The position numbers were made by a program, and so were the translations under genes. From the NCBI RefSeq assembly GCF_001647275.1, contig NZ_LRMM01000025.1, positions 1 to 64,000 on the forward strand: DNA of 64,000 bases. Reading direction: 5' to 3'. Origin of the DNA: Rufibacter ruber (GTDB lineage: Bacteria > Bacteroidota > Bacteroidia > Cytophagales > Hymenobacteraceae). Of the stretch, positions 1 through 64,000 are shown piece after piece; position 1 is the stretch's first letter; each line of letters begins with the position of its first letter. Below the pieces are notes generated by a model that searched no databases, was not told the DNA's origin, and saw only the letters and a program-made list of their open reading frames with translations.

Positions 1-7
1 TTCGGAT

Positions 8-48
8 TCTGTTTTTGGCTAAAAGTTTCAAAACAGCGAAAAACAGAA
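8..48. repeat. dispersed palindrome, copy 1
   Basis: An imperfect inverted repeat built on the arms TCTGTTTTT and AAAAACAGA, with an inner AAAGTTTC-type loop. It belongs to the host intergenic palindrome family whose best copy is at 7477-7523, and it lies upstream of the PAS histidine kinase. Confidence 0.6.
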
Positions 49-122
49 ACTATAGAGGAAAAGTGCTGTTTGATTTGTAATTTCAGGAAAACGCCTCCAG
101 ATTTGAGCCCCTGCTTTTAAAT

Positions 123-3100
123 ATGACTCCTGTACCAGCCGCTGCCACTGCATTGGATTTACTGCCTGTCATGCGGGCATTGCCTGGATTGTACCTGTTC
201 CTCTCCCCAGACTTAACCATTCTGGAGGCCACAGAGGCCTACCTTGCCGCCACCTTAAAAGACCGCTCCATTATAGGCAGGCGCCTGTTTGAAGTATACC
301 CAGACAACCCAGATGCGCCTGAAGCCAACGGCAGCCTGAACCTGCGCCAGTCCCTTGAACGTGCCTACACCCATAAAGTGCCCCACAGAATGGAGGTACA
401 ACGGTATGATGTAACCAGACCGGCAGAGCTGGGTGGGGGCTTTGAGGAAAAATACTGGCAGCCCCTCAACACCCCCGTTCTGGATGCCGCCGGCGAAGAG
501 GTTCTGTACCTGATTCACCAGGTGGAAGACGTGACCTTGGAATACAAGGAACGGTACGCCCAGCAAAAGATAGCCAAAGACAATCTGGAGCGGTCTGAAC
601 TGATTGCCAAAGCCACCAATGACGTGATCTGGGACTGGAACCTGCTAAATGACACCATCTGGTGGAATGACGGCTTTAAAACCACCTTCGGCTATAAGGA
701 AGAAGACATTGAGAAGGACATCAACTCCTGGTACGGCCGCATTCACCCAGATGAGGCCGAGCGGGTGGTCCAAAGCATTCACGCAGTTATTGACCACGGC
801 GGCACCCACTGGCAGGACGAATACAGTTTTAGAAAGGCAGACGGCACGTACGCAGACATTCTGGACCGGGGCATTGTAGCCCGTGATGCGTCTGGCAAAC
901 CCGTACGCATGATAGGCGCCATGCTGGATATTACAGAGAAGAACCGGTATGCGGCAGAGCTAAAAGCCAGTGAGCAGCACGTGCGGGCCCTGTTAGAAGG
1001 CATTCCGGAGATTGCGTGGGTAGCCCGCGCTGACGGCTATATCTATTATTACAACAAGGCTTGGTATCAATATACCGGCAACCAGCGGCCAGATGAGGGC
1101 TGGGATCATATCTTTCACCCAGATGACTTAGAAGCCACCCTGTTAAAATGGTCCCACTCGCTGAAAACCGGGGAAAACTATATCAACCAGGCCCGGCTAA
1201 AACGGGCCCAAGACGGGCAGTTCCGCTGGTTTACCATGTTGGCCACCCCGTTGCGTGATGAACAAGGCAAGATACAGTCCTGGATTGGGGTAGACACAGA
1301 CATACAGGAACAGAAAGACATTCAGCAGCACCTACGGGAGCGGGATGAATACGTGCAGCGCATGCTGGCCCAGGCGCCTGTGCAGTTTGCGGTGATCAAG
1401 GGCGAACAATGGATCGTTGATTTTGCCACCCCTAACTTTAAGATCTTGGTGGGCGGCCGTGATATTGTAGGCAAACCTTACAAAGAGGCGCTCCCAGAAC
1501 TGCAGGAGCAAGGCTTCTTTGACATCATGGAGCGGGTTTATTCTACGGGCAGATTGTACCGTGGCAATGAACATCCGGTTTATCTGGACCGCAACGGCAG
1601 CGGCACCCTGGAATTAGGGTACTTTGATTACATCTACCAGCCTCTTTTCAGCCCAGACAACCAGGTAGAAGGCGTTATGATTCTGGTGGTGGAGGTCACT
1701 GAGCGGGTACTGGCCAAGCAGGAGACCGAAAAACTCACCGGCGCGCTGCAGTCATCCCATGACCGTATCAAGAGCATTCTGGATGCGTTGCCGCACATGA
1801 CCTTTACCGCCCGCCCAGATGGGTACATTGACTATTACAGCCAACGGTGGTACAATTTCTTAGGAGGGTCGCAAAAAGAATTGATTGGCTGGCGCTGGGA
1901 AGATTACGTGCACCCAGAAGATTGGGAGGCGACCATTGCCAGCTGGCGGCATTCTCTGGCCACTGGTCATGATTTCGCTATTGAGAACAGGTGGTTCTCT
2001 GTAGATCAAGGTGGTTACCGGTGGTATCTGGTGAGGGCGGTTCCTGTACGGGATGCAGAAGGCCAGATCACCATGTGGGTAGGTTCTAACACAGACATAC
2101 ATGACCAGAAACAGATGCTGCTGGCGCTGCAGGAAAGCACAGAGCATTTCCGGTTCCTGGCAGACAGCATGCCCCAGCTGGTTTGGACCACAGACCCATA
2201 CGGGTTCCATGACTATTTTAACCAGCGCTGGGTAGACTACACCGGCTATGATGTGGAAGCCAGCAAAGGCACGCAAATGTGGAACAACCTATTACACCCA
2301 GATGACCAGGAGCGGGCATCTGCCCGGTGGCAGTATTCCCTGGAAACCGGAGAACCCTACCAGGTAGAATACAGGTTCAGACGGGCCTCTGACGGGGAAT
2401 GGCGCTGGTTCTTAGGCCGGGCCCTTCCTATGCGTGATGCAGAGGGCAACATTCTCCGGTGGTTTGGCACCTGTACAGACATTGAGGAGCAGAAGCGGGA
2501 TGAGGAACTCATGGCCCAGACCAACCGGGAGCTGCGCAGCATCAATGAAGACCTGGACAGCTTTGTGTACACGGCGTCGCATGACCTCAAGCTGCCCATC
2601 ATCAACATGGCGGGCATCTTCAAAGAGCTCACCAAAAACGCCACGTTCCATGACCCGGATGCAGAGCTGCTCATAAGCATGTTTGACAAGGCCCTGAACC
2701 AGATCAACGCCACCATCTCTGACCTGGCTGAGATTGTAAAGGTGCAGAAGAACATCAACGCCCACCGGGATGAAATTGAGCTGCATGACCTGCTAGACGA
2801 AGTCACGCTCAGCATCAAAGACATGGTAAAAGAGTCACAGGCGCAGCTGTACGTAGATTTCAAAGAGGTTCCCCAGGTGATCTTCTCCCGGGTAAACCTG
2901 AAAAGCATCTTGTACAACCTGATCAGCAACGCCATTAAGTACCGCTCACCGGAGCGCCCGCCGGCCGTACACCTCAAAACTGAAAGACACGGTGATTTTA
3001 TCAGGCTCACCATTCAAGACAACGGGCTGGGCATTGACCTTGAGAAGTACGGCAGCAAGGTGTTCCAGATGTTCAAACGGTTCCATAACCACGTGGCGGG

Positions 3101-3239
3101 TTCAGGCCTTGGCCTCTACATCATTAACCGCATTGTGCAGAAAAACGGCGGCTACATTGAGTTGCAGAGCGAGGTGGGCAAAGGGACTACCTTCCAGATC
3201 TACATGAAAGAAGCGTCTGAACCCTTGGGGGAAGAATAA
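123..3239 (+). CDS. PAS-rich sensor histidine kinase
   Basis: A 1038-residue cytosolic-looking hybrid of stacked sensor modules and a kinase core. About six PAS/PAC-type modules follow one another (roughly residues 10-140, 155-275, 285-405, 410-535, 545-665 and 675-795); most end in a PAC-like G-x-x-x-DI-x-E/D-Q-K stretch. The HisKA helix carries the phospho-acceptor in the string TASHDLKLPI (His about 820). The ATPase domain shows the N box (NLISNAIKYR), the G1 box (IQDNGLGID) and the G2 box (GSGLGLYI). I see no signal peptide, no membrane helix and no fused receiver, so the ligand is probably cytosolic and the partner regulator is encoded elsewhere. It appears to be transcribed alone. The family is certain; the stimulus is unknown. 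Confidence 0.95.
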   Translation: MTPVPAAATALDLLPVMRALPGLYLFLSPDLTILEATEAYLAATLKDRSIIGRRLFEVYPDNPDAPEANGSLNLRQSLERAYTHKVPHRMEVQRYDVTRPAELGGGFEEKYWQPLNTPVLDAAGEEVLYLIHQVEDVTLEYKERYAQQKIAKDNLERSELIAKATNDVIWDWNLLNDTIWWNDGFKTTFGYKEEDIEKDINSWYGRIHPDEAERVVQSIHAVIDHGGTHWQDEYSFRKADGTYADILDRGIVARDASGKPVRMIGAMLDITEKNRYAAELKASEQHVRALLEGIPEIAWVARADGYIYYYNKAWYQYTGNQRPDEGWDHIFHPDDLEATLLKWSHSLKTGENYINQARLKRAQDGQFRWFTMLATPLRDEQGKIQSWIGVDTDIQEQKDIQQHLRERDEYVQRMLAQAPVQFAVIKGEQWIVDFATPNFKILVGGRDIVGKPYKEALPELQEQGFFDIMERVYSTGRLYRGNEHPVYLDRNGSGTLELGYFDYIYQPLFSPDNQVEGVMILVVEVTERVLAKQETEKLTGALQSSHDRIKSILDALPHMTFTARPDGYIDYYSQRWYNFLGGSQKELIGWRWEDYVHPEDWEATIASWRHSLATGHDFAIENRWFSVDQGGYRWYLVRAVPVRDAEGQITMWVGSNTDIHDQKQMLLALQESTEHFRFLADSMPQLVWTTDPYGFHDYFNQRWVDYTGYDVEASKGTQMWNNLLHPDDQERASARWQYSLETGEPYQVEYRFRRASDGEWRWFLGRALPMRDAEGNILRWFGTCTDIEEQKRDEELMAQTNRELRSINEDLDSFVYTASHDLKLPIINMAGIFKELTKNATFHDPDAELLISMFDKALNQINATISDLAEIVKVQKNINAHRDEIELHDLLDEVTLSIKDMVKESQAQLYVDFKEVPQVIFSRVNLKSILYNLISNAIKYRSPERPPAVHLKTERHGDFIRLTIQDNGLGIDLEKYGSKVFQMFKRFHNHVAGSGLGLYIINRIVQKNGGYIELQSEVGKGTTFQIYMKEASEPLGEE

Positions 3240-3256
3240 ACGCCTCGCTCTGTAGA

Positions 3257-3416
3257 GAGCAGGTGTACATGTGTCTTCTGCGCGGCAAACGGGCCGCAAA
3301 AGAACCTGACCTGGCGGTTGCCTCGCCCCATAGCGCCGCTTTGCTGCCCTAAAAACACTGGAGAAGAACCTTTGGCTCCCCGTTTTGGCCTGCAAAGGCA
3401 AAAGTTGAACAAGCTC
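3257..3416. repeat. 160 bp inverted-end element, copy A
   Basis: A noncoding segment colinear with 17067-17226: both copies are 160 bp and share blocks such as GCAAACGGG, CAAAAGAACCTGAC, CCATAGC, AGAACCTTT and GCTCCCCGTTTT in the same order. The left end (GAGC...GCAAACGGG) is roughly the reverse complement of the right end (CCCCGTTTT...AAGCTC). This looks like a miniature inverted-repeat element or a structured RNA family. No protein is encoded. Confidence 0.65.
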
Positions 3417-3421
3417 TAAAA

Positions 3422-3456
3422 CAAAAGGCCGCTGGTGCACCACCAACGGCCTTTTG
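3422..3456 (+). terminator. strong hairpin after kinase region
   Basis: A 16 bp stem with one mismatch (CAAAAGGCCG...CGGCCTTTTG) and a three-base loop. It lies about 180 bases after the kinase stop codon and before the low-complexity gene. The T-run inside the stem fits a factor-independent terminator working in either direction. Confidence 0.6.
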
Positions 3457-3947
3457 CGGCATGCCCGCCGGGGCATTATTTCCTTTAACAGAAGCAGGAA
3501 CCTTTACAGGCAGCTACTTTTCTCTGAGACTGGGGAATACCAAGATACACTCCAGCCTTTCAGGCAGAACCAGGGGCTGCTCAGGCAGCCGGGGCAACGG
3601 GTACCTCCTGCTGCGGGGCCCAGGTTTGCCCTTGCACCGTAACAGGTGCGGCAGATCTTACTGCTGCGTGCGCAAAACCAGAGACTACCAGAAAAAACAG
3701 CAGGAATATGCCCAGCAGAGGTAGATATCTTTTCATAAAAACAGGAAAATCAGGTTATTTCTCCCTCATACTGGTTTGGTTAAGAAAGGTTTGGCGGCAA
3801 CTCCTGTTTTTAAGCTGTTTTCAAAAAATACGTACAAAACGCACCTCCCCGCCTCCCTTGCTTAACCCTCTGCCTAGGCTATCGTACATTCTACTACGCC
3901 GGTTCCAGTGCGGAGCGGGCACAGAGAAAACCTTAACCCATACTGAC
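3457..3947. other. noncoding stretch upstream of low-complexity gene
   Basis: About 490 bases with no convincing gene. Short open frames here have no recognisable protein character and overlap each other. A promoter for the downstream gene is expected, but I cannot point to a clear TAnnTTTG box. Confidence 0.4.
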
Positions 3948-4964
3948 ATGCAGAATAATAAGAGCAATCACACCTCTCCTGACCTAGGCAAAGAGACGGA
4001 GAACCACCAGATAGGCCGTGAGCTGTACAACCGTGACCAGCAGCACCGCCAACCAAACCAACGCGCCCAGGGCAACGACTGGAACAACGGCAATAATTTC
4101 CATACCGGCTACAGCAACCAGAGCCGCAGCCACTTTCCGGAAGACACGCACCAGCGCACCACCAACGCAGACTGGGGCGGAAGCCGTGACAAACACTACG
4201 GTGACCGGGAGTACAGCACTTACCGCAACCCCAACAACCTGAACTACGGGGACGGCCGCGGCCACAGCTCCCGCTCGGGGTTTGAGAACAACCAGCAGCC
4301 GGGCAACCGCAGCCAGCAGAACTACAGCGGCAACCAGTATAGCAGCAACAACCAGCACACGCACTTCTCCCCCTACGGAGACGGCCGCGGCAACTACTCT
4401 GCGCGCCAGGACTCCTACGGCCAGGGCCGGGGCAATGACCGTGTCCACTCAGAAGACCAGCTTTCGCGGCAGCGCCGCCTTGATGACTCCAATGAAAACT
4501 ACTACCGCGGCGGGTACATGGACTCCCGGGGCGTGCGCCAGGAGCTGCCCAACCCAGACAGCAACCCGTACAATGAGTACCCAGGGTCACGCAGCCGCTT
4601 TAAAGATGATGACTACCGCTACGGCTCCGGCAACCACACCTGGTATGAGGAGCGCCGCTATACCGCCAATGACGGCCGCAGCCGTGACCGGGACAAAGGC
4701 GCCATCTTAGGCGAAATGGGCGAAGGCGTAAGAGAGGCCTGGCAAGACATGAAGCAGGGCGCCCAGAACCTCTGGAACCGGTCTACCGGCAACCGCCATG
4801 ACAATGACCAGTCAGCTGACCGCCGCAGTGGCAACCGCCATGACTATGAGTACCGTGACCGCCGTGACCGCGGCAATGAAAGCGGCCCGCGCTGGTCAGA
4901 TGAAACAGACTCAGGAGATGACTCCTTCTTTTACAGTGGCAACCGCAACCCGCGCTACTACTAG
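3948..4964 (+). CDS. low-complexity N/R/G/D/Y-rich disordered protein
   Basis: A 338-residue protein almost entirely made of Asn, Arg, Gly, Asp, Ser, Gln and Tyr, with no signal peptide and no known fold. YGDGRG-type units recur (about residues 90-100 and 140-150), and RNRHDN/RNRHDY-like units recur near the end. One amphipathic stretch about residues 255-285 (ILGEMGEGVREAWQDMKQGA) could form a helix; YtxH/CsbD-like stress proteins have short helices of this sort, but this is only a resemblance. The open frame extends further upstream, but the ATG at 3948 is the first start giving the characteristic composition. It precedes a very small membrane protein by 24 bases. Function unknown; a stress or desiccation role is a guess. 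Confidence 0.75.
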   Translation: MQNNKSNHTSPDLGKETENHQIGRELYNRDQQHRQPNQRAQGNDWNNGNNFHTGYSNQSRSHFPEDTHQRTTNADWGGSRDKHYGDREYSTYRNPNNLNYGDGRGHSSRSGFENNQQPGNRSQQNYSGNQYSSNNQHTHFSPYGDGRGNYSARQDSYGQGRGNDRVHSEDQLSRQRRLDDSNENYYRGGYMDSRGVRQELPNPDSNPYNEYPGSRSRFKDDDYRYGSGNHTWYEERRYTANDGRSRDRDKGAILGEMGEGVREAWQDMKQGAQNLWNRSTGNRHDNDQSADRRSGNRHDYEYRDRRDRGNESGPRWSDETDSGDDSFFYSGNRNPRYY

Positions 4965-4988
4965 TAGCACGGCCAAAGCGACAACAAG

Positions 4989-5102
4989 ATGAAAACCATT
5001 ATGATTGCAATGCTCCTGACCGGCCTGGCCGGCGCCATCTTGCTCCTCAGCCTTCTTCCCCCGCCAGAGGAGCCTGGCCATGAGCCGCTACTTGCCCCAT
5101 AA
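4989..5102 (+). CDS. 37-residue single-pass membrane peptide
   Basis: A small frame starting at ATG 4989 and ending TAA 5102. Residues 1-22 form a hydrophobic helix rich in Ile, Leu, Met, Gly and Ala; a Pro/Glu tail follows. It lies 24 bases after the low-complexity protein and directly before a good terminator, so it is probably the last gene of that unit. No family recognised. The context (spacing and terminator) is the main support. Confidence 0.5.
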   Translation: MKTIMIAMLLTGLAGAILLLSLLPPPEEPGHEPLLAP

Positions 5103-5115
5103 AACACCTTCTTGA

Positions 5116-5149
5116 GAAGCCGGAACTTTTTAGCTCCGGCTTCTTTTGT
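5116..5149 (+). terminator. factor-independent terminator
   Basis: Stem GAAGCCGGA / TCCGGCTTC with a loop of about ten bases, followed by a T-rich tail, just after the small membrane peptide. Confidence 0.8.
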
Positions 5150-5305
5150 TAAGAACAGAGACATTCCCCTTTTGAAACGGGGCAGCCCCCCAACCGCTGT
5201 GGCAGGAATGAAGGGCTTGTCAGATTGCCCAACCTTCCTTTCAGCAAAACAGGAAGGCACGGTTCTGTAGAAAGGGTTCTGTTTGTCATCTGCGCCCAGG
5301 CTTGG

Positions 5306-5356
5306 CCGTTTTTTGTTTTTGGCCTGTTTTCCTGAAAACAGGCAAGAACAGAACGG
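5306..5356. repeat. dispersed palindrome, copy 2
   Basis: Inner arms GCCTGTTTTC / GAAAACAGGC form a clean inverted repeat; outer arms CCGTT / AACGG extend it. Same family as 7477-7523. Confidence 0.65.
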
Positions 5357-5445
5357 GTGCAGGTGTTCCTTCGGCCTGCGGCCGAAACAAACTTCACCTA
5401 ACGTGCCTGGTCTATTTTAGAAACTTATTGCACAGAGAATACCCC

Positions 5446-6024
5446 ATGCTCCCTGACCTGCTCACCCAGATACGCGCCTGCCAGATCTGCGCCGCCCAAC
5501 TGCCCCATGCGCCCCGCCCCGTGCTCAGGGCGTCTGAGACGGCTACGCTCATGATTGTGGGGCAGGCGCCGGGCACCAAAGTACACGCCACCGGCATTCC
5601 CTGGAACGACCAGAGCGGCAAACGCCTCAGGCAGTGGCTGGGGCTCACGCCCCAGGAATTCTATGACGAGCGCAAAATTGCCATTGTGCCCACCGGCTTC
5701 TGTTTTCCGGGCACCGGTAAGAACGGAGACTTACCGCCCCGCCCTGAGTGTTTCCGGCATTGGCACCCGCAGCTACTGCCCTTGCTGCCCAACATCCGGC
5801 TCACGCTGCTCATAGGCGCTTATGCGCAGCAGGCGTTTTTAGGCACCAGGGCCAAGGCCAACCTCACAGAGACGGTGGCCGCCTGGCAGGAGTACCTGCC
5901 AACGTACCTTCCGCTGCCCCACCCCTCGCCCAGAAACATGGCCTGGTTCAAGCGGCACCCCCTGTTTGAGCGCGAAGTGGTGCCCGCCCTGCAGGAGATG
6001 GTGCAGGCGGTCTTGCCCCAGTAG
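5446..6024 (+). CDS. uracil-DNA glycosylase superfamily protein
   Basis: A 192-residue protein of the family 4/5-like glycosylase group, which removes uracil from DNA and usually carries a 4Fe-4S cluster. Visible signatures are an N-terminal CQIC pair, a GQAPG motif (motif A) followed by GIPWNDQSGKRL, two later Cys residues (in FCFPG and PECFRHW) that could complete the cluster, and the HPSPRN motif near residue 165 (motif B). The ATG at 5446 gives the expected short N-terminus before CQIC; the longer frame upstream runs through a palindromic repeat and is unlikely. Single gene, followed closely by the aminotransferase gene. Confidence 0.85.
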   Translation: MLPDLLTQIRACQICAAQLPHAPRPVLRASETATLMIVGQAPGTKVHATGIPWNDQSGKRLRQWLGLTPQEFYDERKIAIVPTGFCFPGTGKNGDLPPRPECFRHWHPQLLPLLPNIRLTLLIGAYAQQAFLGTRAKANLTETVAAWQEYLPTYLPLPHPSPRNMAWFKRHPLFEREVVPALQEMVQAVLPQ

Positions 6025-6040
6025 TAGATGGCCGCTTGCC

Positions 6041-6078
6041 GTTTTTTGCCTATTTTCACGAAAACAGGTCAAAAACAG
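6041..6078. repeat. dispersed palindrome, copy 3
   Basis: Arms GTTTTTTGCCTATTTTC / GAAAACAGGTCAAAAAC, imperfect. It ends right against the ATG of the aminotransferase, so it would form the mRNA leader of that gene if transcribed from upstream. Confidence 0.55.
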
Positions 6079-7227
6079 ATGTCCCTCTCCTTTCAGAGCA
6101 AACTGCCTCACGTGGGCACCACCATTTTCTCTACCATGAGCCAGCTGGCGCAGCAGCACGGTGCCATCAACCTGTCACAGGGTTTCCCAGACTTCCACTG
6201 CCCGCCAGCATTGGTGGAGCTGGTTTCTGAGGCCATGCGCCAGGGGCACAACCAGTATGCGCCCAGCCACGGCATAGTCATGCTGAGGCAGCAGATAAGC
6301 CGCAAGACTGAGTGGCTGTATGGCCACCGTGCCAACCCAGACACAGAGGTTACCGTCACCTCCGGGGCCACAGAGGCGCTGTTTGCCGCTATTGCCGCCG
6401 TGGTACACCCGGGAGACGAGGTGCTGGTGCTGGAGCCTTGTTATGACTCGTATGTGCCGGCTATTGAGCTGAGCGGCGGGGTGCCCGTTTTTGTGCCCCT
6501 CACCTTTCCTGACTATTCTGTTGACTGGCAGCTGGTAGAGGAGAAACTATCTGCCAAGACCCGCCTGCTGATCATCAACTCGCCGCACAACCCCAGCGGG
6601 GCGGTATGGCAAAGAGCAGACCTGGAGGCGTTGGCAAATCTGGCAGACCAGTACCCGTTCCTGATTCTGAGCGATGAGGTGTATGAGCACATGGTGTTTG
6701 ACGGGCAGCCGCACCAGAGCCTGCTCACGGTTCCGGCGTTGGCTGAGCGGGCGTTTGTGGTCTCGTCCTTCGGGAAGACCTACCACACCACCGGTTGGAA
6801 GGTGGGCTACTGCCTTGCGCCCGCGGCCTTGACGGTTGAGTTCAGAAAAGTACACCAGTACCTCACCTTCAGCACCGCCACGCCCTTTCAGCACGCCATT
6901 GCCGCTTTTCTGGAGCAGCAGGAGCACTATCTGGCGCTGCCGCAGTTCTACCAGCAGAAGCGGGACTTGTTCAGGGAGCTGCTGCGGCCCTCCAAATTTG
7001 ACCTGCTCCCCTGCGCCGGCACGTACTTTCAGTTGGCGCGCTATGACCAGCTCTCTGATCTGCCAGACGTAGATTTCTCCCAGTGGCTCACCAGAGAAGC
7101 GGGCGTGGCCGTGATCCCGGTCTCCGTGTTCCACCATGACGGCCAAGACCACCGCGTAATCAGGTTCTGCTTTGCCAAGAAGGAGGAGACACTGCGGGCG
7201 GCGGCAGAGCGGCTGTGCCGGTTGTAA
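6079..7227 (+). CDS. methionine/aromatic aminotransferase (class I/II)
   Basis: A 382-residue PLP enzyme of the kynurenine aminotransferase/YbdL group, which transaminates methionine, glutamine or aromatic amino acids with keto acids. Signatures are NLSQGFPDF near the start, SGATEALFAAI, NSPHNPSG, SDEVYEH and the PLP lysine in SSFGKTYHTTGWKVGY. ATG 6079 gives a start aligned with the family; the frame upstream is only the palindrome. A nitrilase of the omega-amidase type lies 1 kb downstream (8188-8961), a pair known to work together in methionine salvage and in the repair of glutamine-derived keto acids; that link is inference here. Confidence 0.9.
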   Translation: MSLSFQSKLPHVGTTIFSTMSQLAQQHGAINLSQGFPDFHCPPALVELVSEAMRQGHNQYAPSHGIVMLRQQISRKTEWLYGHRANPDTEVTVTSGATEALFAAIAAVVHPGDEVLVLEPCYDSYVPAIELSGGVPVFVPLTFPDYSVDWQLVEEKLSAKTRLLIINSPHNPSGAVWQRADLEALANLADQYPFLILSDEVYEHMVFDGQPHQSLLTVPALAERAFVVSSFGKTYHTTGWKVGYCLAPAALTVEFRKVHQYLTFSTATPFQHAIAAFLEQQEHYLALPQFYQQKRDLFRELLRPSKFDLLPCAGTYFQLARYDQLSDLPDVDFSQWLTREAGVAVIPVSVFHHDGQDHRVIRFCFAKKEETLRAAAERLCRL

Positions 7228-7267
7228 GAGAGTTCTGAGTTCTGAGTCTTGAGTTCAGCGCCCTTAG

Positions 7268-7313
7268 TCTGTTTTCGGCCTGTTTTTGGGAAATCAGGCT
7301 GAAAACAGGCAGA
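7268..7313. repeat. dispersed palindrome, copy 4
   Basis: Arms TCTGTTTTCGGCCTG and CAGGCTGAAAACAGGCAGA, imperfect, after the aminotransferase gene. It may also act as a terminator. Confidence 0.6.
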
Positions 7314-7476
7314 TTCCACTGGCCTTGTAGAACCTTAAGCCCCTACTATGCCCAGTAGAAACCCTTGGCTACCACTCTGCACAGAATAAATACCGCAGGG
7401 GGTAGGCGCTTGTGGTTGCCCTTGTAGGTTTTTCACCGTTAGAACAACCCCAAGGGCCTGCCCCTGCTGGCCTCAA

Positions 7477-7523
7477 TTTCTGTTTTGGGGCTGTTTTTCT
7501 AAAAACAGCCCCAAAACAGAAAC
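7477..7523. repeat. dispersed palindrome, copy 5 (type copy)
   Basis: The best copy of the family: outer arms TTTCTGTTTTGGGGCTG / CAGCCCCAAAACAGAAA pair perfectly around a short TTTTTCTAAAAA centre. It lies just downstream of the minus-strand nucleotidase gene and so could terminate it. Confidence 0.8.
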
Positions 7524-7526
7524 CTT

Positions 7527-8066
7527 CTACAACAGTTTCTCAGCCACCTCCCGCCAGGAGTTCACGCGCTCAAACTCCAGAATGTTCACGTTGTGGGTAG
7601 AGGTGAAGAGCAGTTTCCTTTCCCCTGAGAAGGTGATCAGGTTTTTGGCCCGGTCGTCAATCATGATGTCAGCGCCAATAATGCTTTTGTCACCGCAGAG
7701 CACCATGTTCTTCCAGCTAATGAACGGGAAGTGGTCATGCAGCCAGTCAAACTTGTCAATGAGTGAATTTCTGAACTCCATGCCGGCGCTTACTATGAAC
7801 ACCTCATATTTCTCCGTGAGGGCTTTGATGACTTCCTGGCTGTCTGGGATCACCTTCAGGTCCCTGAAGAAACCTTCGGCGTTGATGTACTCCCACACCT
7901 TGTCTTTGTGCTCCTCCGGCACAGCCTCGTAGACCTCCTTGCCATGCAGTGCCTCCAGGGTGAGTTCCAGGGCGCAGTCGCGGTTGTAGAGCTCAATGAA
8001 TTTATCAATAGGGTCAGCCATGACCTCATCCATGTCAATGGCAATTTTTTTCTTCTGGTACTCCAT
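7527..8066 (-). CDS. 5'(3')-deoxyribonucleotidase (NT5C-like)
   Basis: A 179-residue HAD-superfamily phosphatase, expected to remove phosphate from deoxyribonucleoside monophosphates and help balance nucleotide pools. HAD motif I is IDMDEVMADP (nucleophile Asp and acid/base Asp), motif II is the Ser in FIVSAG, and motif IV is DIMIDDR. The start at 8066 (MEYQKKKIAIDMDE) puts motif I close to the N-terminus as in the family. Divergent from the nitrilase gene, with about 120 bases between them; palindrome copy 5 abuts its 3' end. Confidence 0.85.
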   Translation of the reverse strand: MEYQKKKIAIDMDEVMADPIDKFIELYNRDCALELTLEALHGKEVYEAVPEEHKDKVWEYINAEGFFRDLKVIPDSQEVIKALTEKYEVFIVSAGMEFRNSLIDKFDWLHDHFPFISWKNMVLCGDKSIIGADIMIDDRAKNLITFSGERKLLFTSTHNVNILEFERVNSWREVAEKLL

Positions 8067-8187
8067 GCGGCTGTATTTCGGTTTTGAGAAAGTCCCTACC
8101 TTTATCGGGATTGAAGTCAGTAAGTTACCTTTTCTACTCAAAACCAGTAAATCATAATTCCCAATTCCTAATTCTCAATTAATTAAA

Positions 8188-8961
8188 ATGGCTGACCTGC
8201 GCGTTACCCTTATCCAAAGCGACCTGCACTGGCATGATGCCGCCGCCAACCGGGCAAAGCTCCAGCAGAAAATAGAGGAGGTGCCTGGCAGCGACCTGAT
8301 TGTGCTGCCAGAGATGTTTACCACGGGCTTCAGCATGGAGGCACCGGCCTTGGCCGAACCCATGAGTGGGGAGTCTGTGAACTGGATGCGCCTCATGGCC
8401 AGGCGGCAAAACGCAGTGATCATGGGCAGCCTGATCATTGCCGAGCACGGGCACTACTACAACCGCCTGATCTGGATGCGGCCAGACGGCACCCACGCCC
8501 AGTATGACAAGCGCCACCTGTTCAGAATGGCCGGCGAATGTGAGGCGTACACCCCCGGCAAAGACCGCCTGCTTGTAGAACTGAACGGCTGGCGCATCTG
8601 CCCGTTGGTGTGCTATGACCTGCGGTTCCCGGTTTTCTCCCGCAACACGCCCATTGCCTATGATGTGCTTATCTACATTGCCAGCTGGCCCAGCCGGCGG
8701 CGGCTGGCGTGGCAGACGCTCCTGAAAGCCCGCGCCATTGAGAACCTGGCGTTCTGTATTGGCGTGAACCGCGTTGGTCAGGATGGCAACGGCCACGCGT
8801 ATGCCGGTGATTCTGCCGCGTACAACCTTCTGGGGGAGGAACTGGCGCACCATGAGCATGAGGAAGCCACCACCACCGTCACCCTCTCCCGCGCGCACCT
8901 GGAGGAAACCCGTCAAAAACTGCCCTGGCATATAGACGCAGATGCGTTTACGCTTTTGTAG
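8188..8961 (+). CDS. carbon-nitrogen hydrolase, omega-amidase type
   Basis: A 257-residue nitrilase-superfamily hydrolase close to YafV/NIT2, which hydrolyses alpha-ketoglutaramate and alpha-ketosuccinamate. The catalytic triad is visible as Glu in VLPEMFTTGF (about residue 42), Lys in YDKRHLF (about 112) and Cys in LVCYDLRFPV (about 148). Length fits the family. The partner enzyme in the known pathway is a glutamine/methionine aminotransferase, and one is encoded at 6079-7227. Confidence 0.9.
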   Translation: MADLRVTLIQSDLHWHDAAANRAKLQQKIEEVPGSDLIVLPEMFTTGFSMEAPALAEPMSGESVNWMRLMARRQNAVIMGSLIIAEHGHYYNRLIWMRPDGTHAQYDKRHLFRMAGECEAYTPGKDRLLVELNGWRICPLVCYDLRFPVFSRNTPIAYDVLIYIASWPSRRRLAWQTLLKARAIENLAFCIGVNRVGQDGNGHAYAGDSAAYNLLGEELAHHEHEEATTTVTLSRAHLEETRQKLPWHIDADAFTLL

Positions 8962-8975
8962 CAGAATAGGCAGAT

Positions 8976-9021
8976 TTTCTGTTTTGGAGCCGTTTTCTTA
9001 AAAACAGCTCCAAAACAGGAA
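8976..9021. repeat. dispersed palindrome, copy 6
   Basis: Arms TTTCTGTTTTGGAGC / GCTCCAAAACAGGAA. The GGAGC/GCTCC pair replaces the GGGGC/GCCCC of copy 5, a compensated change that keeps pairing. It sits between two convergent genes. Confidence 0.75.
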
Positions 9022-9027
9022 CCAACG

Positions 9028-11262
9028 CTACGGCTGCACCACGAGTTTATGGGTGATGGTTTTGCCGTCAGCCAGCACCACCTTTAACAGGTACAGGCCC
9101 GCTGGCGTGGCGGCGGTTGAAATCTGGTGCAGCTGGTCAGCGCTGGTTTTCCCCGCCAGAATATTTTGCCCCGCCACGTTGTAGAGCACATAGGTGGCCG
9201 CCTGGGGGGTCAGCAATTGGGTGAAGCCCCGGGCAGGGTTAGGGAACAGTTTCAGGCCGGCAAGGGCTGGGGGCTCCTCTCCCAGGCCCAGCGGCTCTTT
9301 GATTACTTTCAGAAACCGGAGACCACCCGCCCGGGTACCAATGAGCACCTCTGGCAACTGATCACTGTTCTGATCCAGATCTCCCACGGCCACGGCGGCG
9401 CCTGCCCCAAAAATAGCCGGCTGGTACTGTTGCAGGGCTGGCTGCCAAAGAACGTTGGCCTCTACCGGGAATGCACCGGCCAGGTGTGCGGCAAAGTCTG
9501 GGTACACCTTAACCTCCCCGCTGTCATCTGAGGTTAGCAGATCAGCCTTGCCGTCTTTGTTCAGGTCAGCCACCTGCACCTGTAGCCGGCCATACGCGCT
9601 GCTGCCGTCCAGCCCACCCAAGGCTTCTGTCACCAATGACCAGGCGGGGGCGGTGTTGCTGCCCGTGTTCCGGTAGTAATGCAGTGCCCCAGACGCTCTT
9701 CCTATCAATAAATCCACTGTCCCGTCCTGGTTGACATCTGTGAGGTAGGGGCTGTCTCCCCTGAAGAACAGGACTCCGGTGATGGTGCCCTCCTGCTGCC
9801 GGGAGAATTGTGCGGGCTGCCCCGCGGCGGCCTGGTTCAGGAGGTACTTCAGCTCTACCCGGGAGGTGGTGGTGTTGTAAATGCTCCACACCAGGTCAAC
9901 GGCACCGTCTTTGTTCAGATCCAGCAGTTGGGGTTTGAGGGCCTGCTGACCAAGCACAGAGAAAGACAGGTAATCTATGGCCTCCTCCTCAAAAACCGGT
10001 TGCTGTCTGGTGCCTTTGTTCTTGTAAAAAGTGAGGGTAGCGGCATAGCGGCCATTCTCCAGCACGGCGGTATTGCCAATGAGCAGATCCAAAACCCCGT
10101 CACCGGTGAGGTCTGCCAGGGCAGGGGCCGCCCCCTCCCCTACGTCTATCATCTGGTTTTGCAGGAACGGCTGCTTGGGGGCCTGAAATCTGGGTGCCTG
10201 GGCGGTCCCGGTGTTGGCGTATACCCAAACCGAGTTCTTCAGGTCTACATTCTGGTGGGAGTTGCTGGTCGCATTGGGGGCCACCACCAGATCTGGCACG
10301 CCGTCAAAGGTGACATCCAGGTAATAGGCCGCCGGGAAAACGCTGAACTGGTTCCCGGTGATGTCTGGCGGAAGGTTATAGTCAGCGCTGGAGAGTTTGG
10401 GGAGCAGGTTTGTACCTGTGTTCAGGAGCGTGACCAGATCAGCGCAGTCATCATGCCCCGCCAGCAGGTCCAGCACGCCATTGCCGTCTACGTCTAGCGG
10501 CAGCACGCTGGAACCGCCCACGTGGTGGGACGAAGGACAGCTTTCGCCGCCAAACCGGTAGCTGTTGCAGGAGCCGGCGCAGCGGGTGAGGTTGCCCCAG
10601 CGGTTGGTCACCTTGGTGAAGGTGATTTCGGCGCAGCCCAGGTTTTGCTCCACCCGCTGGTTCTGGTAATACTCCAGGGTTCTGCCGCCAGACCACTCCC
10701 AGGTAAGAATATCCAGGTCCCCGTCCCCGTCCATGTCCACAATGGCGGGCATGTCTTCCGCGCCTACCACAATGTTGCCGTCTCGGTTGTAGAGCAGCAG
10801 CGGGTGCGTGAGTGAGAAGGTCAGTTTGCCGTGCTGCGCAGACGTGTTGGTGTAGAGTTTGATACCCGCGTTGGTGGCCGTGAACAGGTCTGGGGCGCCG
10901 TCACAGTTGAAGTCCCGCAGCAGGGCAAAATAGATCAGATCGCGGGGAAAGGCGGCGGCATACTGCGGCGCGAACTGGTACCGCCACTGCCCGCCCGCCT
11001 GCACGGCCAGAAACGTGGAGACGCGCTGGCTGCTCCGGTCAAACACAAACAGGTCTGGCTGCCCGTCCAGATTCAGGTCTATGTGGGAGAACTGGGGGCT
11101 GTTCATACCACCCGCCCAGGGCAGCGGCAGGGAGCTCCCCTGCTTCTGCACGGCGGGGCCTGTTACTTCCTGCAGCCGCACGGGGGCTTGGGCCCAGGCA
11201 ATAGAGGGAGCCAGGGCTATGTAACTTATGAAAAAGGCTAGTACCTTTAATGCACGAATCAT
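9028..11262 (-). CDS. secreted FG-GAP/VCBS repeat protein with Por sorting tail
   Basis: A 744-residue exported protein. Residues 1-25 are a signal peptide ending in SIAWAQ. About ten calcium-binding FG-GAP/VCBS blades follow with D-x-D/N-x-DG-x-x-DL cores (for example DLNLDGQPDL, DMDGDGDLDI, DVNQDGTVDL, DLNKDGKADL), consistent with a beta-propeller. The last 75 residues begin LKLFPNPA and have the beta-rich make-up of a type IX secretion C-terminal sorting domain, so the protein is probably released to or anchored on the cell surface. Convergent with the nitrilase gene and divergent from murF, whose start is 36 bases away. Confidence 0.9.
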   Translation of the reverse strand: MIRALKVLAFFISYIALAPSIAWAQAPVRLQEVTGPAVQKQGSSLPLPWAGGMNSPQFSHIDLNLDGQPDLFVFDRSSQRVSTFLAVQAGGQWRYQFAPQYAAAFPRDLIYFALLRDFNCDGAPDLFTATNAGIKLYTNTSAQHGKLTFSLTHPLLLYNRDGNIVVGAEDMPAIVDMDGDGDLDILTWEWSGGRTLEYYQNQRVEQNLGCAEITFTKVTNRWGNLTRCAGSCNSYRFGGESCPSSHHVGGSSVLPLDVDGNGVLDLLAGHDDCADLVTLLNTGTNLLPKLSSADYNLPPDITGNQFSVFPAAYYLDVTFDGVPDLVVAPNATSNSHQNVDLKNSVWVYANTGTAQAPRFQAPKQPFLQNQMIDVGEGAAPALADLTGDGVLDLLIGNTAVLENGRYAATLTFYKNKGTRQQPVFEEEAIDYLSFSVLGQQALKPQLLDLNKDGAVDLVWSIYNTTTSRVELKYLLNQAAAGQPAQFSRQQEGTITGVLFFRGDSPYLTDVNQDGTVDLLIGRASGALHYYRNTGSNTAPAWSLVTEALGGLDGSSAYGRLQVQVADLNKDGKADLLTSDDSGEVKVYPDFAAHLAGAFPVEANVLWQPALQQYQPAIFGAGAAVAVGDLDQNSDQLPEVLIGTRAGGLRFLKVIKEPLGLGEEPPALAGLKLFPNPARGFTQLLTPQAATYVLYNVAGQNILAGKTSADQLHQISTAATPAGLYLLKVVLADGKTITHKLVVQP

Positions 11263-11297
11263 TCGTATCTATTGGTTTGACTAAAGTTACAAAACAT

Positions 11298-12584
11298 ATG
11301 ATGGAGCACGTGGCGTCCCTTTATCAAAAATACCTGGAGTGCCGGAAAGTAAGCACAGATTCCAGGGCCGAACAAGACAATACCCTCTTTTTTGCCTTAG
11401 ACGGCCCCAATTTCAAAGGCAGCCAGTTTGCCCAGGCCGCGTTGGACAAGGGCGCCCGTTACGCGGTGGTGCAAGACCCTACTATTACCGGCCCAAACAT
11501 CATTCAGGTAGAAAACACGCTGAACACCCTGCAGGCCCTGGCCCTCCACCACCGGCTGTTGCTGCGCATACCTGTTTTGGGCATTACGGGCTCTAACGGG
11601 AAAACCACCACCAAAGAGCTCATCAATGCCGTGCTCAGCAAAAAATTCAACGTGCTCTGCACCAAAGGCAACCTGAACAACCATATTGGGGTGCCGCTCA
11701 CCTTGTTGGGCATACAGCCGGAGCATGAGCTGGCTATCATTGAGATGGGGGCCAACCACCCCGGCGACATTGCCGAACTCTGCGCTTACGCCCTTCCCAC
11801 CCACGGCCTCATCACCAACATTGGCAAAGCCCATCTGGAAGGATTTGGTAGTCTGGAAGGCGTGGCCCGCACCAAAAGTGAGCTCTACCTGCACCTGGAC
11901 AAAGCCAACGGCACAGTGTTCGTCAATACCTCTAACGAACACTTGATGAGGATGGTACGCCGCCTAGAAAAGAAAGTCACCTACTACCAGCCCGGCAATG
12001 ATTATACCGGTGAACTGCTCCAGGCTGCCCCGCAGGTGATGTACCGCGCCGCAGATGGCAAAGAAGTGCACACGCACCTCATGGGTTCCTATAATTTTGA
12101 GAACATGATGGCCGCCGCCTGCATTGGCCAGTACTTTGGGGTTCCGCATTCAGACATCAACTCTGCCATTGCCGGTTATGTACCCACCAACAACCGTTCG
12201 CAGGTTGTACAGAAAGACACCAACACCATTCTGCTGGACGCCTACAACGCCAACCCCAGCTCTATGGCTCTGTCAGTGGCCAACTTCGCGCAGATGGCGG
12301 GTGAGCCCAAAGTAGTGATTCTGGGCGATATGCTGGAACTGGGCCAGGAAAGCGAGGCTGAACACCGGCTTCTGGGCAAGCAGCTAGATCAACTGCCGTT
12401 TGCCCAGGTCTTTCTCTGCGGAAAGGAAATGCGCTACGCCGCAGAGGTAAACCCTGGCTTCAGGTATTTTGCAGAGAAAAGCGCGCTGGAGCAGTGGCTG
12501 ACAGACCACCCGGTACGCAACAGCCACCTGTTGATCAAAGGCTCCCGCGGCATTGGCCTGGAGACGCTGGTGGCGCTGCTGTAA
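11298..12584 (+). CDS. murF: UDP-MurNAc-tripeptide-D-Ala-D-Ala ligase
   Basis: A 428-residue Mur ligase that adds D-Ala-D-Ala to the peptidoglycan precursor in the cytoplasm. Signatures: an N-terminal domain with STDSRAEQDNTLFFAL, the ATP loop GITGSNGKTTTKEL, the metal-site stretch EMGANHPGDIAEL, NIGKAHLEGFGS, and the C-terminal LLDAYNANPSSM and LGDMLELG motifs. ATG 11298 is preferred over the upstream in-frame start because it gives the normal N-terminus; a second Met follows directly. It stands alone here and not in a dcw cluster, as is common in Bacteroidota. Confidence 0.93.
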   Translation: MMEHVASLYQKYLECRKVSTDSRAEQDNTLFFALDGPNFKGSQFAQAALDKGARYAVVQDPTITGPNIIQVENTLNTLQALALHHRLLLRIPVLGITGSNGKTTTKELINAVLSKKFNVLCTKGNLNNHIGVPLTLLGIQPEHELAIIEMGANHPGDIAELCAYALPTHGLITNIGKAHLEGFGSLEGVARTKSELYLHLDKANGTVFVNTSNEHLMRMVRRLEKKVTYYQPGNDYTGELLQAAPQVMYRAADGKEVHTHLMGSYNFENMMAAACIGQYFGVPHSDINSAIAGYVPTNNRSQVVQKDTNTILLDAYNANPSSMALSVANFAQMAGEPKVVILGDMLELGQESEAEHRLLGKQLDQLPFAQVFLCGKEMRYAAEVNPGFRYFAEKSALEQWLTDHPVRNSHLLIKGSRGIGLETLVALL

Positions 12585-12590
12585 CTATTT

Positions 12591-12633
12591 TGCGTTTTTT
12601 GGGGCTGTTTTCTCAAAACAGCCCCAAAACGCA
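12591..12633. repeat. dispersed palindrome, copy 7
   Basis: Arms TGCGTTTTTTGGGGCTG / CAGCCCCAAAACGCA pair almost perfectly. Here the outer TTTCTG/CAGAAA of copy 5 is changed to TGCG/CGCA on both arms, which keeps pairing. It follows the murF stop codon. Confidence 0.75.
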
Positions 12634-12802
12634 AACACCTCACCGCATTTAAAGACCTGTGAGGTTTCACCAAAATCTTTGGCAGGCTTCCCTTCCATTT
12701 CCTTGTTGCCTCCCGGAAGGTTCCTGGCGGCCAGGGGCAGCCCCTATCTTACATTGCCTTTCCAGCTTGCCAGCCGTTTATTTCAGAATGATTTCTATTG
12801 AT

Positions 12803-12846
12803 CCTGTTTTCCGCCTGTTTTTGGGAAAACAGCCCTAAAACAGAAA
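12803..12846. repeat. dispersed palindrome, copy 8
   Basis: Arms CCTGTTTTCCGCCTG / AGCCCTAAAACAG, imperfect, immediately before the hairpin at 12845-12877. Confidence 0.6.
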
Positions 12847-12877
12847 ACCTCACCGTTCTGGTAGAACGGTGAGGTTT
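12845..12877 (-). terminator. terminator of the rfbC gene
   Basis: A perfect 15 bp stem AAACCTCACCGTTCT / AGAACGGTGAGGTTT with a three-base loop, directly downstream of the minus-strand rfbC gene. The rest of 12585-12899 holds palindrome copies 7 and 8 and no gene. Confidence 0.7.
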
Positions 12878-12899
12878 AAACTGCCATTGGCAGTGTCAC

Positions 12900-13442
12900 T
12901 TAAAACGGGGACTCAAATTGAGCCAAGGTAGGGAGCACTTCGTCCTTCTCAGATACCAGCGGGTTTTCAATTCCCCAGTCAATGCCTAGCGCCGGGTCAT
13001 TCCAGAGCAGACCGCCCTCAGATTCTTTGTTGTAGTAATTGCTGCACTTGTACTGGAAAACGGTGCCTTCCTCCAGCGCCACAAAACCGTGCGCAAACCC
13101 AATGGGCACAAAGAACATATTGTGCTTGTCGGCTTCCAGAAGGCAGGTGGCGTGCTGCCCGTAGGTGGGTGAGCCTTTTCTCAGGTCTACCGCCACGTCC
13201 AGCGCCTTCCCAACCACCACGCTTACCAGTTTGGCCTGGGCATAGGGTGGCTTCTGCAAGTGCAGCCCGCGCAACACGCCTTTCTTGGAAATGGAGCGGT
13301 TGTCCTGCACAAAAGTGTCTGTGATTCCCGCCTCTGCAAATTGTTTCGCACTGAAGGTTTCCAGAAAGGCGCCGCGGTCATCTGCAAACACCCGCGGGGT
13401 GATCTCTATAACGCCGGCTATGGGGTAGGTAGTCACTTGCAT
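12900..13442 (-). CDS. rfbC: dTDP-4-dehydrorhamnose 3,5-epimerase
   Basis: A 180-residue cupin-fold epimerase of dTDP-rhamnose synthesis. Signatures: the N-terminal GVIEITPRVFADDRGAFLE, QDNRSISKKGVLRGLHLQ, the catalytic His in GLHLQ, VVDLRKGSPTYG-like DVAVDLRKGSPTYG, and PIGFAHGF. Length is normal. The other rfb genes are absent from the window. A glycosyltransferase gene lies upstream on the same strand with a 66-base gap, so both may serve surface polysaccharide synthesis. Confidence 0.92.
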   Translation of the reverse strand: MQVTTYPIAGVIEITPRVFADDRGAFLETFSAKQFAEAGITDTFVQDNRSISKKGVLRGLHLQKPPYAQAKLVSVVVGKALDVAVDLRKGSPTYGQHATCLLEADKHNMFFVPIGFAHGFVALEEGTVFQYKCSNYYNKESEGGLLWNDPALGIDWGIENPLVSEKDEVLPTLAQFESPF

Positions 13443-13508
13443 GTTTCTCAGTTAATGTTTTGGTGGTAAGCGGCGGCCTATGGTCAACAGAGGCGCTACC
13501 GCCAGGAT

Positions 13509-14633
13509 TTATTTTCTGGCCGGTTTGCCGGTAGCGGCCTCAATGGCGGCAAAGTACCGGTCTATCACATATTTCTCGTCAAACTTCTCAAGGGCTAAGC
13601 GGCGGCTGTTCTGGCCCAGGGTTTGCAGCTCCTGCTCAGACAGGTTGAGCACCTTCTCCATGTTGGCGGCCAGGTCTGCTCCGTTCCTTACTTCGCAGAG
13701 GTAGCCGTTGTAGCCGTCTACCACGGTTTCTTTGCAGCCGGGCACGTTGGTGGTGACAATGGGCTTGCCCAGGGCGGCGGCTTCCAGCAACGTACGCGGC
13801 GTACCTTCACGGTAAGACGGGAGCACCACACAGTCTGCCTGGTGCATGACGCCGGCCACGTTGTCTGAGGTGCCCAGGTACTCCAGCCAGCCTTCCTGCG
13901 CCCATTGCTCTACCACGGTGCGCTTGATCCCAATATTGCCTTCCTCGTCAATGCCCCCCAGCAGCTGCACCCGCACGGCGGGGTATTTGGCTTTCAGGAT
14001 CTTGCTCGCCTCTACATACTCTACCAGCCCTTTCTCATACAGCGCCCGTGACACCATCAGGAACACAAACGGGTCCTGGCGCTTGAATTGGGGCGCAGGC
14101 TGAAAACGCGTGGTATCAATGCCGGAGCCGGGAATCACCTCTGTCACCGACTCGCGCACCAGTTTTCGGCCCAGAAAAAGTTCTTTGTCATCATTGTTCT
14201 GAAAGAAGACCTTGGCCGGAAACTGGAACGAGAATTTATACAGCGCCATGGCAATTTTGGAGACCAGGTTCTCTACAATGAACACCGTGCCCAAACCAGA
14301 CACGTTGTTGATGGTGGGGATGCCCGCCAGTTTGGCGGCAATACTGCCATAAATATTGGGTTTGATGGTGTACTGCAAGATCACGTCTGGCTTCACCTGC
14401 TTATACGCCTTGTAGAAGTTCTGAATCAGCAGCAGGTCTTTGAGCGGGTTGGTGCCTTTGCTTTCCATGGGCAAATGCACAAACCGGCAGCCCTCGGCCA
14501 CCAACTTGGCTGAGTACGCGTCTTCAGGGGCAATGGCCACCACCTCATGCCCCGCCTTCAGCAAGGCTTTGACCAGACTCAGACGGAAATTGAAGATGTT
14601 CCAGGACTTGTTGATGACAATGGCAATGCGCAT
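13509..14633 (-). CDS. glycosyltransferase family 4
   Basis: A 374-residue GT-B fold glycosyltransferase. The N-terminal half opens with IVINKSWNIFNFRLSLVKAL; the C-terminal half has the sugar-nucleotide-binding SYREGTPRTLLEAAALGKPIV string with the E-x7-E pattern. Relatives (PglA/WbpX/CapM types) transfer a sugar to an undecaprenyl-linked intermediate. The start at 14633 is the first ATG. Next to rfbC on the same strand, which suggests polysaccharide assembly; donor and acceptor cannot be told from sequence. Confidence 0.88.
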   Translation of the reverse strand: MRIAIVINKSWNIFNFRLSLVKALLKAGHEVVAIAPEDAYSAKLVAEGCRFVHLPMESKGTNPLKDLLLIQNFYKAYKQVKPDVILQYTIKPNIYGSIAAKLAGIPTINNVSGLGTVFIVENLVSKIAMALYKFSFQFPAKVFFQNNDDKELFLGRKLVRESVTEVIPGSGIDTTRFQPAPQFKRQDPFVFLMVSRALYEKGLVEYVEASKILKAKYPAVRVQLLGGIDEEGNIGIKRTVVEQWAQEGWLEYLGTSDNVAGVMHQADCVVLPSYREGTPRTLLEAAALGKPIVTTNVPGCKETVVDGYNGYLCEVRNGADLAANMEKVLNLSEQELQTLGQNSRRLALEKFDEKYVIDRYFAAIEAATGKPARK

Positions 14634-14773
14634 GGGCGTAGTTTAAAAGACAAAGATAGTACAGCCAGTGGGTTAACCCGCACCTATACGCAGAAACTGT
14701 GCGGGCATCTGGGCTAGTTTCACCCTTTTGCGTACTTTGCAGCCGTACAAAGCCTGTAGTTTATAGTTGGCCT

Positions 14774-15484
14774 ATGACCGCTTACTTTCTTAACACCCAC
14801 GTACTGGTGGTGATTCTGTTTCTGGTTTTTTTTGTGCTGAAGGCCATCCTGCTCTTCCTGAACAAGCATGACCGGCTGAATAAAATCAGAGCTTCTACCC
14901 TGATGCTGGACCTGGTGTTTGGCGTCTTGATTCTGGTGACGGGGGCGTATTTAATTGGCTATAGGGCCTTTTACGGCAGTGGCACTCTGCCCACCTGGTT
15001 CCTGGCCAAGGTGGTGCTGGTGCTGGCGGCCATCCCGGTGGGGATAGTGGGGCTCAAGCGGCACAGCAAGGTGCTGACCGCACTGGGGCTCCTGCTCTTT
15101 CTGTATGTCTACGGCGTAGCCGAAACTAAAAGCCTGAAAATGCGTCCTGATACAGAAGAGGAGGCCACCGCTCTGCCAGATAGGCAAGCACAGACAGCCG
15201 CTACTGGCCAAGCGCAAGCCAACCACCCTATTCTGTCACAGATGCAGGGCACCCAACTGGAAAACACCAAAGCCATCTACACCCAGCTGTGCGCCACCTG
15301 CCACGGCGAAGACGGCCAAAAAGGAGCCAGCGGGGCCGTTGGCCTGCAGCAGAGCTCTCTGAGCCAGGCAGACAGGAAGGCGGTGATTGCCAACGGGCGG
15401 GGCCTGATGCCGGGCTTCAGCGCTACCTTGACAGAACAGGAAATAGAAGCACTGGCCTTGTACACCACCCTACTTAAAAAGTAA
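14774..15484 (+). CDS. SirB2-like membrane domain fused to cytochrome c
   Basis: A 236-residue protein in two parts. Residues 1-120 hold four hydrophobic helices arranged as in SirB family proteins (FLNTHVLVVILFLVFFVLKAILLFL at the start). After a polar linker the C-terminal 75 residues form a class I cytochrome c with heme motif CATCH and a distal Met in GLMPGFS. ATG 14774 is the best start because it begins directly at the first helix. The heme domain should face the periplasm. It lies 8 bases before hflX; the two may be co-transcribed. The electron partner is unknown. Confidence 0.82.
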   Translation: MTAYFLNTHVLVVILFLVFFVLKAILLFLNKHDRLNKIRASTLMLDLVFGVLILVTGAYLIGYRAFYGSGTLPTWFLAKVVLVLAAIPVGIVGLKRHSKVLTALGLLLFLYVYGVAETKSLKMRPDTEEEATALPDRQAQTAATGQAQANHPILSQMQGTQLENTKAIYTQLCATCHGEDGQKGASGAVGLQQSSLSQADRKAVIANGRGLMPGFSATLTEQEIEALALYTTLLKK

Positions 15485-15492
15485 TTTACCAC

Positions 15493-16695
15493 ATGAGAAA
15501 CCAACTCCACGTAACGGCTAAAGAACAGGAGACCGCTGTATTGGTGGCCGTGCCGCAATGGCGCCAGACCGATGAAAAGACAAAGGAGTACCTAGATGAG
15601 CTGGCTTTCCTGACCGAGACCGTGGGGGCCAAAACCCTGAAGCGGTTTATCCAGAAGCTAGACAAGCCTGACCTGCGCACCTACGTGGGCAAGGGCAAGC
15701 TGGAAGAGATTGTGGCGTATGTGAAGGAGCATAAAGTAGACATGGTCATTTTTGACGATGAGCTTTCGCCCTCACAGGTGCGCAACCTGGAGCGTGAGCT
15801 GCAGGTGAAAATCATAGACCGGAGCCTGCTCATTCTGGACATCTTCGCGCTGCGCGCCCAGACCGCCACCGCCCGGGCGCAGGTAGAAATGGCCCAGTAC
15901 CAGTACCTGCTGCCCCGCCTGACCAACCTCTGGACCCACTTGTCGCGCCAGCGCGGCGGGGGCGTGGCCATGCGCGGTCCCGGTGAAACCGAGATTGAGA
16001 CAGACAGACGTATTGTGCGCGAGAAGATCTCGTTGCTCAAAGAGAAACTGGAGAAGTTTGAGAAGCAGAACTTTGAGCAGCGCAAGTCCCGCAGCGGCAT
16101 TGTGCGCGTGTCACTGGTAGGGTACACCAACGTGGGCAAGTCAACGCTCATGAACCTCATCTCTAAATCAGATGTGTTTGCAGAGAACAAGCTGTTTGCC
16201 ACCGTTGACGCCACGGTGCGCAAGGTGGTGATTGACAACATCCCGTTCCTGCTCTCAGACACGGTTGGGTTCATCAGGAAACTACCTACCAAGCTTATTG
16301 AAAGCTTCAAGTCTACCTTAGACGAGATCAGGGAGTCTGACCTGCTGCTGCACGTGGTAGATGTCTCGCACCCGTCTTTTGAGGAGCACATTGGCGTGGT
16401 GAATGAAACCCTGAAAGATATCCAGTCTGCTGAAAAGCCCGTGATTCTGGTGTTCAACAAGACAGACCTGTACCTGCAGGAGCGGGAGCAGGAGCTGCAG
16501 GAGCACAGCCCCGAGGCCCGGCCAGACATCTCTGACCTGAAGTCTTCTTATATGGCCAAGGAACATACGCCGGCCGTGTTCATCTCAGCGGCCAACCGTA
16601 CCAACATTGATGAGTTGCGCGAGGTGCTGTTGCAGCATGTCTCCAGGATTCACCTTGAGCGCTACCCCAACAACCAGGCGCCACAGGAGTGGTAG
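15493..16695 (+). CDS. hflX: ribosome-associated GTPase HflX
   Basis: A 400-residue HflX. The N-terminal domain ends in the family glycine-rich stretch RQRGGGVAMRGPGETEIETDRR cut short here by listing only its ends (RQRGGG, GPGETEIE). The G domain shows G1 GYTNVGKSTL, G3 DTVGFIRKLP and G4 NKTD. HflX splits stalled ribosomes. Length and motifs are complete. Directly downstream of the cytochrome gene. Confidence 0.93.
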   Translation: MRNQLHVTAKEQETAVLVAVPQWRQTDEKTKEYLDELAFLTETVGAKTLKRFIQKLDKPDLRTYVGKGKLEEIVAYVKEHKVDMVIFDDELSPSQVRNLERELQVKIIDRSLLILDIFALRAQTATARAQVEMAQYQYLLPRLTNLWTHLSRQRGGGVAMRGPGETEIETDRRIVREKISLLKEKLEKFEKQNFEQRKSRSGIVRVSLVGYTNVGKSTLMNLISKSDVFAENKLFATVDATVRKVVIDNIPFLLSDTVGFIRKLPTKLIESFKSTLDEIRESDLLLHVVDVSHPSFEEHIGVVNETLKDIQSAEKPVILVFNKTDLYLQEREQELQEHSPEARPDISDLKSSYMAKEHTPAVFISAANRTNIDELREVLLQHVSRIHLERYPNNQAPQEW

Positions 16696-16711
16696 TCTGC
16701 TGAGAGTCTGA

Positions 16712-16777
16712 GGGGCTTTACTTTTCTGTTTTCGGGCTGTTTTTGCCAAAACAGCGAAAACAGAAAAGTAAAGCCCC
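16712..16777. repeat. dispersed palindrome, copy 9 (longest)
   Basis: The palindrome core is enclosed by extra arms GGGGCTTTACTTTTCTG / CAGAAAAGTAAAGCCCC that pair perfectly, giving a stem of over 25 bp. It is 17 bases after the hflX stop codon and could terminate it. Confidence 0.78.
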
Positions 16778-17031
16778 ACTCCCCGCACCACCTCGCGCTC
16801 CTTCCTTTGCGCAGGTTGCAGGTTCTTTAGCGCTGCCAGCCAGGGTGTCTACCGGGTCACCCGCGCCCGGCACCGGGGCAGCAATCTTTTTCCCACCCGC
16901 GGCGCATCACAGACAGAAGCAGATTCACCTTTTGCAGGCGGCCTGCCGGCCTTGATTCCCACCCCCACACCCCCTGTTTCCCCGCAAAACTATTTGCCCC
17001 CGAATCCAGTAAAGAGGGGGAAGCCGTGTTG

Positions 17032-17066
17032 CCGTTTTTAGCCTGTTTTTGAGAAAACAGCCCTAA
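17032..17066. repeat. dispersed palindrome, copy 10 (partial)
   Basis: CCGTTTTTAGCCTGTTTTT...AAAACAGCCCTAAGAG: the inner part pairs, but the 3' outer arm is lost. It directly adjoins the 160 bp element at 17067, so the outer arm may have been replaced when that element arrived. Confidence 0.55.
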
Positions 17067-17226
17067 GAGCATGTTTAAATTTGCCTTTTGCGCTGCAAAC
17101 GGGTATCAAAAGAACCTGACTTTGCTTTTTTCTCGCACCATAGCCTTGCTATGCTGCTCAAAAAACGCTTCGACAGAACCTTTCGCTCCCCGTTTTCGCT
17201 TGCAAAATCAAAATGTAAACAAGCCT
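17067..17226. repeat. 160 bp inverted-end element, copy B
   Basis: Colinear with 3257-3416 and the same length. The left end GAGCATGTTTAAATTTG... and the right end ...CAAAATGTAAACAAGC are inverted relatives of each other (about 33 bases with mismatches). It lies 42 bases before sixA, so it may carry that gene's promoter or leader. Region 16696-17268 otherwise contains no gene. Confidence 0.65.
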
Positions 17227-17268
17227 TAAAACGCAGTGGCCGCTTATACTTTTTGACGAAGTTTTTAC

Positions 17269-17766
17269 ATGAAGACGTTATATCTAGTACGGCACGCAAA
17301 ATCAAGCTGGGAATTTGAGGATCTGAGTGACCATGACCGCCCCCTGAACAAACGCGGCCGCTCAGACGCGCCCCTGATTGGGCAGGAGCTGGCTGACCGG
17401 AAGGTGGAGCTGGACCTGATCATTTCCAGTTCAGCGGTACGGGCACTTTCTACTGCTACGCTCCTGGCCAAAGAGCTGGAATTTGAGCCGGAGAAGATTG
17501 GGGTGCAGGAAGAACTCTACCGCATTGACGCAGAGTCTCTCCTGCTCTTCATTCAGTCCCTGCCAGATGAGTACAACCGGGTAATGCTGGTGGGCCACAA
17601 CCCCACGTTCACAGAAATCACCAATCAGCTTTCGCCAGAGAAAACCATTGCCAACCTGCCTACCGCCGGGGTGGCCGCGTTCAGCTTTGACGTGAACTAC
17701 TGGGGGCAGGCTGGCCCGGACAACGCAAAACTTCTTTTCCTGGACTTCCCTAAAAACTACAGATAG
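17269..17766 (+). CDS. sixA: phosphohistidine phosphatase SixA
   Basis: A 165-residue histidine phosphatase. The catalytic RHA motif is at the very start (LYLVRHAKSSWE), followed by LNKRGRSDA and the second His in LVGHNPTF. SixA removes phosphate from His of phospho-relay or PTS proteins. The ATG at 17269 is right before the motif, as in the family. It is 39 bases upstream of ppk1; this pairing recurs in Bacteroidota and points to a phosphate-linked role. Confidence 0.88.
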   Translation: MKTLYLVRHAKSSWEFEDLSDHDRPLNKRGRSDAPLIGQELADRKVELDLIISSSAVRALSTATLLAKELEFEPEKIGVQEELYRIDAESLLLFIQSLPDEYNRVMLVGHNPTFTEITNQLSPEKTIANLPTAGVAAFSFDVNYWGQAGPDNAKLLFLDFPKNYR

Positions 17767-17805
17767 AGTCCGCTTTAGGCGCCGCGCCCACCATACCAGA
17801 CACCA

Positions 17806-19944
17806 ATGGCAGAAACAGATAAACTACATTCCCTTGACACCTCCTCTTCGGCAGACCCGGACAAGCCAGAGACACCGCTCATCAGCCGGGAGCTGAGCTG
17901 GCTTTCATTTAACTACCGGGTGCTGCAAGAAGCCAAAGACCCGCGCGTTCCTTTGCTGGAGCGCCTCAAGTTCATGGCCATCTTCTCCTCTAACCTGGAT
18001 GAGTACTTTAAAGTGCGGGTGGCCACCATGCGCCGCCTGGTAAAGCTGAAAAAGAAGACCCGCGAGAAACTCAGGGAAGACCCGGCCCAGGAACTGGACA
18101 AGATTCTGGCCGAAGTAAGCCGGCAGCAGAAGGAGTTTGGGCAGGTGTTCAGAAATGAGCTGATCCCGGAGCTCAAGAAGGAGCACATTCACCTGATCAA
18201 TGAGCAGGAGTGCCATGACCGGCAACGGGAAACGGCGCTCTCCTATTTTCAGAGAACTGTCAAGCCCCTGCTGGTGCCAATTATTTTCAGCTCCAACCCC
18301 AGCCCCCTGTTCCTGAAAGACCAGACGGTCTACCTCATGATCAGGCTGGTGCCGCAGCAGGGGCAGCCAGAGCAGTACGCCATTCTGGAACTGCCCACCC
18401 AAAAGCACGGCGGGCGGTTTGTAGAACTCCCGGCAGAGCAGGGCGAACAGTATGTCATGATGCTGGATGACGTGATCAGGATTGGCTTGCCAGACCTGTT
18501 CCCCGGTTTTGCGCACGTAGAAGCCTTCGCCCTCAAACTTTCACGGGACGCCGAGCTGGACATTGAGGAGGAAGTCTCAGGCAACCTGATGGCCAAGATC
18601 AAAAAGAGCCTGAAGAAGCGGGAGAAAGGCCACCCCAGCCGGCTGCTCTATGACCCAGAAACGCCAGAAAGCATGTTGCAGGCCCTGCTGGAGCGCATTG
18701 GCCTGACCCAGGATGAACTGGTGACCGGCAGCCGCTACCATAACTTCAGGGACTTCTTCGGGTTTCCTGCGTTTGAGCGGGAAGACCTGTATTACCAACC
18801 GCAGCCCCCCCTGCCCCACCCGGGCCTGGAGAACGCCCCCAGCCTCTTAGACGCCCTGCAGACCCAGGAGTTTCTGGTGCATTACCCGTACCAGAAGTTT
18901 GACTACGCCCTGCGTTTTTTTGACGAAGCCGCCTCAGACCCCAAAGTCACCAGCATTAGCGCTACCCTGTACCGGGTGGCAGACAAGTCAAAGGTAGCCA
19001 AGGCCCTGATCAAGGCCGCCGAACACGGCAAACTGGTCACGGTGATTGTAGAGCTGAAAGCCCGCTTTGACGAGGAGTCAAACATCTTCTGGGGCAACAA
19101 ACTGGAGAAAGCGGGCGCCAATGTGATTTACGGCGTGCCTGACCTCAAAGTGCACAGCAAGATTGGCCTGGTGTCACGGCAGGAAGACGGCCATGCCAAA
19201 CTCTACGCCTACCTGAGCACCGGCAACTTTAATGAGAAAACCGCAAAACTCTACACAGACCACGCCCTCTTCACCTCAGATGAGCGCCTTACGCAGGAGG
19301 TGGCCCAGGTTTTCAACTTTCTGGTAGACGGCCTGCAAGACTACACCTATGAACACCTGCTGGTAGCCCCCCTTACGCTAAGAACACGGTTTGAGGAGCT
19401 TATTCAGCGGGAGATGCAGCTGGCGCAGGAAGGCAAACCTGCCTATATGCTCGTCAAGATCAACGCCCTGCAAGACACCCGCATGATTCAGCAGCTGTAT
19501 GCGGCCAGCCAGGCAGGCGTAAAAATTGAGTTGCTGGTGCGCGGCATCTGCAGCCTCTTACCGGGCATATCCGGCGTGAGCGACAACATCACGGTGCGCA
19601 GCATTGTAGACCGCTATCTGGAGCACGGCCGCATCTATGTGTTTGGCAACGGCGGCGAGGAGATAGTCTACATTGCCTCTGCTGACTGGATGAACCGCAA
19701 CCTGAGCCGCCGGGTAGAAGTGGGGTTCCCGCTTTACAACCCTGCCCTGCGGCAGGAGATCAGGCATCTGCTGGACCTTCAGCGGAAAGACAACCAGAAG
19801 GCCCGCAACGCAGACAACACTTACTGGATCTCTGAAGACCCCACCACCACCGTGCGGGCGCAGTACGCCATCTATGACTTTCTGCGGCAGCAAACCGCCG
19901 CCGCCGGCTTTGAGGTCCCCCCGGCGGCAGATACCCGCAAATAG
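17806..19944 (+). CDS. ppk1: polyphosphate kinase 1
   Basis: A 712-residue PPK1, which polymerises the gamma-phosphate of ATP into polyphosphate and can run backwards. Signatures: N-terminal ISRELSWLSFNYRVL, FSSNLDEYFKVRVA, FDYALRFFDEAASDP, the phosphorylated His in LKVHSKIGLV, TGNFNEKTAKLYTDH and the second active-site His region LEHGRIYVFGNGG, then SADWMNRNLSRRVEV. All four domains are present and the length is normal. Downstream of sixA in a likely operon; followed by palindrome copy 11 and a strong terminator. Confidence 0.95.
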   Translation: MAETDKLHSLDTSSSADPDKPETPLISRELSWLSFNYRVLQEAKDPRVPLLERLKFMAIFSSNLDEYFKVRVATMRRLVKLKKKTREKLREDPAQELDKILAEVSRQQKEFGQVFRNELIPELKKEHIHLINEQECHDRQRETALSYFQRTVKPLLVPIIFSSNPSPLFLKDQTVYLMIRLVPQQGQPEQYAILELPTQKHGGRFVELPAEQGEQYVMMLDDVIRIGLPDLFPGFAHVEAFALKLSRDAELDIEEEVSGNLMAKIKKSLKKREKGHPSRLLYDPETPESMLQALLERIGLTQDELVTGSRYHNFRDFFGFPAFEREDLYYQPQPPLPHPGLENAPSLLDALQTQEFLVHYPYQKFDYALRFFDEAASDPKVTSISATLYRVADKSKVAKALIKAAEHGKLVTVIVELKARFDEESNIFWGNKLEKAGANVIYGVPDLKVHSKIGLVSRQEDGHAKLYAYLSTGNFNEKTAKLYTDHALFTSDERLTQEVAQVFNFLVDGLQDYTYEHLLVAPLTLRTRFEELIQREMQLAQEGKPAYMLVKINALQDTRMIQQLYAASQAGVKIELLVRGICSLLPGISGVSDNITVRSIVDRYLEHGRIYVFGNGGEEIVYIASADWMNRNLSRRVEVGFPLYNPALRQEIRHLLDLQRKDNQKARNADNTYWISEDPTTTVRAQYAIYDFLRQQTAAAGFEVPPAADTRK

Positions 19945-19996
19945 TCCCTTTCCGCCCTGCGGATTTCTTTTTTCAACCAGAGCAGAGTGACCGGTG

Positions 19997-20048
19997 CGGT
20001 TTCTGTTTTAGGGCTGTTTTTCAAAAAACAGCTCTAAAACAGAAACCG
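19997..20048. repeat. dispersed palindrome, copy 11
   Basis: Arms CGGTTTCTGTTTTAGGGCTG / CAGCTCTAAAACAGAAACCG pair nearly perfectly (AGGGC against GCTCT keeps a G-T pair). Sits between ppk1 and its terminator. Confidence 0.75.
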
Positions 20049-20058
20049 TGCCCACCCA

Positions 20059-20110
20059 AAAGCAATAAAAAAAGCAGGCTCCTGAGCGCCTGCCGTTTTT
20101 TTATTGCTTT
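20059..20110. terminator. bidirectional terminator between convergent genes
   Basis: A long stem with inner arms GCAGGC / GCCTGC and outer A-rich and T-rich arms AAAAGCAATAAAAAAA / TTTTTTTATTGCTTT. It serves ppk1 on the plus strand and the outer-membrane gene on the minus strand. A degenerate palindrome relative follows to 20137. Confidence 0.8.
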
Positions 20111-20146
20111 GTTTTCAGGAAAACGGCTCCAAAACAGACCTACCAG

Positions 20147-21192
20147 CTATTGCTTCAAGAACCGGCGGGGTGGCACCAGGAAGAGCTCTACATTGAAGAA
20201 GATGGCATCTTTGATGTGGTTCTCAATTAGTGGGTTGGCCTTCTTGTTCTCGCCGTCATACACGCCAAACTTGTGGTTGTACCGGTAGCCCGTCTCTAAC
20301 CCGAACCACAGGAAATCATAAATCTCCCGGTCCCATCTAAAGCGGCCCCTGATCTCAGACTTTCGCAGCTCCACGGTTTCATACTGGCTGAACTGGTCAT
20401 TGTTGATGTTGATGTTGTAGCTGGCCCCTTCAATTTTGTAGCCCAGGTAGAAGAAAGACTTTTCAGAGAAGTTGCGCCTGAAGGTGACATTTGCCGGGAA
20501 GATGGCCTCAACCCCCCAGCGGTCATTGAACGTGCGGTTGTACATGAACGCCGGGTAAATGGTCTGCCGCCCAAACGCATACCCCAGTTGCGCGCCCACG
20601 CCATAAGACAGGTAGGGGCTCTTTTTCCAGCCATAAATCACCTCCATAGAGGTTCTCAGGTACCGGCTAAAGCTGATCTGGCTGTACTTCCCGTAATCAC
20701 CGTTCAGCTCACCTTTCACCCTGAACAGCAACCAATTCTTCTGGTTAATGGGCCGCAGTACAATGAGCTGCCCGTCTAACGAACGCAGATCTTTGTCTTC
20801 CAGGGTATTGTACAGGGGGTAGTCAATGTTGGCGGGTTCTTTGAAGTTGAACTCCTCCAGTTGATAGCCGCCGCCCACCACTACTTTCAGGTGCGGCCGG
20901 TTCCAGACGGGGGCATAGGCCTTGAATTCAAACTTATTACTTCTGAGCACCTTGGCTTCTGAGTTGCCAATATCGCCCTGCTTGCCTTCAGAGCGCAGGC
21001 CAAACCGGGGCAGGGTTTCATAGCGCACAATCACCCCCCGGCTCTTCGCCTGCCCCAGCACAGAGGGGTTGGCCAGCTCCTGCGGGTCATACTGCGCCCG
21101 GCCGCCCTCACTGAGTCAGTGAAAAAACCCTGCCCCTGCACCTCTAGCCCCCAACACCCCAGAACTGCCAATACTGTCAATAACTTTTTCAT
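20147..21192 (-). pseudogene. outer-membrane beta-barrel protein (DUF6268-like), frameshifted
   Basis: The open part (20147-21061) encodes about 300 residues of alternating aromatic strands ending in a C-terminal VPPRRFLKQ, typical of a Bacteroidota outer-membrane barrel. A good signal peptide (MKKLLTVLAVLGCWG, start at 21192) lies just upstream in another frame. The frame needed to join them (reading GGRAQYDPQELANPSVLGQ before the barrel) is interrupted near 21110 in the stretch CACTGACTCAGTGAGGG, where the barrel frame meets TGA. So it is either a decaying gene or carries a sequence error. It follows the phosphoesterase-barrel locus on the same strand by about 36 bases. DUF6268 is my best family guess. 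Confidence 0.65.
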
Positions 21193-21228
21193 ATGAGTTT
21201 TATGTGTCAGGATAACCGCCCCTCCTTC

Positions 21229-22490
21229 TTAAAAGAGAAACCCGAAATTGAGGTTGAACAATTTTTCTTCTTCGCCTATGGAATACGTGGCGTTCACCAC
21301 CGCCTGCTTGAGTACGTCAACCCAGATCCCGCCGCCTACGCCGCGGTGTATTTTGCTGGAGTTTTCGCCGTCATTCCACACCCGGCCGTGGTCTACCAAG
21401 CCCATGATGCCAAACTTGCCGGGGAACAGGTACACGTTGAACTTGAAGACCTCTAACCGCACCTCTGTATTCTGGTACAGCATGCTTCGGCCGGCAAAGC
21501 GGGTGCGGCGGTAGCCGCGCAGGTTGGTAAGGCCACCCAGCATGTTGGCCTGGTAGAAGGGGAAGTCACCAATGTTATGGGCACCGCCAACCCGGGCGGC
21601 AGCGTGAGCTGGAACGGGAGCCGCGGCCCTATGTAGAAGATAAACTCAGACCCCAGCCGTCCAAATTTGTGTCTCTGCCCATTCAGCTGGTGGTTGTAGG
21701 TAAATTCATTCAGCCACTTTAACCCAATACGGGGGTTGATGGGCGTGCTCACCGCCTGCAGGTCTATAAAGGCCCGCACCCCGGTGAAACGGGCTGTGCC
21801 AAACCCTTCTTCTGGCAGCACCTCATCAATGTACCGGTCCTGGGAGTGCTGCACCTGGAACTGGTCATAGAACGGCCCTATGCCCATGCGCACGTAGCGG
21901 GTAAAGCTGGTGTTGAGTGACGGGTTGACCATGAGCCGGGCAATGCGCACCCTGTAGAATTCTATGCTCTTGTTTAGGTCCTGCTCTGACTCATTGCCCA
22001 GCCCAAAGAAGTTGATCTGGTACTGCGGCCCAAAAACAGCAGCCTTGATGCCTAAGTCCAGGTTGTCATTGAGCACCTGCTTGAATTCGCCGTCATAGCG
22101 TATGTTATAGGCGCCGGTGGCGAAGGCATAGTTGGCCCGCAGGTAATGCTCAGAGGCATACGGTGTTTTCCTGAATTTGTGGTTGCGGTACACAGCCCCG
22201 CCCCCCAGGAACAGGCCGTCATCTACGTTGTACTCCAGAGACAGGCGCGGCCCAAAGTACGGCAGCTTGTAGTTGTCCCGGTCATACAGGTTCACCTCCG
22301 GAAAATCTTCGGTTTTATCTTCGGCCTCGCGGCCGAGGGAAATAGTGTTTTTCTCCCCAGTGAAGTCATAGATCTTGGTTTTGCGCACCCAGCCGCCCAC
22401 ATACGAGCTGTCTCTGATGATGTCTTCGCCGTCACCGCCAATAATTCTGATCATTGGGCTCCGGCCTACGTTTCCCGTCACCTCAATCAC
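21229..22490 (-). pseudogene. BamA/TamA-like barrel half of a phosphoesterase fusion, twice frameshifted
   Basis: Two overlapping frames (22490-21453 and 21543-21229) encode consecutive parts of one surface-antigen-type beta-barrel. The first begins in the tail of an IEVTGNVG / GGDGEDIIRDSS region and ends in shadow residues; the second resumes with MLGGLTNLRGYRRTRF, the RGY motif typical of Omp85-type barrels, and ends in LFNLNFGFLF with the terminal Phe of outer-membrane proteins. The break near 21595 is repaired by adding one base in CTGCCGCCCGG (giving Leu-Ala-Ala-Arg). The upstream break near 22550 is repaired by one C in CGGCGCTGTTCC. With 22487-24976 this would make a single protein of about 1240 residues. 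Confidence 0.7.
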
Positions 22491-24976
22491 ATCATCCCCT
22501 CCCAGGGCATACAGCCTGATTTCCTCGGTTTCCCTGTTCTGGAACAGCGCCGGTAAAGTACCTTGCTCACCTCTCCCTCTTTGTTGATCTTGCGCATCAC
22601 CACCTCGGTCTGGTCATTGCTGAGGCGGCGCACCTCAAACTTCTCGCGTTTGTCACTGCCGGCAATGTCTACATTCTCTGCCAGCTCCAGATAGTACTTC
22701 TCAGCTACCTGCGGCAACAGCTCCCGCCGTGATTTGAGCTTGGCAATCATCTCCGGGCCGGAGATGGGGAACACCTCTGCCGGCATCTGCTTTACCGCCT
22801 CCTCTATCTCAGCATCTGAGATGGAGCTCTTCATCTCCTGGGCCAGACTGATCCATTCCTCTCTGGTCACGCCAGACAAAAAGGTACGGTCAACGGTGAG
22901 GGCGGTCAGGTTCAGGCCTTTGTAGTCTGCATAATCATACCCAAAGTTCTGGAAATTGCGCACGGCCCACCGGCGGCTCACCAGCCACGGAATAAGGCCG
23001 TCTGCTTTGAAGAAAGCCACGTCCCGGTCCTCAGGCACCGGCCGGAAGGAGCGGTTGTCTTCGCCTGACCGGGTTTCTACCCAGCGCCACTGCCCCTCAT
23101 GCCGGTCCCAGTCGCCAATAAGCATGTCTAACAAACGGGCCCGGGCATATTCTTTTTGCTCCACGCGGTTGTCATGGTCATTGCGAAGCCGCTCCAGCAC
23201 CTTCTCGGTTCCTACTATGTTGGTGGCGTTGCCCAGGCTGGCCACATCTGCGTGGTCTTCATCTGCGTCTTCCTCTAAGAAAGCCACCGTGTTGCTGAAT
23301 TCATCCAGGTACTGGCGCAGCCGCGGGTCATTGGGGATGTACACCAACTCCGGGTTGGTGTGGTACACCCCGGCGGCACCTGCCAGCTTAGCCGCCACCA
23401 GGGCCCCATAGGGGTGCTGCGCAGAAATCTGGTCTTGCAGCAGGTCGCGGGCAAAAGTCTCTTGCAGCGCCACGGGCAGCACGTTGGTAGGGTCTTTGTT
23501 CACTGACCGCAGCGAATATTCCCGCCCTTCTTCGTTGCGCAGTTTCAGAGAAGAGGTTTGCTTGCCGCCCCCTTTCTTATAAGGAGTCAAACCACCTTTG
23601 GCCGTACCCAGGTCTAGCAGCGGCATAGAGACCTTGGTGCGCCACTCCTGCCGGTAATGTTCCCCCAGCAGACCTCTTTTCACCCCGCCCGCAGCGTACA
23701 TGGGGTTGGCGGCAATGGTTATGGTGCTGTCTGCGTAATCTTCTTTGGGCATGGCAATCTCTTGCTCCTTTACCACTGTTTTGGCATACATGGGGGTTCG
23801 GTAGGCCAGGTAGGCCGGCTCATCATCATCATTCTTGGCCCAGAACTCCACCCAGGCCTCGCCGTTCTTATAGTAGTTGACCCGGGCATAGCCCTGTGAC
23901 TTGTGGGCGTACAAGGCTTCACCCCCGTTTTTTACGTGCTGGGTTTTACAACCCGCCCCGCTCACAATGTGCGGCAGCTTGCCCTGCTTGAAGTACTGCA
24001 GGTTGTGCTCATGGCCGGCGGCATATACAATGTTGTCATACTTCTCAAAGATGCCAAGCAACCCGTTGATAAAGGCCTGGTAGCTTGGGTGCGGAATATC
24101 CTGCGCCACCCCACCGTACTTGCGAGACAGCGGATAAATGGACCCAATGACAGGCAGGGGAAGGGCCCACCAGTTCCTGATAATAGTGAGCGGGAAGAGG
24201 TGGTCCATTAAGGTAAAGTACCCGCCGTGAATACCGTTACTGAACAAGGGGTGGTGGGCTACCACCAGAATGTTCTTGTCTTTGTTTTTGTCAATGATGT
24301 CCTCCAGCTGCACCAGCATGTCTACCTCACTGGCTACTCCGCAAATATTGTCATCCCCGTAGGGCTTCTCATAGGGGTGCAGCCACCAGTGCGAGTCCAG
24401 GGCAATGAGCACAATATCATCTTCAATGAGTACCTCAAACGGGCCGGGGCAACCGTTACCGGGTACAAAGAAATCTGTTCCCACCACAATGTTACTGTCT
24501 GCCAGGTACTCCTCAACAAAGCGCTCCTCGCGCCGTACCGCGTTCCAGCCGTCTGGGGAGCCGCTGCCCCCGCCCCAGTCATGGTTACCGGGAATCATGT
24601 ATTTCTCCCCCGGATAACCTTTTAAAATGTCTAACTGCGCCTTCATGCGCTCTTCTGCGGTCTTGCGGTCATAGGCCCCCGGTTCAGGCAGCCCGTTGTG
24701 GTAGATGTTATCCCCCAGGTACACTACCGCACTGTTCACCCCCGCCTGGTCTATCTGTGATTTCAGGTGCATCAAAGTGGGGTCAGGCTTGTCTGTGAGA
24801 GGAGCACCCGCATCTCCAATCAGAAACACACTATATGCAATTTCAGAGGTGTCTTTAGGTACTTGCTGCTGCCAGTCTTGGGCAGTGCGGGCGTAATAGG
24901 GCTTTGACGTTGTACATGCCTGCAAAAGGCAAAACAAAACGAGCGGGGCAATTAAAAGGCTGTAATAGTTTTTCAT
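22487..24976 (-). CDS. lipoprotein metallophosphoesterase, N-terminal part of split fusion
   Basis: An 829-residue frame. The N-terminus is a lipoprotein signal (LLIAPLVLFCLLQAC, lipobox LLQAC). A calcineurin-like phosphoesterase domain follows (about residues 45-330) with the metal motifs FLIGDAGAP, YLGDNIYHNG, PGNHDWGG, VAHHPLFS and AGHEHNLQ. The remainder is the linker and periplasmic part found in Bacteroidota fusion proteins of this kind. The frame ends in shadow residues (RCSRTGKPRKSGCMPWEGMM); the proper continuation NRETEEIRLYALGGDD lies in the frame of the next open segment, so a one-base loss near 22550 has cut off the barrel. ATG 24976 is preferred to the TTG at 24991. The truncated product could still be an active lipoprotein enzyme. 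Confidence 0.75.
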   Translation of the reverse strand: MKNYYSLLIAPLVLFCLLQACTTSKPYYARTAQDWQQQVPKDTSEIAYSVFLIGDAGAPLTDKPDPTLMHLKSQIDQAGVNSAVVYLGDNIYHNGLPEPGAYDRKTAEERMKAQLDILKGYPGEKYMIPGNHDWGGGSGSPDGWNAVRREERFVEEYLADSNIVVGTDFFVPGNGCPGPFEVLIEDDIVLIALDSHWWLHPYEKPYGDDNICGVASEVDMLVQLEDIIDKNKDKNILVVAHHPLFSNGIHGGYFTLMDHLFPLTIIRNWWALPLPVIGSIYPLSRKYGGVAQDIPHPSYQAFINGLLGIFEKYDNIVYAAGHEHNLQYFKQGKLPHIVSGAGCKTQHVKNGGEALYAHKSQGYARVNYYKNGEAWVEFWAKNDDDEPAYLAYRTPMYAKTVVKEQEIAMPKEDYADSTITIAANPMYAAGGVKRGLLGEHYRQEWRTKVSMPLLDLGTAKGGLTPYKKGGGKQTSSLKLRNEEGREYSLRSVNKDPTNVLPVALQETFARDLLQDQISAQHPYGALVAAKLAGAAGVYHTNPELVYIPNDPRLRQYLDEFSNTVAFLEEDADEDHADVASLGNATNIVGTEKVLERLRNDHDNRVEQKEYARARLLDMLIGDWDRHEGQWRWVETRSGEDNRSFRPVPEDRDVAFFKADGLIPWLVSRRWAVRNFQNFGYDYADYKGLNLTALTVDRTFLSGVTREEWISLAQEMKSSISDAEIEEAVKQMPAEVFPISGPEMIAKLKSRRELLPQVAEKYYLELAENVDIAGSDKREKFEVRRLSNDQTEVVMRKINKEGEVSKVLYRRCSRTGKPRKSGCMPWEGMM

Positions 24977-25434
24977 GTAGAAAACCTGCAAAACTCAATG
25001 GTACCGGTTCTGTACCCGTGAGCGTGGTTGTGTAGTCAGCTGTAGTGAAATTGGTACTTATACGAAGCCAGCCCTTCAGGGATAGTCTATCCTTCTATAA
25101 AATAGCAGCAGTAGAATATATTTATTCCATAATAAAGCCCATAGGTTCTTCCGGACCTGGGCTCTACCTTGATGGGCACCTCCCCGCCCGCCTCTCAGCG
25201 TGCCCGTTTCCCACTTCTGTTTTGGGGTGTTTTCTGAAAAACAGCCCCAAAACAGAAAGCGTTGCCTTTGGCCCTACACCTGCGCCCACTTTCCAGGGCA
25301 TTGCCTGCTGCCTGATTCGTGCTAACCTTCACGGCTGATTTCGCGTTGTAGACCTTTGGATTCACACTTCACAGAAAGTAGCCATGCTCCACTACGCAAA
25401 GCGTTTGCTACCACTGTGCCGCTCCAATTAATTT
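24977..25434. other. intergenic region between divergent genes
   Basis: About 460 bases without a gene. Contains palindrome copy 12 (25215-25258) and must hold the promoters of the phosphoesterase gene and the HD gene; I do not see a certain promoter box. Confidence 0.4.
25215..25258. repeat. dispersed palindrome, copy 12
   Basis: Arms TTCTGTTTTGGGG / CCCCAAAACAGAA pair perfectly around TGTTTTCTGAAAAACAG. Same family as 7477-7523, here between divergent genes, so not every copy is a terminator. Confidence 0.78.
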
Positions 25435-26622
25435 ATGGAAAAAGAAGATCTCATCAGGAAAGCAGGCAATTACGTGTTTGCGCTTTTCAAGGAGAAGTTG
25501 TCTAAGAAACTGGTTTACCACAACTACAAGCACACCTTTGAGGTGGTCAAGGAGGCGCGGCAACTCTCTGAGGGCTACCACTTGTCTGAAGAAGAGTTAG
25601 AAATCCTGCTGTTGGCGGCATGGTTCCATGATACGGGCTACGTGTCTACCTATGAAGGGCATGAAGATGAGAGCGTAGAGGTGGCCACCACTTTTCTGCG
25701 CGAAGAAGGTTACGCTGAGGAGAGTATCACCCAGGTGGCCCGCTGTATTATGGCCACCAAGCATGGGCAGCTCACCCACCACATTCTGGAAGACATACTG
25801 GTAGATGCTGACATTGCCAACATAGGCAAAGAAACTTTTTTCGCCACCGCAGAGCTGCTCCGGGTGGAGTGGGAGATTTTCATGAACCGCACTTTCTCAG
25901 ACCTTGAGTGGGCACAGTTCCAACTGGATTTTCTGCTTTCTGTGAGCTTTAGAACACAGACGGCCCAGGCTAAGTATTCAAAACAGCTGAGCAAGAATAT
26001 TCAGGCGCAGCGCAACCACCTGCTGGACCTCACCAAGAAAAAGAAAAAGAAGGAGAAGCAAGACCGGGAGACACTTGCCCAGCCTAAACGTGGTATAGAA
26101 ACCATGTTCAAGAGCACCTATGACAACCACATCAGCCTCAGTGCCATTGCTGATAACAAGGCCAACATGATGATCAGCCTCAACTCTATCATCATGTCTA
26201 TCATCATCACGTATCTGGGCACCAAGTCTTCTATCATTGGTGCCGAATTTACCCGGAACCCCATTCTGATGATCCCGGTAGGGATTCTCCTGGCCACCTC
26301 TTTGGCTTCTGTGATCTCTGCCATTATCTCAGCACAGCCTGAGGTAACCAGTTTCAGGCTGCGGCCCAACAAGCTGACCAGCCGCAGAATCAACCTGTTG
26401 TTTTTCGGGAATTTCACCAAAATTCCGCTGGAGGATTTCCAGTCTGGCATGCATGATATTATGCGTAACAAGAACGCCCTTTACAACAACATGATTACTG
26501 ACATTTACTATTTAGGAGACGTTCTCAGCAAAAAATACCGCCTGTTGCGCATCTCTTACACCATCTTTATGATTGGGATCATTTTAACGGTTCTATCTTT
26601 TGTGATAGCCATTGCCCAATAG
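25435..26622 (+). CDS. HD-domain protein fused to DUF5706 (Pycsar-effector-like) membrane module
   Basis: A 395-residue protein with two parts. Residues 20-190 are an HD phosphohydrolase domain with metal ligands His33 (HNYKHT), His65-Asp66 (WFHDTGY) and Asp in LVDADIANIG. A Lys-rich linker (about 200-220) leads to a C-terminal module (FKSTYDNHISLSAIADNKANMMISLNS cut here to its first residues) with two helices near 245-300 and one at the extreme C-terminus. That module resembles DUF5706, the membrane part of Pycsar effectors such as PycTM; this assignment is from memory of the family. Possible roles are a cyclic-nucleotide phosphodiesterase or a cyclic-nucleotide-gated membrane effector. It is convergent with a cyclase-like gene. 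Confidence 0.8.
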   Translation: MEKEDLIRKAGNYVFALFKEKLSKKLVYHNYKHTFEVVKEARQLSEGYHLSEEELEILLLAAWFHDTGYVSTYEGHEDESVEVATTFLREEGYAEESITQVARCIMATKHGQLTHHILEDILVDADIANIGKETFFATAELLRVEWEIFMNRTFSDLEWAQFQLDFLLSVSFRTQTAQAKYSKQLSKNIQAQRNHLLDLTKKKKKKEKQDRETLAQPKRGIETMFKSTYDNHISLSAIADNKANMMISLNSIIMSIIITYLGTKSSIIGAEFTRNPILMIPVGILLATSLASVISAIISAQPEVTSFRLRPNKLTSRRINLLFFGNFTKIPLEDFQSGMHDIMRNKNALYNNMITDIYYLGDVLSKKYRLLRISYTIFMIGIILTVLSFVIAIAQ

Positions 26623-26636
26623 CAGAAGGATTTCTT

Positions 26637-26683
26637 TTAAAACAGGAAAGGCTGCGAAATGATCGCAGCCTTTCCTGTTTTAG
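26637..26683. terminator. bidirectional terminator
   Basis: A perfect long stem (AAAACAGGAAAGGCTGCGA / TCGCAGCCTTTCCTGTTTT) with a loop of about five bases, shared by the HD gene and the opposite cyclase-like gene. Confidence 0.85.
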
Positions 26684-26697
26684 CAATGAAAGCCAAG

Positions 26698-27840
26698 TTA
26701 CTTTTTCCTGGTCTGATACAGCTTTTCACAGAGTTTCTTGAGCTGCAGCAAAGACGTCTTCATAAAGCCCTTAATCTGTTTCCGGCCAAATATATCATAG
26801 AAATAATCCCCTACTGAAACCCGGCTGTAATGAAACTCCAGCGTGAGCAGTGTTTCTTCACCGGCGGGCTGCAGGTAAAAGAACAGCAACGCGTTAGGGA
26901 ACATTTTAAAGTTGGCGATTTTCTCTATAAACTCAATGCGGGTAGGGGTTTCCCGGCATTGCAGGGTCTGCATTTCTATTATACCGCCCTTCTCCATTTC
27001 ACAGAGGTAATTGGTGCCAATCCGGTTTATTTTTTTGGTGTCATACACCGCGCGCTTCACCTTGTACAACCATTTGGGTTTGAGGCGGTAGTTCTGTAAC
27101 ACCCTTAGCACCAGCTCCAGGGGTGCCCCAATTTTTGCCTTCAAGGAAAACGTGTTAGGATATTTGGCAGTGGTATGCTCTGCTTCCGGGTCAGTGACCA
27201 GCAGACGCAACGGGGTCAGGAAAGCGTACTTGTATTTCACCTCCCCCAGGTGCTCATATTGGTTGGCCCCCTCTTTCAACTGAGTCCAACCAAAGCACTT
27301 CTCTACCTCTTCCTGTTTCTGCGTGTTGAGGTATCCCTCTGTGAGCAGCACATACTCAGCCCCCTCAATATTGTTCTTAAGAAGACGGTGGGCTACAATC
27401 ACGTCTGTGCCCATGAGTTTGGTATAGTCTCTAATCTGGGTGATGCTAATGCGGCCATAATGCACCACTATCTTGAGTGTGAGCTTATTCTCAGACAGCT
27501 GCGGGCTGGGCAAGGCCCGGTCACGCTGCATGATTTTCAGGTAGTTCTGGAAGTCCAGGAAAATCTGCTTGCACTGGCTCACAATGGCCTCAATAGAGGG
27601 TGGGTCTCCCAGCTTGTAGAACAGAATGGCATCACCCTGTATCTCGCACAACTCCATGTTAATGATGTTGCCCTCTATGATGATCTCTAACAGGTCAGCA
27701 ATGAGGTTACGGCTGTACCGCACCCCATTTTCATGCATGAAGCGCGTGAAGCCACTAATATCCGGGATAAACAACAGCGCCGGCTGTGAATCATCTGCCT
27801 CTTGGGATAAAAATGAAAGATTGGTGACCGCTGACTCCAT
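26698..27840 (-). CDS. DUF2652 protein: class III cyclase-like domain plus SRPBCC domain
   Basis: A 380-residue protein. Residues 20-210 resemble the class III adenylate/guanylate cyclase fold: FIPDISGFTRFM carries the first metal Asp (Asp27), IQGDAILFY the second (Asp70), and AHRLLKNNI sits where the transition-state residues lie in true cyclases. The C-terminal half (about 230-375) looks like an SRPBCC/START-type ligand pocket (FSLKAKIGAPLELVLRVL at its start). Both metal Asp residues are kept, so nucleotide cyclisation is possible but unproven for this family. Convergent with the HD-DUF5706 gene, which makes a cyclase-effector pairing worth testing. Confidence 0.78.
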   Translation of the reverse strand: MESAVTNLSFLSQEADDSQPALLFIPDISGFTRFMHENGVRYSRNLIADLLEIIIEGNIINMELCEIQGDAILFYKLGDPPSIEAIVSQCKQIFLDFQNYLKIMQRDRALPSPQLSENKLTLKIVVHYGRISITQIRDYTKLMGTDVIVAHRLLKNNIEGAEYVLLTEGYLNTQKQEEVEKCFGWTQLKEGANQYEHLGEVKYKYAFLTPLRLLVTDPEAEHTTAKYPNTFSLKAKIGAPLELVLRVLQNYRLKPKWLYKVKRAVYDTKKINRIGTNYLCEMEKGGIIEMQTLQCRETPTRIEFIEKIANFKMFPNALLFFYLQPAGEETLLTLEFHYSRVSVGDYFYDIFGRKQIKGFMKTSLLQLKKLCEKLYQTRKK

Positions 27841-28248
27841 GAATCAATTTTAGATAAGAATGCCCTGCTTTAGCGAAGCACATCGCCACTTATACGGAGA
27901 TGCCACACATTCCTTTACTAAAAGGGGTTACTTGTTTATAACTTTTTTGAAAATAAACTGTTTTCCCGTTTGGCTCTCCCCTCCCAGCCAGGCAAGCCAT
28001 ACAATCTGTCTCTGTCTGGCAGCTTATTTACCGGGTATTACCAACGCCTATTTCCCCGTCAATTCTTAAAATGCAAGGCCTGGACCAACTTTTCACATAC
28101 CCGCTCCCAGTCCTTTACTTCACAGGCTATTAGTGCCATTTTATTTAATTCTGCTCTTGAAAAGATTAAAAAACCCCAAAAATATAGGGTGAAAACAACC
28201 TTAAAAAGAGTTGCTTCCACCCTACAGTAATAACCAGGCAATGGCTGC

Positions 28249-28449
28249 TTAGGAATTCGCTTCAGCGTTTTTTGGCTTACGGCCTCTTTTTGCGCCTTTA
28301 GGCTTGTTCATGGAATCAGGAATTTGATTCAATGCCTCATTCATCTGGCTGAAAATACCCAGCATCAATTGAACATCTTCTACATTTTGGCAGTCCCGGA
28401 TAACCTCCATCTGCATCTTGTCTAATTTGCTTTTGAGTTGCTCTCTCAT
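28249..28449 (-). CDS. 66-residue protein with basic tail
   Basis: A small mostly helical protein with a Lys/Arg-rich C-terminal end (GAKRGRKPKNAE) that resembles an AT-hook-like GRKP unit, so nucleic-acid binding is possible. It has a perfect TATATTTG promoter box upstream on the same strand. No family recognised. Confidence 0.6.
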   Translation of the reverse strand: MREQLKSKLDKMQMEVIRDCQNVEDVQLMLGIFSQMNEALNQIPDSMNKPKGAKRGRKPKNAEANS

Positions 28450-28490
28450 AGTATTAGGGTTGGTCTAAACAAGTTAATTAAATAATGACA

Positions 28491-28498
28491 CAAATATA
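28491..28498 (-). promoter_or_regulatory. Bacteroidota -7 box of the 66-residue gene
   Basis: The minus strand reads TATATTTG, matching the TAnnTTTG consensus, about 42 bases before the ATG at 28449. The -33 box is not clear. Confidence 0.55.
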
Positions 28499-28770
28499 GA
28501 AACAAGGGTGAATAAACTAGTATTCACTAAAATATATTTCTCCCATTTAAGGACGATATACGTCTTTATTTTCAATTTCAATTAAATTTTATAAATAAAT
28601 CTTTACCATTTTTAATTATGTCAATTACTTAACTCTATTTCACAGAAAAGAAGAAAGCAACGAAAAACCAGTGGCAGCCAATCATTTGTATAGGCTCCGG
28701 CTTCTCGCCAACACAGTTTCTTTCTTAAGAATTTATCTCGGTTTTGATTCCATTGCTCCTGTTTTTGCCT

Positions 28771-28778
28771 TACTTTTG
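28771..28778 (+). promoter_or_regulatory. Bacteroidota -7 box of the tRNA-Arg gene
   Basis: TACTTTTG fits TAnnTTTG and lies 33 bases before the first base of the tRNA. It shows that the host promoter of the tRNA gene is retained on this side of the junction. Confidence 0.5.
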
Positions 28779-28810
28779 CGATTCAGTATTGCTCTCATTA
28801 GAGAAAGAAG

Positions 28811-28846
28811 GCCCTGTAGTTCAACGGATAGAATAGAAGTTTCCTA
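28811..28846 (+). tRNA. 5' half of tRNA-Arg(CCT), interrupted
   Basis: GCCCTGTAGTTCAACGGATA starts a typical Bacteroidota tRNA-Arg: acceptor strand GCCCTGT, D arm GTTC...GAAT, then AGAAGTTTCCTA with anticodon CCT. The sequence then changes to GGCGGGCGAATG and no matching anticodon-stem, T-arm or GCAGGGC-like acceptor strand follows. The gene is therefore cut in the anticodon loop, at the point where the phage-like region begins. The 3' half should be at the other end of the element, outside this window. Confidence 0.75.
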
Positions 28847-29188
28847 GGCGGGCGAATGCCCTGCGCTGCGCTAAGCGGCTTGGTTCCCAAGCCCTTATAA
28901 ATCCCACCAACCCAAAAATCTCCGCTACGTCGAAACTTTTCGTCGAAACGCAATTATTTTTTTCGGACTGCGGCATCCTTGTTCGGTCTCTGGTTCACTC
29001 CCTTGCTAATTCCAGATTTGGTTCGGTCCCTGCCGGGGGCTCTTTCTTCTCTGCGCGCCCTATGTAATGTTGTGTAGACACCAGTAAAGTACAGTTGCCG
29101 CCTGCTGAAAAATAATTCAAATTTTTAGCCAAAATGCGGAAAAGGGCATACGGCACTCAGATATATAAATGAAATCTGAGTCACCGTT
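28847..29188. other. left end of the integrated element, noncoding
   Basis: About 340 bases without a gene. Two related short units are seen (TTGGTTC...CCC near 28880 and TTTGGTTCGGTCCCTGCC near 29016) that look a little like tRNA T-arm ends, plus repeated CGTCGAAAC at 28930 and 28942. An AGATATATAAA motif at 29159-29169 precedes the first phage gene by about 20 bases. Confidence 0.45.
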
Positions 29189-29701
29189 ATGACCCCAATT
29201 TCATCTTACCAACAACGTTTCGTCTACTCCTCATTCAGGGAGAGATACTACACAGAGACCAACCAATTCCCGAAGTTCTCGAACTTCAACTTCACTTCCA
29301 CAACAGGCTTTGACCGTTACGACGCAACCTACGAGGTAGCCGGTAAGCCTGTGCTTGCCGAGTTTAAAATCAGAGACTGCGCGTCCACACAGTACCCAAC
29401 GGCAATGATAGAGATTGAGAAGTACGACTTCTTGGTGGCCGAGGCAAAGAAGACCGGTCGCGCCGCAATCTTCCAGTGCTACTACACAGACGGCATTGTC
29501 CTTTTCTTCAACCTCTCGAAAATGCCTAAACCTGAGGCGCAGAACGCGGTCAGAACCAAGTCAACGATGGCTGCAAACTCTGGCAGAAGGAACTCACCTT
29601 ACTACGCACTTCCAGTAGAGGCCGCACTCAAATTTCGCTACAAAATACCGTCTGAGGCAGAAATCCAGAAGGAATTCTACCAGCAGTACACCGTCGTCTA
29701 A
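29189..29701 (+). CDS. PD-(D/E)XK nuclease-like protein
   Basis: A 170-residue protein. The region GFDRYDATYEVAGKPVLAEFKIRD fits the D-x(n)-E-x-K core of restriction-endonuclease-fold proteins (Asp about 49, Glu-Phe-Lys about 60-62). I therefore suggest a nuclease-like fold, possibly acting in recombination, packaging or defence. It is the first gene of the element and faces rightward. No named family recognised; catalysis is not proven. Confidence 0.5.
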   Translation: MTPISSYQQRFVYSSFRERYYTETNQFPKFSNFNFTSTTGFDRYDATYEVAGKPVLAEFKIRDCASTQYPTAMIEIEKYDFLVAEAKKTGRAAIFQCYYTDGIVLFFNLSKMPKPEAQNAVRTKSTMAANSGRRNSPYYALPVEAALKFRYKIPSEAEIQKEFYQQYTVV

Positions 29702-29730
29702 CGACCTAAAAAATACGCCCATGACTGAAA

Positions 29731-30594
29731 TTGAGTACCCAAGAGTTTTTCGAAATAACAACAGCCAAGCGCGAGGACCTGAAAAGGATGTGCCTCAAAC
29801 ACCTCAGAGACAACTTTGACGCCATCGTCCAGGACAGCTACTCCGAGGAAATCCTGACCGACATCATTCTCTCAACCGCAGAGAAGCTGGCGCGCGTAGA
29901 GAACCGCCCGACAATTAACAACTGGAACGACGTCAGGAACTACATAATAAAGTCCTTCTGGTACCAGTACAAGAACAAGGGCATAAAACAGCGCCGGGAC
30001 CTGAAAGCCGGTAAGTTCACCAGCATAGACGGCATAGAGGAAACTATCCTAGCACCGGAACCCACTACTGACCCCATCATCACAGATGTGGCTGACGTCC
30101 GCACCAGAATTGAGGAGTACGTCTACGGCCGCTACGAACCAGAGGAAGCCGCCATCTACAAGGCGCACAGCTTCAAGGGTTACACATTTGACAAGCTGGC
30201 AGAAGTCACCAGGGTAAACAGAAACCGCTGCTACCGCATCGTCAAGAAAATCCAGGCAGATGTGCAGGCAAACAAGGAGTACATACTCTCAGGTGAAAAG
30301 AAATGTGCACTCAGTCCGACATATATAAAGACGATAAAGGACCTCAGGGCAGTCACCGAAAGATGCGAGAAGAAAGGCCGCCGAGTGACGACAGTCACTG
30401 TGACACCAGACGCAGACTACGCAACAATCCTCACCGCCGTCTGCCTAAAAGTTGGCTCAAAAGAAGTTGCTGAGGCCGAACTCGAAAGAACGGCCTTGCT
30501 TCTCCTGGACAAGAAAGACTGGCTCACCGGCTGGTACGGCATCAAGCTGGGAGACACCATTCTCCTGGTGAACTTCGAGGAAGAGGACGAATAA
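29731..30594 (+). CDS. sigma-factor-like DNA-binding protein
   Basis: A 287-residue protein whose residues 1-90 resemble sigma region 2 (VQDSYSEEILTDIILSTAEKL, then NNWNDVRNYIIKSFWYQYKNK) and whose residues 125-180 resemble region 4 with a helix-turn-helix (FDKLAEVTRVNRNRCYRIVKKIQ). A further 110 residues follow that I do not recognise. No ATG is available in frame: TTG 29731 is the likely start. An ATG at 29721 is in another frame and stops after about 30 codons, which may be a leader peptide or a frameshift. It precedes the terminase genes by 14 bases. Confidence 0.5.
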   Translation: MSTQEFFEITTAKREDLKRMCLKHLRDNFDAIVQDSYSEEILTDIILSTAEKLARVENRPTINNWNDVRNYIIKSFWYQYKNKGIKQRRDLKAGKFTSIDGIEETILAPEPTTDPIITDVADVRTRIEEYVYGRYEPEEAAIYKAHSFKGYTFDKLAEVTRVNRNRCYRIVKKIQADVQANKEYILSGEKKCALSPTYIKTIKDLRAVTERCEKKGRRVTTVTVTPDADYATILTAVCLKVGSKEVAEAELERTALLLLDKKDWLTGWYGIKLGDTILLVNFEEEDE

Positions 30595-30608
30595 AATCCC
30601 ACAGTAAA

Positions 30609-31148
30609 ATGTCAGAAAAGAAAAAGACTAAGGGAGTTGCTATCATGAACAGCTCCCTTCAAGTCGCTAAAACAAGAAAAGAGGAGCGCTTTGACTTCTG
30701 CTACGAGAGATGGATTCAGGGTGTCAAATACATGGAAATCGTTCGGGAGTTCGCCACCAAGTTTGAGGACACCGAGCGCACTGCAAAGAATTACCTCAAG
30801 AAGGTTAAAGAGTACCTAGCCAAAGCACCGGACCGGGCAGAGCAGGAGTCCAGGCTTAATTTGGCAAGAGCCCAATACAGGGATCTATACTCCAAGCTGT
30901 ACCAACAAGGCAAGTACAAAGAAGCCGCTGACGTACGCACCAAACTCGATAAAATAGAAGGGCTGGACATTATTAGAATTGACCAGAACGTCAACACCAA
31001 CCAGCCAACCTTAGACCTGTCTGTACTTCCGCTGGAATTACTTCTACAGCTTCAAAATCTTATGCCTGGGCAAATTATAGATGTGGACTATGAAGAAGCC
31101 GATTACGAAGAGGCAGACCAAAATACGGACGAAAATGTAATTGAATAA
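30609..31148 (+). CDS. terminase small subunit (probable)
   Basis: A 179-residue protein directly before TerL and overlapping it. The N-terminal half has a helix-turn-helix-like run (RWIQGVKYMEIVREFATKF...AKNYLKKV), a central helical stretch suits oligomerisation, and the C-terminus is very acidic. This layout and position match small terminase subunits, which recognise the packaging site. Assigned mainly from context. Confidence 0.65.
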   Translation: MSEKKKTKGVAIMNSSLQVAKTRKEERFDFCYERWIQGVKYMEIVREFATKFEDTERTAKNYLKKVKEYLAKAPDRAEQESRLNLARAQYRDLYSKLYQQGKYKEAADVRTKLDKIEGLDIIRIDQNVNTNQPTLDLSVLPLELLLQLQNLMPGQIIDVDYEEADYEEADQNTDENVIE

Positions 31149-32604
31149 AAATAAACGAACCGCTAACCAACTACAAGGAATAACACCCACACTGCTTGAA
31201 GCTGCCATCTGCCAATCAAGCTTTTACGAGTTTTTCAAACGGGCTTTCAAAGTCCTGGAACCGCACACAAAATACGTTGACTCCCCAATAATCAAGTATG
31301 TGTGCGACCGTCTACAAGCCGAGGTAGAGCGCATCGCAATCGGCGAGAAGAAGACTAGGGACATCATCATCAACATACCGCCAAGGACTTCAAAAAGCCT
31401 TATCTGTTCGGTGTGTTTTCCTGCCTGGGTCTGGGCCAAATACCCATATATGCGGTTCATTACCGCTTCTTACGCAGCCACACTGTCAACCAAGCTTGCA
31501 CTTGACGGCCGCACATTGATCCTGTCTGAGTGGTACCGCAAGCTGTTCCCTCATGTCAGGTTGGCCGAAGATGCAAACAACAAGACATCTTACGAGACCA
31601 CTGCCAGAGGCGCCAGGGTTTCTACCTCCGTTGGCGGTACCATTACCGGTATGGGCGCAGACATCATTGTGATTGACGACCCTCAGAAGCCAGATGAAGC
31701 TGAGTCAGACGCCAAGGTGGAAGACGTACATTTCTGGTGGGACAACACCATAGAAAACCGCCTTAACAACGCAGAGGTAGGGCTAAGAATAATTGTGATG
31801 CAGCGCCTGTCAGAAGAGGATTTGACTGGTTACCTGCTAGACCAATACCCAGAGCAGTTTGACCACATCTGCATTCCTGCCGAACTGAACGAAGACGTAA
31901 AACCGGCAGAACTCAAACAGCACTACAGAAACGGTCTCTTTGACCCAGTAAGGTTAGGCCATTCCAGGCTGGAGGTTCTAAAGAAGAAGCCTTACAAGTA
32001 TGCTGGCCAGTATATGCAGGCACCCGCCCCAAGCGGTGGCGGTATGTTCAAGAAATCCAGTTTCAAGGTGATTTCATACGAGGAGTTCCAGCAAATGACG
32101 GCAACTCAAAAAGTTACTTGGCATTTCTTTCTGGACACAGCCTTCACAAGCAACAAGAAAAACGACCCGTCTGCCATCGTAGTTGCTGCCAGAGTAGGCA
32201 ATATAGTCTTCATCAGAGAGGTGCGCACCAAGCACTTTGAATTTCCTGAGCTGCTGAAATACATCAAAGAATATGTTCCAAAGTTTGCTACACCAGGCAG
32301 CCGAGTACACATAGAAGGCAAGGCTTCAGGCCAGTCTCTGATTCAGCAGCTGAGAGAGAGCACAATGTTCAACCTGAAAGAACTGCAACCGGGCAAAGAG
32401 TCCAAAGAAGACCGGGCCTACGGTGTGACTGACATAGTAGAGTCAATGCGGGTGGTACTTATTGAGGGCGCTTATGTTCAGCCGTTCCTCGACCAGGTGA
32501 GCATCTTCCCTAATGGTAAAAACGACGATATGGTGGACGCAATGGTGTACGCCATACAGGAGCTGGTAACCAAGAGCAAGTCTTTCTACTACGGATTCTC
32601 TTAA
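31141..32604 (+). CDS. terminase large subunit
   Basis: A 487-residue packaging motor. The ATPase has Walker A NIPPRTSKSL (about residues 78-87), Walker B ADIIVIDDP (about 172-180) and a coupling motif IVMQRLSEEDL. The nuclease has its acidic residues in FLDTAFTSN (about 330), IEGKASGQ and NDDMVDAMVYAI near the end. The start is TTG at 31141, overlapping the upstream gene by 8 bases; no ATG start would include the N-terminal region. Cuts and pumps DNA into proheads. Confidence 0.93.
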   Translation: MNKNKRTANQLQGITPTLLEAAICQSSFYEFFKRAFKVLEPHTKYVDSPIIKYVCDRLQAEVERIAIGEKKTRDIIINIPPRTSKSLICSVCFPAWVWAKYPYMRFITASYAATLSTKLALDGRTLILSEWYRKLFPHVRLAEDANNKTSYETTARGARVSTSVGGTITGMGADIIVIDDPQKPDEAESDAKVEDVHFWWDNTIENRLNNAEVGLRIIVMQRLSEEDLTGYLLDQYPEQFDHICIPAELNEDVKPAELKQHYRNGLFDPVRLGHSRLEVLKKKPYKYAGQYMQAPAPSGGGMFKKSSFKVISYEEFQQMTATQKVTWHFFLDTAFTSNKKNDPSAIVVAARVGNIVFIREVRTKHFEFPELLKYIKEYVPKFATPGSRVHIEGKASGQSLIQQLRESTMFNLKELQPGKESKEDRAYGVTDIVESMRVVLIEGAYVQPFLDQVSIFPNGKNDDMVDAMVYAIQELVTKSKSFYYGFS

Positions 32605-32619
32605 ATGCCGCCAACCGAA

Positions 32620-32633
32620 GAACATATATAAGG
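32620..32633 (+). promoter_or_regulatory. CATATATAAGG motif before 32637 gene
   Basis: GAACATATATAAGG ends three bases before ATG 32637. A member of the repeated phage motif discussed in the findings (type form GACATATATAAGGG). Confidence 0.55.
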
Positions 32634-32636
32634 TTG

Positions 32637-33356
32637 ATGAAAGAGATTAAATTCGACAAGAAGAAATACGTACTACCCACCAGCTGGTCCGAGGTGACTT
32701 TCAAGCAGTTCAGAGAGCTGATGAAAGTTAACGCAGGAACAATGGGCGACATTGAGAAGGCAGCCCGTATCGCGGCTGTTTTCACTGACCTGACCTATGA
32801 TGAATTGATAGACGGCAACCCCTACCTGATTTCTAAGGTAGTGAACGAGCTGGACTTCATTGACAAGGCACTCGACTACAACAAGCCGGTGGTCCACTTC
32901 AAAATTGACGACGAGACCTTCTATGTAAGGGACTTGGAAGACGCTTCTTTCAGAGAGTATGCAGACTTCCAGACCATCAACAAGATTTTCGCTGAGAAAC
33001 CTGAAGAGGGCTACCTGTTGAAGCTGGCCATACTTTGCAGAAAAGTGGGCGAGAAACCGCTTAAAGAAAAGGACTTGAAAGCCAGAGCTGAACTTTTCGA
33101 GAATCTGGACGCAGAGACCGTACTCGGCATCAACAGTTTTTTTTTACTCAGGCGAAAGCTATCGCAGCAGGCTTCCCATCAATATTCAATGCTGAGGGCG
33201 GAAGTGACGGAGAAAGAGCTGAGTTTGAGAAGGATTTTAGCGAACGGTGGGGCTGGTACGGGCTGGCTCACAAGATGGCGAAATCTGTTACTGAGCTTCA
33301 ACTTGTATTTGATACGAAAGCTGCCGATGTCCTGGCTCACTATGCTTACGAAATAG
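32637..33356 (+). CDS. tail-type protein, zero-frame product
   Basis: Residues 1-170 look like a genuine helical phage protein (KEIKFDKKKYVLPTSWSEVT at the start). After the run of nine T at 33137-33145 the zero frame continues with Leu/Arg/Ser-rich residues that look like a shadow, while the -1 frame gives a natural-looking protein (see 33143-33415). A two-frame gene with a slippery T run at a phage tail locus resembles the G/G-T tail assembly chaperones, but position next to TerL is unusual. Start ATG 32637; TTG 32634 is also open. Confidence 0.6.
   Translation: MKEIKFDKKKYVLPTSWSEVTFKQFRELMKVNAGTMGDIEKAARIAAVFTDLTYDELIDGNPYLISKVVNELDFIDKALDYNKPVVHFKIDDETFYVRDLEDASFREYADFQTINKIFAEKPEEGYLLKLAILCRKVGEKPLKEKDLKARAELFENLDAETVLGINSFFLLRRKLSQQASHQYSMLRAEVTEKELSLRRILANGGAGTGWLTRWRNLLLSFNLYLIRKLPMSWLTMLTK
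33137..33145 (+). other. slippery run of nine T
   Basis: AGTTTTTTTTTACTC. A -1 shift here, or transcript slippage, changes the reading from TTT TTA CTC to TTT ACT CAG and opens 89 further codons. A sequence error of one T would have the same effect. Confidence 0.6.
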
Positions 33357-33415
33357 ACAACACCATACTCCAGAAGGGCCTACAGATGCTCGAACGACAA
33401 AATCCGCAGAAATGA
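33143..33415 (+). CDS. -1 frame extension of the tail-type protein
   Basis: The -1 frame after the T run reads TQAKAIAAGFPSIFNAEGG and later FSERWGWYGLAHKMAKSV, then VLAHYAYEIDN, a normal amino-acid mix. It ends TGA 33413-33415, three bases before the ATG of the next gene (33419), the tight spacing expected of a real gene end. It has no start of its own, so it must be made as a fusion of about 259 residues. Confidence 0.6.
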   Translation, partial: FTQAKAIAAGFPSIFNAEGGSDGERAEFEKDFSERWGWYGLAHKMAKSVTELQLVFDTKAADVLAHYAYEIDNTILQKGLQMLERQNPQK

Positions 33416-33418
33416 TAA

Positions 33419-33904
33419 ATGCCAGTACAACTAACAATCCAAGGGCTGAAAGGCATACGGGACGTAATCAAGGCGGTGTGTGAAGCGCATCTTGCCGTAG
33501 CTGAGTTCAAGACAGGCCTTGACCTGAACGATTTCCAAGACAACCTCTACCCTCTCGCCTTCCTGGAGCACAACTTCCAGATAAACCAGGACTCAGAGCA
33601 ATCAGATTCCTACAGCATTAACTTAGTGATTGCTGACCGCATACCGGCAGACGGCGACGAGTTTCTGGCCATGTCTAAGGTGACGCAGATATTTGACGAG
33701 ATACACCACCAGCTACAGGAGCTCAGCCCACAGATGGACGTAGGCTTCGCCAACAGAATCCCTTACTACGACGAGGGCGACGACCGGCTGGCCACCTGCA
33801 ACGGTGAGTTCACCATAACCATTGCCCGGTACACAGCCAGGCTAAATTCGGGTATGCAACAGCCCGACCTATCAGGCATACCAAAGTTCGGCAACATACT
33901 CTAA
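33419..33904 (+). CDS. phage structural protein, perhaps tail terminator
   Basis: A 161-residue protein with mixed alpha/beta character (MPVQLTIQGLKGIRDVIKAV at the start, then LAFLEHNFQINQ and SYSINLVIADR). Size and position next to an HK97-gp10-like gene fit a tail-completion/terminator protein, but no signature motif is visible. Followed by a terminator. Confidence 0.4.
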   Translation: MPVQLTIQGLKGIRDVIKAVCEAHLAVAEFKTGLDLNDFQDNLYPLAFLEHNFQINQDSEQSDSYSINLVIADRIPADGDEFLAMSKVTQIFDEIHHQLQELSPQMDVGFANRIPYYDEGDDRLATCNGEFTITIARYTARLNSGMQQPDLSGIPKFGNIL

Positions 33905-33908
33905 GACA

Positions 33909-33940
33909 AAGCCACCTAAACGGGTGGCTTTTCTGTTTTA
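33909..33940 (+). terminator. factor-independent terminator
   Basis: Stem AAGCCACC / GGGTGGCTT with loop TAAAC and the tail TTCTGTTTT, five bases after the stop codon at 33904. Confidence 0.85.
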
Positions 33941-33945
33941 AAAAA

Positions 33946-33979
33946 GGAACGATGAGCGACATTACCCTATAGTATAAGT
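33946..33979 (-). repeat. phage 34 bp repeat, copy 1
   Basis: Identical over 34 bases to 62754-62787 and, on the opposite strand, over 31 bases to 52454-52484 and over 25 bases to 52376-52400. Read on the minus strand it contains CTATAGGGTAATGTCGCTCA. It lies right after a terminator and before the motif at 34034. Confidence 0.9.
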
Positions 33980-34033
33980 ATCTGGTGTGTGGGCTTATCT
34001 GGTGGTTCTGCTGTCAAATACCTGTCTGGCCCT

Positions 34034-34047
34034 GACATATATAAGGG
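34034..34047 (+). promoter_or_regulatory. GACATATATAAGGG motif before 34050 gene
   Basis: Exact type form. The ATG begins at 34050, two bases after the GGG. It follows a terminator and repeat copy 1, as expected of a promoter for the tail genes. Confidence 0.6.
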
Positions 34048-34049
34048 TG

Positions 34050-34619
34050 ATGGCAACGAAGTTCAGCAGGATTAAGAAGGTGACCAGAGGCAAAGGCCAA
34101 GGTGGCGTATTCACAGCCGAGCAGCTGGAGAAAGAACTGAATGAACCACTGGCAGAAGCCGCCAGAATGATTAAGGAATACATCATCGCGGAAGCTGAGA
34201 AAGGCGGCAGGCACAAGTTCAGGAAAGACGGCTCCAGCAGTTTCGTCACCAGGACAGAGGTGGAATTCACTACCGATGGGGTACGCATAGACCTCCCAGA
34301 ACAAGCCCAATACCTGGAGACTGGCAGAAGACCATTCGCGAAGAAAGTGCCCATACAGGCGCTCATAAAGTGGCTTAAACGCTACCGTATCGGGGGCAGG
34401 GACCAGAAGACAGGCAGGTTCAGGAAGGTGTCCAGCAAGTCCATAAACGACGCTGCCTGGGCAATACAGCAGAGCATCTTCAGGAACGGCATAAAGGCAA
34501 GGCCATTCATTCAGGCGTCTTTGGAATACGCCGAGAAACTAATCTCAGAGGTGATAGAGGAGCAGCTGATTCCTGACATACTGAGCATCGTTGACTTCCA
34601 CTTCAACGACAAGAAATAG
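34050..34619 (+). CDS. HK97 gp10-like neck/tail protein
   Basis: A 189-residue protein. The stretch YLETGRRPFAKKVPIQALIKW and the final IKARPFIQASLEYAEKL are typical of HK97-gp10-like minor tail/neck proteins that join head and tail. ATG 34050 is chosen because it lies just after the phage motif; the longer frame from 33987 is hydrophobic shadow. Confidence 0.7.
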   Translation: MATKFSRIKKVTRGKGQGGVFTAEQLEKELNEPLAEAARMIKEYIIAEAEKGGRHKFRKDGSSSFVTRTEVEFTTDGVRIDLPEQAQYLETGRRPFAKKVPIQALIKWLKRYRIGGRDQKTGRFRKVSSKSINDAAWAIQQSIFRNGIKARPFIQASLEYAEKLISEVIEEQLIPDILSIVDFHFNDKK

Positions 34620-34632
34620 CACTAACCACACA

Positions 34633-36468
34633 TTGGCCTTAACACTTACCAGGCAGCCTAATTTCATCCAGGCGGCATACAACAAGATAGAGTTCGGCTT
34701 CAGCAAGTCAGATTACCAGGTGGGAGACCGAGCCTTCTGCGAAATCTACAGGATAGCGTCGCACAACATCACCGAGACCCAGCCTGCCAGCGGAGGCCAG
34801 CTTCTCACCACTCTTTCCATAGGCGGCAAAGGCGATGGCACCTACGTCTTTGACGTCAGCTCTGTTTTGCAGTACGCGTTCGCTGACTACGCCCTGCCTG
34901 ACCCGAACTTGGCTTTCCAGAGAGATACTTCCGCTTACGTTGGCTACTATGTGAAAGCAGGTGTCCTGACGTTCAACGGCACCCTACAGGTGAAGACGGT
35001 TGAGTACACCTCAAGCGTAAAGTTTGCCCTCAGAACGGCGCTTGACCTGGAAGGAACTGAGAACTTGGAAGACTATCTGGCTGACTACACAGCACCTGTG
35101 AACTATCTCACAAACCAGCCAAACGGCAGCGACATACGCCTTGACCAGAGAGGCTTGCTCAGTGTTCTGGTGCTGAATGACCGCTACGGCATAGACAAGG
35201 AGCTCAACCTGGTGGCCAGCAAGTTTTACAAAGACGGTTCTTCTGTACTGAATACGGTTGTGACCACCGGCCCTGTGACCGAGGGTGGTATCTACACTTT
35301 CAGCGTAGCGCCTTCTTTGATTGAACCTGACGCAGCAAAAAGGGCTCAGCTGAAACGGTACGAAGTCTACATCGACTACACCAACAGCGGTTCCAAAAAT
35401 TACTACGACGAAGGCTATGCCATCGGCCAGACGGCAGGCTCCACCAAATCCTACAGCCTGCCAGCCTGTACGGTGGAAATGACAGCCGCAGACTGCTCTG
35501 ATTACCAGACCGGCTACAGTGATGGTTACGCAGATACGGTAATCCATTATGACCAGGGCTACAGCGAAGGTCTGGCTGACTCTACTGGTGGCACACCGCA
35601 AGACAATTCCTGCGGAGTCAGAACAGGCATCAACTGCTCTGCCTACCAGAACGGTTACTCAGCAGGCTACGCCGAGGGCGAGCACAGGAAACAATTCTAC
35701 CAGGACGGTTACAATGAAGGATTCGCTGACGGAGGCAACAACCAAGCATCCAACAACGCTTGTCCAAACGGAACAACGACTGAACAATGCGCAGCATACC
35801 AGCAAGGCTACAGCGAAGGCTACCCAGACGGCAAGGCAGTCTATGACGATGGCTACGCTACCGGCCAGTCAGACGCACAGAATGCGGTGGCCAAGAAAAC
35901 AGCCGCACCAAGTTACTATACCGGAGCATCTGCCACCTACTGGCTGAATGGTTACAATGCAGGCTACGCCACTGTCAACACAGTCAATATGACGCTGTAC
36001 TCAGAGCAGGACAACGGCAATTTCTACGACTTCACACTGGAGTTCACCGCATCCAAGGCTTCCAGCAGCTTCTATGACATCCATTACACCATCTCGCCAA
36101 CGCACACCGGGAACCAGTCTGTCTCAATGACTGCCAACGGTACAAGCAGGAGAATGGGCTACAGTATGGGCAAATCAGAATTCGAGCAGATGCTGACAAT
36201 TACCCTGCAGAACTCACAGTTCGGTGACTATGTGAAAGGCTCAAATACCGTTGTCACCGTCACCATACCGGCGCTTGATGAGATACCCAGAGACTGGTAC
36301 CAAGAAGGCTACAGCGAAGGCTACCAAGATGCAATCAACGGTTCACCTTACCACCCTAACCCGCCACTAGATGAATTGATGTCGATAGAAGACAATGACG
36401 CATACAACGCCGGTTACAACGCAGGCTGGCAGAACGGCGGCGGCATAGGTGGTCCAGGGGGCATCTAA
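34633..36468 (+). CDS. 611-residue tail protein with GX3 repeats
   Basis: The N-terminal half (to about residue 250) is a beta-rich structural protein. From about 255 to 430, and again near 555-600, short units repeat: GYSDGYADT, GYSEGLADS, GYSAGYAEG, GYNEGFADG, GYSEGYPDG, GYATGQSDA, GYSEGYQDA, GYNAGWQNG. Gly occurs every fourth residue, as in the deca-GX3 repeat of Yae1-type proteins. Cys pairs occur between units. TTG 34633 is the likely start, 13 bases after the previous gene; the frame is open to TTG 34591. Probably a tail or host-contact protein; function not assigned. Confidence 0.65.
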   Translation: MALTLTRQPNFIQAAYNKIEFGFSKSDYQVGDRAFCEIYRIASHNITETQPASGGQLLTTLSIGGKGDGTYVFDVSSVLQYAFADYALPDPNLAFQRDTSAYVGYYVKAGVLTFNGTLQVKTVEYTSSVKFALRTALDLEGTENLEDYLADYTAPVNYLTNQPNGSDIRLDQRGLLSVLVLNDRYGIDKELNLVASKFYKDGSSVLNTVVTTGPVTEGGIYTFSVAPSLIEPDAAKRAQLKRYEVYIDYTNSGSKNYYDEGYAIGQTAGSTKSYSLPACTVEMTAADCSDYQTGYSDGYADTVIHYDQGYSEGLADSTGGTPQDNSCGVRTGINCSAYQNGYSAGYAEGEHRKQFYQDGYNEGFADGGNNQASNNACPNGTTTEQCAAYQQGYSEGYPDGKAVYDDGYATGQSDAQNAVAKKTAAPSYYTGASATYWLNGYNAGYATVNTVNMTLYSEQDNGNFYDFTLEFTASKASSSFYDIHYTISPTHTGNQSVSMTANGTSRRMGYSMGKSEFEQMLTITLQNSQFGDYVKGSNTVVTVTIPALDEIPRDWYQEGYSEGYQDAINGSPYHPNPPLDELMSIEDNDAYNAGYNAGWQNGGGIGGPGGI

Positions 36469-36485
36469 AACAGCGCAAACAAAAG

Positions 36486-36884
36486 ATGAAGATAACCAAC
36501 ACCAAGACATACAATGTAGCTGAGTCTCTGCCCAATCCGGTGGAGATTCAGTTCATGAACCTGAAGGGCAGCTTTGACATAGTGCAGTTCACTAGGTACA
36601 AAGACTCAGAGCTGAAATTCAAGGCTAACCTGTTCGGTGCATTTGGCGCTGACCGGGTGTCTTCCGTCAGTTCTTCCAGGACCGAGACCTACTACTCCAC
36701 CTATCTGGACGAGGCGACATACCATTGGCTTGTAAATGACTTGCTGCACAGCCCTGTGGTACGCATAAACGGGCGCTACGTCAGGATTTCTGACCAGTCT
36801 GTGAAGTACGACAACCTACAGAAGCTATACACCATCGAGCTCACCGTATCCCCCGAGTTCGAGAAAAACCACATCAGCCTTTAA
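36486..36884 (+). CDS. phage structural protein, unknown
   Basis: A 132-residue beta-rich protein (NPVEIQFMNLKGSFDIVQF; later SSSRTETYYSTYLDEATYHW). It lies 17 bases after the GX3 protein and runs straight into the GTG of the next gene. Likely a tail component from context; no motif recognised. Confidence 0.55.
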   Translation: MKITNTKTYNVAESLPNPVEIQFMNLKGSFDIVQFTRYKDSELKFKANLFGAFGADRVSSVSSSRTETYYSTYLDEATYHWLVNDLLHSPVVRINGRYVRISDQSVKYDNLQKLYTIELTVSPEFEKNHISL

Positions 36885-39251
36885 GTGAAAAGACTAGAGA
36901 TATACATCAACGGAAAGTACGCCCAGATTTCAGAGGACCTGAAAGTGACGCTCGACAAGATTGTGAGCGAGTTCAGGAACCCCCTCAAGAAAACGGGTGC
37001 CCGTTCATATACCATCAAGTTCCCGATTACACAGGTAAACAAAGCTATTTTCGACTTCCAGAACGAACGCCAGGCCATCGGCAAGTTCAAAGCCAGCTAC
37101 AGGTGCGAGGTGGTTGTGGACGGCGTTACGGTCATTCTGGGAGAGTTCATCATGAACAAAGTCAGCCGTACCGGGTTTGAGGGTTTCGTTGTGGCCAACT
37201 CCGGCGGCAGACTGGTGGACATTCTGAACGCAGAAAAGAAACTGGTGGATATTAAGTCTTTCACACCTCTTGCATTTGAAGGTGACAAAACTGTCTGGGA
37301 ATACCTGGACAAGGACTTGGTTGGCGAGGAGTCAGAGATAGCTTTCACTTACCTTGTGGACTCTTTCGCCAGAATCAAAAACCTGTTGGGCGGTACGGTG
37401 AACGGTACATATTACCCGTTCTTCTACGAGGATTTCGGCCTTAGCCATTTCGGCAAAGCAATATTCAAAAACATCTTCGCAGACGCTGGTTACACTCTGG
37501 AAGGCTCTGTTCTGGACCGCGAGGAGTTCAGGAGAATGATCCTGCTTTTCAGCGGCAGCTCCAGACCTTATAACTACGCTGCGCTGAACCTGATGTCAAC
37601 CAAAACTGCCTACGGTTACTACAACCAGGCATCAGTTTTTGAGGGCAGCGACTACAAGCTCTACAGCATAGAGCCTACCGGTTATGCAGTGTACAATGCC
37701 GAGAAAAGCGGTGACCTGTCATTCAGCCTGGGTAACGACGGAGTTTACACCTGCAAGTACACCGGCAGCTACACCTTTGATATTCAGACCCAGACGTATG
37801 CCCACAACGCGACTAACGGCGGCAGCACCAAGATAGAGACCAAACAGCACCTGCTTTTCAGAGAGATAACAGACAGCCAGTACACTGAAGGACCTAATGG
37901 CACACCGCCGCTTGATTACTCCTCTTTCAGTTTCTATGGGCTTACAGACTACGCCACTCTGAACACTTCTCTCAATACTACACTGTCTGTTTCAAACAAT
38001 GAGCACCTGAACAGAACACAGTTCACCGCTTATCTGGAAGAGGGCAAGCAATACCAGGCGCAGGTATACGTAGCGGTACGGAATGATATTCACCCAGAGG
38101 GCCTGATGTTGATTGCCAACAGCGACAACAGCTGGTTCAAGATTACAGCATTGGACGGACCTACCACTCTGGACCCTGCTAAGTTCCTTCCTGAAATGAC
38201 GCAGCTTGAGTTTGTGCAGGCGGTTTTCAAGCTTTTCAACCTCTACTACGACATAGACGAGAATGCAGGCAAGGTGATTCTCTACACCAGGGACGAGTGG
38301 TTCGCGCTGAACAGAAACAACATTCTGGACCTGAGCGCAACCATGAACCTTGACGAGTTCGAGGAGACACCGCTGAGCGACAAAGACATTGCCGACACCT
38401 ACTTCAAGTGGGCTTCTGATGAATCTGATCACATACTCACCTACACCGACTACATGGACAGGGTGAATGCTACTGTAGAAGGTGACGTCTACGAGCTACC
38501 GTTTGCACCGTTGGCTTTCCTGAAGATACCAATTGCAAGGTGGGACGGCGACATCATTCCAGCTGAGACTGGCTTTGACCTGGTGCCTGCCGCCATACCG
38601 GCCACAGAGGTTGTTGACGCTTCTATCCTGAACGATTTCGAGGCAAGGTCTGAGTTCAACTACAAGCCGAAGCTGGCGCTTTACTACGGCGCTGGCTACC
38701 TTAAACCAGGCACCCACACATCGGCATCTGGGGAAAACACCTACGCGCAGAACGTCTACTACATCAAGTTCCCAAGAACCCCAAATTTGCCCGGAGGTTT
38801 CCCGGTAGACCAGTACTTTATGAACAATGGCAAGCACATACCTAAGCTTGCTTTCTTCAATATGAGGGAGCAGCCGGGATATGAAATTGAATTGCTGCCA
38901 GCCACCAGGGAGTTCAGGCTGAACCCAAGCACAACGGGCAACATCTACACCGAAAACGACACCGGTATGTTGGTCTCGCTGGCCAAAATTGACGAGCTGG
39001 ACTCCGAGTCTCTTAGCATGGAGGGCAGCAAGTCTCTCTTTCTGGAACTCTACTCGAACGACCTTCTGGTGACGAACTGGTCCAACTACTCAGAAGGCCC
39101 ATTCAAGGTGAACCCTGTCCTGTACGAGCAGCTGAACGGAAGGAACATTATAAGTGTAGACAACGAGCTATACCTACTGGAGAGCATCAAGAACTACGAA
39201 GTCTCCAGCAACGTCGCCAGAATCAAGCTCTACAAGCTGGTGACCCAATAA
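36885..39251 (+). CDS. large tail protein (distal tail/baseplate type)
   Basis: A 788-residue protein starting with GTG 36885, which adjoins the previous stop codon. The N-terminal 130 residues (MKRLEIYINGKYAQISEDLK, then FIMNKVSRTGFEGFVVA) look like a tail-hub or distal-tail domain; the rest is long and beta-rich. Size and position directly upstream of the tape measure gene suggest a baseplate-like or tail-tip component. No enzymatic motif. Confidence 0.55.
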   Translation: MKRLEIYINGKYAQISEDLKVTLDKIVSEFRNPLKKTGARSYTIKFPITQVNKAIFDFQNERQAIGKFKASYRCEVVVDGVTVILGEFIMNKVSRTGFEGFVVANSGGRLVDILNAEKKLVDIKSFTPLAFEGDKTVWEYLDKDLVGEESEIAFTYLVDSFARIKNLLGGTVNGTYYPFFYEDFGLSHFGKAIFKNIFADAGYTLEGSVLDREEFRRMILLFSGSSRPYNYAALNLMSTKTAYGYYNQASVFEGSDYKLYSIEPTGYAVYNAEKSGDLSFSLGNDGVYTCKYTGSYTFDIQTQTYAHNATNGGSTKIETKQHLLFREITDSQYTEGPNGTPPLDYSSFSFYGLTDYATLNTSLNTTLSVSNNEHLNRTQFTAYLEEGKQYQAQVYVAVRNDIHPEGLMLIANSDNSWFKITALDGPTTLDPAKFLPEMTQLEFVQAVFKLFNLYYDIDENAGKVILYTRDEWFALNRNNILDLSATMNLDEFEETPLSDKDIADTYFKWASDESDHILTYTDYMDRVNATVEGDVYELPFAPLAFLKIPIARWDGDIIPAETGFDLVPAAIPATEVVDASILNDFEARSEFNYKPKLALYYGAGYLKPGTHTSASGENTYAQNVYYIKFPRTPNLPGGFPVDQYFMNNGKHIPKLAFFNMREQPGYEIELLPATREFRLNPSTTGNIYTENDTGMLVSLAKIDELDSESLSMEGSKSLFLELYSNDLLVTNWSNYSEGPFKVNPVLYEQLNGRNIISVDNELYLLESIKNYEVSSNVARIKLYKLVTQ

Positions 39252-39267
39252 ATAGGTCTCTCCCAGA

Positions 39268-39281
39268 GACATATATAAGGG
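39268..39281 (+). promoter_or_regulatory. GACATATATAAGGG motif before tape measure gene
   Basis: Exact type form, 17 bases after the previous stop codon. Its GGG is also the first three bases of the hairpin at 39279-39310. Confidence 0.6.
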
Positions 39282-39310
39282 CAGGAGGCGGTAAAAATCG
39301 CCTCCTGCCC
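39279..39310 (+). other. leader hairpin of the tape measure mRNA
   Basis: A perfect 12 bp stem GGGCAGGAGGCG / CGCCTCCTGCCC with an eight-base loop, then TCATTTCTAA and ATG. If transcription starts at the GGG of the motif, the mRNA begins with this hairpin. It could instead be a terminator, but the T tail is weak. Confidence 0.6.
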
Positions 39311-39320
39311 TCATTTCTAA

Positions 39321-42098
39321 ATGGCCACAAAGACCCACAAACTCAACATTGATGGCATAGACAAATCCATCCAGGAGGTAGTTAATCTAAAAGAGCAGCT
39401 GACCAAGCTGGAGGCAGAATTTGCCGGTGCCAAGCAAGGCACAAAACACTTCCAGGACCTACAGAAGAAAATAGCCGAGACTTCCACTGAGCTGGAGAAG
39501 GCCCAGAAGAACGTTGACGAACTGAACAGCTCCAAACTGGACAAGCTGAAGGGCGTAGCGTCCAGCCTGAAAGACGGCATCGGCAGTATGACTGCTTCCC
39601 TTGGCGAAGCTGTTGACTCCACAGAAGTTCTTACAGCGGCCACTCAGAAGCTTGGTATCGAGAACGCTTACCTGACCAAAGCCATAGAGATGTTCGGCAG
39701 CAAGGGAGCCAAATCAATGGGCATTCTGAAGGCTGCATTCGCTTCTACCGGTATTGGCCTTCTTGTAATCGCCTTTGGTGCGCTGGTTTCCTACTTCACA
39801 AAGTCAACGGAAGGCAGCGCGAAAATGGCCAAGGGAATGGCATACCTGGAAGGCGTCACCAATCTGGTAATAGATGGCCTTGTCTCCCTCGGCAAGTGGA
39901 TTGTCACAGCGGTAGGCAACATCGACAAGCTTGGCGGTACTTTCAAGAAAGTGGGCGACGACATTTCAGGTTACTTCAAGAAAGTAGCGGAATCCCCCAA
40001 GATTCTACTGGACGACATCATCAACTACTTCAAGGGCAAGTTTGTCATTCTGACCCAAATCTGGGACGCTGTAAAGGGCGGCGACTTCAAGGAAGCAGGT
40101 AACAAGGTAATAGAGCTCTACACCGGAGTAGAAGGCGCCATTGACAAAGCAGGTGCCGCCGTTTCCGCGCTGGGAAAGAAAATTGAGGAAGCAGGCAACA
40201 AAGGTGTCGCCATTCTCAAGCTAAAGAAAGCCTACGAAGAGGCAGACGCCGCAGCTGTAAAGCAGAGACAGACACTCCAGAACATCATAGAGGCAAACCA
40301 GCAGATAGCTGACTCAGACCTCAAATCACTGGCGGAAAGAAAGAAGGCGGCAGAAGCTGCCATGAACGCTAGACGACAGCAGCTCGCCTTGGAAAACAAT
40401 GTACTGAAGGCGCAGCTCACCTACGTTTCGGCACAGAACGCCATTGACGCAAGAGGTGCAAAGTCCATTGAAATGCGCAAGCAGGAGTCTGAGCTTCAGG
40501 CCCAGATTAATGCAAACAACGCCGAGGCCAGTCGCCTGAAGCTGGAGTCAGACGAGAAAATCTACGCGGCGGCAAAAGAGAACGCGGATCGGGTAAAAGA
40601 CACTTTAGAAAATGAGTATGAGGCCGCCAAACAGAAGCTCGAAATACAGCTGGCCGAAGCGGTTTCCAGAGAGGAGGCGCTTGCCATCCAGAGGGCAATC
40701 CTGGACGAGCAGCTTAAATACAACAGCGAGGCGGTAAAAGCCTACGAAACACTTGCCAATACTTCAGATAAAGCGGCTGCATTGCTGACGCTTAAAAACG
40801 AACTGATTGCGGCAGAGAACGAGTATAACGCAGCGGTAAAAGCAACCAACCAGGAATACGACAAACGCCTTGTAGACGCAGGTGTGCGTAGCAGCGTCGC
40901 TGACCTGGAGGCATTCAAGCTAAAGGCTGCTGAGGCAGGCTTCAGAAACCAGTTCGGTCTTCAGAAGGACTACCTGCAGATGGCCAAAACTGCAGACGAA
41001 AAGAATTTGGCTGACTGGTACGAAAGGGAGAAAGCCGTCAAGGGCATACTTCCGGAGGAACTGGCCGCACTGCACAAGGAGTACGCCAACAAGAAAGTCG
41101 CCATAGACCTGGACTACGCCAACCAGACCAAGGCCATAGACGACGCAATCCAGGCTAAGAAGGAAGCTGACCACCAGAAAGACATAGAGCGCCGGGAACA
41201 GATGATGGCCCAGGCGATGGAGACCTATTCTACCATCTCAAGCACCATTCAGAGCATTTCCGACTCCGTCACCGATGCCGCAATCAGTGCCTTTGATGCA
41301 AGGATGTCAGAACTCGACAGCTTCATACAGGAGGTGCAGGGCAGGCTCAGTGAGATAGACAGCCAATCGTCTGAAGTGAGGTCCAACATAGATGCCCTGG
41401 AGAACGAGCTTCTTACTGCCAAAGGCACAGCAAGGGAAAGAATAATCCAGCAGCTGGAGCAGGAACGCAAGAAAGAGAAGCAGCTTGCGCAAGAACGTAA
41501 GGTCGAAGACAACCGCATCAAGAAGGCCGAGCAGGACAAGCTCAAGATCGAGAAACAGAAAGAGGAGACCCTGAAGGAACAGGCCCAGCTATCTGCTGCA
41601 CTTGCCGCAGTCCAAGCCGTTATGGTCGGCACCAAAGCAGCTCTTACCATTTTTGAAATAGCTGATAAAGGTTTTAGCGGCTGGGACAACATCGCCTTGG
41701 CCATCGCTGCCACAGCCACTTTGGTAGGAGCAATCGCCACTGTGAAGAACGCTGCCAAGGGGTTTGCTGACGGCGGTTACACTGGTGACGGCGGCAAGTA
41801 CGAGGTGGCCGGTGTGGTACACAAGGGCGAGTACGTCATTCCGCAGGAGATCGTCAAGAAGAACGGCGCACTGATTAACAACCTGGAAGCGCAACGCCTG
41901 AGAGGGTACGCTGACGGCGGTATGGTAGGTGCGAACCTTGCACAGGAAATCAACCCAAATGCTGGCCTTGAAATGAAACTGGACGCGCTGAACTCAATGC
42001 TCCAGGCAAATCTGGAGAAACCGATTACGGTAGGTGTGGACGAAATCTCGAAAGCCCAGACCAGAGTCCAGGTGATGGACGCAGCGGCTTACGCCTAA
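39321..42098 (+). CDS. tail tape measure protein
   Basis: A 925-residue protein. Long coiled-coil stretches alternate with a hydrophobic region near residues 130-160 ([19 protein letters not shown]) and another near 790-815. The C-terminal part [20 protein letters not shown] and [12 protein letters not shown] is the common end of siphovirus tape measure proteins. It sets tail length and passes into the host envelope on infection. Confidence 0.85.
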
Positions 42099-42115
42099 AA
42101 AATACCAACTCAGAA

Positions 42116-42715
42116 ATGAACAAAGACTTACCAGTTTACAGATTTGATGTAGACGACCTAGATGACACTAAGGGAATACAACTTATTTCTGTTGTAGACC
42201 GCCCGGCCATAGAAGTTGATTTCGTCAAGCTGGCGAAAGAAGACTACTCTGTTAAGCTGGCATCAGATAAGGCAAAGCAGTATGCCACTGGGCCAATCCT
42301 TATTCCAGAAAAGCTTGTCTACCGCAGAATTAAGGAAACAGGGTTTGAATACTACATGACATTCGGCAGGGATGAAATCGAGAGAATCCGCAACAAGTTT
42401 ATGCGTCAGGGCGAGACCAAACACAGCAACCTGGACCACTCTGCGCATGATGAAATTGAGGGTATCTTGATTGAATCTTGGATTGTTGAAGACCCCGCCA
42501 TAGACAAGTCAGCAGCACTAGGTTTCAAAGGTATTGTACCTGGCACCCTATTCGCCACCTACCACTTCCCAGACCCTAAAGTATGGGCAGAAGTTGAATC
42601 TCGCAACGGCTTCAGTCTTGAAGGCAAATTCGTTCTCGCAGACATCAAACTGGAAACCCAGAAAGACCAGGCAGAGGACATTCTGAATGACCTTGTGGAT
42701 TTGCTTGACCTCTAG
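42116..42715 (+). CDS. prohead serine protease (XkdF-like)
   Basis: A 199-residue protein resembling the XkdF group. It begins YRFDVDDLDDTKGIQLISVVDRPAI, shows HSNLDHSAHDEIEGILIESW, EDPAIDKS and later SRNGFSLEGKFVLA (His and Ser candidates for catalysis). Such enzymes cut the scaffold and head proteins during maturation. The scaffold-like and capsid genes follow directly. Confidence 0.75.
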   Translation: MNKDLPVYRFDVDDLDDTKGIQLISVVDRPAIEVDFVKLAKEDYSVKLASDKAKQYATGPILIPEKLVYRRIKETGFEYYMTFGRDEIERIRNKFMRQGETKHSNLDHSAHDEIEGILIESWIVEDPAIDKSAALGFKGIVPGTLFATYHFPDPKVWAEVESRNGFSLEGKFVLADIKLETQKDQAEDILNDLVDLLDL

Positions 42716-42745
42716 CACACCACAAATGAGATGAAACCAAGTTGC

Positions 42746-42759
42746 GACATATATAAGGG
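42746..42759 (+). promoter_or_regulatory. GACATATATAAGGG motif before scaffold gene
   Basis: Exact type form, 30 bases after the protease stop and 20 bases before ATG 42780. Confidence 0.6.
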
Positions 42760-42779
42760 TAATAATCGAAACCCCTAAT

Positions 42780-43247
42780 ATGACCAACGAAAACGAGAAG
42801 AAAGAAAAGGCCCGCAACGCCTTCGACAGACTTATCAATTGGGCCTTTAGTTCGGATAAACCTGCTGCGGAAGCCAAGCTAGCCGAGGAAGAGGAAGAAG
42901 AGAAAAAAGATTCTCCCTCAACCGAGGACAAGCCAGCCGAAGAACAGCCAGAAGCTACACCAGAAGAGACCCCTGCCGCTGACCCTGAGAAGGAAAAAGA
43001 GGAGGAGGAACTGGCCGAGGAAAACGAGATTGATACTTTGAAAGCCTCAATCGCTGGACTTAAGGAACAAGTAGCCGCAATTCAGTCACAGCTTGATTCT
43101 GCCAACGCAGAGAAAGCAGAGCTAAGCGCGAAACTGGCCAAGATAGAAGCAGAGCCAGCCGACTCAAAAGTAACCCTTAGCGCACAGGCATCAGACCTAT
43201 CCCCAGCGCAAAAAAGACTAGCAGCCCTAAAAGCTAGCCAAAAATAG
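42780..43247 (+). CDS. capsid scaffold protein (probable)
   Basis: A 155-residue, strongly acidic protein: a Glu/Pro/Ala-rich middle (residues 35-85) and a coiled coil (about 85-130). It lies between protease and major capsid protein, the usual position of scaffold proteins. No sequence motif; the call rests on composition and place. Confidence 0.65.
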   Translation: MTNENEKKEKARNAFDRLINWAFSSDKPAAEAKLAEEEEEEKKDSPSTEDKPAEEQPEATPEETPAADPEKEKEEEELAEENEIDTLKASIAGLKEQVAAIQSQLDSANAEKAELSAKLAKIEAEPADSKVTLSAQASDLSPAQKRLAALKASQK

Positions 43248-43262
43248 TGCCCCTAAACACTA

Positions 43263-44132
43263 ATGACTTACACCCCTAAAGTTTATGCCGGTGAACATTT
43301 CTCTGAAATCTTCTCTGAAATCCTTTTCGCGAACAACACCATCGCGAAGAGCTATGTGCGCTTGCTTGACAACGTAAAGGCGCAAACTACCATCACATCT
43401 CTTGGCGGTTCTGTTACGATCCAAGACTACAAGGTAAATGCTACCGCAGCTGACAGCCAAGGCGCAATCAACTTCGCTGACGCGACTGTGACGCCAATCA
43501 AGAAGATGGTCCTTAAGACCTTCAACTTCGAGGACGTTCGTTTCTCTCGCTTCAGCAAGGATATGCCCGCTGGTGCCGCTAAGCTTGAGTCTAACGAGTA
43601 CCTGTCTGCCGTTCTTGGCCTGATGGAGCCTAAAATCTCTCTGGCAATGGAGAACGACTTCTGGGCTAAAATCAAAACCATCTTGCAGGGAGATGCCGAT
43701 GTGACAGAGGTTGCCGCTGCAACTCTTTCGGTAGCCAACCTGAAAGACGAGTTGAACAAGGTATACGATGCCATCGACGGTGAATTGCTTGAATCCGGTG
43801 ACGTTGTCATCTACGCTGACCGTTCTGTGAAGAAACTGGTTCGTCAGGCTAACCTTGCAGCAACTTACAGAGACTTCATCGTTACTGGCGAGGACGCCGA
43901 CTACTTCCTGGACGTTAAAATCGTTTACGTTCCGCTTGGTGTCAATACTATGGCAGCTGGACGTCCTAGCGACTTCATCTGGGCGACTGACCTTATCTCT
44001 GATATGGGTTCCATCCAGGTTGACAAGGTGAACAACACCGGAGACGAGATGTTCATCAAGTCTGTGTTCACTATGGACGCAGCCGTTTGTGTTCCGTCTC
44101 AAAAAGTAATCTACGCTGCGCCAGTAGTCTAA
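43263..44132 (+). CDS. major capsid protein
   Basis: A 289-residue protein with the layout of HK97-fold capsid proteins: an early helical segment (GEHFSEIFSEILFANNTI), a spine-helix-like ASLAMENDFWAKIKTI region and a P-domain-like VIYADRSVKKLVRQANL. It is followed by its own terminator and so is probably expressed at a high level. Assigned from position, size and composition. Confidence 0.7.
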   Translation: MTYTPKVYAGEHFSEIFSEILFANNTIAKSYVRLLDNVKAQTTITSLGGSVTIQDYKVNATAADSQGAINFADATVTPIKKMVLKTFNFEDVRFSRFSKDMPAGAAKLESNEYLSAVLGLMEPKISLAMENDFWAKIKTILQGDADVTEVAAATLSVANLKDELNKVYDAIDGELLESGDVVIYADRSVKKLVRQANLAATYRDFIVTGEDADYFLDVKIVYVPLGVNTMAAGRPSDFIWATDLISDMGSIQVDKVNNTGDEMFIKSVFTMDAAVCVPSQKVIYAAPVV

Positions 44133-44150
44133 TTACTGAAACAATTTAAG

Positions 44151-44177
44151 TGAGGGAGTTAACGCTCCCTCTCTCTA
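44151..44177 (+). terminator. terminator after capsid gene
   Basis: Stem GAGGGAG / CTCCCTC with loop TTAACG, 19 bases after the stop codon; the T-rich tail is short. Confidence 0.65.
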
Positions 44178-44196
44178 AAAATAACAACCGCACAAA

Positions 44197-44706
44197 ATGC
44201 CATATTTGAACTCAACCTTCGGCAGCGCAGCTACTTCTCAGTTCTCGCTTCCAAGTGTGCTTCGAGTTGCTCTGATTGAAAAAGCCAAAATCACAAGCGT
44301 AACAGGTGGAGGTAATGCAGGAACTGACGTTACTGCCATCACCCTGGAAACTGGTGCGCTTTTCCATGAGATTGTCTTTGTAAAGAAGTCAGCTTCCTAC
44401 ACCAACGAGCTAAACGCTAAGCACATCGCCCAGACTCTTACCTTCAAGGTGGAGAACGAAAACAACGTAAAAGCGCACTCTGTGATTCTTGGAATGGAGT
44501 ACGTTGCATTGGTTCAGAAGCCCAACGGCAAGTGGATAATGCTTGGCCAGACCAACGGCTTAAAGTGCTCTGCCTTCACAGACAACTCTGCCGACGAAGA
44601 CGGTGCCCAGAACTTCACCCTGTCTGGTGAGAACCTTGGCAACGCCCCTGTAGTGACCGCTGATGTAACCGCATTAATCAACACTACTGACGCTCCAGCA
44701 GTCTAA
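44197..44706 (+). CDS. head decoration-like protein
   Basis: A 169-residue protein rich in Thr, Ala and Val with short beta strands (LNAKHIAQTLTFKVENENNV). It lies between two terminators, directly after the major capsid gene. A capsid decoration or cement protein is a guess from position. Confidence 0.5.
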   Translation: MPYLNSTFGSAATSQFSLPSVLRVALIEKAKITSVTGGGNAGTDVTAITLETGALFHEIVFVKKSASYTNELNAKHIAQTLTFKVENENNVKAHSVILGMEYVALVQKPNGKWIMLGQTNGLKCSAFTDNSADEDGAQNFTLSGENLGNAPVVTADVTALINTTDAPAV

Positions 44707-44728
44707 CCCTTCCAAAAACAGTCTTTTT

Positions 44729-44762
44729 TACCCTTGCCGCATCCTGTGGCAAGGGTTTTTTA
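44729..44762 (+). terminator. factor-independent terminator
   Basis: Stem CCCTTGCC / GGCAAGGG with a loop of about eight bases and the run TTTTTT. Directly followed by the motif at 44786. Confidence 0.88.
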
Positions 44763-44785
44763 TTGCCAAATAAATCCAGGGCCGC

Positions 44786-44799
44786 GACATATATAAGGG
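44786..44799 (+). promoter_or_regulatory. GACATATATAAGGG motif before 44803 gene
   Basis: Exact type form, 24 bases after a terminator; the ATG follows the GGG after three bases. The order terminator-motif-ATG is the best support for a promoter. Confidence 0.65.
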
Positions 44800-44802
44800 T
44801 GA

Positions 44803-45069
44803 ATGATAACACTAACGAACGGCCAACCGATGCGCGTACTTCTTTACAAGACGCATTCGCCCAAGATTGAGGCGGGCCAGAAAATCATACTCAGGAACAC
44901 CATCTCGGAGCGGGAGCTAGAGCTTTCATTCGAGGCTGAGGAGTTCCACAACTCATACATACTGACTGTAGAATCGGCTGACCTGTCCAAGCTTCTGGGC
45001 GGTTGCACACTCACTGTCACTGACGCCGAAGGCGCCACAATCTACACCGAACAAGCCACCGTCCAGTAA
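44803..45069 (+). CDS. small phage structural protein
   Basis: An 88-residue beta-rich protein (MRVLLYKTHSPKIEAGQKII; TLTVTDAEGATIYTEQA). It overlaps the next gene by one base (TAATG). Unknown; perhaps a head or tail accessory protein. Confidence 0.55.
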   Translation: MITLTNGQPMRVLLYKTHSPKIEAGQKIILRNTISERELELSFEAEEFHNSYILTVESADLSKLLGGCTLTVTDAEGATIYTEQATVQ

Positions 45070-45920
45070 TGATAAACAGCTTCACAAACAATACATACTT
45101 CAGCTTGACTGGCTGCCGAAAGCTGTTCCTTGTGGAAGCAGATAAGGTCACTGATTACGCTTTTGTAGACAATCAGGTGGACGCACTCACAATGACAGGC
45201 AACTTCGGCATGTGGGACAGGCTGGAGGCGCTTGCTTTCTCTGTCAAGTCTGAGACCTCAAAGGCCGGCACAGTCTATTCGGTAGAGGTGAGCTTCAGAG
45301 TTCCTGCGCTGAAAACCGACACAGGCAGGCAGATAAAGGAACTGGTTAAGAACGACACCACTGCTATCATAGAGGACCGCAACGGACGCTTCTGGCTGCT
45401 TGGCTACAAACAGGGCCTTTCAGCAAGTTATGACGCCGGTACGGAAGACGGCGCCTACAACGTAAAGCTGGTCACCAAACAGCTGAATGAAGTGGAAGAG
45501 GTCTCTTACAGGCTAATGACTACTCTTACGTTGAACCCGGAACTCGACAGCACTACCCCGCAGCCTTCTTACTCAAACCCTCCAATTGGCCACACACCAG
45601 ACACTGGAGGCAATACAGGTGGGGGAAACTCATCATCAAGAAATGTTTACAAGGTGGTTACCGTAGTGGCCAATAACTCACAGGTGACTAATGACCTGCA
45701 TTTCATTAAGGTACCTGAACCATACACTGTGCTGCTCCCTATTGCACCGGTAGAAGGCCAGTCACACTACTTCAAGGCCACATTCGATGCCAGCATTTCG
45801 CCAGTCATTCTGGAGTCCGGTTCTTATCTGATAGACGGTGAGTCAGACTTCCAAATCAACTCTGACCTTGGCTCTGTGCAGCTGGTATTCCAAGGCGGCG
45901 CATGGTCGGTAATCGCCTAA
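45069..45920 (+). CDS. phage structural protein with C-terminal beta domain
   Basis: A 283-residue protein. Residues 1-170 are a mixed domain with VEEVSYRLMTTLTLNP near its end; a Ser/Gly/Pro linker (about 172-200) leads to a short beta domain (NVYKVVTVVANNSQVTNDLH). The linker-plus-beta tail is like minor head/tail or decoration proteins. No motif recognised. Confidence 0.5.
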   Translation: MINSFTNNTYFSLTGCRKLFLVEADKVTDYAFVDNQVDALTMTGNFGMWDRLEALAFSVKSETSKAGTVYSVEVSFRVPALKTDTGRQIKELVKNDTTAIIEDRNGRFWLLGYKQGLSASYDAGTEDGAYNVKLVTKQLNEVEEVSYRLMTTLTLNPELDSTTPQPSYSNPPIGHTPDTGGNTGGGNSSSRNVYKVVTVVANNSQVTNDLHFIKVPEPYTVLLPIAPVEGQSHYFKATFDASISPVILESGSYLIDGESDFQINSDLGSVQLVFQGGAWSVIA

Positions 45921-45939
45921 AAAAATCCTCAACAATGAT

Positions 45940-47256
45940 TTGAAAAAGAGAATAAATAAGACACCAGCGACAGCACCCGCCAAAGCTTCGCCCAGCGTCT
46001 TCAACGTACAGCTGGCCGAGGTGAAGATGCCTACGGTGAACCTGACCAACCTAAGGTATAGCACCAATGCCTGGGTGAACTACGGCGACAACAACTTCTG
46101 GCCGGACTTCCTGATTAAGCTGGTGCCGTTCTCTACGGTGCACCAGAGCTTTGTCAACAAACGCGCCGAACTGATACTCTCGGAAGGCCTCAGCTACTCA
46201 GACGACATCGCGCCTTTCCTGGAGAACATCAACCAAGAAGGTCAGTCTGCCGACGACTTGCTGGAGCTGGTGGCAAACGACCTTTCAGTCCTGGAGACGT
46301 TCGCTGTTGTGGTACGCTACAACAAGCTGAAGAACAAAATCGTCGCAGTGGACTACCTGGACTCCTCAAAGGTACGGGTAGACAAGAACCTGGACGAGTT
46401 AGGGAATGTGCAGGGATATTGGGCTAGTGCAGACTGGACGAATACTACTATAAATACGCCAGTTTACTACGAACGCTTCAATCCGAACAATATAAACCAG
46501 ACTACCCAGATTTTCTTCTACCACAAGAGAGCACTCGGCAACCCGTTCTACCCGCTTGTAAGTTACGCCAGCGCATTGACTTACATAATGATGGCAAATG
46601 AAGTAGGCAAGTTCGCTCTGAATGATGTGTTGAACGGTTTCTTCGGGTCTGCTTTACTGAATGTGAATGCGCCTATGACCGAAGACCAGAAGGCTGAGTT
46701 TATCACCAAAACCACAAAAGCATTCACCGGAGCTGAGAACGCATCAAAATTAATGGTGACCGTTACCGAGGATGCGGAAGCAATCACACTTACACCACTT
46801 AACGCAACAGACAACGCTGATAAAGTTGTGACCCGAAGAGAGGTAAATGTATCTGAGATTTCAACTGCGCACAGAGGCAACCCGATAGTCGCAGGTGTTA
46901 CGCCAGACGGTAGCCAGCTAGGCAGCGACGGCAAGCTCTACAGAGACTCCCTCGAGATTTACTACAACACAGTGATACGCCAGCTCCAGAAGCCTTTTAT
47001 CAATTTCATGGAACGGGTGCTGGACTTCAACGGATACACAGACTATGAGCTAGAAATTACCAGCTCTGCGCTCATGACGAACTCAGAGGTGCCAGCCTGG
47101 AAGATGGACTTCCTTAAGCCTGAGGTTTGGCTGTCCGAGCATGGCTACAGCAAGGAAGACATTCTTGACTCACACATCGACGAAAACGGCGATGTAGAAG
47201 ACCCAGAGGAGACCGAAGATGTACCAGAAGCTACAGAACCAAATCCAGAAATATAA
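45940..47256 (+). CDS. portal protein (probable)
   Basis: A 438-residue protein with portal-type features: the N-terminal LTNLRYSTNAWVNYGDNNFWPDFL, a middle with KNKIVAVDYLDSSKVRVDK, then ETFAVVVRYN and QLQKPFINFMERVLDFNGY, and an acidic C-terminal tail. The start is TTG 45940. The portal forms the dodecameric DNA gate. It lies downstream of the capsid gene, not upstream as usual. Confidence 0.65.
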   Translation: MKKRINKTPATAPAKASPSVFNVQLAEVKMPTVNLTNLRYSTNAWVNYGDNNFWPDFLIKLVPFSTVHQSFVNKRAELILSEGLSYSDDIAPFLENINQEGQSADDLLELVANDLSVLETFAVVVRYNKLKNKIVAVDYLDSSKVRVDKNLDELGNVQGYWASADWTNTTINTPVYYERFNPNNINQTTQIFFYHKRALGNPFYPLVSYASALTYIMMANEVGKFALNDVLNGFFGSALLNVNAPMTEDQKAEFITKTTKAFTGAENASKLMVTVTEDAEAITLTPLNATDNADKVVTRREVNVSEISTAHRGNPIVAGVTPDGSQLGSDGKLYRDSLEIYYNTVIRQLQKPFINFMERVLDFNGYTDYELEITSSALMTNSEVPAWKMDFLKPEVWLSEHGYSKEDILDSHIDENGDVEDPEETEDVPEATEPNPEI

Positions 47257-47260
47257 CTCG

Positions 47261-47710
47261 ATGACGGAGCCCGAAATGGCCCGTTTTGAGCTTGCTGCGA
47301 TAGATGACTTCTACTTCTGGAGCAGAAAGACCTGGGTGCGATTCGTCTTCATCTACGCCAACAACGAGGAAAACAAAAGGCTCGGCAGGTCTGGGCAGGA
47401 AAGCGGCACCAGGTACGGCACCAGGAACATTGACCTGATACCCACCAGCAAGAAGCCAAAAAGAAGAAACACTTCCACCAGGACCATCAGGTACTTTGAC
47501 ACCGGAAGGAGTTCGCCGGGCAGCAAGAACAAAGCAATCCGGGACGCTTCCGGCCGCTACACCAAGAACGTAGGCCAGGCAATCAACGGTAACTGGCGCA
47601 GCTTCAGACCGGGGCTGGTTGTAATAGTGACCGGCATCTGGAGTTTCGAGAGAGGAAAGTTCGTTTCGGACTTCGCCGATTTCAACATAAAAGACCAGTC
47701 GTCTGGCTAA
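47261..47710 (+). CDS. phage protein of unknown function
   Basis: A 149-residue, strongly basic protein (MTEPEMARFELAAIDDFYFW; then KKPKRRNTSTRTIRYFDTGR). ATG 47261 lies four bases after the portal stop codon and is preferred to the overlapping in-frame ATG at 47219. A packaging or head-completion role is possible from position. Confidence 0.5.
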   Translation: MTEPEMARFELAAIDDFYFWSRKTWVRFVFIYANNEENKRLGRSGQESGTRYGTRNIDLIPTSKKPKRRNTSTRTIRYFDTGRSSPGSKNKAIRDASGRYTKNVGQAINGNWRSFRPGLVVIVTGIWSFERGKFVSDFADFNIKDQSSG

Positions 47711-47729
47711 AAAACACCCTTAACACTAA

Positions 47730-48230
47730 ATGTATTTAATCGATGAGGCATACCTGAAAAGCCGGGTAAACATCGCAGTAAAGGACTCAACGGTACTGAA
47801 GATTTCTTTCCAGAACGTCACCGACTTCTACCTACAGGAGCTGCTTTCCATCCCGCTGTACGACCTGCTTCTGGACCATACCCAGAACGACACCGCCATC
47901 ACACCAAAACAGACTGAACTGCTTGCCAAGGTAAAAGCCTACTTCGCGCTGATGGTGCACTACGACCTAATCTTCAACCTTTTCGAGGTCAACAACAAAG
48001 GCAACAAGGTAGAAGCAGACGCTCCATCTGTGGAACTCATGAAGATGCAGCGTTCAGAAGTGCTCTCCAAGGCCGAGCAGATGAAGTCCTACATTGAGCG
48101 TTTCCTGAATGACAACAGAGGAGACTTCCCTCAGTACTTCTCAAACGAACAGCCAGACGCGCCAAAGCCCACCTCCGGGGTTTCGCCCATTGTCTTTCTG
48201 GACGAGCCTAAAATTTGGATAGGAGGCTAA
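47730..48230 (+). CDS. head-tail connector-like protein
   Basis: A 166-residue mostly helical protein (MYLIDEAYLKSRVNIAVKDS; later LLAKVKAYFALMVHYDLIFNL). Size, helix content and place after the portal resemble the DUF6712-type connector proteins of Bacteroidota phages. Ends three bases before the next ATG. Confidence 0.5.
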   Translation: MYLIDEAYLKSRVNIAVKDSTVLKISFQNVTDFYLQELLSIPLYDLLLDHTQNDTAITPKQTELLAKVKAYFALMVHYDLIFNLFEVNNKGNKVEADAPSVELMKMQRSEVLSKAEQMKSYIERFLNDNRGDFPQYFSNEQPDAPKPTSGVSPIVFLDEPKIWIGG

Positions 48231-48233
48231 GCA

Positions 48234-48491
48234 ATGACCATTGAAATGAGCACCGTTCTGACAATAGTGGGCTATCTGGCGACCGCCATAGGCGCACTTA
48301 TTACCTGGAACATCAAAGTCACCAAACTAGAAAGCCGCATTGAGTCAAACGAAAAGAACATCGACAAGCTTTACATACAGGAAATCGAGCGAAACAAAGA
48401 GATGAAGGAAGTCAAAGACCTTCTACAGCAGGTGCTGCTAAAACTGACGGAACTGGAGACCTACCAGAAAATCAAGAATGAAACTAAGTAA
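48234..48491 (+). CDS. membrane-anchored coiled-coil protein (lysis accessory)
   Basis: An 85-residue protein with one N-terminal membrane helix (VLTIVGYLATAIGALITW) followed by a coiled coil. This is like holin-accessory or spanin-type proteins. It overlaps the next gene by 14 bases. Confidence 0.55.
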   Translation: MTIEMSTVLTIVGYLATAIGALITWNIKVTKLESRIESNEKNIDKLYIQEIERNKEMKEVKDLLQQVLLKLTELETYQKIKNETK

Positions 48492-48663
48492 TGTATACAA
48501 AGGCTGGAAGAGCTCGCTAGTAGCCACTGTGTTGTTGGTGGGCATTGGCTGGGCGGTAGCATACGACAAGCTTAGCGGTGAGCTGGCTTTGGGCATACTT
48601 CCTGTGATTCTGGGCCTGTACGGGTTCAACAAGGAAGAAAAAAGGCGAGTAATGAATAAGTGA
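48478..48663 (+). CDS. holin-like protein
   Basis: A 61-residue protein with two membrane helices (SLVATVLLVGIGWAVAY and LALGILPVILGLYGF) and a basic tail, the make-up of class II/III holins. Overlaps the preceding coiled-coil gene and, by four bases (GTGA), the fibre gene. Confidence 0.65.
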   Translation: MKLSNVYKGWKSSLVATVLLVGIGWAVAYDKLSGELALGILPVILGLYGFNKEEKRRVMNK

Positions 48664-50786
48664 AGCAAACCAAGATAAAACTCAATAACAAGAACGTAAC
48701 GAGTGAACCGGGTGATAAGCTGAATGTGAATTCGGACGTAAACTTTACAGGCGAACTGACCAAAAACGGCAAAGCTATAGGCGGCGGAGGTATTGATTCT
48801 GTGGATAGCCTTTCGCAGCTTTATGACACCCTCACTTCGGAAAAAGCAGAAGGGTTGCAGCGCTATGTGAAAAAAAATACCACTGACGGCGCAAACTCAG
48901 GACGCCTCTACCGACTTAAGCCGCTGGAGGACTGTTTTGTCCGAGTGGACGGCGTAGACTATCCGGCAACTGTTGAAAATTGGGGGACTGAAATCGCACA
49001 TTACGTAGTCCAGCTTGGTGAAGGGTACCTGAAGGGCACAGAACTTGGCGGTACACAGAGCCACAGCTACATTCCGTTCTGGGACCTTGAATTCGCACAG
49101 AGTTCCACATACGCCCCAGGAGCCAGCATTCCCGTTACAATCGATTTTAAAAGCTCATTCACCTACCTGTCGTCTGAGCCAGGTGTGGCCAAGGCATTCC
49201 AAGCAAACATACTCACCAACGTAAAAAGGACGTTGCCTGTGCGCGTTAGCATCGACAGTAAGAATCCGGAAGACACTCTGACTGGTTTCTTGGCATCTTC
49301 CGGCATTACCCAGGCAACTGTGGACGGTGTTGAAAAGGCGGTTAGGGTGGACCAGACGGGTAGATCGTTCGTTGGCGGTGTCAGGAACGAGATAGAACTG
49401 AGGCAGATCAAAACCGACCACTTCGAGGTAAGGATAGAGCCTAGGAACGGTAACCTGGACACAGGAGGTTCTTCGGCCGTTGTCGTCAATGCCACCTACG
49501 CAGAACTCGCTGCCCTGGTCTCAGAAGGCCTGCTGAAGGTCGGAAGCTACTACTACCTTACGGACCACCGCACAAAGCATAATATTCCCTACACAACGGT
49601 CATAAACGAAGGCCCGACAGAAGGTCTTTTGCTTCTGGCAACAGGAGGAAACCGTTTCGCGCTTCAGGCATACTCCCTTAATCACCAGACCGACATCATC
49701 TATTTTGATTTCTTCGACAATCTGTGTGAGGACGGAGTGACACCCAGAACCGGAAAGATAATCTACCGCAAGGACACCAAGCACAGCATAGAACTCTACT
49801 ACGACTGGAGGAACGTCAAATTCAGGCGCTGGAGGATTTCGGCCCCAGCCTATGACCCGGCCACAACCTATGCCAGGAACAGCATAGTGATGTACAACAA
49901 TGTGCTGTACATCTGCTGCCTGTCAGGCACTGTCGGCATCACACCCTCTAATGCGGCGGCAAACCATAACTGGTGCCAGGCTTGGAACCCTGCCAGCACA
50001 ACCCAGGCCACACCTTATGTAGCGATGTCGCCAACCCCTAACCTTTGCGGCTATCCTGTCACAGCCGTCCTGGACGACTACAGGGACTTCTACACATTCA
50101 ACCGGCTTACGGACGGCCAGGGCAACAGCGAATTCTTCATCGACCCTGCCTATGTGTTCAATATAAGCATCGGCCTCAATGCCCAGGACTTCAGCCTTTA
50201 CAACAATATAGTCTTTATTGTGCCTTTCACCGCTTCAACGCCCCAGCCAATTTACGACATCAAGATTGGCAACAGCTGCTTCAATATGACCTTCCTTAAC
50301 CGGGCTGTTGAAATCTACCTGAAGGACCACTGCAATGACAACGTTTGGAAGGGAACCTGCGCCCAGCTGCACACCGGCAACTGGTTCCGGTTCAACGTAT
50401 TCAATGCTAATGGGGAACAATCCACCATTACGGACGACTTCAAGAACAACCTGTTTGTGGGGAACTTCCGGTGGAACATCTCGCTTGGGCATGCCTCTGC
50501 CAACGGCAACATCTGCAAGGGAGTCTTCCAGGCCAACCACAACAGCCAAAGCCTTTCAAGCAATGTTTTCCACAGCACAGTGCAGTACTGCTGCTTTGTG
50601 AGAATGCTAAGCAACACCTTCAAGGGCCAGCTGGGTGAGGTCAGGACAATGGTGCAGATTGCCAACAAGACCATCAACAGCCCCTACACCAATGTCAATG
50701 TGCTTCATGAACACAAGCCCAGCGGCAAGGTATTCTACACAACTGTAGACATCAACGGAGTGACCACTGTGTCAGAGTTGGTATAA
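48660..50786 (+). CDS. tail fibre/tail spike protein
   Basis: A 708-residue protein starting GTG 48660. The N-terminus has a short collagen-free stalk (KLNVNSDVNFTGELTKNGKA), the middle a GYRDFYTFNRLT-type domain and the C-terminal part has repeated Asn/Gly strands (NDNVWKGTC, NNLFVGNFRWN, SSNVFHSTVQYC) as in beta-helix fibres. It probably binds the host surface. The C-terminal region looks like the receptor-binding part. Confidence 0.65.
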   Translation: MKQTKIKLNNKNVTSEPGDKLNVNSDVNFTGELTKNGKAIGGGGIDSVDSLSQLYDTLTSEKAEGLQRYVKKNTTDGANSGRLYRLKPLEDCFVRVDGVDYPATVENWGTEIAHYVVQLGEGYLKGTELGGTQSHSYIPFWDLEFAQSSTYAPGASIPVTIDFKSSFTYLSSEPGVAKAFQANILTNVKRTLPVRVSIDSKNPEDTLTGFLASSGITQATVDGVEKAVRVDQTGRSFVGGVRNEIELRQIKTDHFEVRIEPRNGNLDTGGSSAVVVNATYAELAALVSEGLLKVGSYYYLTDHRTKHNIPYTTVINEGPTEGLLLLATGGNRFALQAYSLNHQTDIIYFDFFDNLCEDGVTPRTGKIIYRKDTKHSIELYYDWRNVKFRRWRISAPAYDPATTYARNSIVMYNNVLYICCLSGTVGITPSNAAANHNWCQAWNPASTTQATPYVAMSPTPNLCGYPVTAVLDDYRDFYTFNRLTDGQGNSEFFIDPAYVFNISIGLNAQDFSLYNNIVFIVPFTASTPQPIYDIKIGNSCFNMTFLNRAVEIYLKDHCNDNVWKGTCAQLHTGNWFRFNVFNANGEQSTITDDFKNNLFVGNFRWNISLGHASANGNICKGVFQANHNSQSLSSNVFHSTVQYCCFVRMLSNTFKGQLGEVRTMVQIANKTINSPYTNVNVLHEHKPSGKVFYTTVDINGVTTVSELV

Positions 50787-50789
50787 AAA

Positions 50790-51173
50790 ATGAACTCGAT
50801 TTCTATGGACAACCACCAATACATAATAAATGATGCAGAATTTGACCTGACGATAGGCAAAGGTGTAACTCAACTCGTTACCGGCCACCAGAATGGGCTG
50901 AGGAAGATATTTAAGCTACTGATGTTTAACGCGAACGAACCGGACAGGAACATCACCGTCAGGTTCCGTTGCTACCTTGTTCCGGAAGGCAACATCAACG
51001 ATGTGCTGGCCGAAAGCACTGTGGAGTTCACCCTGTCTGAGGACGACTACGACTTTTTTGAGGACAACATCGGGATTCCGATTGTCAAGAAGTCGATACT
51101 GAACGGACTGCTTGACTACCACTTCGGGGTACCGAAATACTTTGATGAAGCACCCAGCCTACCTGCCACATAA
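50790..51173 (+). CDS. phage protein of unknown function
   Basis: A 127-residue protein with beta strands (ITVRFRCYLVPEGNIND) and an acidic middle. It directly follows the fibre gene and may be a fibre chaperone or tip component. No motif recognised. A terminator follows. Confidence 0.5.
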   Translation: MNSISMDNHQYIINDAEFDLTIGKGVTQLVTGHQNGLRKIFKLLMFNANEPDRNITVRFRCYLVPEGNINDVLAESTVEFTLSEDDYDFFEDNIGIPIVKKSILNGLLDYHFGVPKYFDEAPSLPAT

Positions 51174-51179
51174 ATCAGA

Positions 51180-51216
51180 AAATGCCAACCTTTATTAGAG
51201 GTTGGCATTTCTCGTT
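51180..51216. terminator. bidirectional terminator
   Basis: Stem AAATGCCAACC / GGTTGGCATTT with loop TTTATTAGA and a T-containing tail. It ends the structural block on the plus strand and the DUF5675 gene on the minus strand. Confidence 0.85.
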
Positions 51217-51292
51217 TAGGACTCCGGCATCGAGTCCGGGCTTTCTGTAAGTTGTTTTACTTGGGTGGCAGGTCCTGATTTGGTGGTGGAGC

Positions 51293-51700
51293 CTATTTCA
51301 CAATCTGGAGGCAGAATTCGTCTGGTAGCAACGCCAAGAGTTTCTTCATCGTCGCCTTGCTGTTGGTGACATCTTTGTACTGGTCGCCGTTGATGTCAGT
51401 CAGGCCGCTGCCCACCAGTACGCAGCCCAATATGTCTGTGTGGTAGTTGCCCAGGTGGATCAGGATGTAGCTGCGGTTCGGTACGTCCAAGATGTGGAAG
51501 TGCTGGCCGTACTTGGCGCTGGTCCTCTTCTTTACTGTGTACTCCCCTGCCGGTATGCAGGAGACTCTGGGTTCGTTGTTTCTGTCTGCCAGCTCCAAGG
51601 TGTGGCAGCTGTACACCTCCTTGCCTGTGGCGTCTTTTACTGTCAGCGTTCCTGTTGTTTGTTTGTCGCTGTAAACTTTCCTTTTGATTTCTACTTGCAT
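51293..51700 (-). CDS. DUF5675 protein (endolysin-associated)
   Basis: A 135-residue protein resembling DUF5675: VSCIPAGEYTVKKRTSAKYG, then IHLGNYHTDILGCVLVG and VTNSKATMKKLL. Members occur in phage and tailocin lysis regions and are often predicted as peptidoglycan-active or cell-wall-binding. It is the only clear phage gene on the minus strand and has its own motif and leader hairpin. Confidence 0.75.
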   Translation of the reverse strand: MQVEIKRKVYSDKQTTGTLTVKDATGKEVYSCHTLELADRNNEPRVSCIPAGEYTVKKRTSAKYGQHFHILDVPNRSYILIHLGNYHTDILGCVLVGSGLTDINGDQYKDVTNSKATMKKLLALLPDEFCLQIVK

Positions 51701-51705
51701 TTACT

Positions 51706-51743
51706 AACCGCCGATTTTCGCTTTTGCGCGTCCATCGGCGGTT
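51706..51743 (-). other. leader hairpin of the DUF5675 mRNA
   Basis: A perfect 10 bp stem (minus strand AACCGCCGAT / ATCGGCGGTT) between the motif at 51742-51755 and the gene start at 51700, the same layout as at 39268-39321. Confidence 0.6.
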
Positions 51744-51755
51744 TTATATATGTGC
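51742..51755 (-). promoter_or_regulatory. CACATATATAAAA motif before DUF5675 gene
   Basis: The minus strand reads GCACATATATAAAA, a variant of GACATATATAAGGG, ending where the leader hairpin begins. Confidence 0.55.
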
Positions 51756-51915
51756 CATTTCCAGGCTGTTTGAGGGGTTTTTAGCTAAAAAATCTAGACA
51801 AAAGTTTTTAAACACATAGACAATAGTTTTCAAATAAACAATACCTGAACAGCCAAAAAGTAAAACTTAACAATTTCTTAACATTGGAAATTCGTTTTCC
51901 GCTTCTGCGCCCCCA

Positions 51916-51923
51916 TACCTTTG
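51916..51923 (+). promoter_or_regulatory. host-type -7 box of the early region
   Basis: TACCTTTG matches TAnnTTTG. A TTCG at 51891-51894 is at a suitable distance for a weak -33 box. It would let host RNA polymerase start the rightward early region. Confidence 0.55.
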
Positions 51924-52096
51924 CAGAAGAAATCCAAACACCGATTTCAGCAAACATATTTAACAGGACGTTACAAAACCCCTGATAGGAAGAGTACGGC
52001 CATTTTTTTCTCTAGCCGCAAAGCGCTTTGCTGGCTAAGCAGGAGAGGTACGTCTTGCTAAAACACAATTTTTGTTTCACACCTAAAACTATCTTT

Positions 52097-52372
52097 ATGC
52101 ACACCGAAAAAGAAACCCAGGAGCCAGACCCGTTCGAGGGCATGACACCAGAGCAGAGAGCCGCGGCAATCGAGTGGGAGAAACAGCAGCCTGACTACCA
52201 ATGTCCAATAATAGAATCGATGGTAGAAACCGCCAAAGAACTTCAGCGCGGCCAAATCACACAGGAGGAGGCAGACAAGGAACTGGCCAAGCTCTGGGAG
52301 CTGTACGACCAGGAATACAAAGAAAGGCCCAGCAGAACAGAACAGGAACCACCAGGAGAATTACCGTTATAA
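52097..52372 (+). CDS. 91-residue acidic phage protein
   Basis: A small acidic, helical protein (HTEKETQEPDPFEGMTPEQR; later QGQITQEEADKELAKLWELY-type helix QITQEEADKELAKLWEL). ATG 52097 is preferred to upstream starts. First gene after the host-type promoter, so an early takeover role is possible. No family recognised. Confidence 0.5.
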   Translation: MHTEKETQEPDPFEGMTPEQRAAAIEWEKQQPDYQCPIIESMVETAKELQRGQITQEEADKELAKLWELYDQEYKERPSRTEQEPPGELPL

Positions 52373-52375
52373 TAC

Positions 52376-52400
52376 ATAGGGTAATGTCGCTCATCGTTCC
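52376..52400 (+). repeat. phage repeat, copy 2
   Basis: 25 bases identical to the core of the phage 34 bp repeat (ATAGGGTAATGTCGCTCATC and five more bases). Same orientation as copy 3, opposite to copies 1 and 4. It begins four bases after a stop codon. Confidence 0.88.
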
Positions 52401-52453
52401 TTAAACCAGACAAGAACCAGAAACCAGAAACCACCCCAACCAATCAGGTCACA

Positions 52454-52484
52454 TATACTATAGGGTAATGTCGCTCATCGTTCC
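52454..52484 (+). repeat. phage repeat, copy 3
   Basis: 31 bases identical to copies 1 and 4 (reverse complement), starting TATACTATAGGGTAATG. With the preceding ACA it reads ACATATACTATAGGG, close to the ACATATATAAGGG motif. Copies 2 and 3 are 53 bases apart; the stretch 52373-52597 holds no gene. Confidence 0.9.
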
Positions 52485-52597
52485 CCGTTCTCCTGTTTGC
52501 CGCGTTGACCCAATCTTAAAATAGTTACAGTTTATCTCAGACTTCTGCCAAGGGAGGGTGATATAAGTGATATATACTATAAATCAACGCACAAACA

Positions 52598-52831
52598 ATG
52601 ACACAGAACAAAGAACCCAGGCAGAAGATGGTGGCTGTAAAGCCAGAGGTACACCAAGAACTTAGAATGCTACAACTTGAGCTCAGCTACGGATTGGAGC
52701 TTCCGTTCTCGCTCAACGACATAGTGAAGATGCTTCTGATTTCGGGTGTGGACCTGAACAAGGTAAGCGGCTACTATGCCAAAGAGAAGGCTGCGCAAGC
52801 AACAAAAATCGATGAAGAGGAAGCCAAGTAA
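52598..52831 (+). CDS. 77-residue protein before polymerase gene
   Basis: A small helical protein (KPEVHQELRMLQLELSYGLE then LPFSLNDIVKMLLISGV) with some similarity in layout to ribbon-helix-helix or replication-initiation accessory proteins. Its stop codon overlaps the next ATG (TAATG). It follows a TGATATATACTATAAA motif at 52567-52582. Confidence 0.55.
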   Translation: MTQNKEPRQKMVAVKPEVHQELRMLQLELSYGLELPFSLNDIVKMLLISGVDLNKVSGYYAKEKAAQATKIDEEEAK

Positions 52832-54528
52832 TGCCAAGAGCTGGATATGTACCTAGAGCAAAGAGAGTAGCCGAACTGGAGAAAGCGGGAAAGCTCCCGG
52901 TGTGCAAGCTGCCAAAGGCACTCACCCCAGAGGTGATTGCCGCGGCCTTGCCTAAAACGCTGAAGCTGGAGACGGCAATGCACCTGGTGAGCTTCATCGC
53001 CAAGGAGCACCGAGTACGCAGAAGCAGGCTCTACAACAACGACCGGGACGCAGCCAACTTCGAGCAGCTTGGCTTTGTCTCCATCCACTCTGACAAGATT
53101 AAGTCCCAGGTGGTGTCAAGGTACCCGGCCTACATAGCGGCTCTAAAAGAAGCTGGCATCATTGAGGTGTTCGACTTCAAGGAGACCGAGGTGGGCAGGA
53201 GCGTTGAGGCGCACAAGAAGATTAAGGAGGCAGAGTTCCTGGAACACCTGGCTTCTCTGACCGAAGACGAGCGCAGGCAGTTTGACGCGCCAGCCAAGAA
53301 GGCAAGAGGAACGGCAGGCAGCGGCTCGTACCAGCCTGACAAGTTCAGCAAGCCATACAAAATATGCGACAGATGGAACGCGATGAACTATGAAGAATAC
53401 CAGCAGTACAGAACAGTCTTCTACACCAACGAAGAGACAATCCTGAAGGTCCTGGAACCGAAGACCGAGAAGGAGATAAAGCTAATCAAGAAGTCCCGCG
53501 AGAAGCTGGTGGACATGGCCGAGGCGATTGTCCAGGCCTGCGACACAGACCGCACCCACCGGATAGTGGAAGGCTGGCTCAACACTCACCTCGGCCTGAT
53601 GAAGACCAACAAGAAGCTGGACTACTTCACCCTGCAAGGCCAGGCGCCACAGGTAGCTGTGATGTACCTGGAGGACTTGAAAGAAGAGTTCTGGTTCAAC
53701 GACTACGAGGCCAAGGGCGGCAGGAAGTACACCCCGCTTTCCAACATGGACAGGAACCTGAGGCCCTTCTTCAGAATCAACGGCGCATTGCCTTGGACTA
53801 TTGACATCAAGAACAGCCAGTTCTTTATGCTGAGCCAGGTAGCCAGACACCCAGCGCAGGCAAAGAAGATGCTGCTTGATACGCCAGAGGAGTTCTATGA
53901 AGACTTCTGCAACGCCATTGACCAGCTGGCTGCGCTTTACGCAACCGACCGGGACACAAAGAACTTCCTGGACGCGGCAGCCGAGGGCAGGGTCTACGAG
54001 TACGTAGCCGCTTCTCTGGGGATAACAAGGGACAAGGCAAAGAAGCTGTTGCTGGGCGTCGTCTTCAGCGGCCAGCTGAACTACCTGAAGACGAAAGAGA
54101 AGCTGTCTGCGGTGGCCGGTGAACTGATTACGCTGGTAGGAAAGCTGAACGACCCAGACAACGCGATGGCCCCGGCCTTTGACGAAGACCAGTTCAGAAT
54201 CAAGGGCAGCAAGCTTCAGCTCAACCGCCTGAAGAAAGGAAAGCCCAACACCCTGGCCAAGCTGCTACAGCACTTCGAGTCGGTGATGTTCATTGACAAG
54301 GCGGCAGTGATAGCGGTAATCAAGTCCGTCAACAAGTACGACTTCGAGACCATACATGACAGCTTCCACTGCCACCCGGACGATGTGGAGGCCCTGCAGG
54401 TGATGCTGGAACAGGTGTTCGTACTGGGCGGTTTTGACAAGCCTACTGTAGAGTCGCACCAGCTCAGCGAGGAGTACCCGGCAAAGGCCTTCGCTGAGAA
54501 ATTCAAGAAGAAAAAACAGAGAAACTAA
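52831..54528 (+). CDS. divergent single-subunit (T7-like/family A) polymerase
   Basis: A 565-residue protein with the three palm/finger motifs of the family A/T7 RNA polymerase fold in the right order. Motif A: PWTIDIKNSQFFMLSQVA (Asp about 325). Motif B: ITRDKAKKLLLGVVFSG (Arg about 400, Lys about 404-405, FSG in place of YG), alike to the TR-x-x-x-K...YG pattern of T7 RNA polymerase. Motif C: FETIHDSFHCHPDD (His509-Asp510), very close to IHDSF of T7 RNA polymerase. Between B and C, LAKLLQHFESVMF resembles the Q-x-x-E/D stretch of those enzymes. It is far shorter than T7 RNA polymerase (883). Related hypothetical proteins with IDIKNSQ and TIHDS motifs exist in phages and plasmids as I remember. 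Whether it makes RNA or DNA is open. Confidence 0.65.
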   Translation: MPRAGYVPRAKRVAELEKAGKLPVCKLPKALTPEVIAAALPKTLKLETAMHLVSFIAKEHRVRRSRLYNNDRDAANFEQLGFVSIHSDKIKSQVVSRYPAYIAALKEAGIIEVFDFKETEVGRSVEAHKKIKEAEFLEHLASLTEDERRQFDAPAKKARGTAGSGSYQPDKFSKPYKICDRWNAMNYEEYQQYRTVFYTNEETILKVLEPKTEKEIKLIKKSREKLVDMAEAIVQACDTDRTHRIVEGWLNTHLGLMKTNKKLDYFTLQGQAPQVAVMYLEDLKEEFWFNDYEAKGGRKYTPLSNMDRNLRPFFRINGALPWTIDIKNSQFFMLSQVARHPAQAKKMLLDTPEEFYEDFCNAIDQLAALYATDRDTKNFLDAAAEGRVYEYVAASLGITRDKAKKLLLGVVFSGQLNYLKTKEKLSAVAGELITLVGKLNDPDNAMAPAFDEDQFRIKGSKLQLNRLKKGKPNTLAKLLQHFESVMFIDKAAVIAVIKSVNKYDFETIHDSFHCHPDDVEALQVMLEQVFVLGGFDKPTVESHQLSEEYPAKAFAEKFKKKKQRN

Positions 54529-54529
54529 G

Positions 54530-55237
54530 ATGGAATCAAATGCCATAGAGACCCAAGAAACGACGGAATGCCCCGACCACCACAAGGACTTCTGCTGGTG
54601 CTTCAAGAACGCAACCGCAAACTGGCGCAAAGAGAGACGCGACCGGTCTGTTGCCGCAATCACAAAGATGCTGGACACCCACAAGGTGAACTACGAGGAG
54701 TCCAATGTGCCAAACGTTGTGCTGGTCAAAGCAGACGGCCTGCCCGACATTTTCCTGTCGCTTGTGAAGGAGGACAGCTCGGCGCCATACAAGATAAGAG
54801 AAGTCGGCACCAACGACTGGACCACCATCAAGAGGCCCGACTTCATCCACCTGTACGGCGGTAGGAAAAAGAAAGCCAAGGCCCCGGAGAAAGTGCGGAT
54901 AGGCTTCGGCAAGTACGCCGGCAAAAATGTGGGCGAGGTCCTGGAAGAGAACCCGCTGTACCTGCTGTGGGCACTTAGAAGCGGCTACTGCACATTGCCA
55001 CTAACCGAAGCCATTAACGCGGCCCTGAGCAAGCCCGAGAACGCTGCCAAGGTAGAAGCTGCCGCGGCAGAGGAAGATGCGGCAGAGGTGCACTTAATGC
55101 CATTTGGCAAGTACCGGGGGCAGCCGCTCAAGGATGTGTTCGTCAAAGACCCAGGCTACTTTGAGTGGCTAATGACAAAAGAGATAACGCGACCGCTGCG
55201 CAGGAGCATCGAGAATTACTTACCCGCCAGCGAATAA
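54530..55237 (+). CDS. protein with two exonuclease X C-terminal-like modules
   Basis: A 235-residue protein. After a Cys/His-containing N-terminus (CPDHHKDFCWCFKNA, a possible zinc site), two copies of the same module follow: RIGFGKYAGKNVGEVLEENP...LWAL (about 122-148) and LMPFGKYRGQPLKDVFVKDP...EWLM (about 188-215). FGKY-x-G-x-x-x-x-x-V...DP-x-Y-x-x-W is the ExoX C-terminal/DUF3820 signature. No exonuclease domain is present. It directly follows the polymerase-like gene, so a replication role is likely. Confidence 0.7.
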   Translation: MESNAIETQETTECPDHHKDFCWCFKNATANWRKERRDRSVAAITKMLDTHKVNYEESNVPNVVLVKADGLPDIFLSLVKEDSSAPYKIREVGTNDWTTIKRPDFIHLYGGRKKKAKAPEKVRIGFGKYAGKNVGEVLEENPLYLLWALRSGYCTLPLTEAINAALSKPENAAKVEAAAAEEDAAEVHLMPFGKYRGQPLKDVFVKDPGYFEWLMTKEITRPLRRSIENYLPASE

Positions 55238-55262
55238 AGATTTTTGTTTTTAATCCCAGTAA

Positions 55263-55290
55263 AAGCCCGCTGCCCTGTGGCGGGCCTTTC
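55263..55290 (+). terminator. factor-independent terminator
   Basis: Stem GCCCGC / GCGGGC with loop TGCCCTGTG and the tail TTTCTT, after the ExoX-C-like gene. Confidence 0.8.
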
Positions 55291-55344
55291 TTCACCCATC
55301 GCATCACTTCATTTTTTTTTTTAACCTTTACTTATTTCAACACA

Positions 55345-56493
55345 ATGCCAAGTACATACAAAGTTATCAACGAAGACCAGTCACCGCTTACACCAGAGCA
55401 GATTGCCGAACTTATGGAAGGTGTCGCGGGGGCTGTCAAGGTTTTCTCCGAAGAGTCCAGAGAGAGATTGACCAAGCTAAACAATCTTACCGTCAGCGAG
55501 ACTGAAGACCTTTACGGCAAAAGCTTTGATGATTTGCTGCAACAGATAGAAGAGTCCATAAACCGTTTGCCGCAAGGCTTGGTAATTTACCGGGCCGAAA
55601 TTGCGGACGATTTAGGTCGCATAGCAACAAACATACTTTTGGACAGGCAGCACTATGAAGAAACCAAAGACCCAAGAAGCGCCCCTGGAACATACCCAGT
55701 ACAATGGCCAAATGAGTGGGTTAGGTTATACATCGCAGACGAACATTTTGCGTTACTCAAGGTACTAACCACACACCGGGTAGCTGAGCAAGACAGCAAA
55801 AGATGGCTTGATTTAAACTTCACTGTAGGGCTGGAATGGGAAGGAAAACACATTAACTTAAGCGACACCCTACGAGGATACCCCTACAGCAAGAGCGCCC
55901 GAAAAACAGTAAACGACGCTTTCCGGGCCCACCATACCGACTACACCGAGCAGGCTAAGGCATTGGCGACTGAAGGCAAATCTTTCTTCGAGCTGTACAC
56001 TTTCTCATCAGTAAGAGAAGCATTAGCTTCCAATGTGTTTATCGGTAGACAGAATTACGCGACGAGTGATGTAGTAGTAGCCAAAGAGCCATTTGAATTT
56101 GATGAGTCGCTAGCACATCGCTTTTGGGATGTAATCTGTTTAACCAACCAGAAGTTGCTACAGGTCAAGCGACAGCCCGACGCCAAATTGGAAGGTATGG
56201 TTAAGATACTTGACTACACAGATGTTGAGGAGGTGTTTTTTCCGGGAGAGCCCTTAACGGTGTTCCCAAACTCCTTCTATGGAAAGCTGAGCAGGCTGCA
56301 CTTTACCGGTGCTAAGCTGTTCGCGCCGGGAACCGAGTCAGAAGAGTGCAACGGCAACCTGAAGCTGTCGTACCAGAGCCTGAACAAGAAGCACAAGGAC
56401 AAGCACATACAGGCAGACTGCTACCTTTTCTTCGTCGAGGGCGTCCAGTACATCAAGGTAAACGACCTCTACGCGACCGAAAAGGCCATTTAA
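55345..56493 (+). CDS. 382-residue phage protein, unknown
   Basis: A cytosolic-looking mixed alpha/beta protein (STYKVINEDQSPLTPEQIAE at the start; later FFVEGVQYIKVNDLYATEK at the end). ATG 55345 follows an A/T-rich leader; the open frame upstream crosses a terminator and is rejected. No motif or family recognised. Standing alone between a terminator and the secreted-protein gene. Confidence 0.6.
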   Translation: MPSTYKVINEDQSPLTPEQIAELMEGVAGAVKVFSEESRERLTKLNNLTVSETEDLYGKSFDDLLQQIEESINRLPQGLVIYRAEIADDLGRIATNILLDRQHYEETKDPRSAPGTYPVQWPNEWVRLYIADEHFALLKVLTTHRVAEQDSKRWLDLNFTVGLEWEGKHINLSDTLRGYPYSKSARKTVNDAFRAHHTDYTEQAKALATEGKSFFELYTFSSVREALASNVFIGRQNYATSDVVVAKEPFEFDESLAHRFWDVICLTNQKLLQVKRQPDAKLEGMVKILDYTDVEEVFFPGEPLTVFPNSFYGKLSRLHFTGAKLFAPGTESEECNGNLKLSYQSLNKKHKDKHIQADCYLFFVEGVQYIKVNDLYATEKAI

Positions 56494-56534
56494 CCCCAAT
56501 TTCTAGGCCTTCGCAAAACGAATCAATATTTCTC

Positions 56535-56544
56535 TTATACTCGC
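56535..56544 (+). promoter_or_regulatory. TATACTCG motif before the secreted-protein gene
   Basis: TTATACTCGC 24 bases before ATG 56568. One of four similar CTAYACTCG units upstream of early-region genes (others at 60765, 61260 and 63255). Confidence 0.5.
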
Positions 56545-56567
56545 ACAGGACCTTTAAAACACAGATT

Positions 56568-57071
56568 ATGAAGAGATTATTACTGATTGCTGCACTGGCG
56601 GCGACCGCACTCACCGCCCAGGCGCAGTGCGAGAAGACCAAGATTAAGAAGCGGGGCGAGACCTACCGGCTGCTGCCTACGCTGGCGGAGAACGGCATGA
56701 TAAACGCCGTCAAGTCTTTCACACCGGCCAGCCCGAAGCTCGGCACCGCGCTGGTGACCTTCTACGTCACCGTACCGGAAAAGGCGGAGAAGCCAAAGTC
56801 GTTCCGCATAGAGTTTTCTGACGGCACCGCCTACGATGCGCCCGCGACAGACAAGTCTCTGGCAGTGTCTCCGGCAGACAGCGGCAAGTACCAGCTCAGG
56901 GCCAACATCTACTACCAGTGGGGCGTCATCGACCTGATGGACAAGACGATAACCAGCTACAGCATAGGCGGCCACAAGGTGACCCTGACGCCGCAGCGGG
57001 CCGAACGGCTGAAGATGGAGCTCTACTGCCTGAGCAAGTTCAACAACGTAGACGCCATCCTTATGGACTAA
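56568..57071 (+). CDS. exported phage-encoded protein
   Basis: A 167-residue protein with a clear signal peptide (KRLLLIAALAATALTAQAQ, cleavage likely after AQA), then a beta-sandwich-like domain (GTALVTFYVTVPEKAEKP). ATG 56568 is chosen because it starts the signal peptide and lies behind the TATACTCG motif. A prophage gene for an exported protein could change the lysogen's surface or exclude other phages; the function is not known. Terminator follows. Confidence 0.65.
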   Translation: MKRLLLIAALAATALTAQAQCEKTKIKKRGETYRLLPTLAENGMINAVKSFTPASPKLGTALVTFYVTVPEKAEKPKSFRIEFSDGTAYDAPATDKSLAVSPADSGKYQLRANIYYQWGVIDLMDKTITSYSIGGHKVTLTPQRAERLKMELYCLSKFNNVDAILMD

Positions 57072-57098
57072 AGATTTTTTGAGGTTGACACCTGGAAA

Positions 57099-57127
57099 GG
57101 GCCACTGTTTTGCGGTGGCCTTTTTTT
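57099..57127 (+). terminator. factor-independent terminator
   Basis: Stem GGCCAC / GTGGCC with loop TGTTTTGCG and a run of seven T. Directly before the motif at 57149. Confidence 0.85.
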
Positions 57128-57148
57128 ATGCCTTAGGAGAAGCAAAGC

Positions 57149-57160
57149 GGCATATATAGG
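57149..57160 (+). promoter_or_regulatory. CATATATAGG motif before sigma gene
   Basis: GGCATATATAGG, a variant with one A less, 22 bases after a terminator and two bases before ATG 57163. Confidence 0.55.
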
Positions 57161-57162
57161 TG

Positions 57163-57717
57163 ATGAGAGACATAGTAGACATCATCACCGACTGCCTGAC
57201 CCCGAAGATGCGGAAGGTAGTGATAGGCGCATTCCACAAGCGCTTCGGCCACAGCCCTGGCGACATAGACGAGTACATCCAGATGGCAGCCATCAAGGTG
57301 TACGAGCGGTTCAGGGACGAGCCAGACACCGAACGGCTGGACAGCCACCTGAACACCTACTTCTGCACCGCCGCCATAAACCTCTACATAGACAAGGGGC
57401 GGTACGAGCTGAAGCGGCCAACAGTGAGGTACGACGCCCTGGAAGACGCGCAGACGTTCCTGGAACCCCTGTCGGTACAGGAAAGCCCATACGAGGAGGA
57501 AGACCAGACAGACTACAACCTAGCCCTGCGGGTGCTCAAGGAGCTGCCAGACGAGTGCAGAATCCCGCTGGAGATGTACGCCGCCGGTGACTCGTACCAA
57601 GAGATTGCAGAGCAGCTGGGCTGGAACCTGAACACCGTAAAAGTGCGGATAAAACGCGGAAGGGATTTGTGTAAAATAAACCGCGAAAAGTTGCGAAAAC
57701 GCGAAAAGCGGGAATAA
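57163..57717 (+). CDS. ECF-like sigma factor
   Basis: A 184-residue protein. Residues 25-85 look like sigma region 2 (IDEYIQMAAIKVYERFRD, then LNTYFCTAAINLYIDKGR) and residues 125-175 like region 4 with a helix-turn-helix (LKELPDECRIPLEMYAAGDS, then YQEIAEQLGWNLNTVKVRIK). Both regions are present and the order is right, so it could direct core RNA polymerase to phage promoters. ATG 57163 lies directly behind the motif; GTG 57160 is also open. Confidence 0.75.
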   Translation: MRDIVDIITDCLTPKMRKVVIGAFHKRFGHSPGDIDEYIQMAAIKVYERFRDEPDTERLDSHLNTYFCTAAINLYIDKGRYELKRPTVRYDALEDAQTFLEPLSVQESPYEEEDQTDYNLALRVLKELPDECRIPLEMYAAGDSYQEIAEQLGWNLNTVKVRIKRGRDLCKINREKLRKREKRE

Positions 57718-57750
57718 AAGTGTGATATATAATTAAAACAAAGCAACACA

Positions 57751-57855
57751 ATGAAAACACTTTACGACATCGCAACCAAGGACCGGTACACCTGCTTCTT
57801 CTCTGGAATATCAGTAGGAACAATCATCCAACTAGTAGCTAATCTGGTATGGTAA
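57751..57855 (+). CDS. 34-residue membrane peptide
   Basis: MKTLYDIATKDRYTCFFSGI then a hydrophobic end (VGTIIQLVANLVW). Start ATG 57751 follows a TGATATATAATTAAA stretch by some 20 bases; the stop overlaps the next start (ATGGTAA). Tiny, but the tight overlaps of four frames here support a real operon. Confidence 0.45.
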   Translation: MKTLYDIATKDRYTCFFSGISVGTIIQLVANLVW

Positions 57856-57971
57856 GCGCGCACTGGGAAATACCGTTCACCATTATTTCATTCTATCTCA
57901 AAAGAAGGAAACGCAGACCAGCCAAGTTAGCGGCGGTAGTAAAAATCGGTAAAATGCAACGGATAATATGA
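57849..57971 (+). CDS. 40-residue basic peptide
   Basis: An overlapping small frame rich in Lys/Arg (SFYLKRRKRRPAKLAAVVKI). Its ATG overlaps the preceding stop and its own stop overlaps the next start (ATATGATAC). Evidence is only the coupled layout. Confidence 0.35.
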   Translation: MVSAHWEIPFTIISFYLKRRKRRPAKLAAVVKIGKMQRII

Positions 57972-58129
57972 TACTGAGACTGGTAATTGACGGCCAAGAG
58001 AGAGCCTACGAACTGACATACGACCCCGACCACCGGCTCACCTCAGCTGAAGAGAAAGAGGCACTGAACGCTTCCATAATGGAGGACATAAAAAGAGCAA
58101 TCGCGCAAGCGGCCCAAGAAAATGACTAA
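57968..58129 (+). CDS. 53-residue phage protein
   Basis: MILRLVIDGQERAYELTYDP begins a small alpha/beta protein with an acidic helical tail. It overlaps the previous gene by four bases and the next by eight. Unknown function. Confidence 0.5.
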   Translation: MILRLVIDGQERAYELTYDPDHRLTSAEEKEALNASIMEDIKRAIAQAAQEND

Positions 58130-58424
58130 CGAGCAAACAACAACCCTAATCGCAGCCATCTACGCCGACAAACAAATCAGAATGGCACCTATTACGCTTA
58201 GAGAAGCAGAACTGGCCGAGGCACTAACGATACCCGGCCAAAGCATTTACACCTTTGTGACCTACACCCTGAAAGGAATTGGCGGACTTACACCAGACAA
58301 GATGTATCACTCTGTTGGCTTACGGAATGATGTCTACCTGAAAAGGGCTATAACAGAATTACAAAAGGCGCACATCCTATCGCTAGGTTTTAATTTGGAT
58401 GATTTAAAAACGGAGAACGACTAA
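58122..58424 (+). CDS. 100-residue phage protein
   Basis: A helical protein (MTNEQTTTLIAAIYADKQIR; later KRAITELQKAHILSLGF). It overlaps the upstream gene and ends two bases before the next. No family recognised. Confidence 0.55.
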   Translation: MTNEQTTTLIAAIYADKQIRMAPITLREAELAEALTIPGQSIYTFVTYTLKGIGGLTPDKMYHSVGLRNDVYLKRAITELQKAHILSLGFNLDDLKTEND

Positions 58425-58426
58425 CG

Positions 58427-58843
58427 ATGAACTTAACAGCAGCAGAACTAATAATAATACCCCTAGCCGTAATCGGTTTCTTCGCACTCATCTTATTCAT
58501 ATACCTACAGTATGAAAGCAGCAGGGACAACAAAGCCGCCCGCAAACAGCGAGAAGAGTGGGCGGCCAAAGAACAGAAACTCCTTACCAAAGGAGCAGAA
58601 GGACTGACAGAGATTGAGATGTACCAGTTAGAAGGTAAAGGCAGAAGGTTTTACCACTTAGACGGCGGGCCGGTATTCCCTACACAAGAAGAGATAAACG
58701 CACAAGAACTACAAGAGGTAAAACACCTACTGAAAAACGTTGAGCAGCAACTGAACGAAATCAAAGCTAATACTGACCGAAGACCAATAACTGTAGACAA
58801 TCTAATAGATGCAGTAGATAATATAACGAGGCAATACAGCTAA
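58427..58843 (+). CDS. single-pass membrane protein with coiled coil
   Basis: A 138-residue protein: residues 6-28 are a membrane helix (AELIIIPLAVIGFFALILFI), followed by a charged helix and a coiled coil (EVKHLLKNVEQQLNEIKAN). Last gene before a terminator in the tight small-gene operon. It may tether the small proteins to the membrane; this is inference. Confidence 0.55.
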   Translation: MNLTAAELIIIPLAVIGFFALILFIYLQYESSRDNKAARKQREEWAAKEQKLLTKGAEGLTEIEMYQLEGKGRRFYHLDGGPVFPTQEEINAQELQEVKHLLKNVEQQLNEIKANTDRRPITVDNLIDAVDNITRQYS

Positions 58844-58915
58844 GACTTCACTCCCGCTCTACAGTATAACATAAGAATCTTGTGACATTGATTTATTTGT
58901 TTTTTTAGTTTGCTA

Positions 58916-58953
58916 AGAGGCCTAAGTGTAGTGACTTAGGTCTCTTTTTTTTT
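58916..58953 (+). terminator. factor-independent terminator
   Basis: Stem CCTAAGT / ACTTAGG with loop GTAGTG and a run of ten T in the tail (TCTCTTTTTTTTT). Confidence 0.88.
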
Positions 58954-59008
58954 AATCTAACACCCGCAAATAAGTTTATCTTTACATTGCACATAAATCT
59001 ATACATAA

Positions 59009-59509
59009 ATGAACTACCACACTATTGAAATAACAGAACCATCAGCAAACGGCAGCGATACGCTTGCAGTCGGCTTATACATTGAACATGAATTCGAGCA
59101 TTTCAAGAAAGACACCAAAGAGCTGAAAATCTACGAGGATTCTATTGTAGACGGTACTCGAAAACGCATACCCAGCACACTACCCCGCAGTCGCTATGAC
59201 ATCAGATATTTTGAGCAAATAGAAGACGAACAACAATCATATTTGTTCAAGGGTTTGTTCATCGCAGTATATGAGAAAGACGGCAGATTCTACGAGAAGT
59301 ATTTCAAGACAGACAACGACGCCCATAAATTCCTACATGACAATACTGGTCTAATGCCATTGGCCGTAGTTACGCCAGATGAAGGGGTAATCCCTTACAA
59401 AATAGATGGCAGTGACTATCCGTTCAAGGACAAGCTAGAAGCAGCGGCAAAGGTGTTAAACTACCAGCTTTTCCATGTACAATTAACCCCTAGAAGATTC
59501 TCACACTAA
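59009..59509 (+). CDS. 166-residue phage protein
   Basis: A mixed protein (MNYHTIEITEPSANGSDTLA; then YDIRYFEQIEDEQQSYLFKG and YEKYFKTDNDAHKFLHDN). Stand-alone gene between two terminators. No family recognised. Confidence 0.55.
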   Translation: MNYHTIEITEPSANGSDTLAVGLYIEHEFEHFKKDTKELKIYEDSIVDGTRKRIPSTLPRSRYDIRYFEQIEDEQQSYLFKGLFIAVYEKDGRFYEKYFKTDNDAHKFLHDNTGLMPLAVVTPDEGVIPYKIDGSDYPFKDKLEAAAKVLNYQLFHVQLTPRRFSH

Positions 59510-59533
59510 AACATCACAGCAGTGACTATAAGG

Positions 59534-59565
59534 AAGCCTTGGGCGTAATGTCTGAGGCTTTTTTA
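59534..59565 (+). terminator. factor-independent terminator
   Basis: Stem AAGCCT / AGGCTT with a 15-base loop followed by TTTTT, after the 166-residue protein gene. Confidence 0.7.
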
Positions 59566-59883
59566 TGCCTTTTTCGCAGCGCTTGGTGAAGAGGATTCCT
59601 TAACTGATGTAGATGCTAATAAAGCTATCCAGACAAGCCTGGTGCCTACCATTTGGGCCCGAAATAAGCTTTTTGCATTGCCTTGTGGCGAAAGTAAAGT
59701 TTCCTTTACATTCATTCCGCCTAATATACTCAGCCAAACGTCCCTCCTTGCCTTCCCAATCCCCGACAGCGTCGTTTCGTCATAGTGTCGTTGCGTCATA
59801 CGTCGCTGTGTCACATACACTTACATCCTAAATGTCTTGAACGAGCGACCCTGCCTTTTAGGATTCCGCCCCTCCCCTGTGCA

Positions 59884-59926
59884 GCGTTGGTAAGTTGTTA
59901 GTAACTATTTGCTAAAAGGCTACATC
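59884..59926 (+). repeat. 45 bp leader repeat, copy 1
   Basis: CGTTGGTAAGTTGTTAGTAA and the following CTATTTGCTAAAAGGCTA correspond to 61201-61243. It lies about 90 bases upstream of the gene at 60015; the other copy is about 60 bases upstream of the gene at 61300. Confidence 0.6.
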
Positions 59927-60014
59927 GGTGTCTCGACTTCTACTATCTTCGGTATGTTCAACAGCCACTAAGAATAGTGCAACTAATGGACGGAAACCTT
60001 AACCATATAAGATA

Positions 60015-60341
60015 GTGAAAAACGACGACTTCATTAACAGAATGCTGAAGCGGCCAATAGCCACAATCACACTCAGCAAGACGCAGATTAAGCAGGCAGT
60101 TGGAAGAGCTACCAAGCTGGAGCCCTCAGAGATTGGTCAGTTCTCTAACACTAAAAAGGTCTACATCCATTGGCCCCTAGAAAACAAGCCAAGCAGAATA
60201 GAGGTTGACCAAGTAATCATTGAGCTGAGGAAGCTGACCAACCACAACACAGACAGCATCCACTCCTACACTGAACGCGGCAACCTAGTGATACTGATTA
60301 CACCGCAAATCTCCTACCCCATCCAACTACTCAACAACTAA
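60015..60341 (+). CDS. 108-residue phage protein
   Basis: Starts GTG 60015. The protein (KNDDFINRMLKRPIATITLS; then IEVDQVIIELRKLTNHNTD) is basic and mixed alpha/beta. Unknown. Its leader shares the 45 bp repeat with the gene at 61300. A terminator stem GAGGGC / GCCCTC lies at 60349-60375. Confidence 0.5.
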   Translation: MKNDDFINRMLKRPIATITLSKTQIKQAVGRATKLEPSEIGQFSNTKKVYIHWPLENKPSRIEVDQVIIELRKLTNHNTDSIHSYTERGNLVILITPQISYPIQLLNN

Positions 60342-60392
60342 ACAATCAGAGGGCTGCCAATGCGGTGGCCCTCACATTAAAAGCCCACCACA

Positions 60393-60686
60393 ATGAAACT
60401 TAAAGACTTCACCATCAACAGCAAACAGGACGTAGTAGACTTCTTCATCTACGTAATGAGGGACCTGAAAGTGAACTTCCACCCTGACGACACCTTCCAC
60501 AGCACCATCAATGCAGACACCAAGGAAGACACCTTCACACCTGAAGAGGCCGACCACCTAGACGCGATAGTGAATGAGTGCTGGACCTACTGCCAAGCCA
60601 ACAACCTAGACATCTGCAATGTGGCTAACGAAGTGTTCAGAATGATTTACTACACAAGGAATCCGCAGAACAACGTCAAGCACTAG
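60393..60686 (+). CDS. 97-residue acidic phage protein
   Basis: A helical, acidic protein (KLKDFTINSKQDVVDFFIYV; later ANNLDICNVANEVFRMIYY). It lies between two terminators, so it must have its own promoter or read-through. No family recognised. Confidence 0.5.
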   Translation: MKLKDFTINSKQDVVDFFIYVMRDLKVNFHPDDTFHSTINADTKEDTFTPEEADHLDAIVNECWTYCQANNLDICNVANEVFRMIYYTRNPQNNVKH

Positions 60687-60691
60687 CAGCA

Positions 60692-60722
60692 GAGAGGGCT
60701 GCAATTATTTTGCAGCCCTCTA
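60692..60722 (+). terminator. factor-independent terminator
   Basis: Stem AGAGGGCTGCAA / TTGCAGCCCTCT with loop TTATTT, then TAAAAATAATT. Follows the acidic protein gene. Confidence 0.8.
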
Positions 60723-60764
60723 AAAATAATTCAATTACAGAGAGCCAGCGGATCAGTTTATCTG

Positions 60765-60773
60765 CTACACTCG
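60765..60773 (+). promoter_or_regulatory. CTACACTCG motif
   Basis: CTACACTCG after TTTATCTG, about 40 bases before ATG 60814. Same class as 56535, 61260 and 63255. Confidence 0.5.
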
Positions 60774-60813
60774 AGACATCAATCAATCACTAACCATTTA
60801 ACCAACTACAGCT

Positions 60814-61137
60814 ATGGCTAAGAACATCACTACCACCCAAGTACAGGCATCAAACTTCAAATCGGTATTCGCCGCCTACCCTGAGCTGCGCTACGATTTA
60901 GCGTTCCTTACCAACGACAGCAGAGACCTTATTGTTCAGTTCAGGGTGAGGAACCACTTTACTTTCGATGTGGCAAAACAGGGCAGGGTGCTGTCTGCTT
61001 GGCTTGGAGAGAAGGTCGGACAGTTCAGACAGGTGATATTCGACGAGTTCGACGGCGGCGTAATCATCATCTACAAGGCCGAACGCAACACCAAGTACGA
61101 GCTAATAAAAGACCCTACCCTGACCGCAGCAGAGTAA
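60814..61137 (+). CDS. 107-residue phage protein
   Basis: A mixed alpha/beta protein (FKSVFAAYPELRYDLAFLTN; then VRNHFTFDVAKQGRVLSAWL). It has its own CTACACTCG motif and a terminator (61155-61190), so it is a single-gene unit. No family recognised. Confidence 0.55.
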   Translation: MAKNITTTQVQASNFKSVFAAYPELRYDLAFLTNDSRDLIVQFRVRNHFTFDVAKQGRVLSAWLGEKVGQFRQVIFDEFDGGVIIIYKAERNTKYELIKDPTLTAAE

Positions 61138-61154
61138 CAGCACCTACCCTAAGA

Positions 61155-61190
61155 CAAAGGCCGCTCAGCAATGGGCGGCCTTTCTTGTTT
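61155..61190 (+). terminator. factor-independent terminator
   Basis: Stem AAAGGCCGC / GCGGCCTTT with loop TCAGCAATGG (partly paired) and TCTTGTTT tail. Confidence 0.8.
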
Positions 61191-61200
61191 GTGCTAACAA

Positions 61201-61243
61201 CGTTAGCAAGTTGTTGGTAACTTTTTAGTAAAAGGCTAGAACG
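61201..61243 (+). repeat. 45 bp leader repeat, copy 2
   Basis: CGTTAGCAAGTTGTTGGTAA followed by CTTTTTAGTAAAAGGCTAGA; colinear with 59884-59926 and of equal length. Just upstream of the CTATACTCG motif at 61260. Confidence 0.6.
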
Positions 61244-61259
61244 GTATCGCGGAATTCTC

Positions 61260-61268
61260 CTATACTCG
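61260..61268 (+). promoter_or_regulatory. CTATACTCG motif
   Basis: CTATACTCG 31 bases before ATG 61300. One of four similar early-region motifs. Confidence 0.5.
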
Positions 61269-61299
61269 CTTATCAATTAAACATAAACCCACTACCACT

Positions 61300-61509
61300 A
61301 TGAGTACAGAGAGAAAACCATTCCTTGATTTCGACACCATTGATTTCAATGGCCCAGACGGGAACTCCTACTATCTGATGGCGCTTTGGAGACAGCGCGC
61401 ACAGGAAGCTGGCTGGACAAAAGCAGAGATTGACCAAGTGCTGAAAGAAGCCAAGAGTTCAGACTATGAGCACCTAGTACAGACCCTGAAAGACAACAGC
61501 CGCGGCTAA
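61300..61509 (+). CDS. 69-residue phage protein
   Basis: A small acidic helical protein (MALWRQRAQEAGWTKAEIDQ then VLKEAKSSDYEHLVQTLKD). It has its own motif and terminator. No family recognised. It resembles small host-takeover proteins only in size. Confidence 0.5.
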   Translation: MSTERKPFLDFDTIDFNGPDGNSYYLMALWRQRAQEAGWTKAEIDQVLKEAKSSDYEHLVQTLKDNSRG

Positions 61510-61517
61510 ACCAACCA

Positions 61518-61548
61518 AGGAGCCATTTAAAAGGTGGCTCCTTCTTAA
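61518..61548 (+). terminator. factor-independent terminator
   Basis: Stem AAGGAGCCA / TGGCTCCTT with loop TTTAAAAGG and TCTTA tail. Confidence 0.75.
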
Positions 61549-61559
61549 AGACCAATACA

Positions 61560-62048
61560 ATGAAGAAGCGAGTATTCAAACTATCGGAGGTAGACATCAC
61601 AGCGGTTGGTGAGGTAGAGCTGACCTACAGGAGACACCACACTGAAGAAGCACCCATCCTACGCAACGTCAAGGTGACCTGTTCAGACGACATCAACAAG
61701 TTCCTGCGTAAGCGGATGGAGAAGCACATTGAACACACTGAGGGATTCTACGCCCTCTACCTCAACAGGAACAACTACGTCTTAGGCGTCTACTGTGTGA
61801 GCATGGGCGGTGTGGCAGGAACTGTTGCTGACCCAAAGATAATCCTGCAGGCAGGGCTATTGTTAAATGCCTCTGCGGTTGTAATTTCACACAACCACCC
61901 CAGCGGTAACCTAAAGCCGTCAGGCGCAGACGCCGCCCTGACTAGGAAGCTACAGGAGGCCTGCAAGTTGGTTGACATAGCTTTGCTAGACCACATCATC
62001 ATTACGCCCGAGAGCTACTATTCATTTGCTGACGATTGCGAGTTATGA
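61560..62048 (+). CDS. RadC-like JAB/MPN protein
   Basis: A 162-residue RadC-family protein. The JAB metalloprotease-like site is complete: ISHNHPSGNLKPSGAD with the metal-binding H-x-H, Ser and Asp, plus the preceding Glu in NVKVTCSDD-type positions less clear. RadC proteins are frequent on phages, plasmids and genomic islands next to recombination genes; their activity is uncertain. The stop overlaps the ATG of the recombinase gene (ATGA). Confidence 0.85.
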   Translation: MKKRVFKLSEVDITAVGEVELTYRRHHTEEAPILRNVKVTCSDDINKFLRKRMEKHIEHTEGFYALYLNRNNYVLGVYCVSMGGVAGTVADPKIILQAGLLLNASAVVISHNHPSGNLKPSGADAALTRKLQEACKLVDIALLDHIIITPESYYSFADDCEL

Positions 62049-62785
62049 AGTACATAGAATACTACCGAGTAAGTACAGAGAAACAGGGACGCAGCGGTTT
62101 GGGTTTGGAGGCCCAGGCCGCTGCGGTCACCGCTTACATCAAGTCGGTGGGCGGCGAGTCCATCAACAGGTTTGTGGAGGTGGAGTCGGGAGGCAGCAAG
62201 GACAAGATAAGCGCCCACCAAGATGTTACCATTGAGAAGCTGCTGAAGCGCAGGCCAATCCTGTTGCAAGCCATCAACGAGGCGCAGGCCACAGGCGCCA
62301 CCATCATTGTGAAAGAGGCAAGCAGGCTCAGCAGGTTCAGCCTGCTGATAAACTACCTGATCGCCTGCAACATCAGATTCCTCTCAGCTGACTCACCGCA
62401 GGACGACGAGATGTTCATCCGCTTGCGTACCGCGTTCAACGAGGAGGAGCTTAAGAAGGTCTCTGAGCGGACCAAGAAGGCGTTGGCCGCTAGGAAGGCG
62501 AGGGGGTACAGCCTCGGCAAGCCCGAGAACTTCAGCTCAGAGGGCAGGGCCAAAGGCGCGGCCAAGACCTCAGAGAACGCCGCCAAGTCAGAGACCAACA
62601 GGAAGGTGCTGAACCTGGTGCGGCTCTACAAGGAGAAGGGCTGGACGCTCCAGCAGATTTGCGACGAGCTAAACTCGCTGGGCTACAAGACGCCTAGGGG
62701 CAAGACGTTCCAGACAGGCAGCATTGCGATGCTGCTGAAGGGCGACGAGAAAAGGAACGATGAGCGACATTACCCTATAGTATAA
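62045..62785 (+). CDS. serine recombinase (resolvase/invertase family)
   Basis: A 246-residue recombinase. The catalytic Ser is in YYRVSTEKQ (about residue 10), followed by GLGLEAQ; arginines of the active site lie in EASRLSRFS; the dimer helix region KKVSERTKKALAARKARG follows, then a C-terminal helix-turn-helix (TLQQICDELNSLGYKTPRGK). It is shorter than large phage serine integrases, so it is closer to invertases/resolvases. The last ten codons and the stop lie within repeat copy 4. ATG 62045 overlaps the RadC stop; TTG 62036 is also open. Confidence 0.88.
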   Translation: MKYIEYYRVSTEKQGRSGLGLEAQAAAVTAYIKSVGGESINRFVEVESGGSKDKISAHQDVTIEKLLKRRPILLQAINEAQATGATIIVKEASRLSRFSLLINYLIACNIRFLSADSPQDDEMFIRLRTAFNEEELKKVSERTKKALAARKARGYSLGKPENFSSEGRAKGAAKTSENAAKSETNRKVLNLVRLYKEKGWTLQQICDELNSLGYKTPRGKTFQTGSIAMLLKGDEKRNDERHYPIV

Positions 62786-62787
62786 GT
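62754..62787 (-). repeat. phage 34 bp repeat, copy 4
   Basis: Identical over 34 bases to copy 1. It encodes the end of the recombinase (RNDERHYPIV and stop TAA at 62783-62785). On the minus strand it has the same CTATAGGGTAATG core as copies 2 and 3 on the plus strand. Confidence 0.9.
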
Positions 62788-62850
62788 TTGGTGGGCGGGT
62801 GGGACTTCTTGTGTGGTTGGTTGTATAAGAGTTAAATCCCTAACCCCCTT

Positions 62851-63192
62851 TTGTACACCGTAACATACACAGGAAAAGCAATCTCTTTGAACGACGCCTA
62901 CTCGCAGCATTGGCGCAAGTCTAAGGCGACTAAAGACCTCATCAAGCAGAACCTCGCAGAGCTTATCAAGAACGCCGTTTTCGGCTCCGTCACCAAGTTC
63001 CGTCTGGACCTGAGGTACAACACAAGGCTTGACGTAGACAACACAGTGACGATGGTAAAACTCTTCGTAGACCAGCTCAGATACCTCGACGTAATAGCAG
63101 ACGACCGCAGGACGATATTCACCGGCTTCTCGGTCACATACGACAAAGACCTGCCACAGCAGACCTACCAATTTACAGTCATACCCCAATAG
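62851..63192 (+). CDS. RusA-type Holliday junction resolvase
   Basis: A 113-residue RusA-family endonuclease that cuts four-way junctions. Signature: NTRLDVDNTVTMVKLFVDQL then DVIADDRRTIF, with the Asp cluster D-x-DN...DD. The N-terminal KAISLNDAYSQHWRKSKATK resembles the family substrate region. TTG 62851 is the likely start; no ATG precedes the fold. A terminator follows at 63198. Confidence 0.85.
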   Translation: MYTVTYTGKAISLNDAYSQHWRKSKATKDLIKQNLAELIKNAVFGSVTKFRLDLRYNTRLDVDNTVTMVKLFVDQLRYLDVIADDRRTIFTGFSVTYDKDLPQQTYQFTVIPQ

Positions 63193-63197
63193 GAGAA

Positions 63198-63226
63198 GGC
63201 CAGCCCACCAGCTGGCCCTTCTTTTT
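63198..63226 (+). terminator. factor-independent terminator
   Basis: Stem GAAGGCCAGC / GCTGGCCCTTC with loop CCACCA (one bulge) followed by TTTTT. Confidence 0.8.
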
Positions 63227-63254
63227 GGCGCCCACCAAGGGATTCCCGGATTGG

Positions 63255-63263
63255 CTACACTCG
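63255..63263 (+). promoter_or_regulatory. CTACACTCG motif
   Basis: CTACACTCG 25 bases before ATG 63288. Same class as 56535, 60765 and 61260; its place supports that ATG as the gene start. Confidence 0.5.
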
Positions 63264-63287
63264 CGGTTTAACCACCCCGCAGACAGT

Positions 63288-64000
63288 ATGCTCAGAAGGT
63301 ACATAAACAGCATCTTGCAGCGTTTAGGGCTCCACCACCGAGACGAAATCCCGAAACCTGACAAACTACTTACGGGAGGCCCGGACTCGGTACGGGAGCC
63401 CGAAACGCGAAATGTCGCTTTAAACTTTCCTGCCCCGGCGCCATATAATGGTATGGCAGAAGAGTGGAGAGAAATAATAATAGAGGGCCAGGCAATACCG
63501 GGCTACAGAATTTCGAGCAGAGGGGAAGTTCTCAGCACTAAGTACAAGGAGCCGAGAATACTGAGGCCTGGGCTGAACCAGAAGGGCTACGCGCAGGTGT
63601 CCCTCAGGAACGGGGACAGGTACCAGAAGTGCCTTGTGCACCGGCTGGTGGCAGAGGCGTTCATACCCAACCCGAACGGCCTGCCGATAGTGGACCACAT
63701 CGACACAGACCCGCTGAACAACTGCGTAGAGAACCTCAGGTGGGTGAACGCCAGGACGAACATGCAGAACCGCAGGAAGCGGCTGGAAGGGAACACTACG
63801 TCTGTGTTTGTTGGCGTACACCAGGTCGCTACCACAGGGCGGTGGGTGGCCAAGATATGCTACGAGTACAAGAACTTCAACCTCGGCACATTCGAGACCG
63901 AGGTCGAAGCCGCAAAGAAGTACGACCGGGCGCTCATAGAGATGGGCTTTGAGCCCGCGAACTTCCCAATGGAAACCTACCTACCAAAGCGTCGTTCACA
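63288..64000 (+). CDS. HNH homing-type endonuclease, cut by window edge
   Basis: An open frame running off the right edge. From 63453 it has the order NUMOD4 (EEWREIIIEGQAIPGYRISS), HNH (VHRLVAEAFIPNPNG then IVDHIDTDPLNNCVENLRWV) and AP2-like (VGVHQVATTGRWVAKICYEY). This is the layout of free-standing phage homing endonucleases. Residues 1-55 (start 63288) are a less typical extension; the motif at 63255 favours that start, while ATG 63453 is the start of the known domains. The C-terminus is not seen. Confidence 0.8.
   Translation, partial: MLRRYINSILQRLGLHHRDEIPKPDKLLTGGPDSVREPETRNVALNFPAPAPYNGMAEEWREIIIEGQAIPGYRISSRGEVLSTKYKEPRILRPGLNQKGYAQVSLRNGDRYQKCLVHRLVAEAFIPNPNGLPIVDHIDTDPLNNCVENLRWVNARTNMQNRRKRLEGNTTSVFVGVHQVATTGRWVAKICYEYKNFNLGTFETEVEAAKKYDRALIEMGFEPANFPMETYLPKRRS

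Follow-up and report, generated by a model that had tools for sequence, protein, structure and literature searches.

A divergent exonuclease-less A-superfamily polymerase of a Rufibacter ruber prophage, likely of the TV-Pol family and a candidate replication-initiating primase-polymerase

The TV-Pols were predicted in 2008 by Iyer, Abhiman and Aravind to be primase-polymerases, a third kind of primase independent of DnaG and AEP (PMC2579912). They are proteins of 400-600 aa that combine an A-superfamily core without exonuclease, a hairpin Arg, two Asp and RxxxK fingers with an extra N-terminal domain, and they occur in viruses, Sputnik included, and in bacterial integrase/resolvase elements, among them those of Bacteroidota (PMC2579912). 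The CCPol of SCCmec was grouped with the TV-Pols (PMC2579912); a close relation to Pol I is described for it. For CCPol, primase activity has been demonstrated, the primers being made with the partner protein MP, and a priming role was proposed for the A-family core of the SCCmec CCPol-MP and PolA-SSB primases on their integrative elements (PMC7581432, PMC10061031). The biochemical work that we found in the literature concerns SCC-element CCPols only. Similar by description are divPolA1 and divPolA2, divergent exonuclease-less PolA-like phage proteins, of which divPolA2 has an unknown N-terminal domain (PMC11348598).

The window analysed here is a stretch of 64,000 nucleotides from Rufibacter ruber, and its polymerase gene lies in a genuine prophage, as the first-pass annotation had proposed; capsid genes are present in this prophage. 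The prophage spans 36.6 kb between two 15-bp repeats and carries genes for a terminase, portal, tape measure, sigma factor, RadC, serine recombinase, RusA, HNH endonuclease and tyrosine integrase (Table 1). The polymerase gene shares the A of its ATG with the stop codon of a preceding 77-aa gene (overlap TAATG), for whose product Pfam and PHROGs scans gave no family match, and the next gene starts two bases past the polymerase gene end. This downstream gene does encode the ExoX-C-like modules that had been noticed in it, two in number. Family scans found no replication polymerase or primase in the prophage other than the TV-Pol-like gene. Neither a Walker-A scan nor family scans revealed a helicase-type P-loop protein in the prophage, and no D5/COG3378 helicase stands beside the polymerase. 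An MP-like OB-fold partner was not recognised by family scans, although OB folds can escape sequence detection.

Table 1. Features of the prophage and of the polymerase gene (window positions unless marked as contig positions)
Feature	Position	Strand	Evidence or remark
attL, 15-bp direct repeat AATAGAAGTTTCCTA	28832..28846	.	other copy in tRNA-Arg, contig 65398-65412, beyond the window
Terminase large subunit	31141..32604	+	phrog_38 E 9.5e-85
Promoter-like motif GACATATATAAGGG, copy 1	34034..34047	+	
Promoter-like motif GACATATATAAGGG, copy 2	39268..39281	+	perfect hairpin starts exactly at GGG
Promoter-like motif GACATATATAAGGG, copy 3	42746..42759	+	
Promoter-like motif GACATATATAAGGG, copy 4	44786..44799	+	
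Small 77-aa gene before polymerase	52598..52831	+	ORF; ribbon-helix-helix-like by eye
Polymerase gene, TV-Pol-like, family-A palm/fingers/thumb	52831..54528	+	ATG ORF, 565 aa
N-terminal winged-helix-like domain, ~residues 46-200	52966..53430	+	family-wide motif pattern; pLDDT 85; weak fold matches, Z 5-7.7
R298, template/primer hairpin Arg	53722..53724	+	39/40 kept; aligns with DNAP GR in hhalign
Motif A, D325-I-K-N-S-Q330	53803..53820	+	D and Q 40/40
Motif B, R400xxxK404xxxL408xxxF412-S413, fingers O-helix	54028..54069	+	register with T7 DNAP R518/K522/Y526/Y530
Motif C, H509-D510-S511 (ETIHDSF)	54355..54363	+	H and D 39/40
Co-directional gene downstream, two ExoX-like C-terminal modules	54530..55237	+	PF20600 E 3.9e-17
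ECF-like sigma factor	57160..57717	+	phrog_1740 E 5e-17; Sigma70_r4_2 E 1.1e-11
RadC-like JAB protein, common to closest relative's element	61560..62048	+	PF04002 E 3.3e-37
Serine recombinase (resolvase/invertase), common to relatives' elements	62036..62785	+	phrog_125 E 1.3e-20; FD36 copy E 1.8e-123
HNH/AP2 endonuclease	63225..64000	+	runs to contig 64013
Tyrosine integrase after HNH/AP2 gene	contig 63937-65217	-	

The first-pass annotation had described a compact single-subunit polymerase with motifs A, B and C in order, and conservation agrees with that description. In an alignment of 40 sequences, which share 14-36% identity with the window protein, D325, N328, S329 and Q330 are invariant; 39 rows keep R298, K404, Q480, E483, H509 and D510, position 400 is R or K in 37 and F412 is Phe in 33. 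Because they are conserved across such diverse sequences, the motifs are under selection and do not reflect chance. By alignment, R298 is the counterpart of the Arg in the 'TGR' of Pol I. The sequence around D325 is TIDIKNSQ, and motif spacing and the hhalign register place Q330 at the steric-gate position; the R400xxxK404 segment of motif B reads RDKAKKLLLGVVFSG. The protein had also seemed unusually short, and with 565 aa it is indeed well below the 883 of T7 RNA polymerase, but among its own kin this is unexceptional, the relatives in huge phages having ~390-420 aa.

Database scans with the sequence gave little: NCBIfam and PADLOC yielded no meaningful match, the Pfam match was sub-threshold, the PHROGs match was weak and similar to that of Pfam, and PDB searches returned chance matches only, whether the query was the single protein or a profile. 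A structure prediction had been suggested as a check, and it points clearly to a polymerase. The AlphaFold model (pLDDT 83; motif regions mostly >90) was matched by Foldseek to the PDB with E-values from 1.2e-4 and a probability of 1.00, and family-A DNA polymerases filled the 50 matches listed. The 50 matches listed by VIA were likewise all family-A DNA polymerases and covered the whole core; residues 211-547 gave Z-scores of 15.5 with T7 DNA polymerase (rmsd 4.8 for 285 residues) and 15.1 with Klenow. Helical models often give middling Z-scores. We consider a polymerase fold with a conserved active site almost certain. The alignment to a PolA alignment by hhalign was modest (E 5e-4, probability 31%) and put R400/K404/F412 in register with R518/K522/Y530 of T7 DNA polymerase. 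The window protein thus shares with Pol I and T7 gp5 the thumb-palm-fingers fold (Z ~15), the motif A, B and C residues and the R400/K404 register. It differs from them in having neither a 5' nuclease nor a 3'-5' exonuclease, in the change of the gate Glu to Gln and of the O-helix Tyr to Phe, and in an identity of only 10-16% in structural alignments.

Residues 1-210 fold separately from the core (model pLDDT 85), and no match to an exonuclease domain was obtained in this region; the core carries no nuclease fusion. The best matches of this domain, though weak, were the DNA-binding/initiator N-domain of 4pql/4pt7 (Z 7.7 and 7.4), the ORC2 winged helix and MarR-like winged helices. A winged-helix-like sequence pattern is kept even in the short phage forms. 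From these matches, whose Z-scores are all below 8, and the conserved pattern we infer that the N-terminal domain is a DNA-binding winged helix.

Of 204 host-family genomes, 20 (~10%) have homologues, as do 16 of the 395 genomes sampled from the phylum and many IMG/VR contigs, very large phages among them. Their settings are prophages, tRNA-integrated elements without detected capsid genes and phages whose records reach 735 kb. The host genome itself has three polymerase copies, in the window prophage, in a second prophage (contig C107) and on contig C77. A plasmid search with a relative as query gave a match on one Hymenobacter plasmid only, and a search of phage records gave matches only in uncultured huge phages. 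In the tree, the window protein pairs with that of Pontibacter sp. FD36 (support 99/97) inside a 17-row clade of mostly host-family genomes and a few viral contigs, which is separate from a large-phage clade. Within the large-phage clade (L104, L107, L131, L132 and L134), the gene immediately before that of the ~400-aa polymerase is a conserved one of ~440 aa without a known family, and a gene of ~178 aa usually follows. Ten neighbouring genes, most of them next to relatives in large viral contigs, were scanned with Pfam, and no helicase was found.

The Pontibacter polymerase is the closest relative (36-37% identity) and lies in an element of 17.35 kb (L067 with L153, oriented 3823-21175) that is bounded by a 38-bp repeat and sits at the same tRNA, a tRNA-Arg, as the window prophage. 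The two share the integrase (E 6.6e-188), the serine recombinase, HNH and RadC. No capsid genes were detected in the 17.35-kb element, and the ExoX-C and RusA neighbours are not kept beside its polymerase. A polymerase copy of Rufibacter immobilis has an integrase on one side and a serine recombinase on the other, and the linkage of integrase and serine recombinase is seen at the window prophage, at L067 and at L068. Since the FD36 element shares this module and has no detected capsid genes, it is the integration/recombination module, not the capsid operon, that the polymerase travels with. The 17.35-kb element is possibly a phage satellite or a defence island. A GmrSD-type gene is also present in it.

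Among characterised polymerases, the TV-Pols and the SCCmec CCPol come closest to the window protein. We propose that it is a divergent A-superfamily polymerase without exonuclease, of the TV-Pol kind, and that it acts as the replication-initiating primase-polymerase in a temperate phage and in related integrative elements; we give this reading a probability of about 60%. It draws on the DNA polymerase fold, the conserved catalytic residues, the integrase/resolvase context, the lack of another detected replication polymerase or primase in the prophage, the primase activity demonstrated for CCPol, and a match of the model in a BFVD search to the DNA replication protein of Zamilon virophage (E 1.3e-3). 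Zamilon is a relative of Sputnik, one of the viruses whose TV-Pols define the family, and the integrase/resolvase context is that described for TV-Pols (PMC2579912). Membership in the TV-Pol family as such is likely. Mechanistically, the N-terminal winged-helix domain would bind the origin or a single-stranded DNA template, and the thumb/palm/fingers core would make or extend the first primer by two-metal chemistry at D325/D510, where R400/K404 would hold the incoming nucleotide. The helicase and DNA polymerase III of the host could then take over. The function as a whole, from the DNA template and priming to origin binding and hand-over to the host, is deduced from these features. We make no prediction of sugar preference, the gate being Gln and the Y766/Y639 position Phe, and, with the gate Glu replaced, synthesis of DNA rather than RNA is not certain.

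Several features speak against the TV-Pol reading or set the protein apart from the known systems. Unlike CCPol and many TV-Pols, the window polymerase has no D5/COG3378 helicase beside it, and no OB-fold MP partner was recognised. The gate Glu is replaced by Gln, whereas CCPol keeps both the gate Glu (E174) and the Phe (F225) of Pol I where the window protein has Q330 and L408. The winged-helix matches are weak, the N-domain nevertheless looks winged-helix-like in a way that sets it apart from the described TV-Pols, the link in sequence to any named TV-Pol is weak, and the window protein does not share the close relation of CCPol to Pol I. The link to MAP_030 of Microcystis phage Ma-LMM01, which from its transposase neighbours would be the TV-Pol of that phage, is a shared LLQRxE...IHxSI signature (E 0.006-0.1) and is only suggestive. 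The relatives of MAP_030 are near-identical, so that no better TV-Pol profile could be obtained from them. MAP_030 itself (L170:22749-24266, - strand) seems to have HNS at the position of the catalytic HDS and may be inactive. As a further candidate, divPolA2 (AUR84708) was compared and rejected: it lacks the HDS and LLQxxE motifs and showed no detectable homology (hhalign probability 0.7%, E 0.08).

The clade is present in about a tenth of host-family genomes and in some of the largest phages, and its activity bears on whether priming by A-family polymerases is general. The Gln at the steric gate makes the choice of sugar directly testable.

The protein had been named a T7-like/family A polymerase at first, with a phage RNA polymerase using its own promoters as a possible function. 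Of the name, the A-superfamily part stands, and the T7-like RNA polymerase part is not supported. T7 RNA polymerase belongs to the same superfamily, and motif C is a literal match, as the T7 enzyme reads ALIHDSFG, but the likeness is confined to ~32 residues around IHDSF: Pfam RNA_pol (PF00940) reaches 18.7 bits against a cut-off of 22 (E 8.5e-4) over residues 501-532 only, and hhalign aligned T7 RNA polymerase at motif C only (E 0.054). No RNA polymerase was among the 50 matches listed by Foldseek or the 50 listed by VIA, an absence that does not amount to exclusion, and we do not favour a T7-like RNA polymerase for want of support beyond motif C. The alternative that had been kept in reserve, a DNA polymerase or primase, is the better reading, as the fold is that of family-A DNA polymerases and the fingers are in their register. 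A minimal T7/N4-like enzyme transcribing late genes from private promoters is accordingly improbable. The absence of the steric-gate Glu would suit it, but by fold the protein falls among DNA polymerases, no N-terminal domain of a transcription type was seen, and the O-helix Tyr position is Phe in most of the alignment. In T7 RNA polymerase this Tyr, Tyr639, governs ribose choice.

The best remaining argument for an RNA polymerase is that each of two TV-Pol prophages in the genome has its own private motif. The repeated GGG-starting motifs noticed before the phage genes are real: the 5.5-Mb genome contains GACATATATAAGGG in four exact copies, which all lie in this prophage, on the + strand and before late genes, and the bipartite motif is absent from other IMG/VR contigs. 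Three of the four copies have AAATA 13 nt upstream. The C107 prophage has AAACAC-N13-CATTTAAATATRTAT, in five exact copies that are the only ones in the genome, plus variants. Both motifs are thus mostly two-box with a 13-nt spacer, unlike the contiguous block of T7-type promoters. A two-box layout is that of sigma-factor usage. The sigma factors of the two prophages are related (E 1e-4), and a late-sigma match was also obtained in a third TV-Pol provirus; an IMG/VR search for sigma homologues returned the same prophage only. Because both TV-Pol prophages combine two-box motifs with a sigma factor, the private motifs can be explained without the polymerase, and host RNA polymerase directed by sigma factor is the simplest account; the ECF-like factor of the window prophage probably uses its promoter-like motifs. 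The closest relative's element, in which no capsid operon was found, also speaks against private phage promoters read by this polymerase, a proposal that we consider improbable. It seems similarly doubtful, to the point of being improbable, that this is a minimal RNA polymerase of ~390-565 aa in which a winged-helix N-terminus replaces the promoter-binding domain of T7, or that a dual enzyme making RNA and DNA serves both priming and private-motif transcription.

A repair, gap-filling or translesion A-family polymerase that aids recombination-dependent replication is unlikely too, yet deserves more weight. RusA, RadC and the ExoX-C protein are recombination neighbours in the prophage, VIA also found structural likeness of the model to Pol theta, Pol nu and PolI, and a repair role was suggested for divPolA2 (PMC11348598). 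The absence of the ExoX-C and RusA neighbours beside the closest relative counts against such a role, and the integrase/resolvase linkage suggests a part in replication of the element. The least probable alternative is a vestigial or regulatory protein of polymerase fold, for example a DNA-binding initiator without catalysis; the winged-helix N-terminus and the HNS of MAP_030 would fit it, but both catalytic Asp, the Arg and the Lys are kept across 40 very diverse sequences.

Some further observations concern the repeats of the two prophages. Weaker copies of GACATATATAAGGG occur at 30318, 32621 and 57149, the last abutting the sigma gene. In the C107 prophage, which has its own sigma-like gene at 3104-3847, the motif AAACAC-N13-CATTTAAATATRTAT precedes many genes (L150/L151), for example at 5525, 8087, 11960, 18266 and 18836 (+). 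The window prophage also has two 54-nt direct repeats, 80% identical, at 59882-59935 and 61198-61251. An element of 20-34 bp, AAGGAACGATGAGCGACATTACCCTATAGTATAAGT, is present in four copies in this prophage only, at 33948 (+), 62756 (+), 52379 (-) and 52463 (-), the 34-bp form reading ...ACTATAGGGTAATGTCGCTCATCGTTCC. It could be an operator, an origin or a recombination site; one copy is found at the 3' end of the serine recombinase gene, and two precede the polymerase operon by 120-220 bp.
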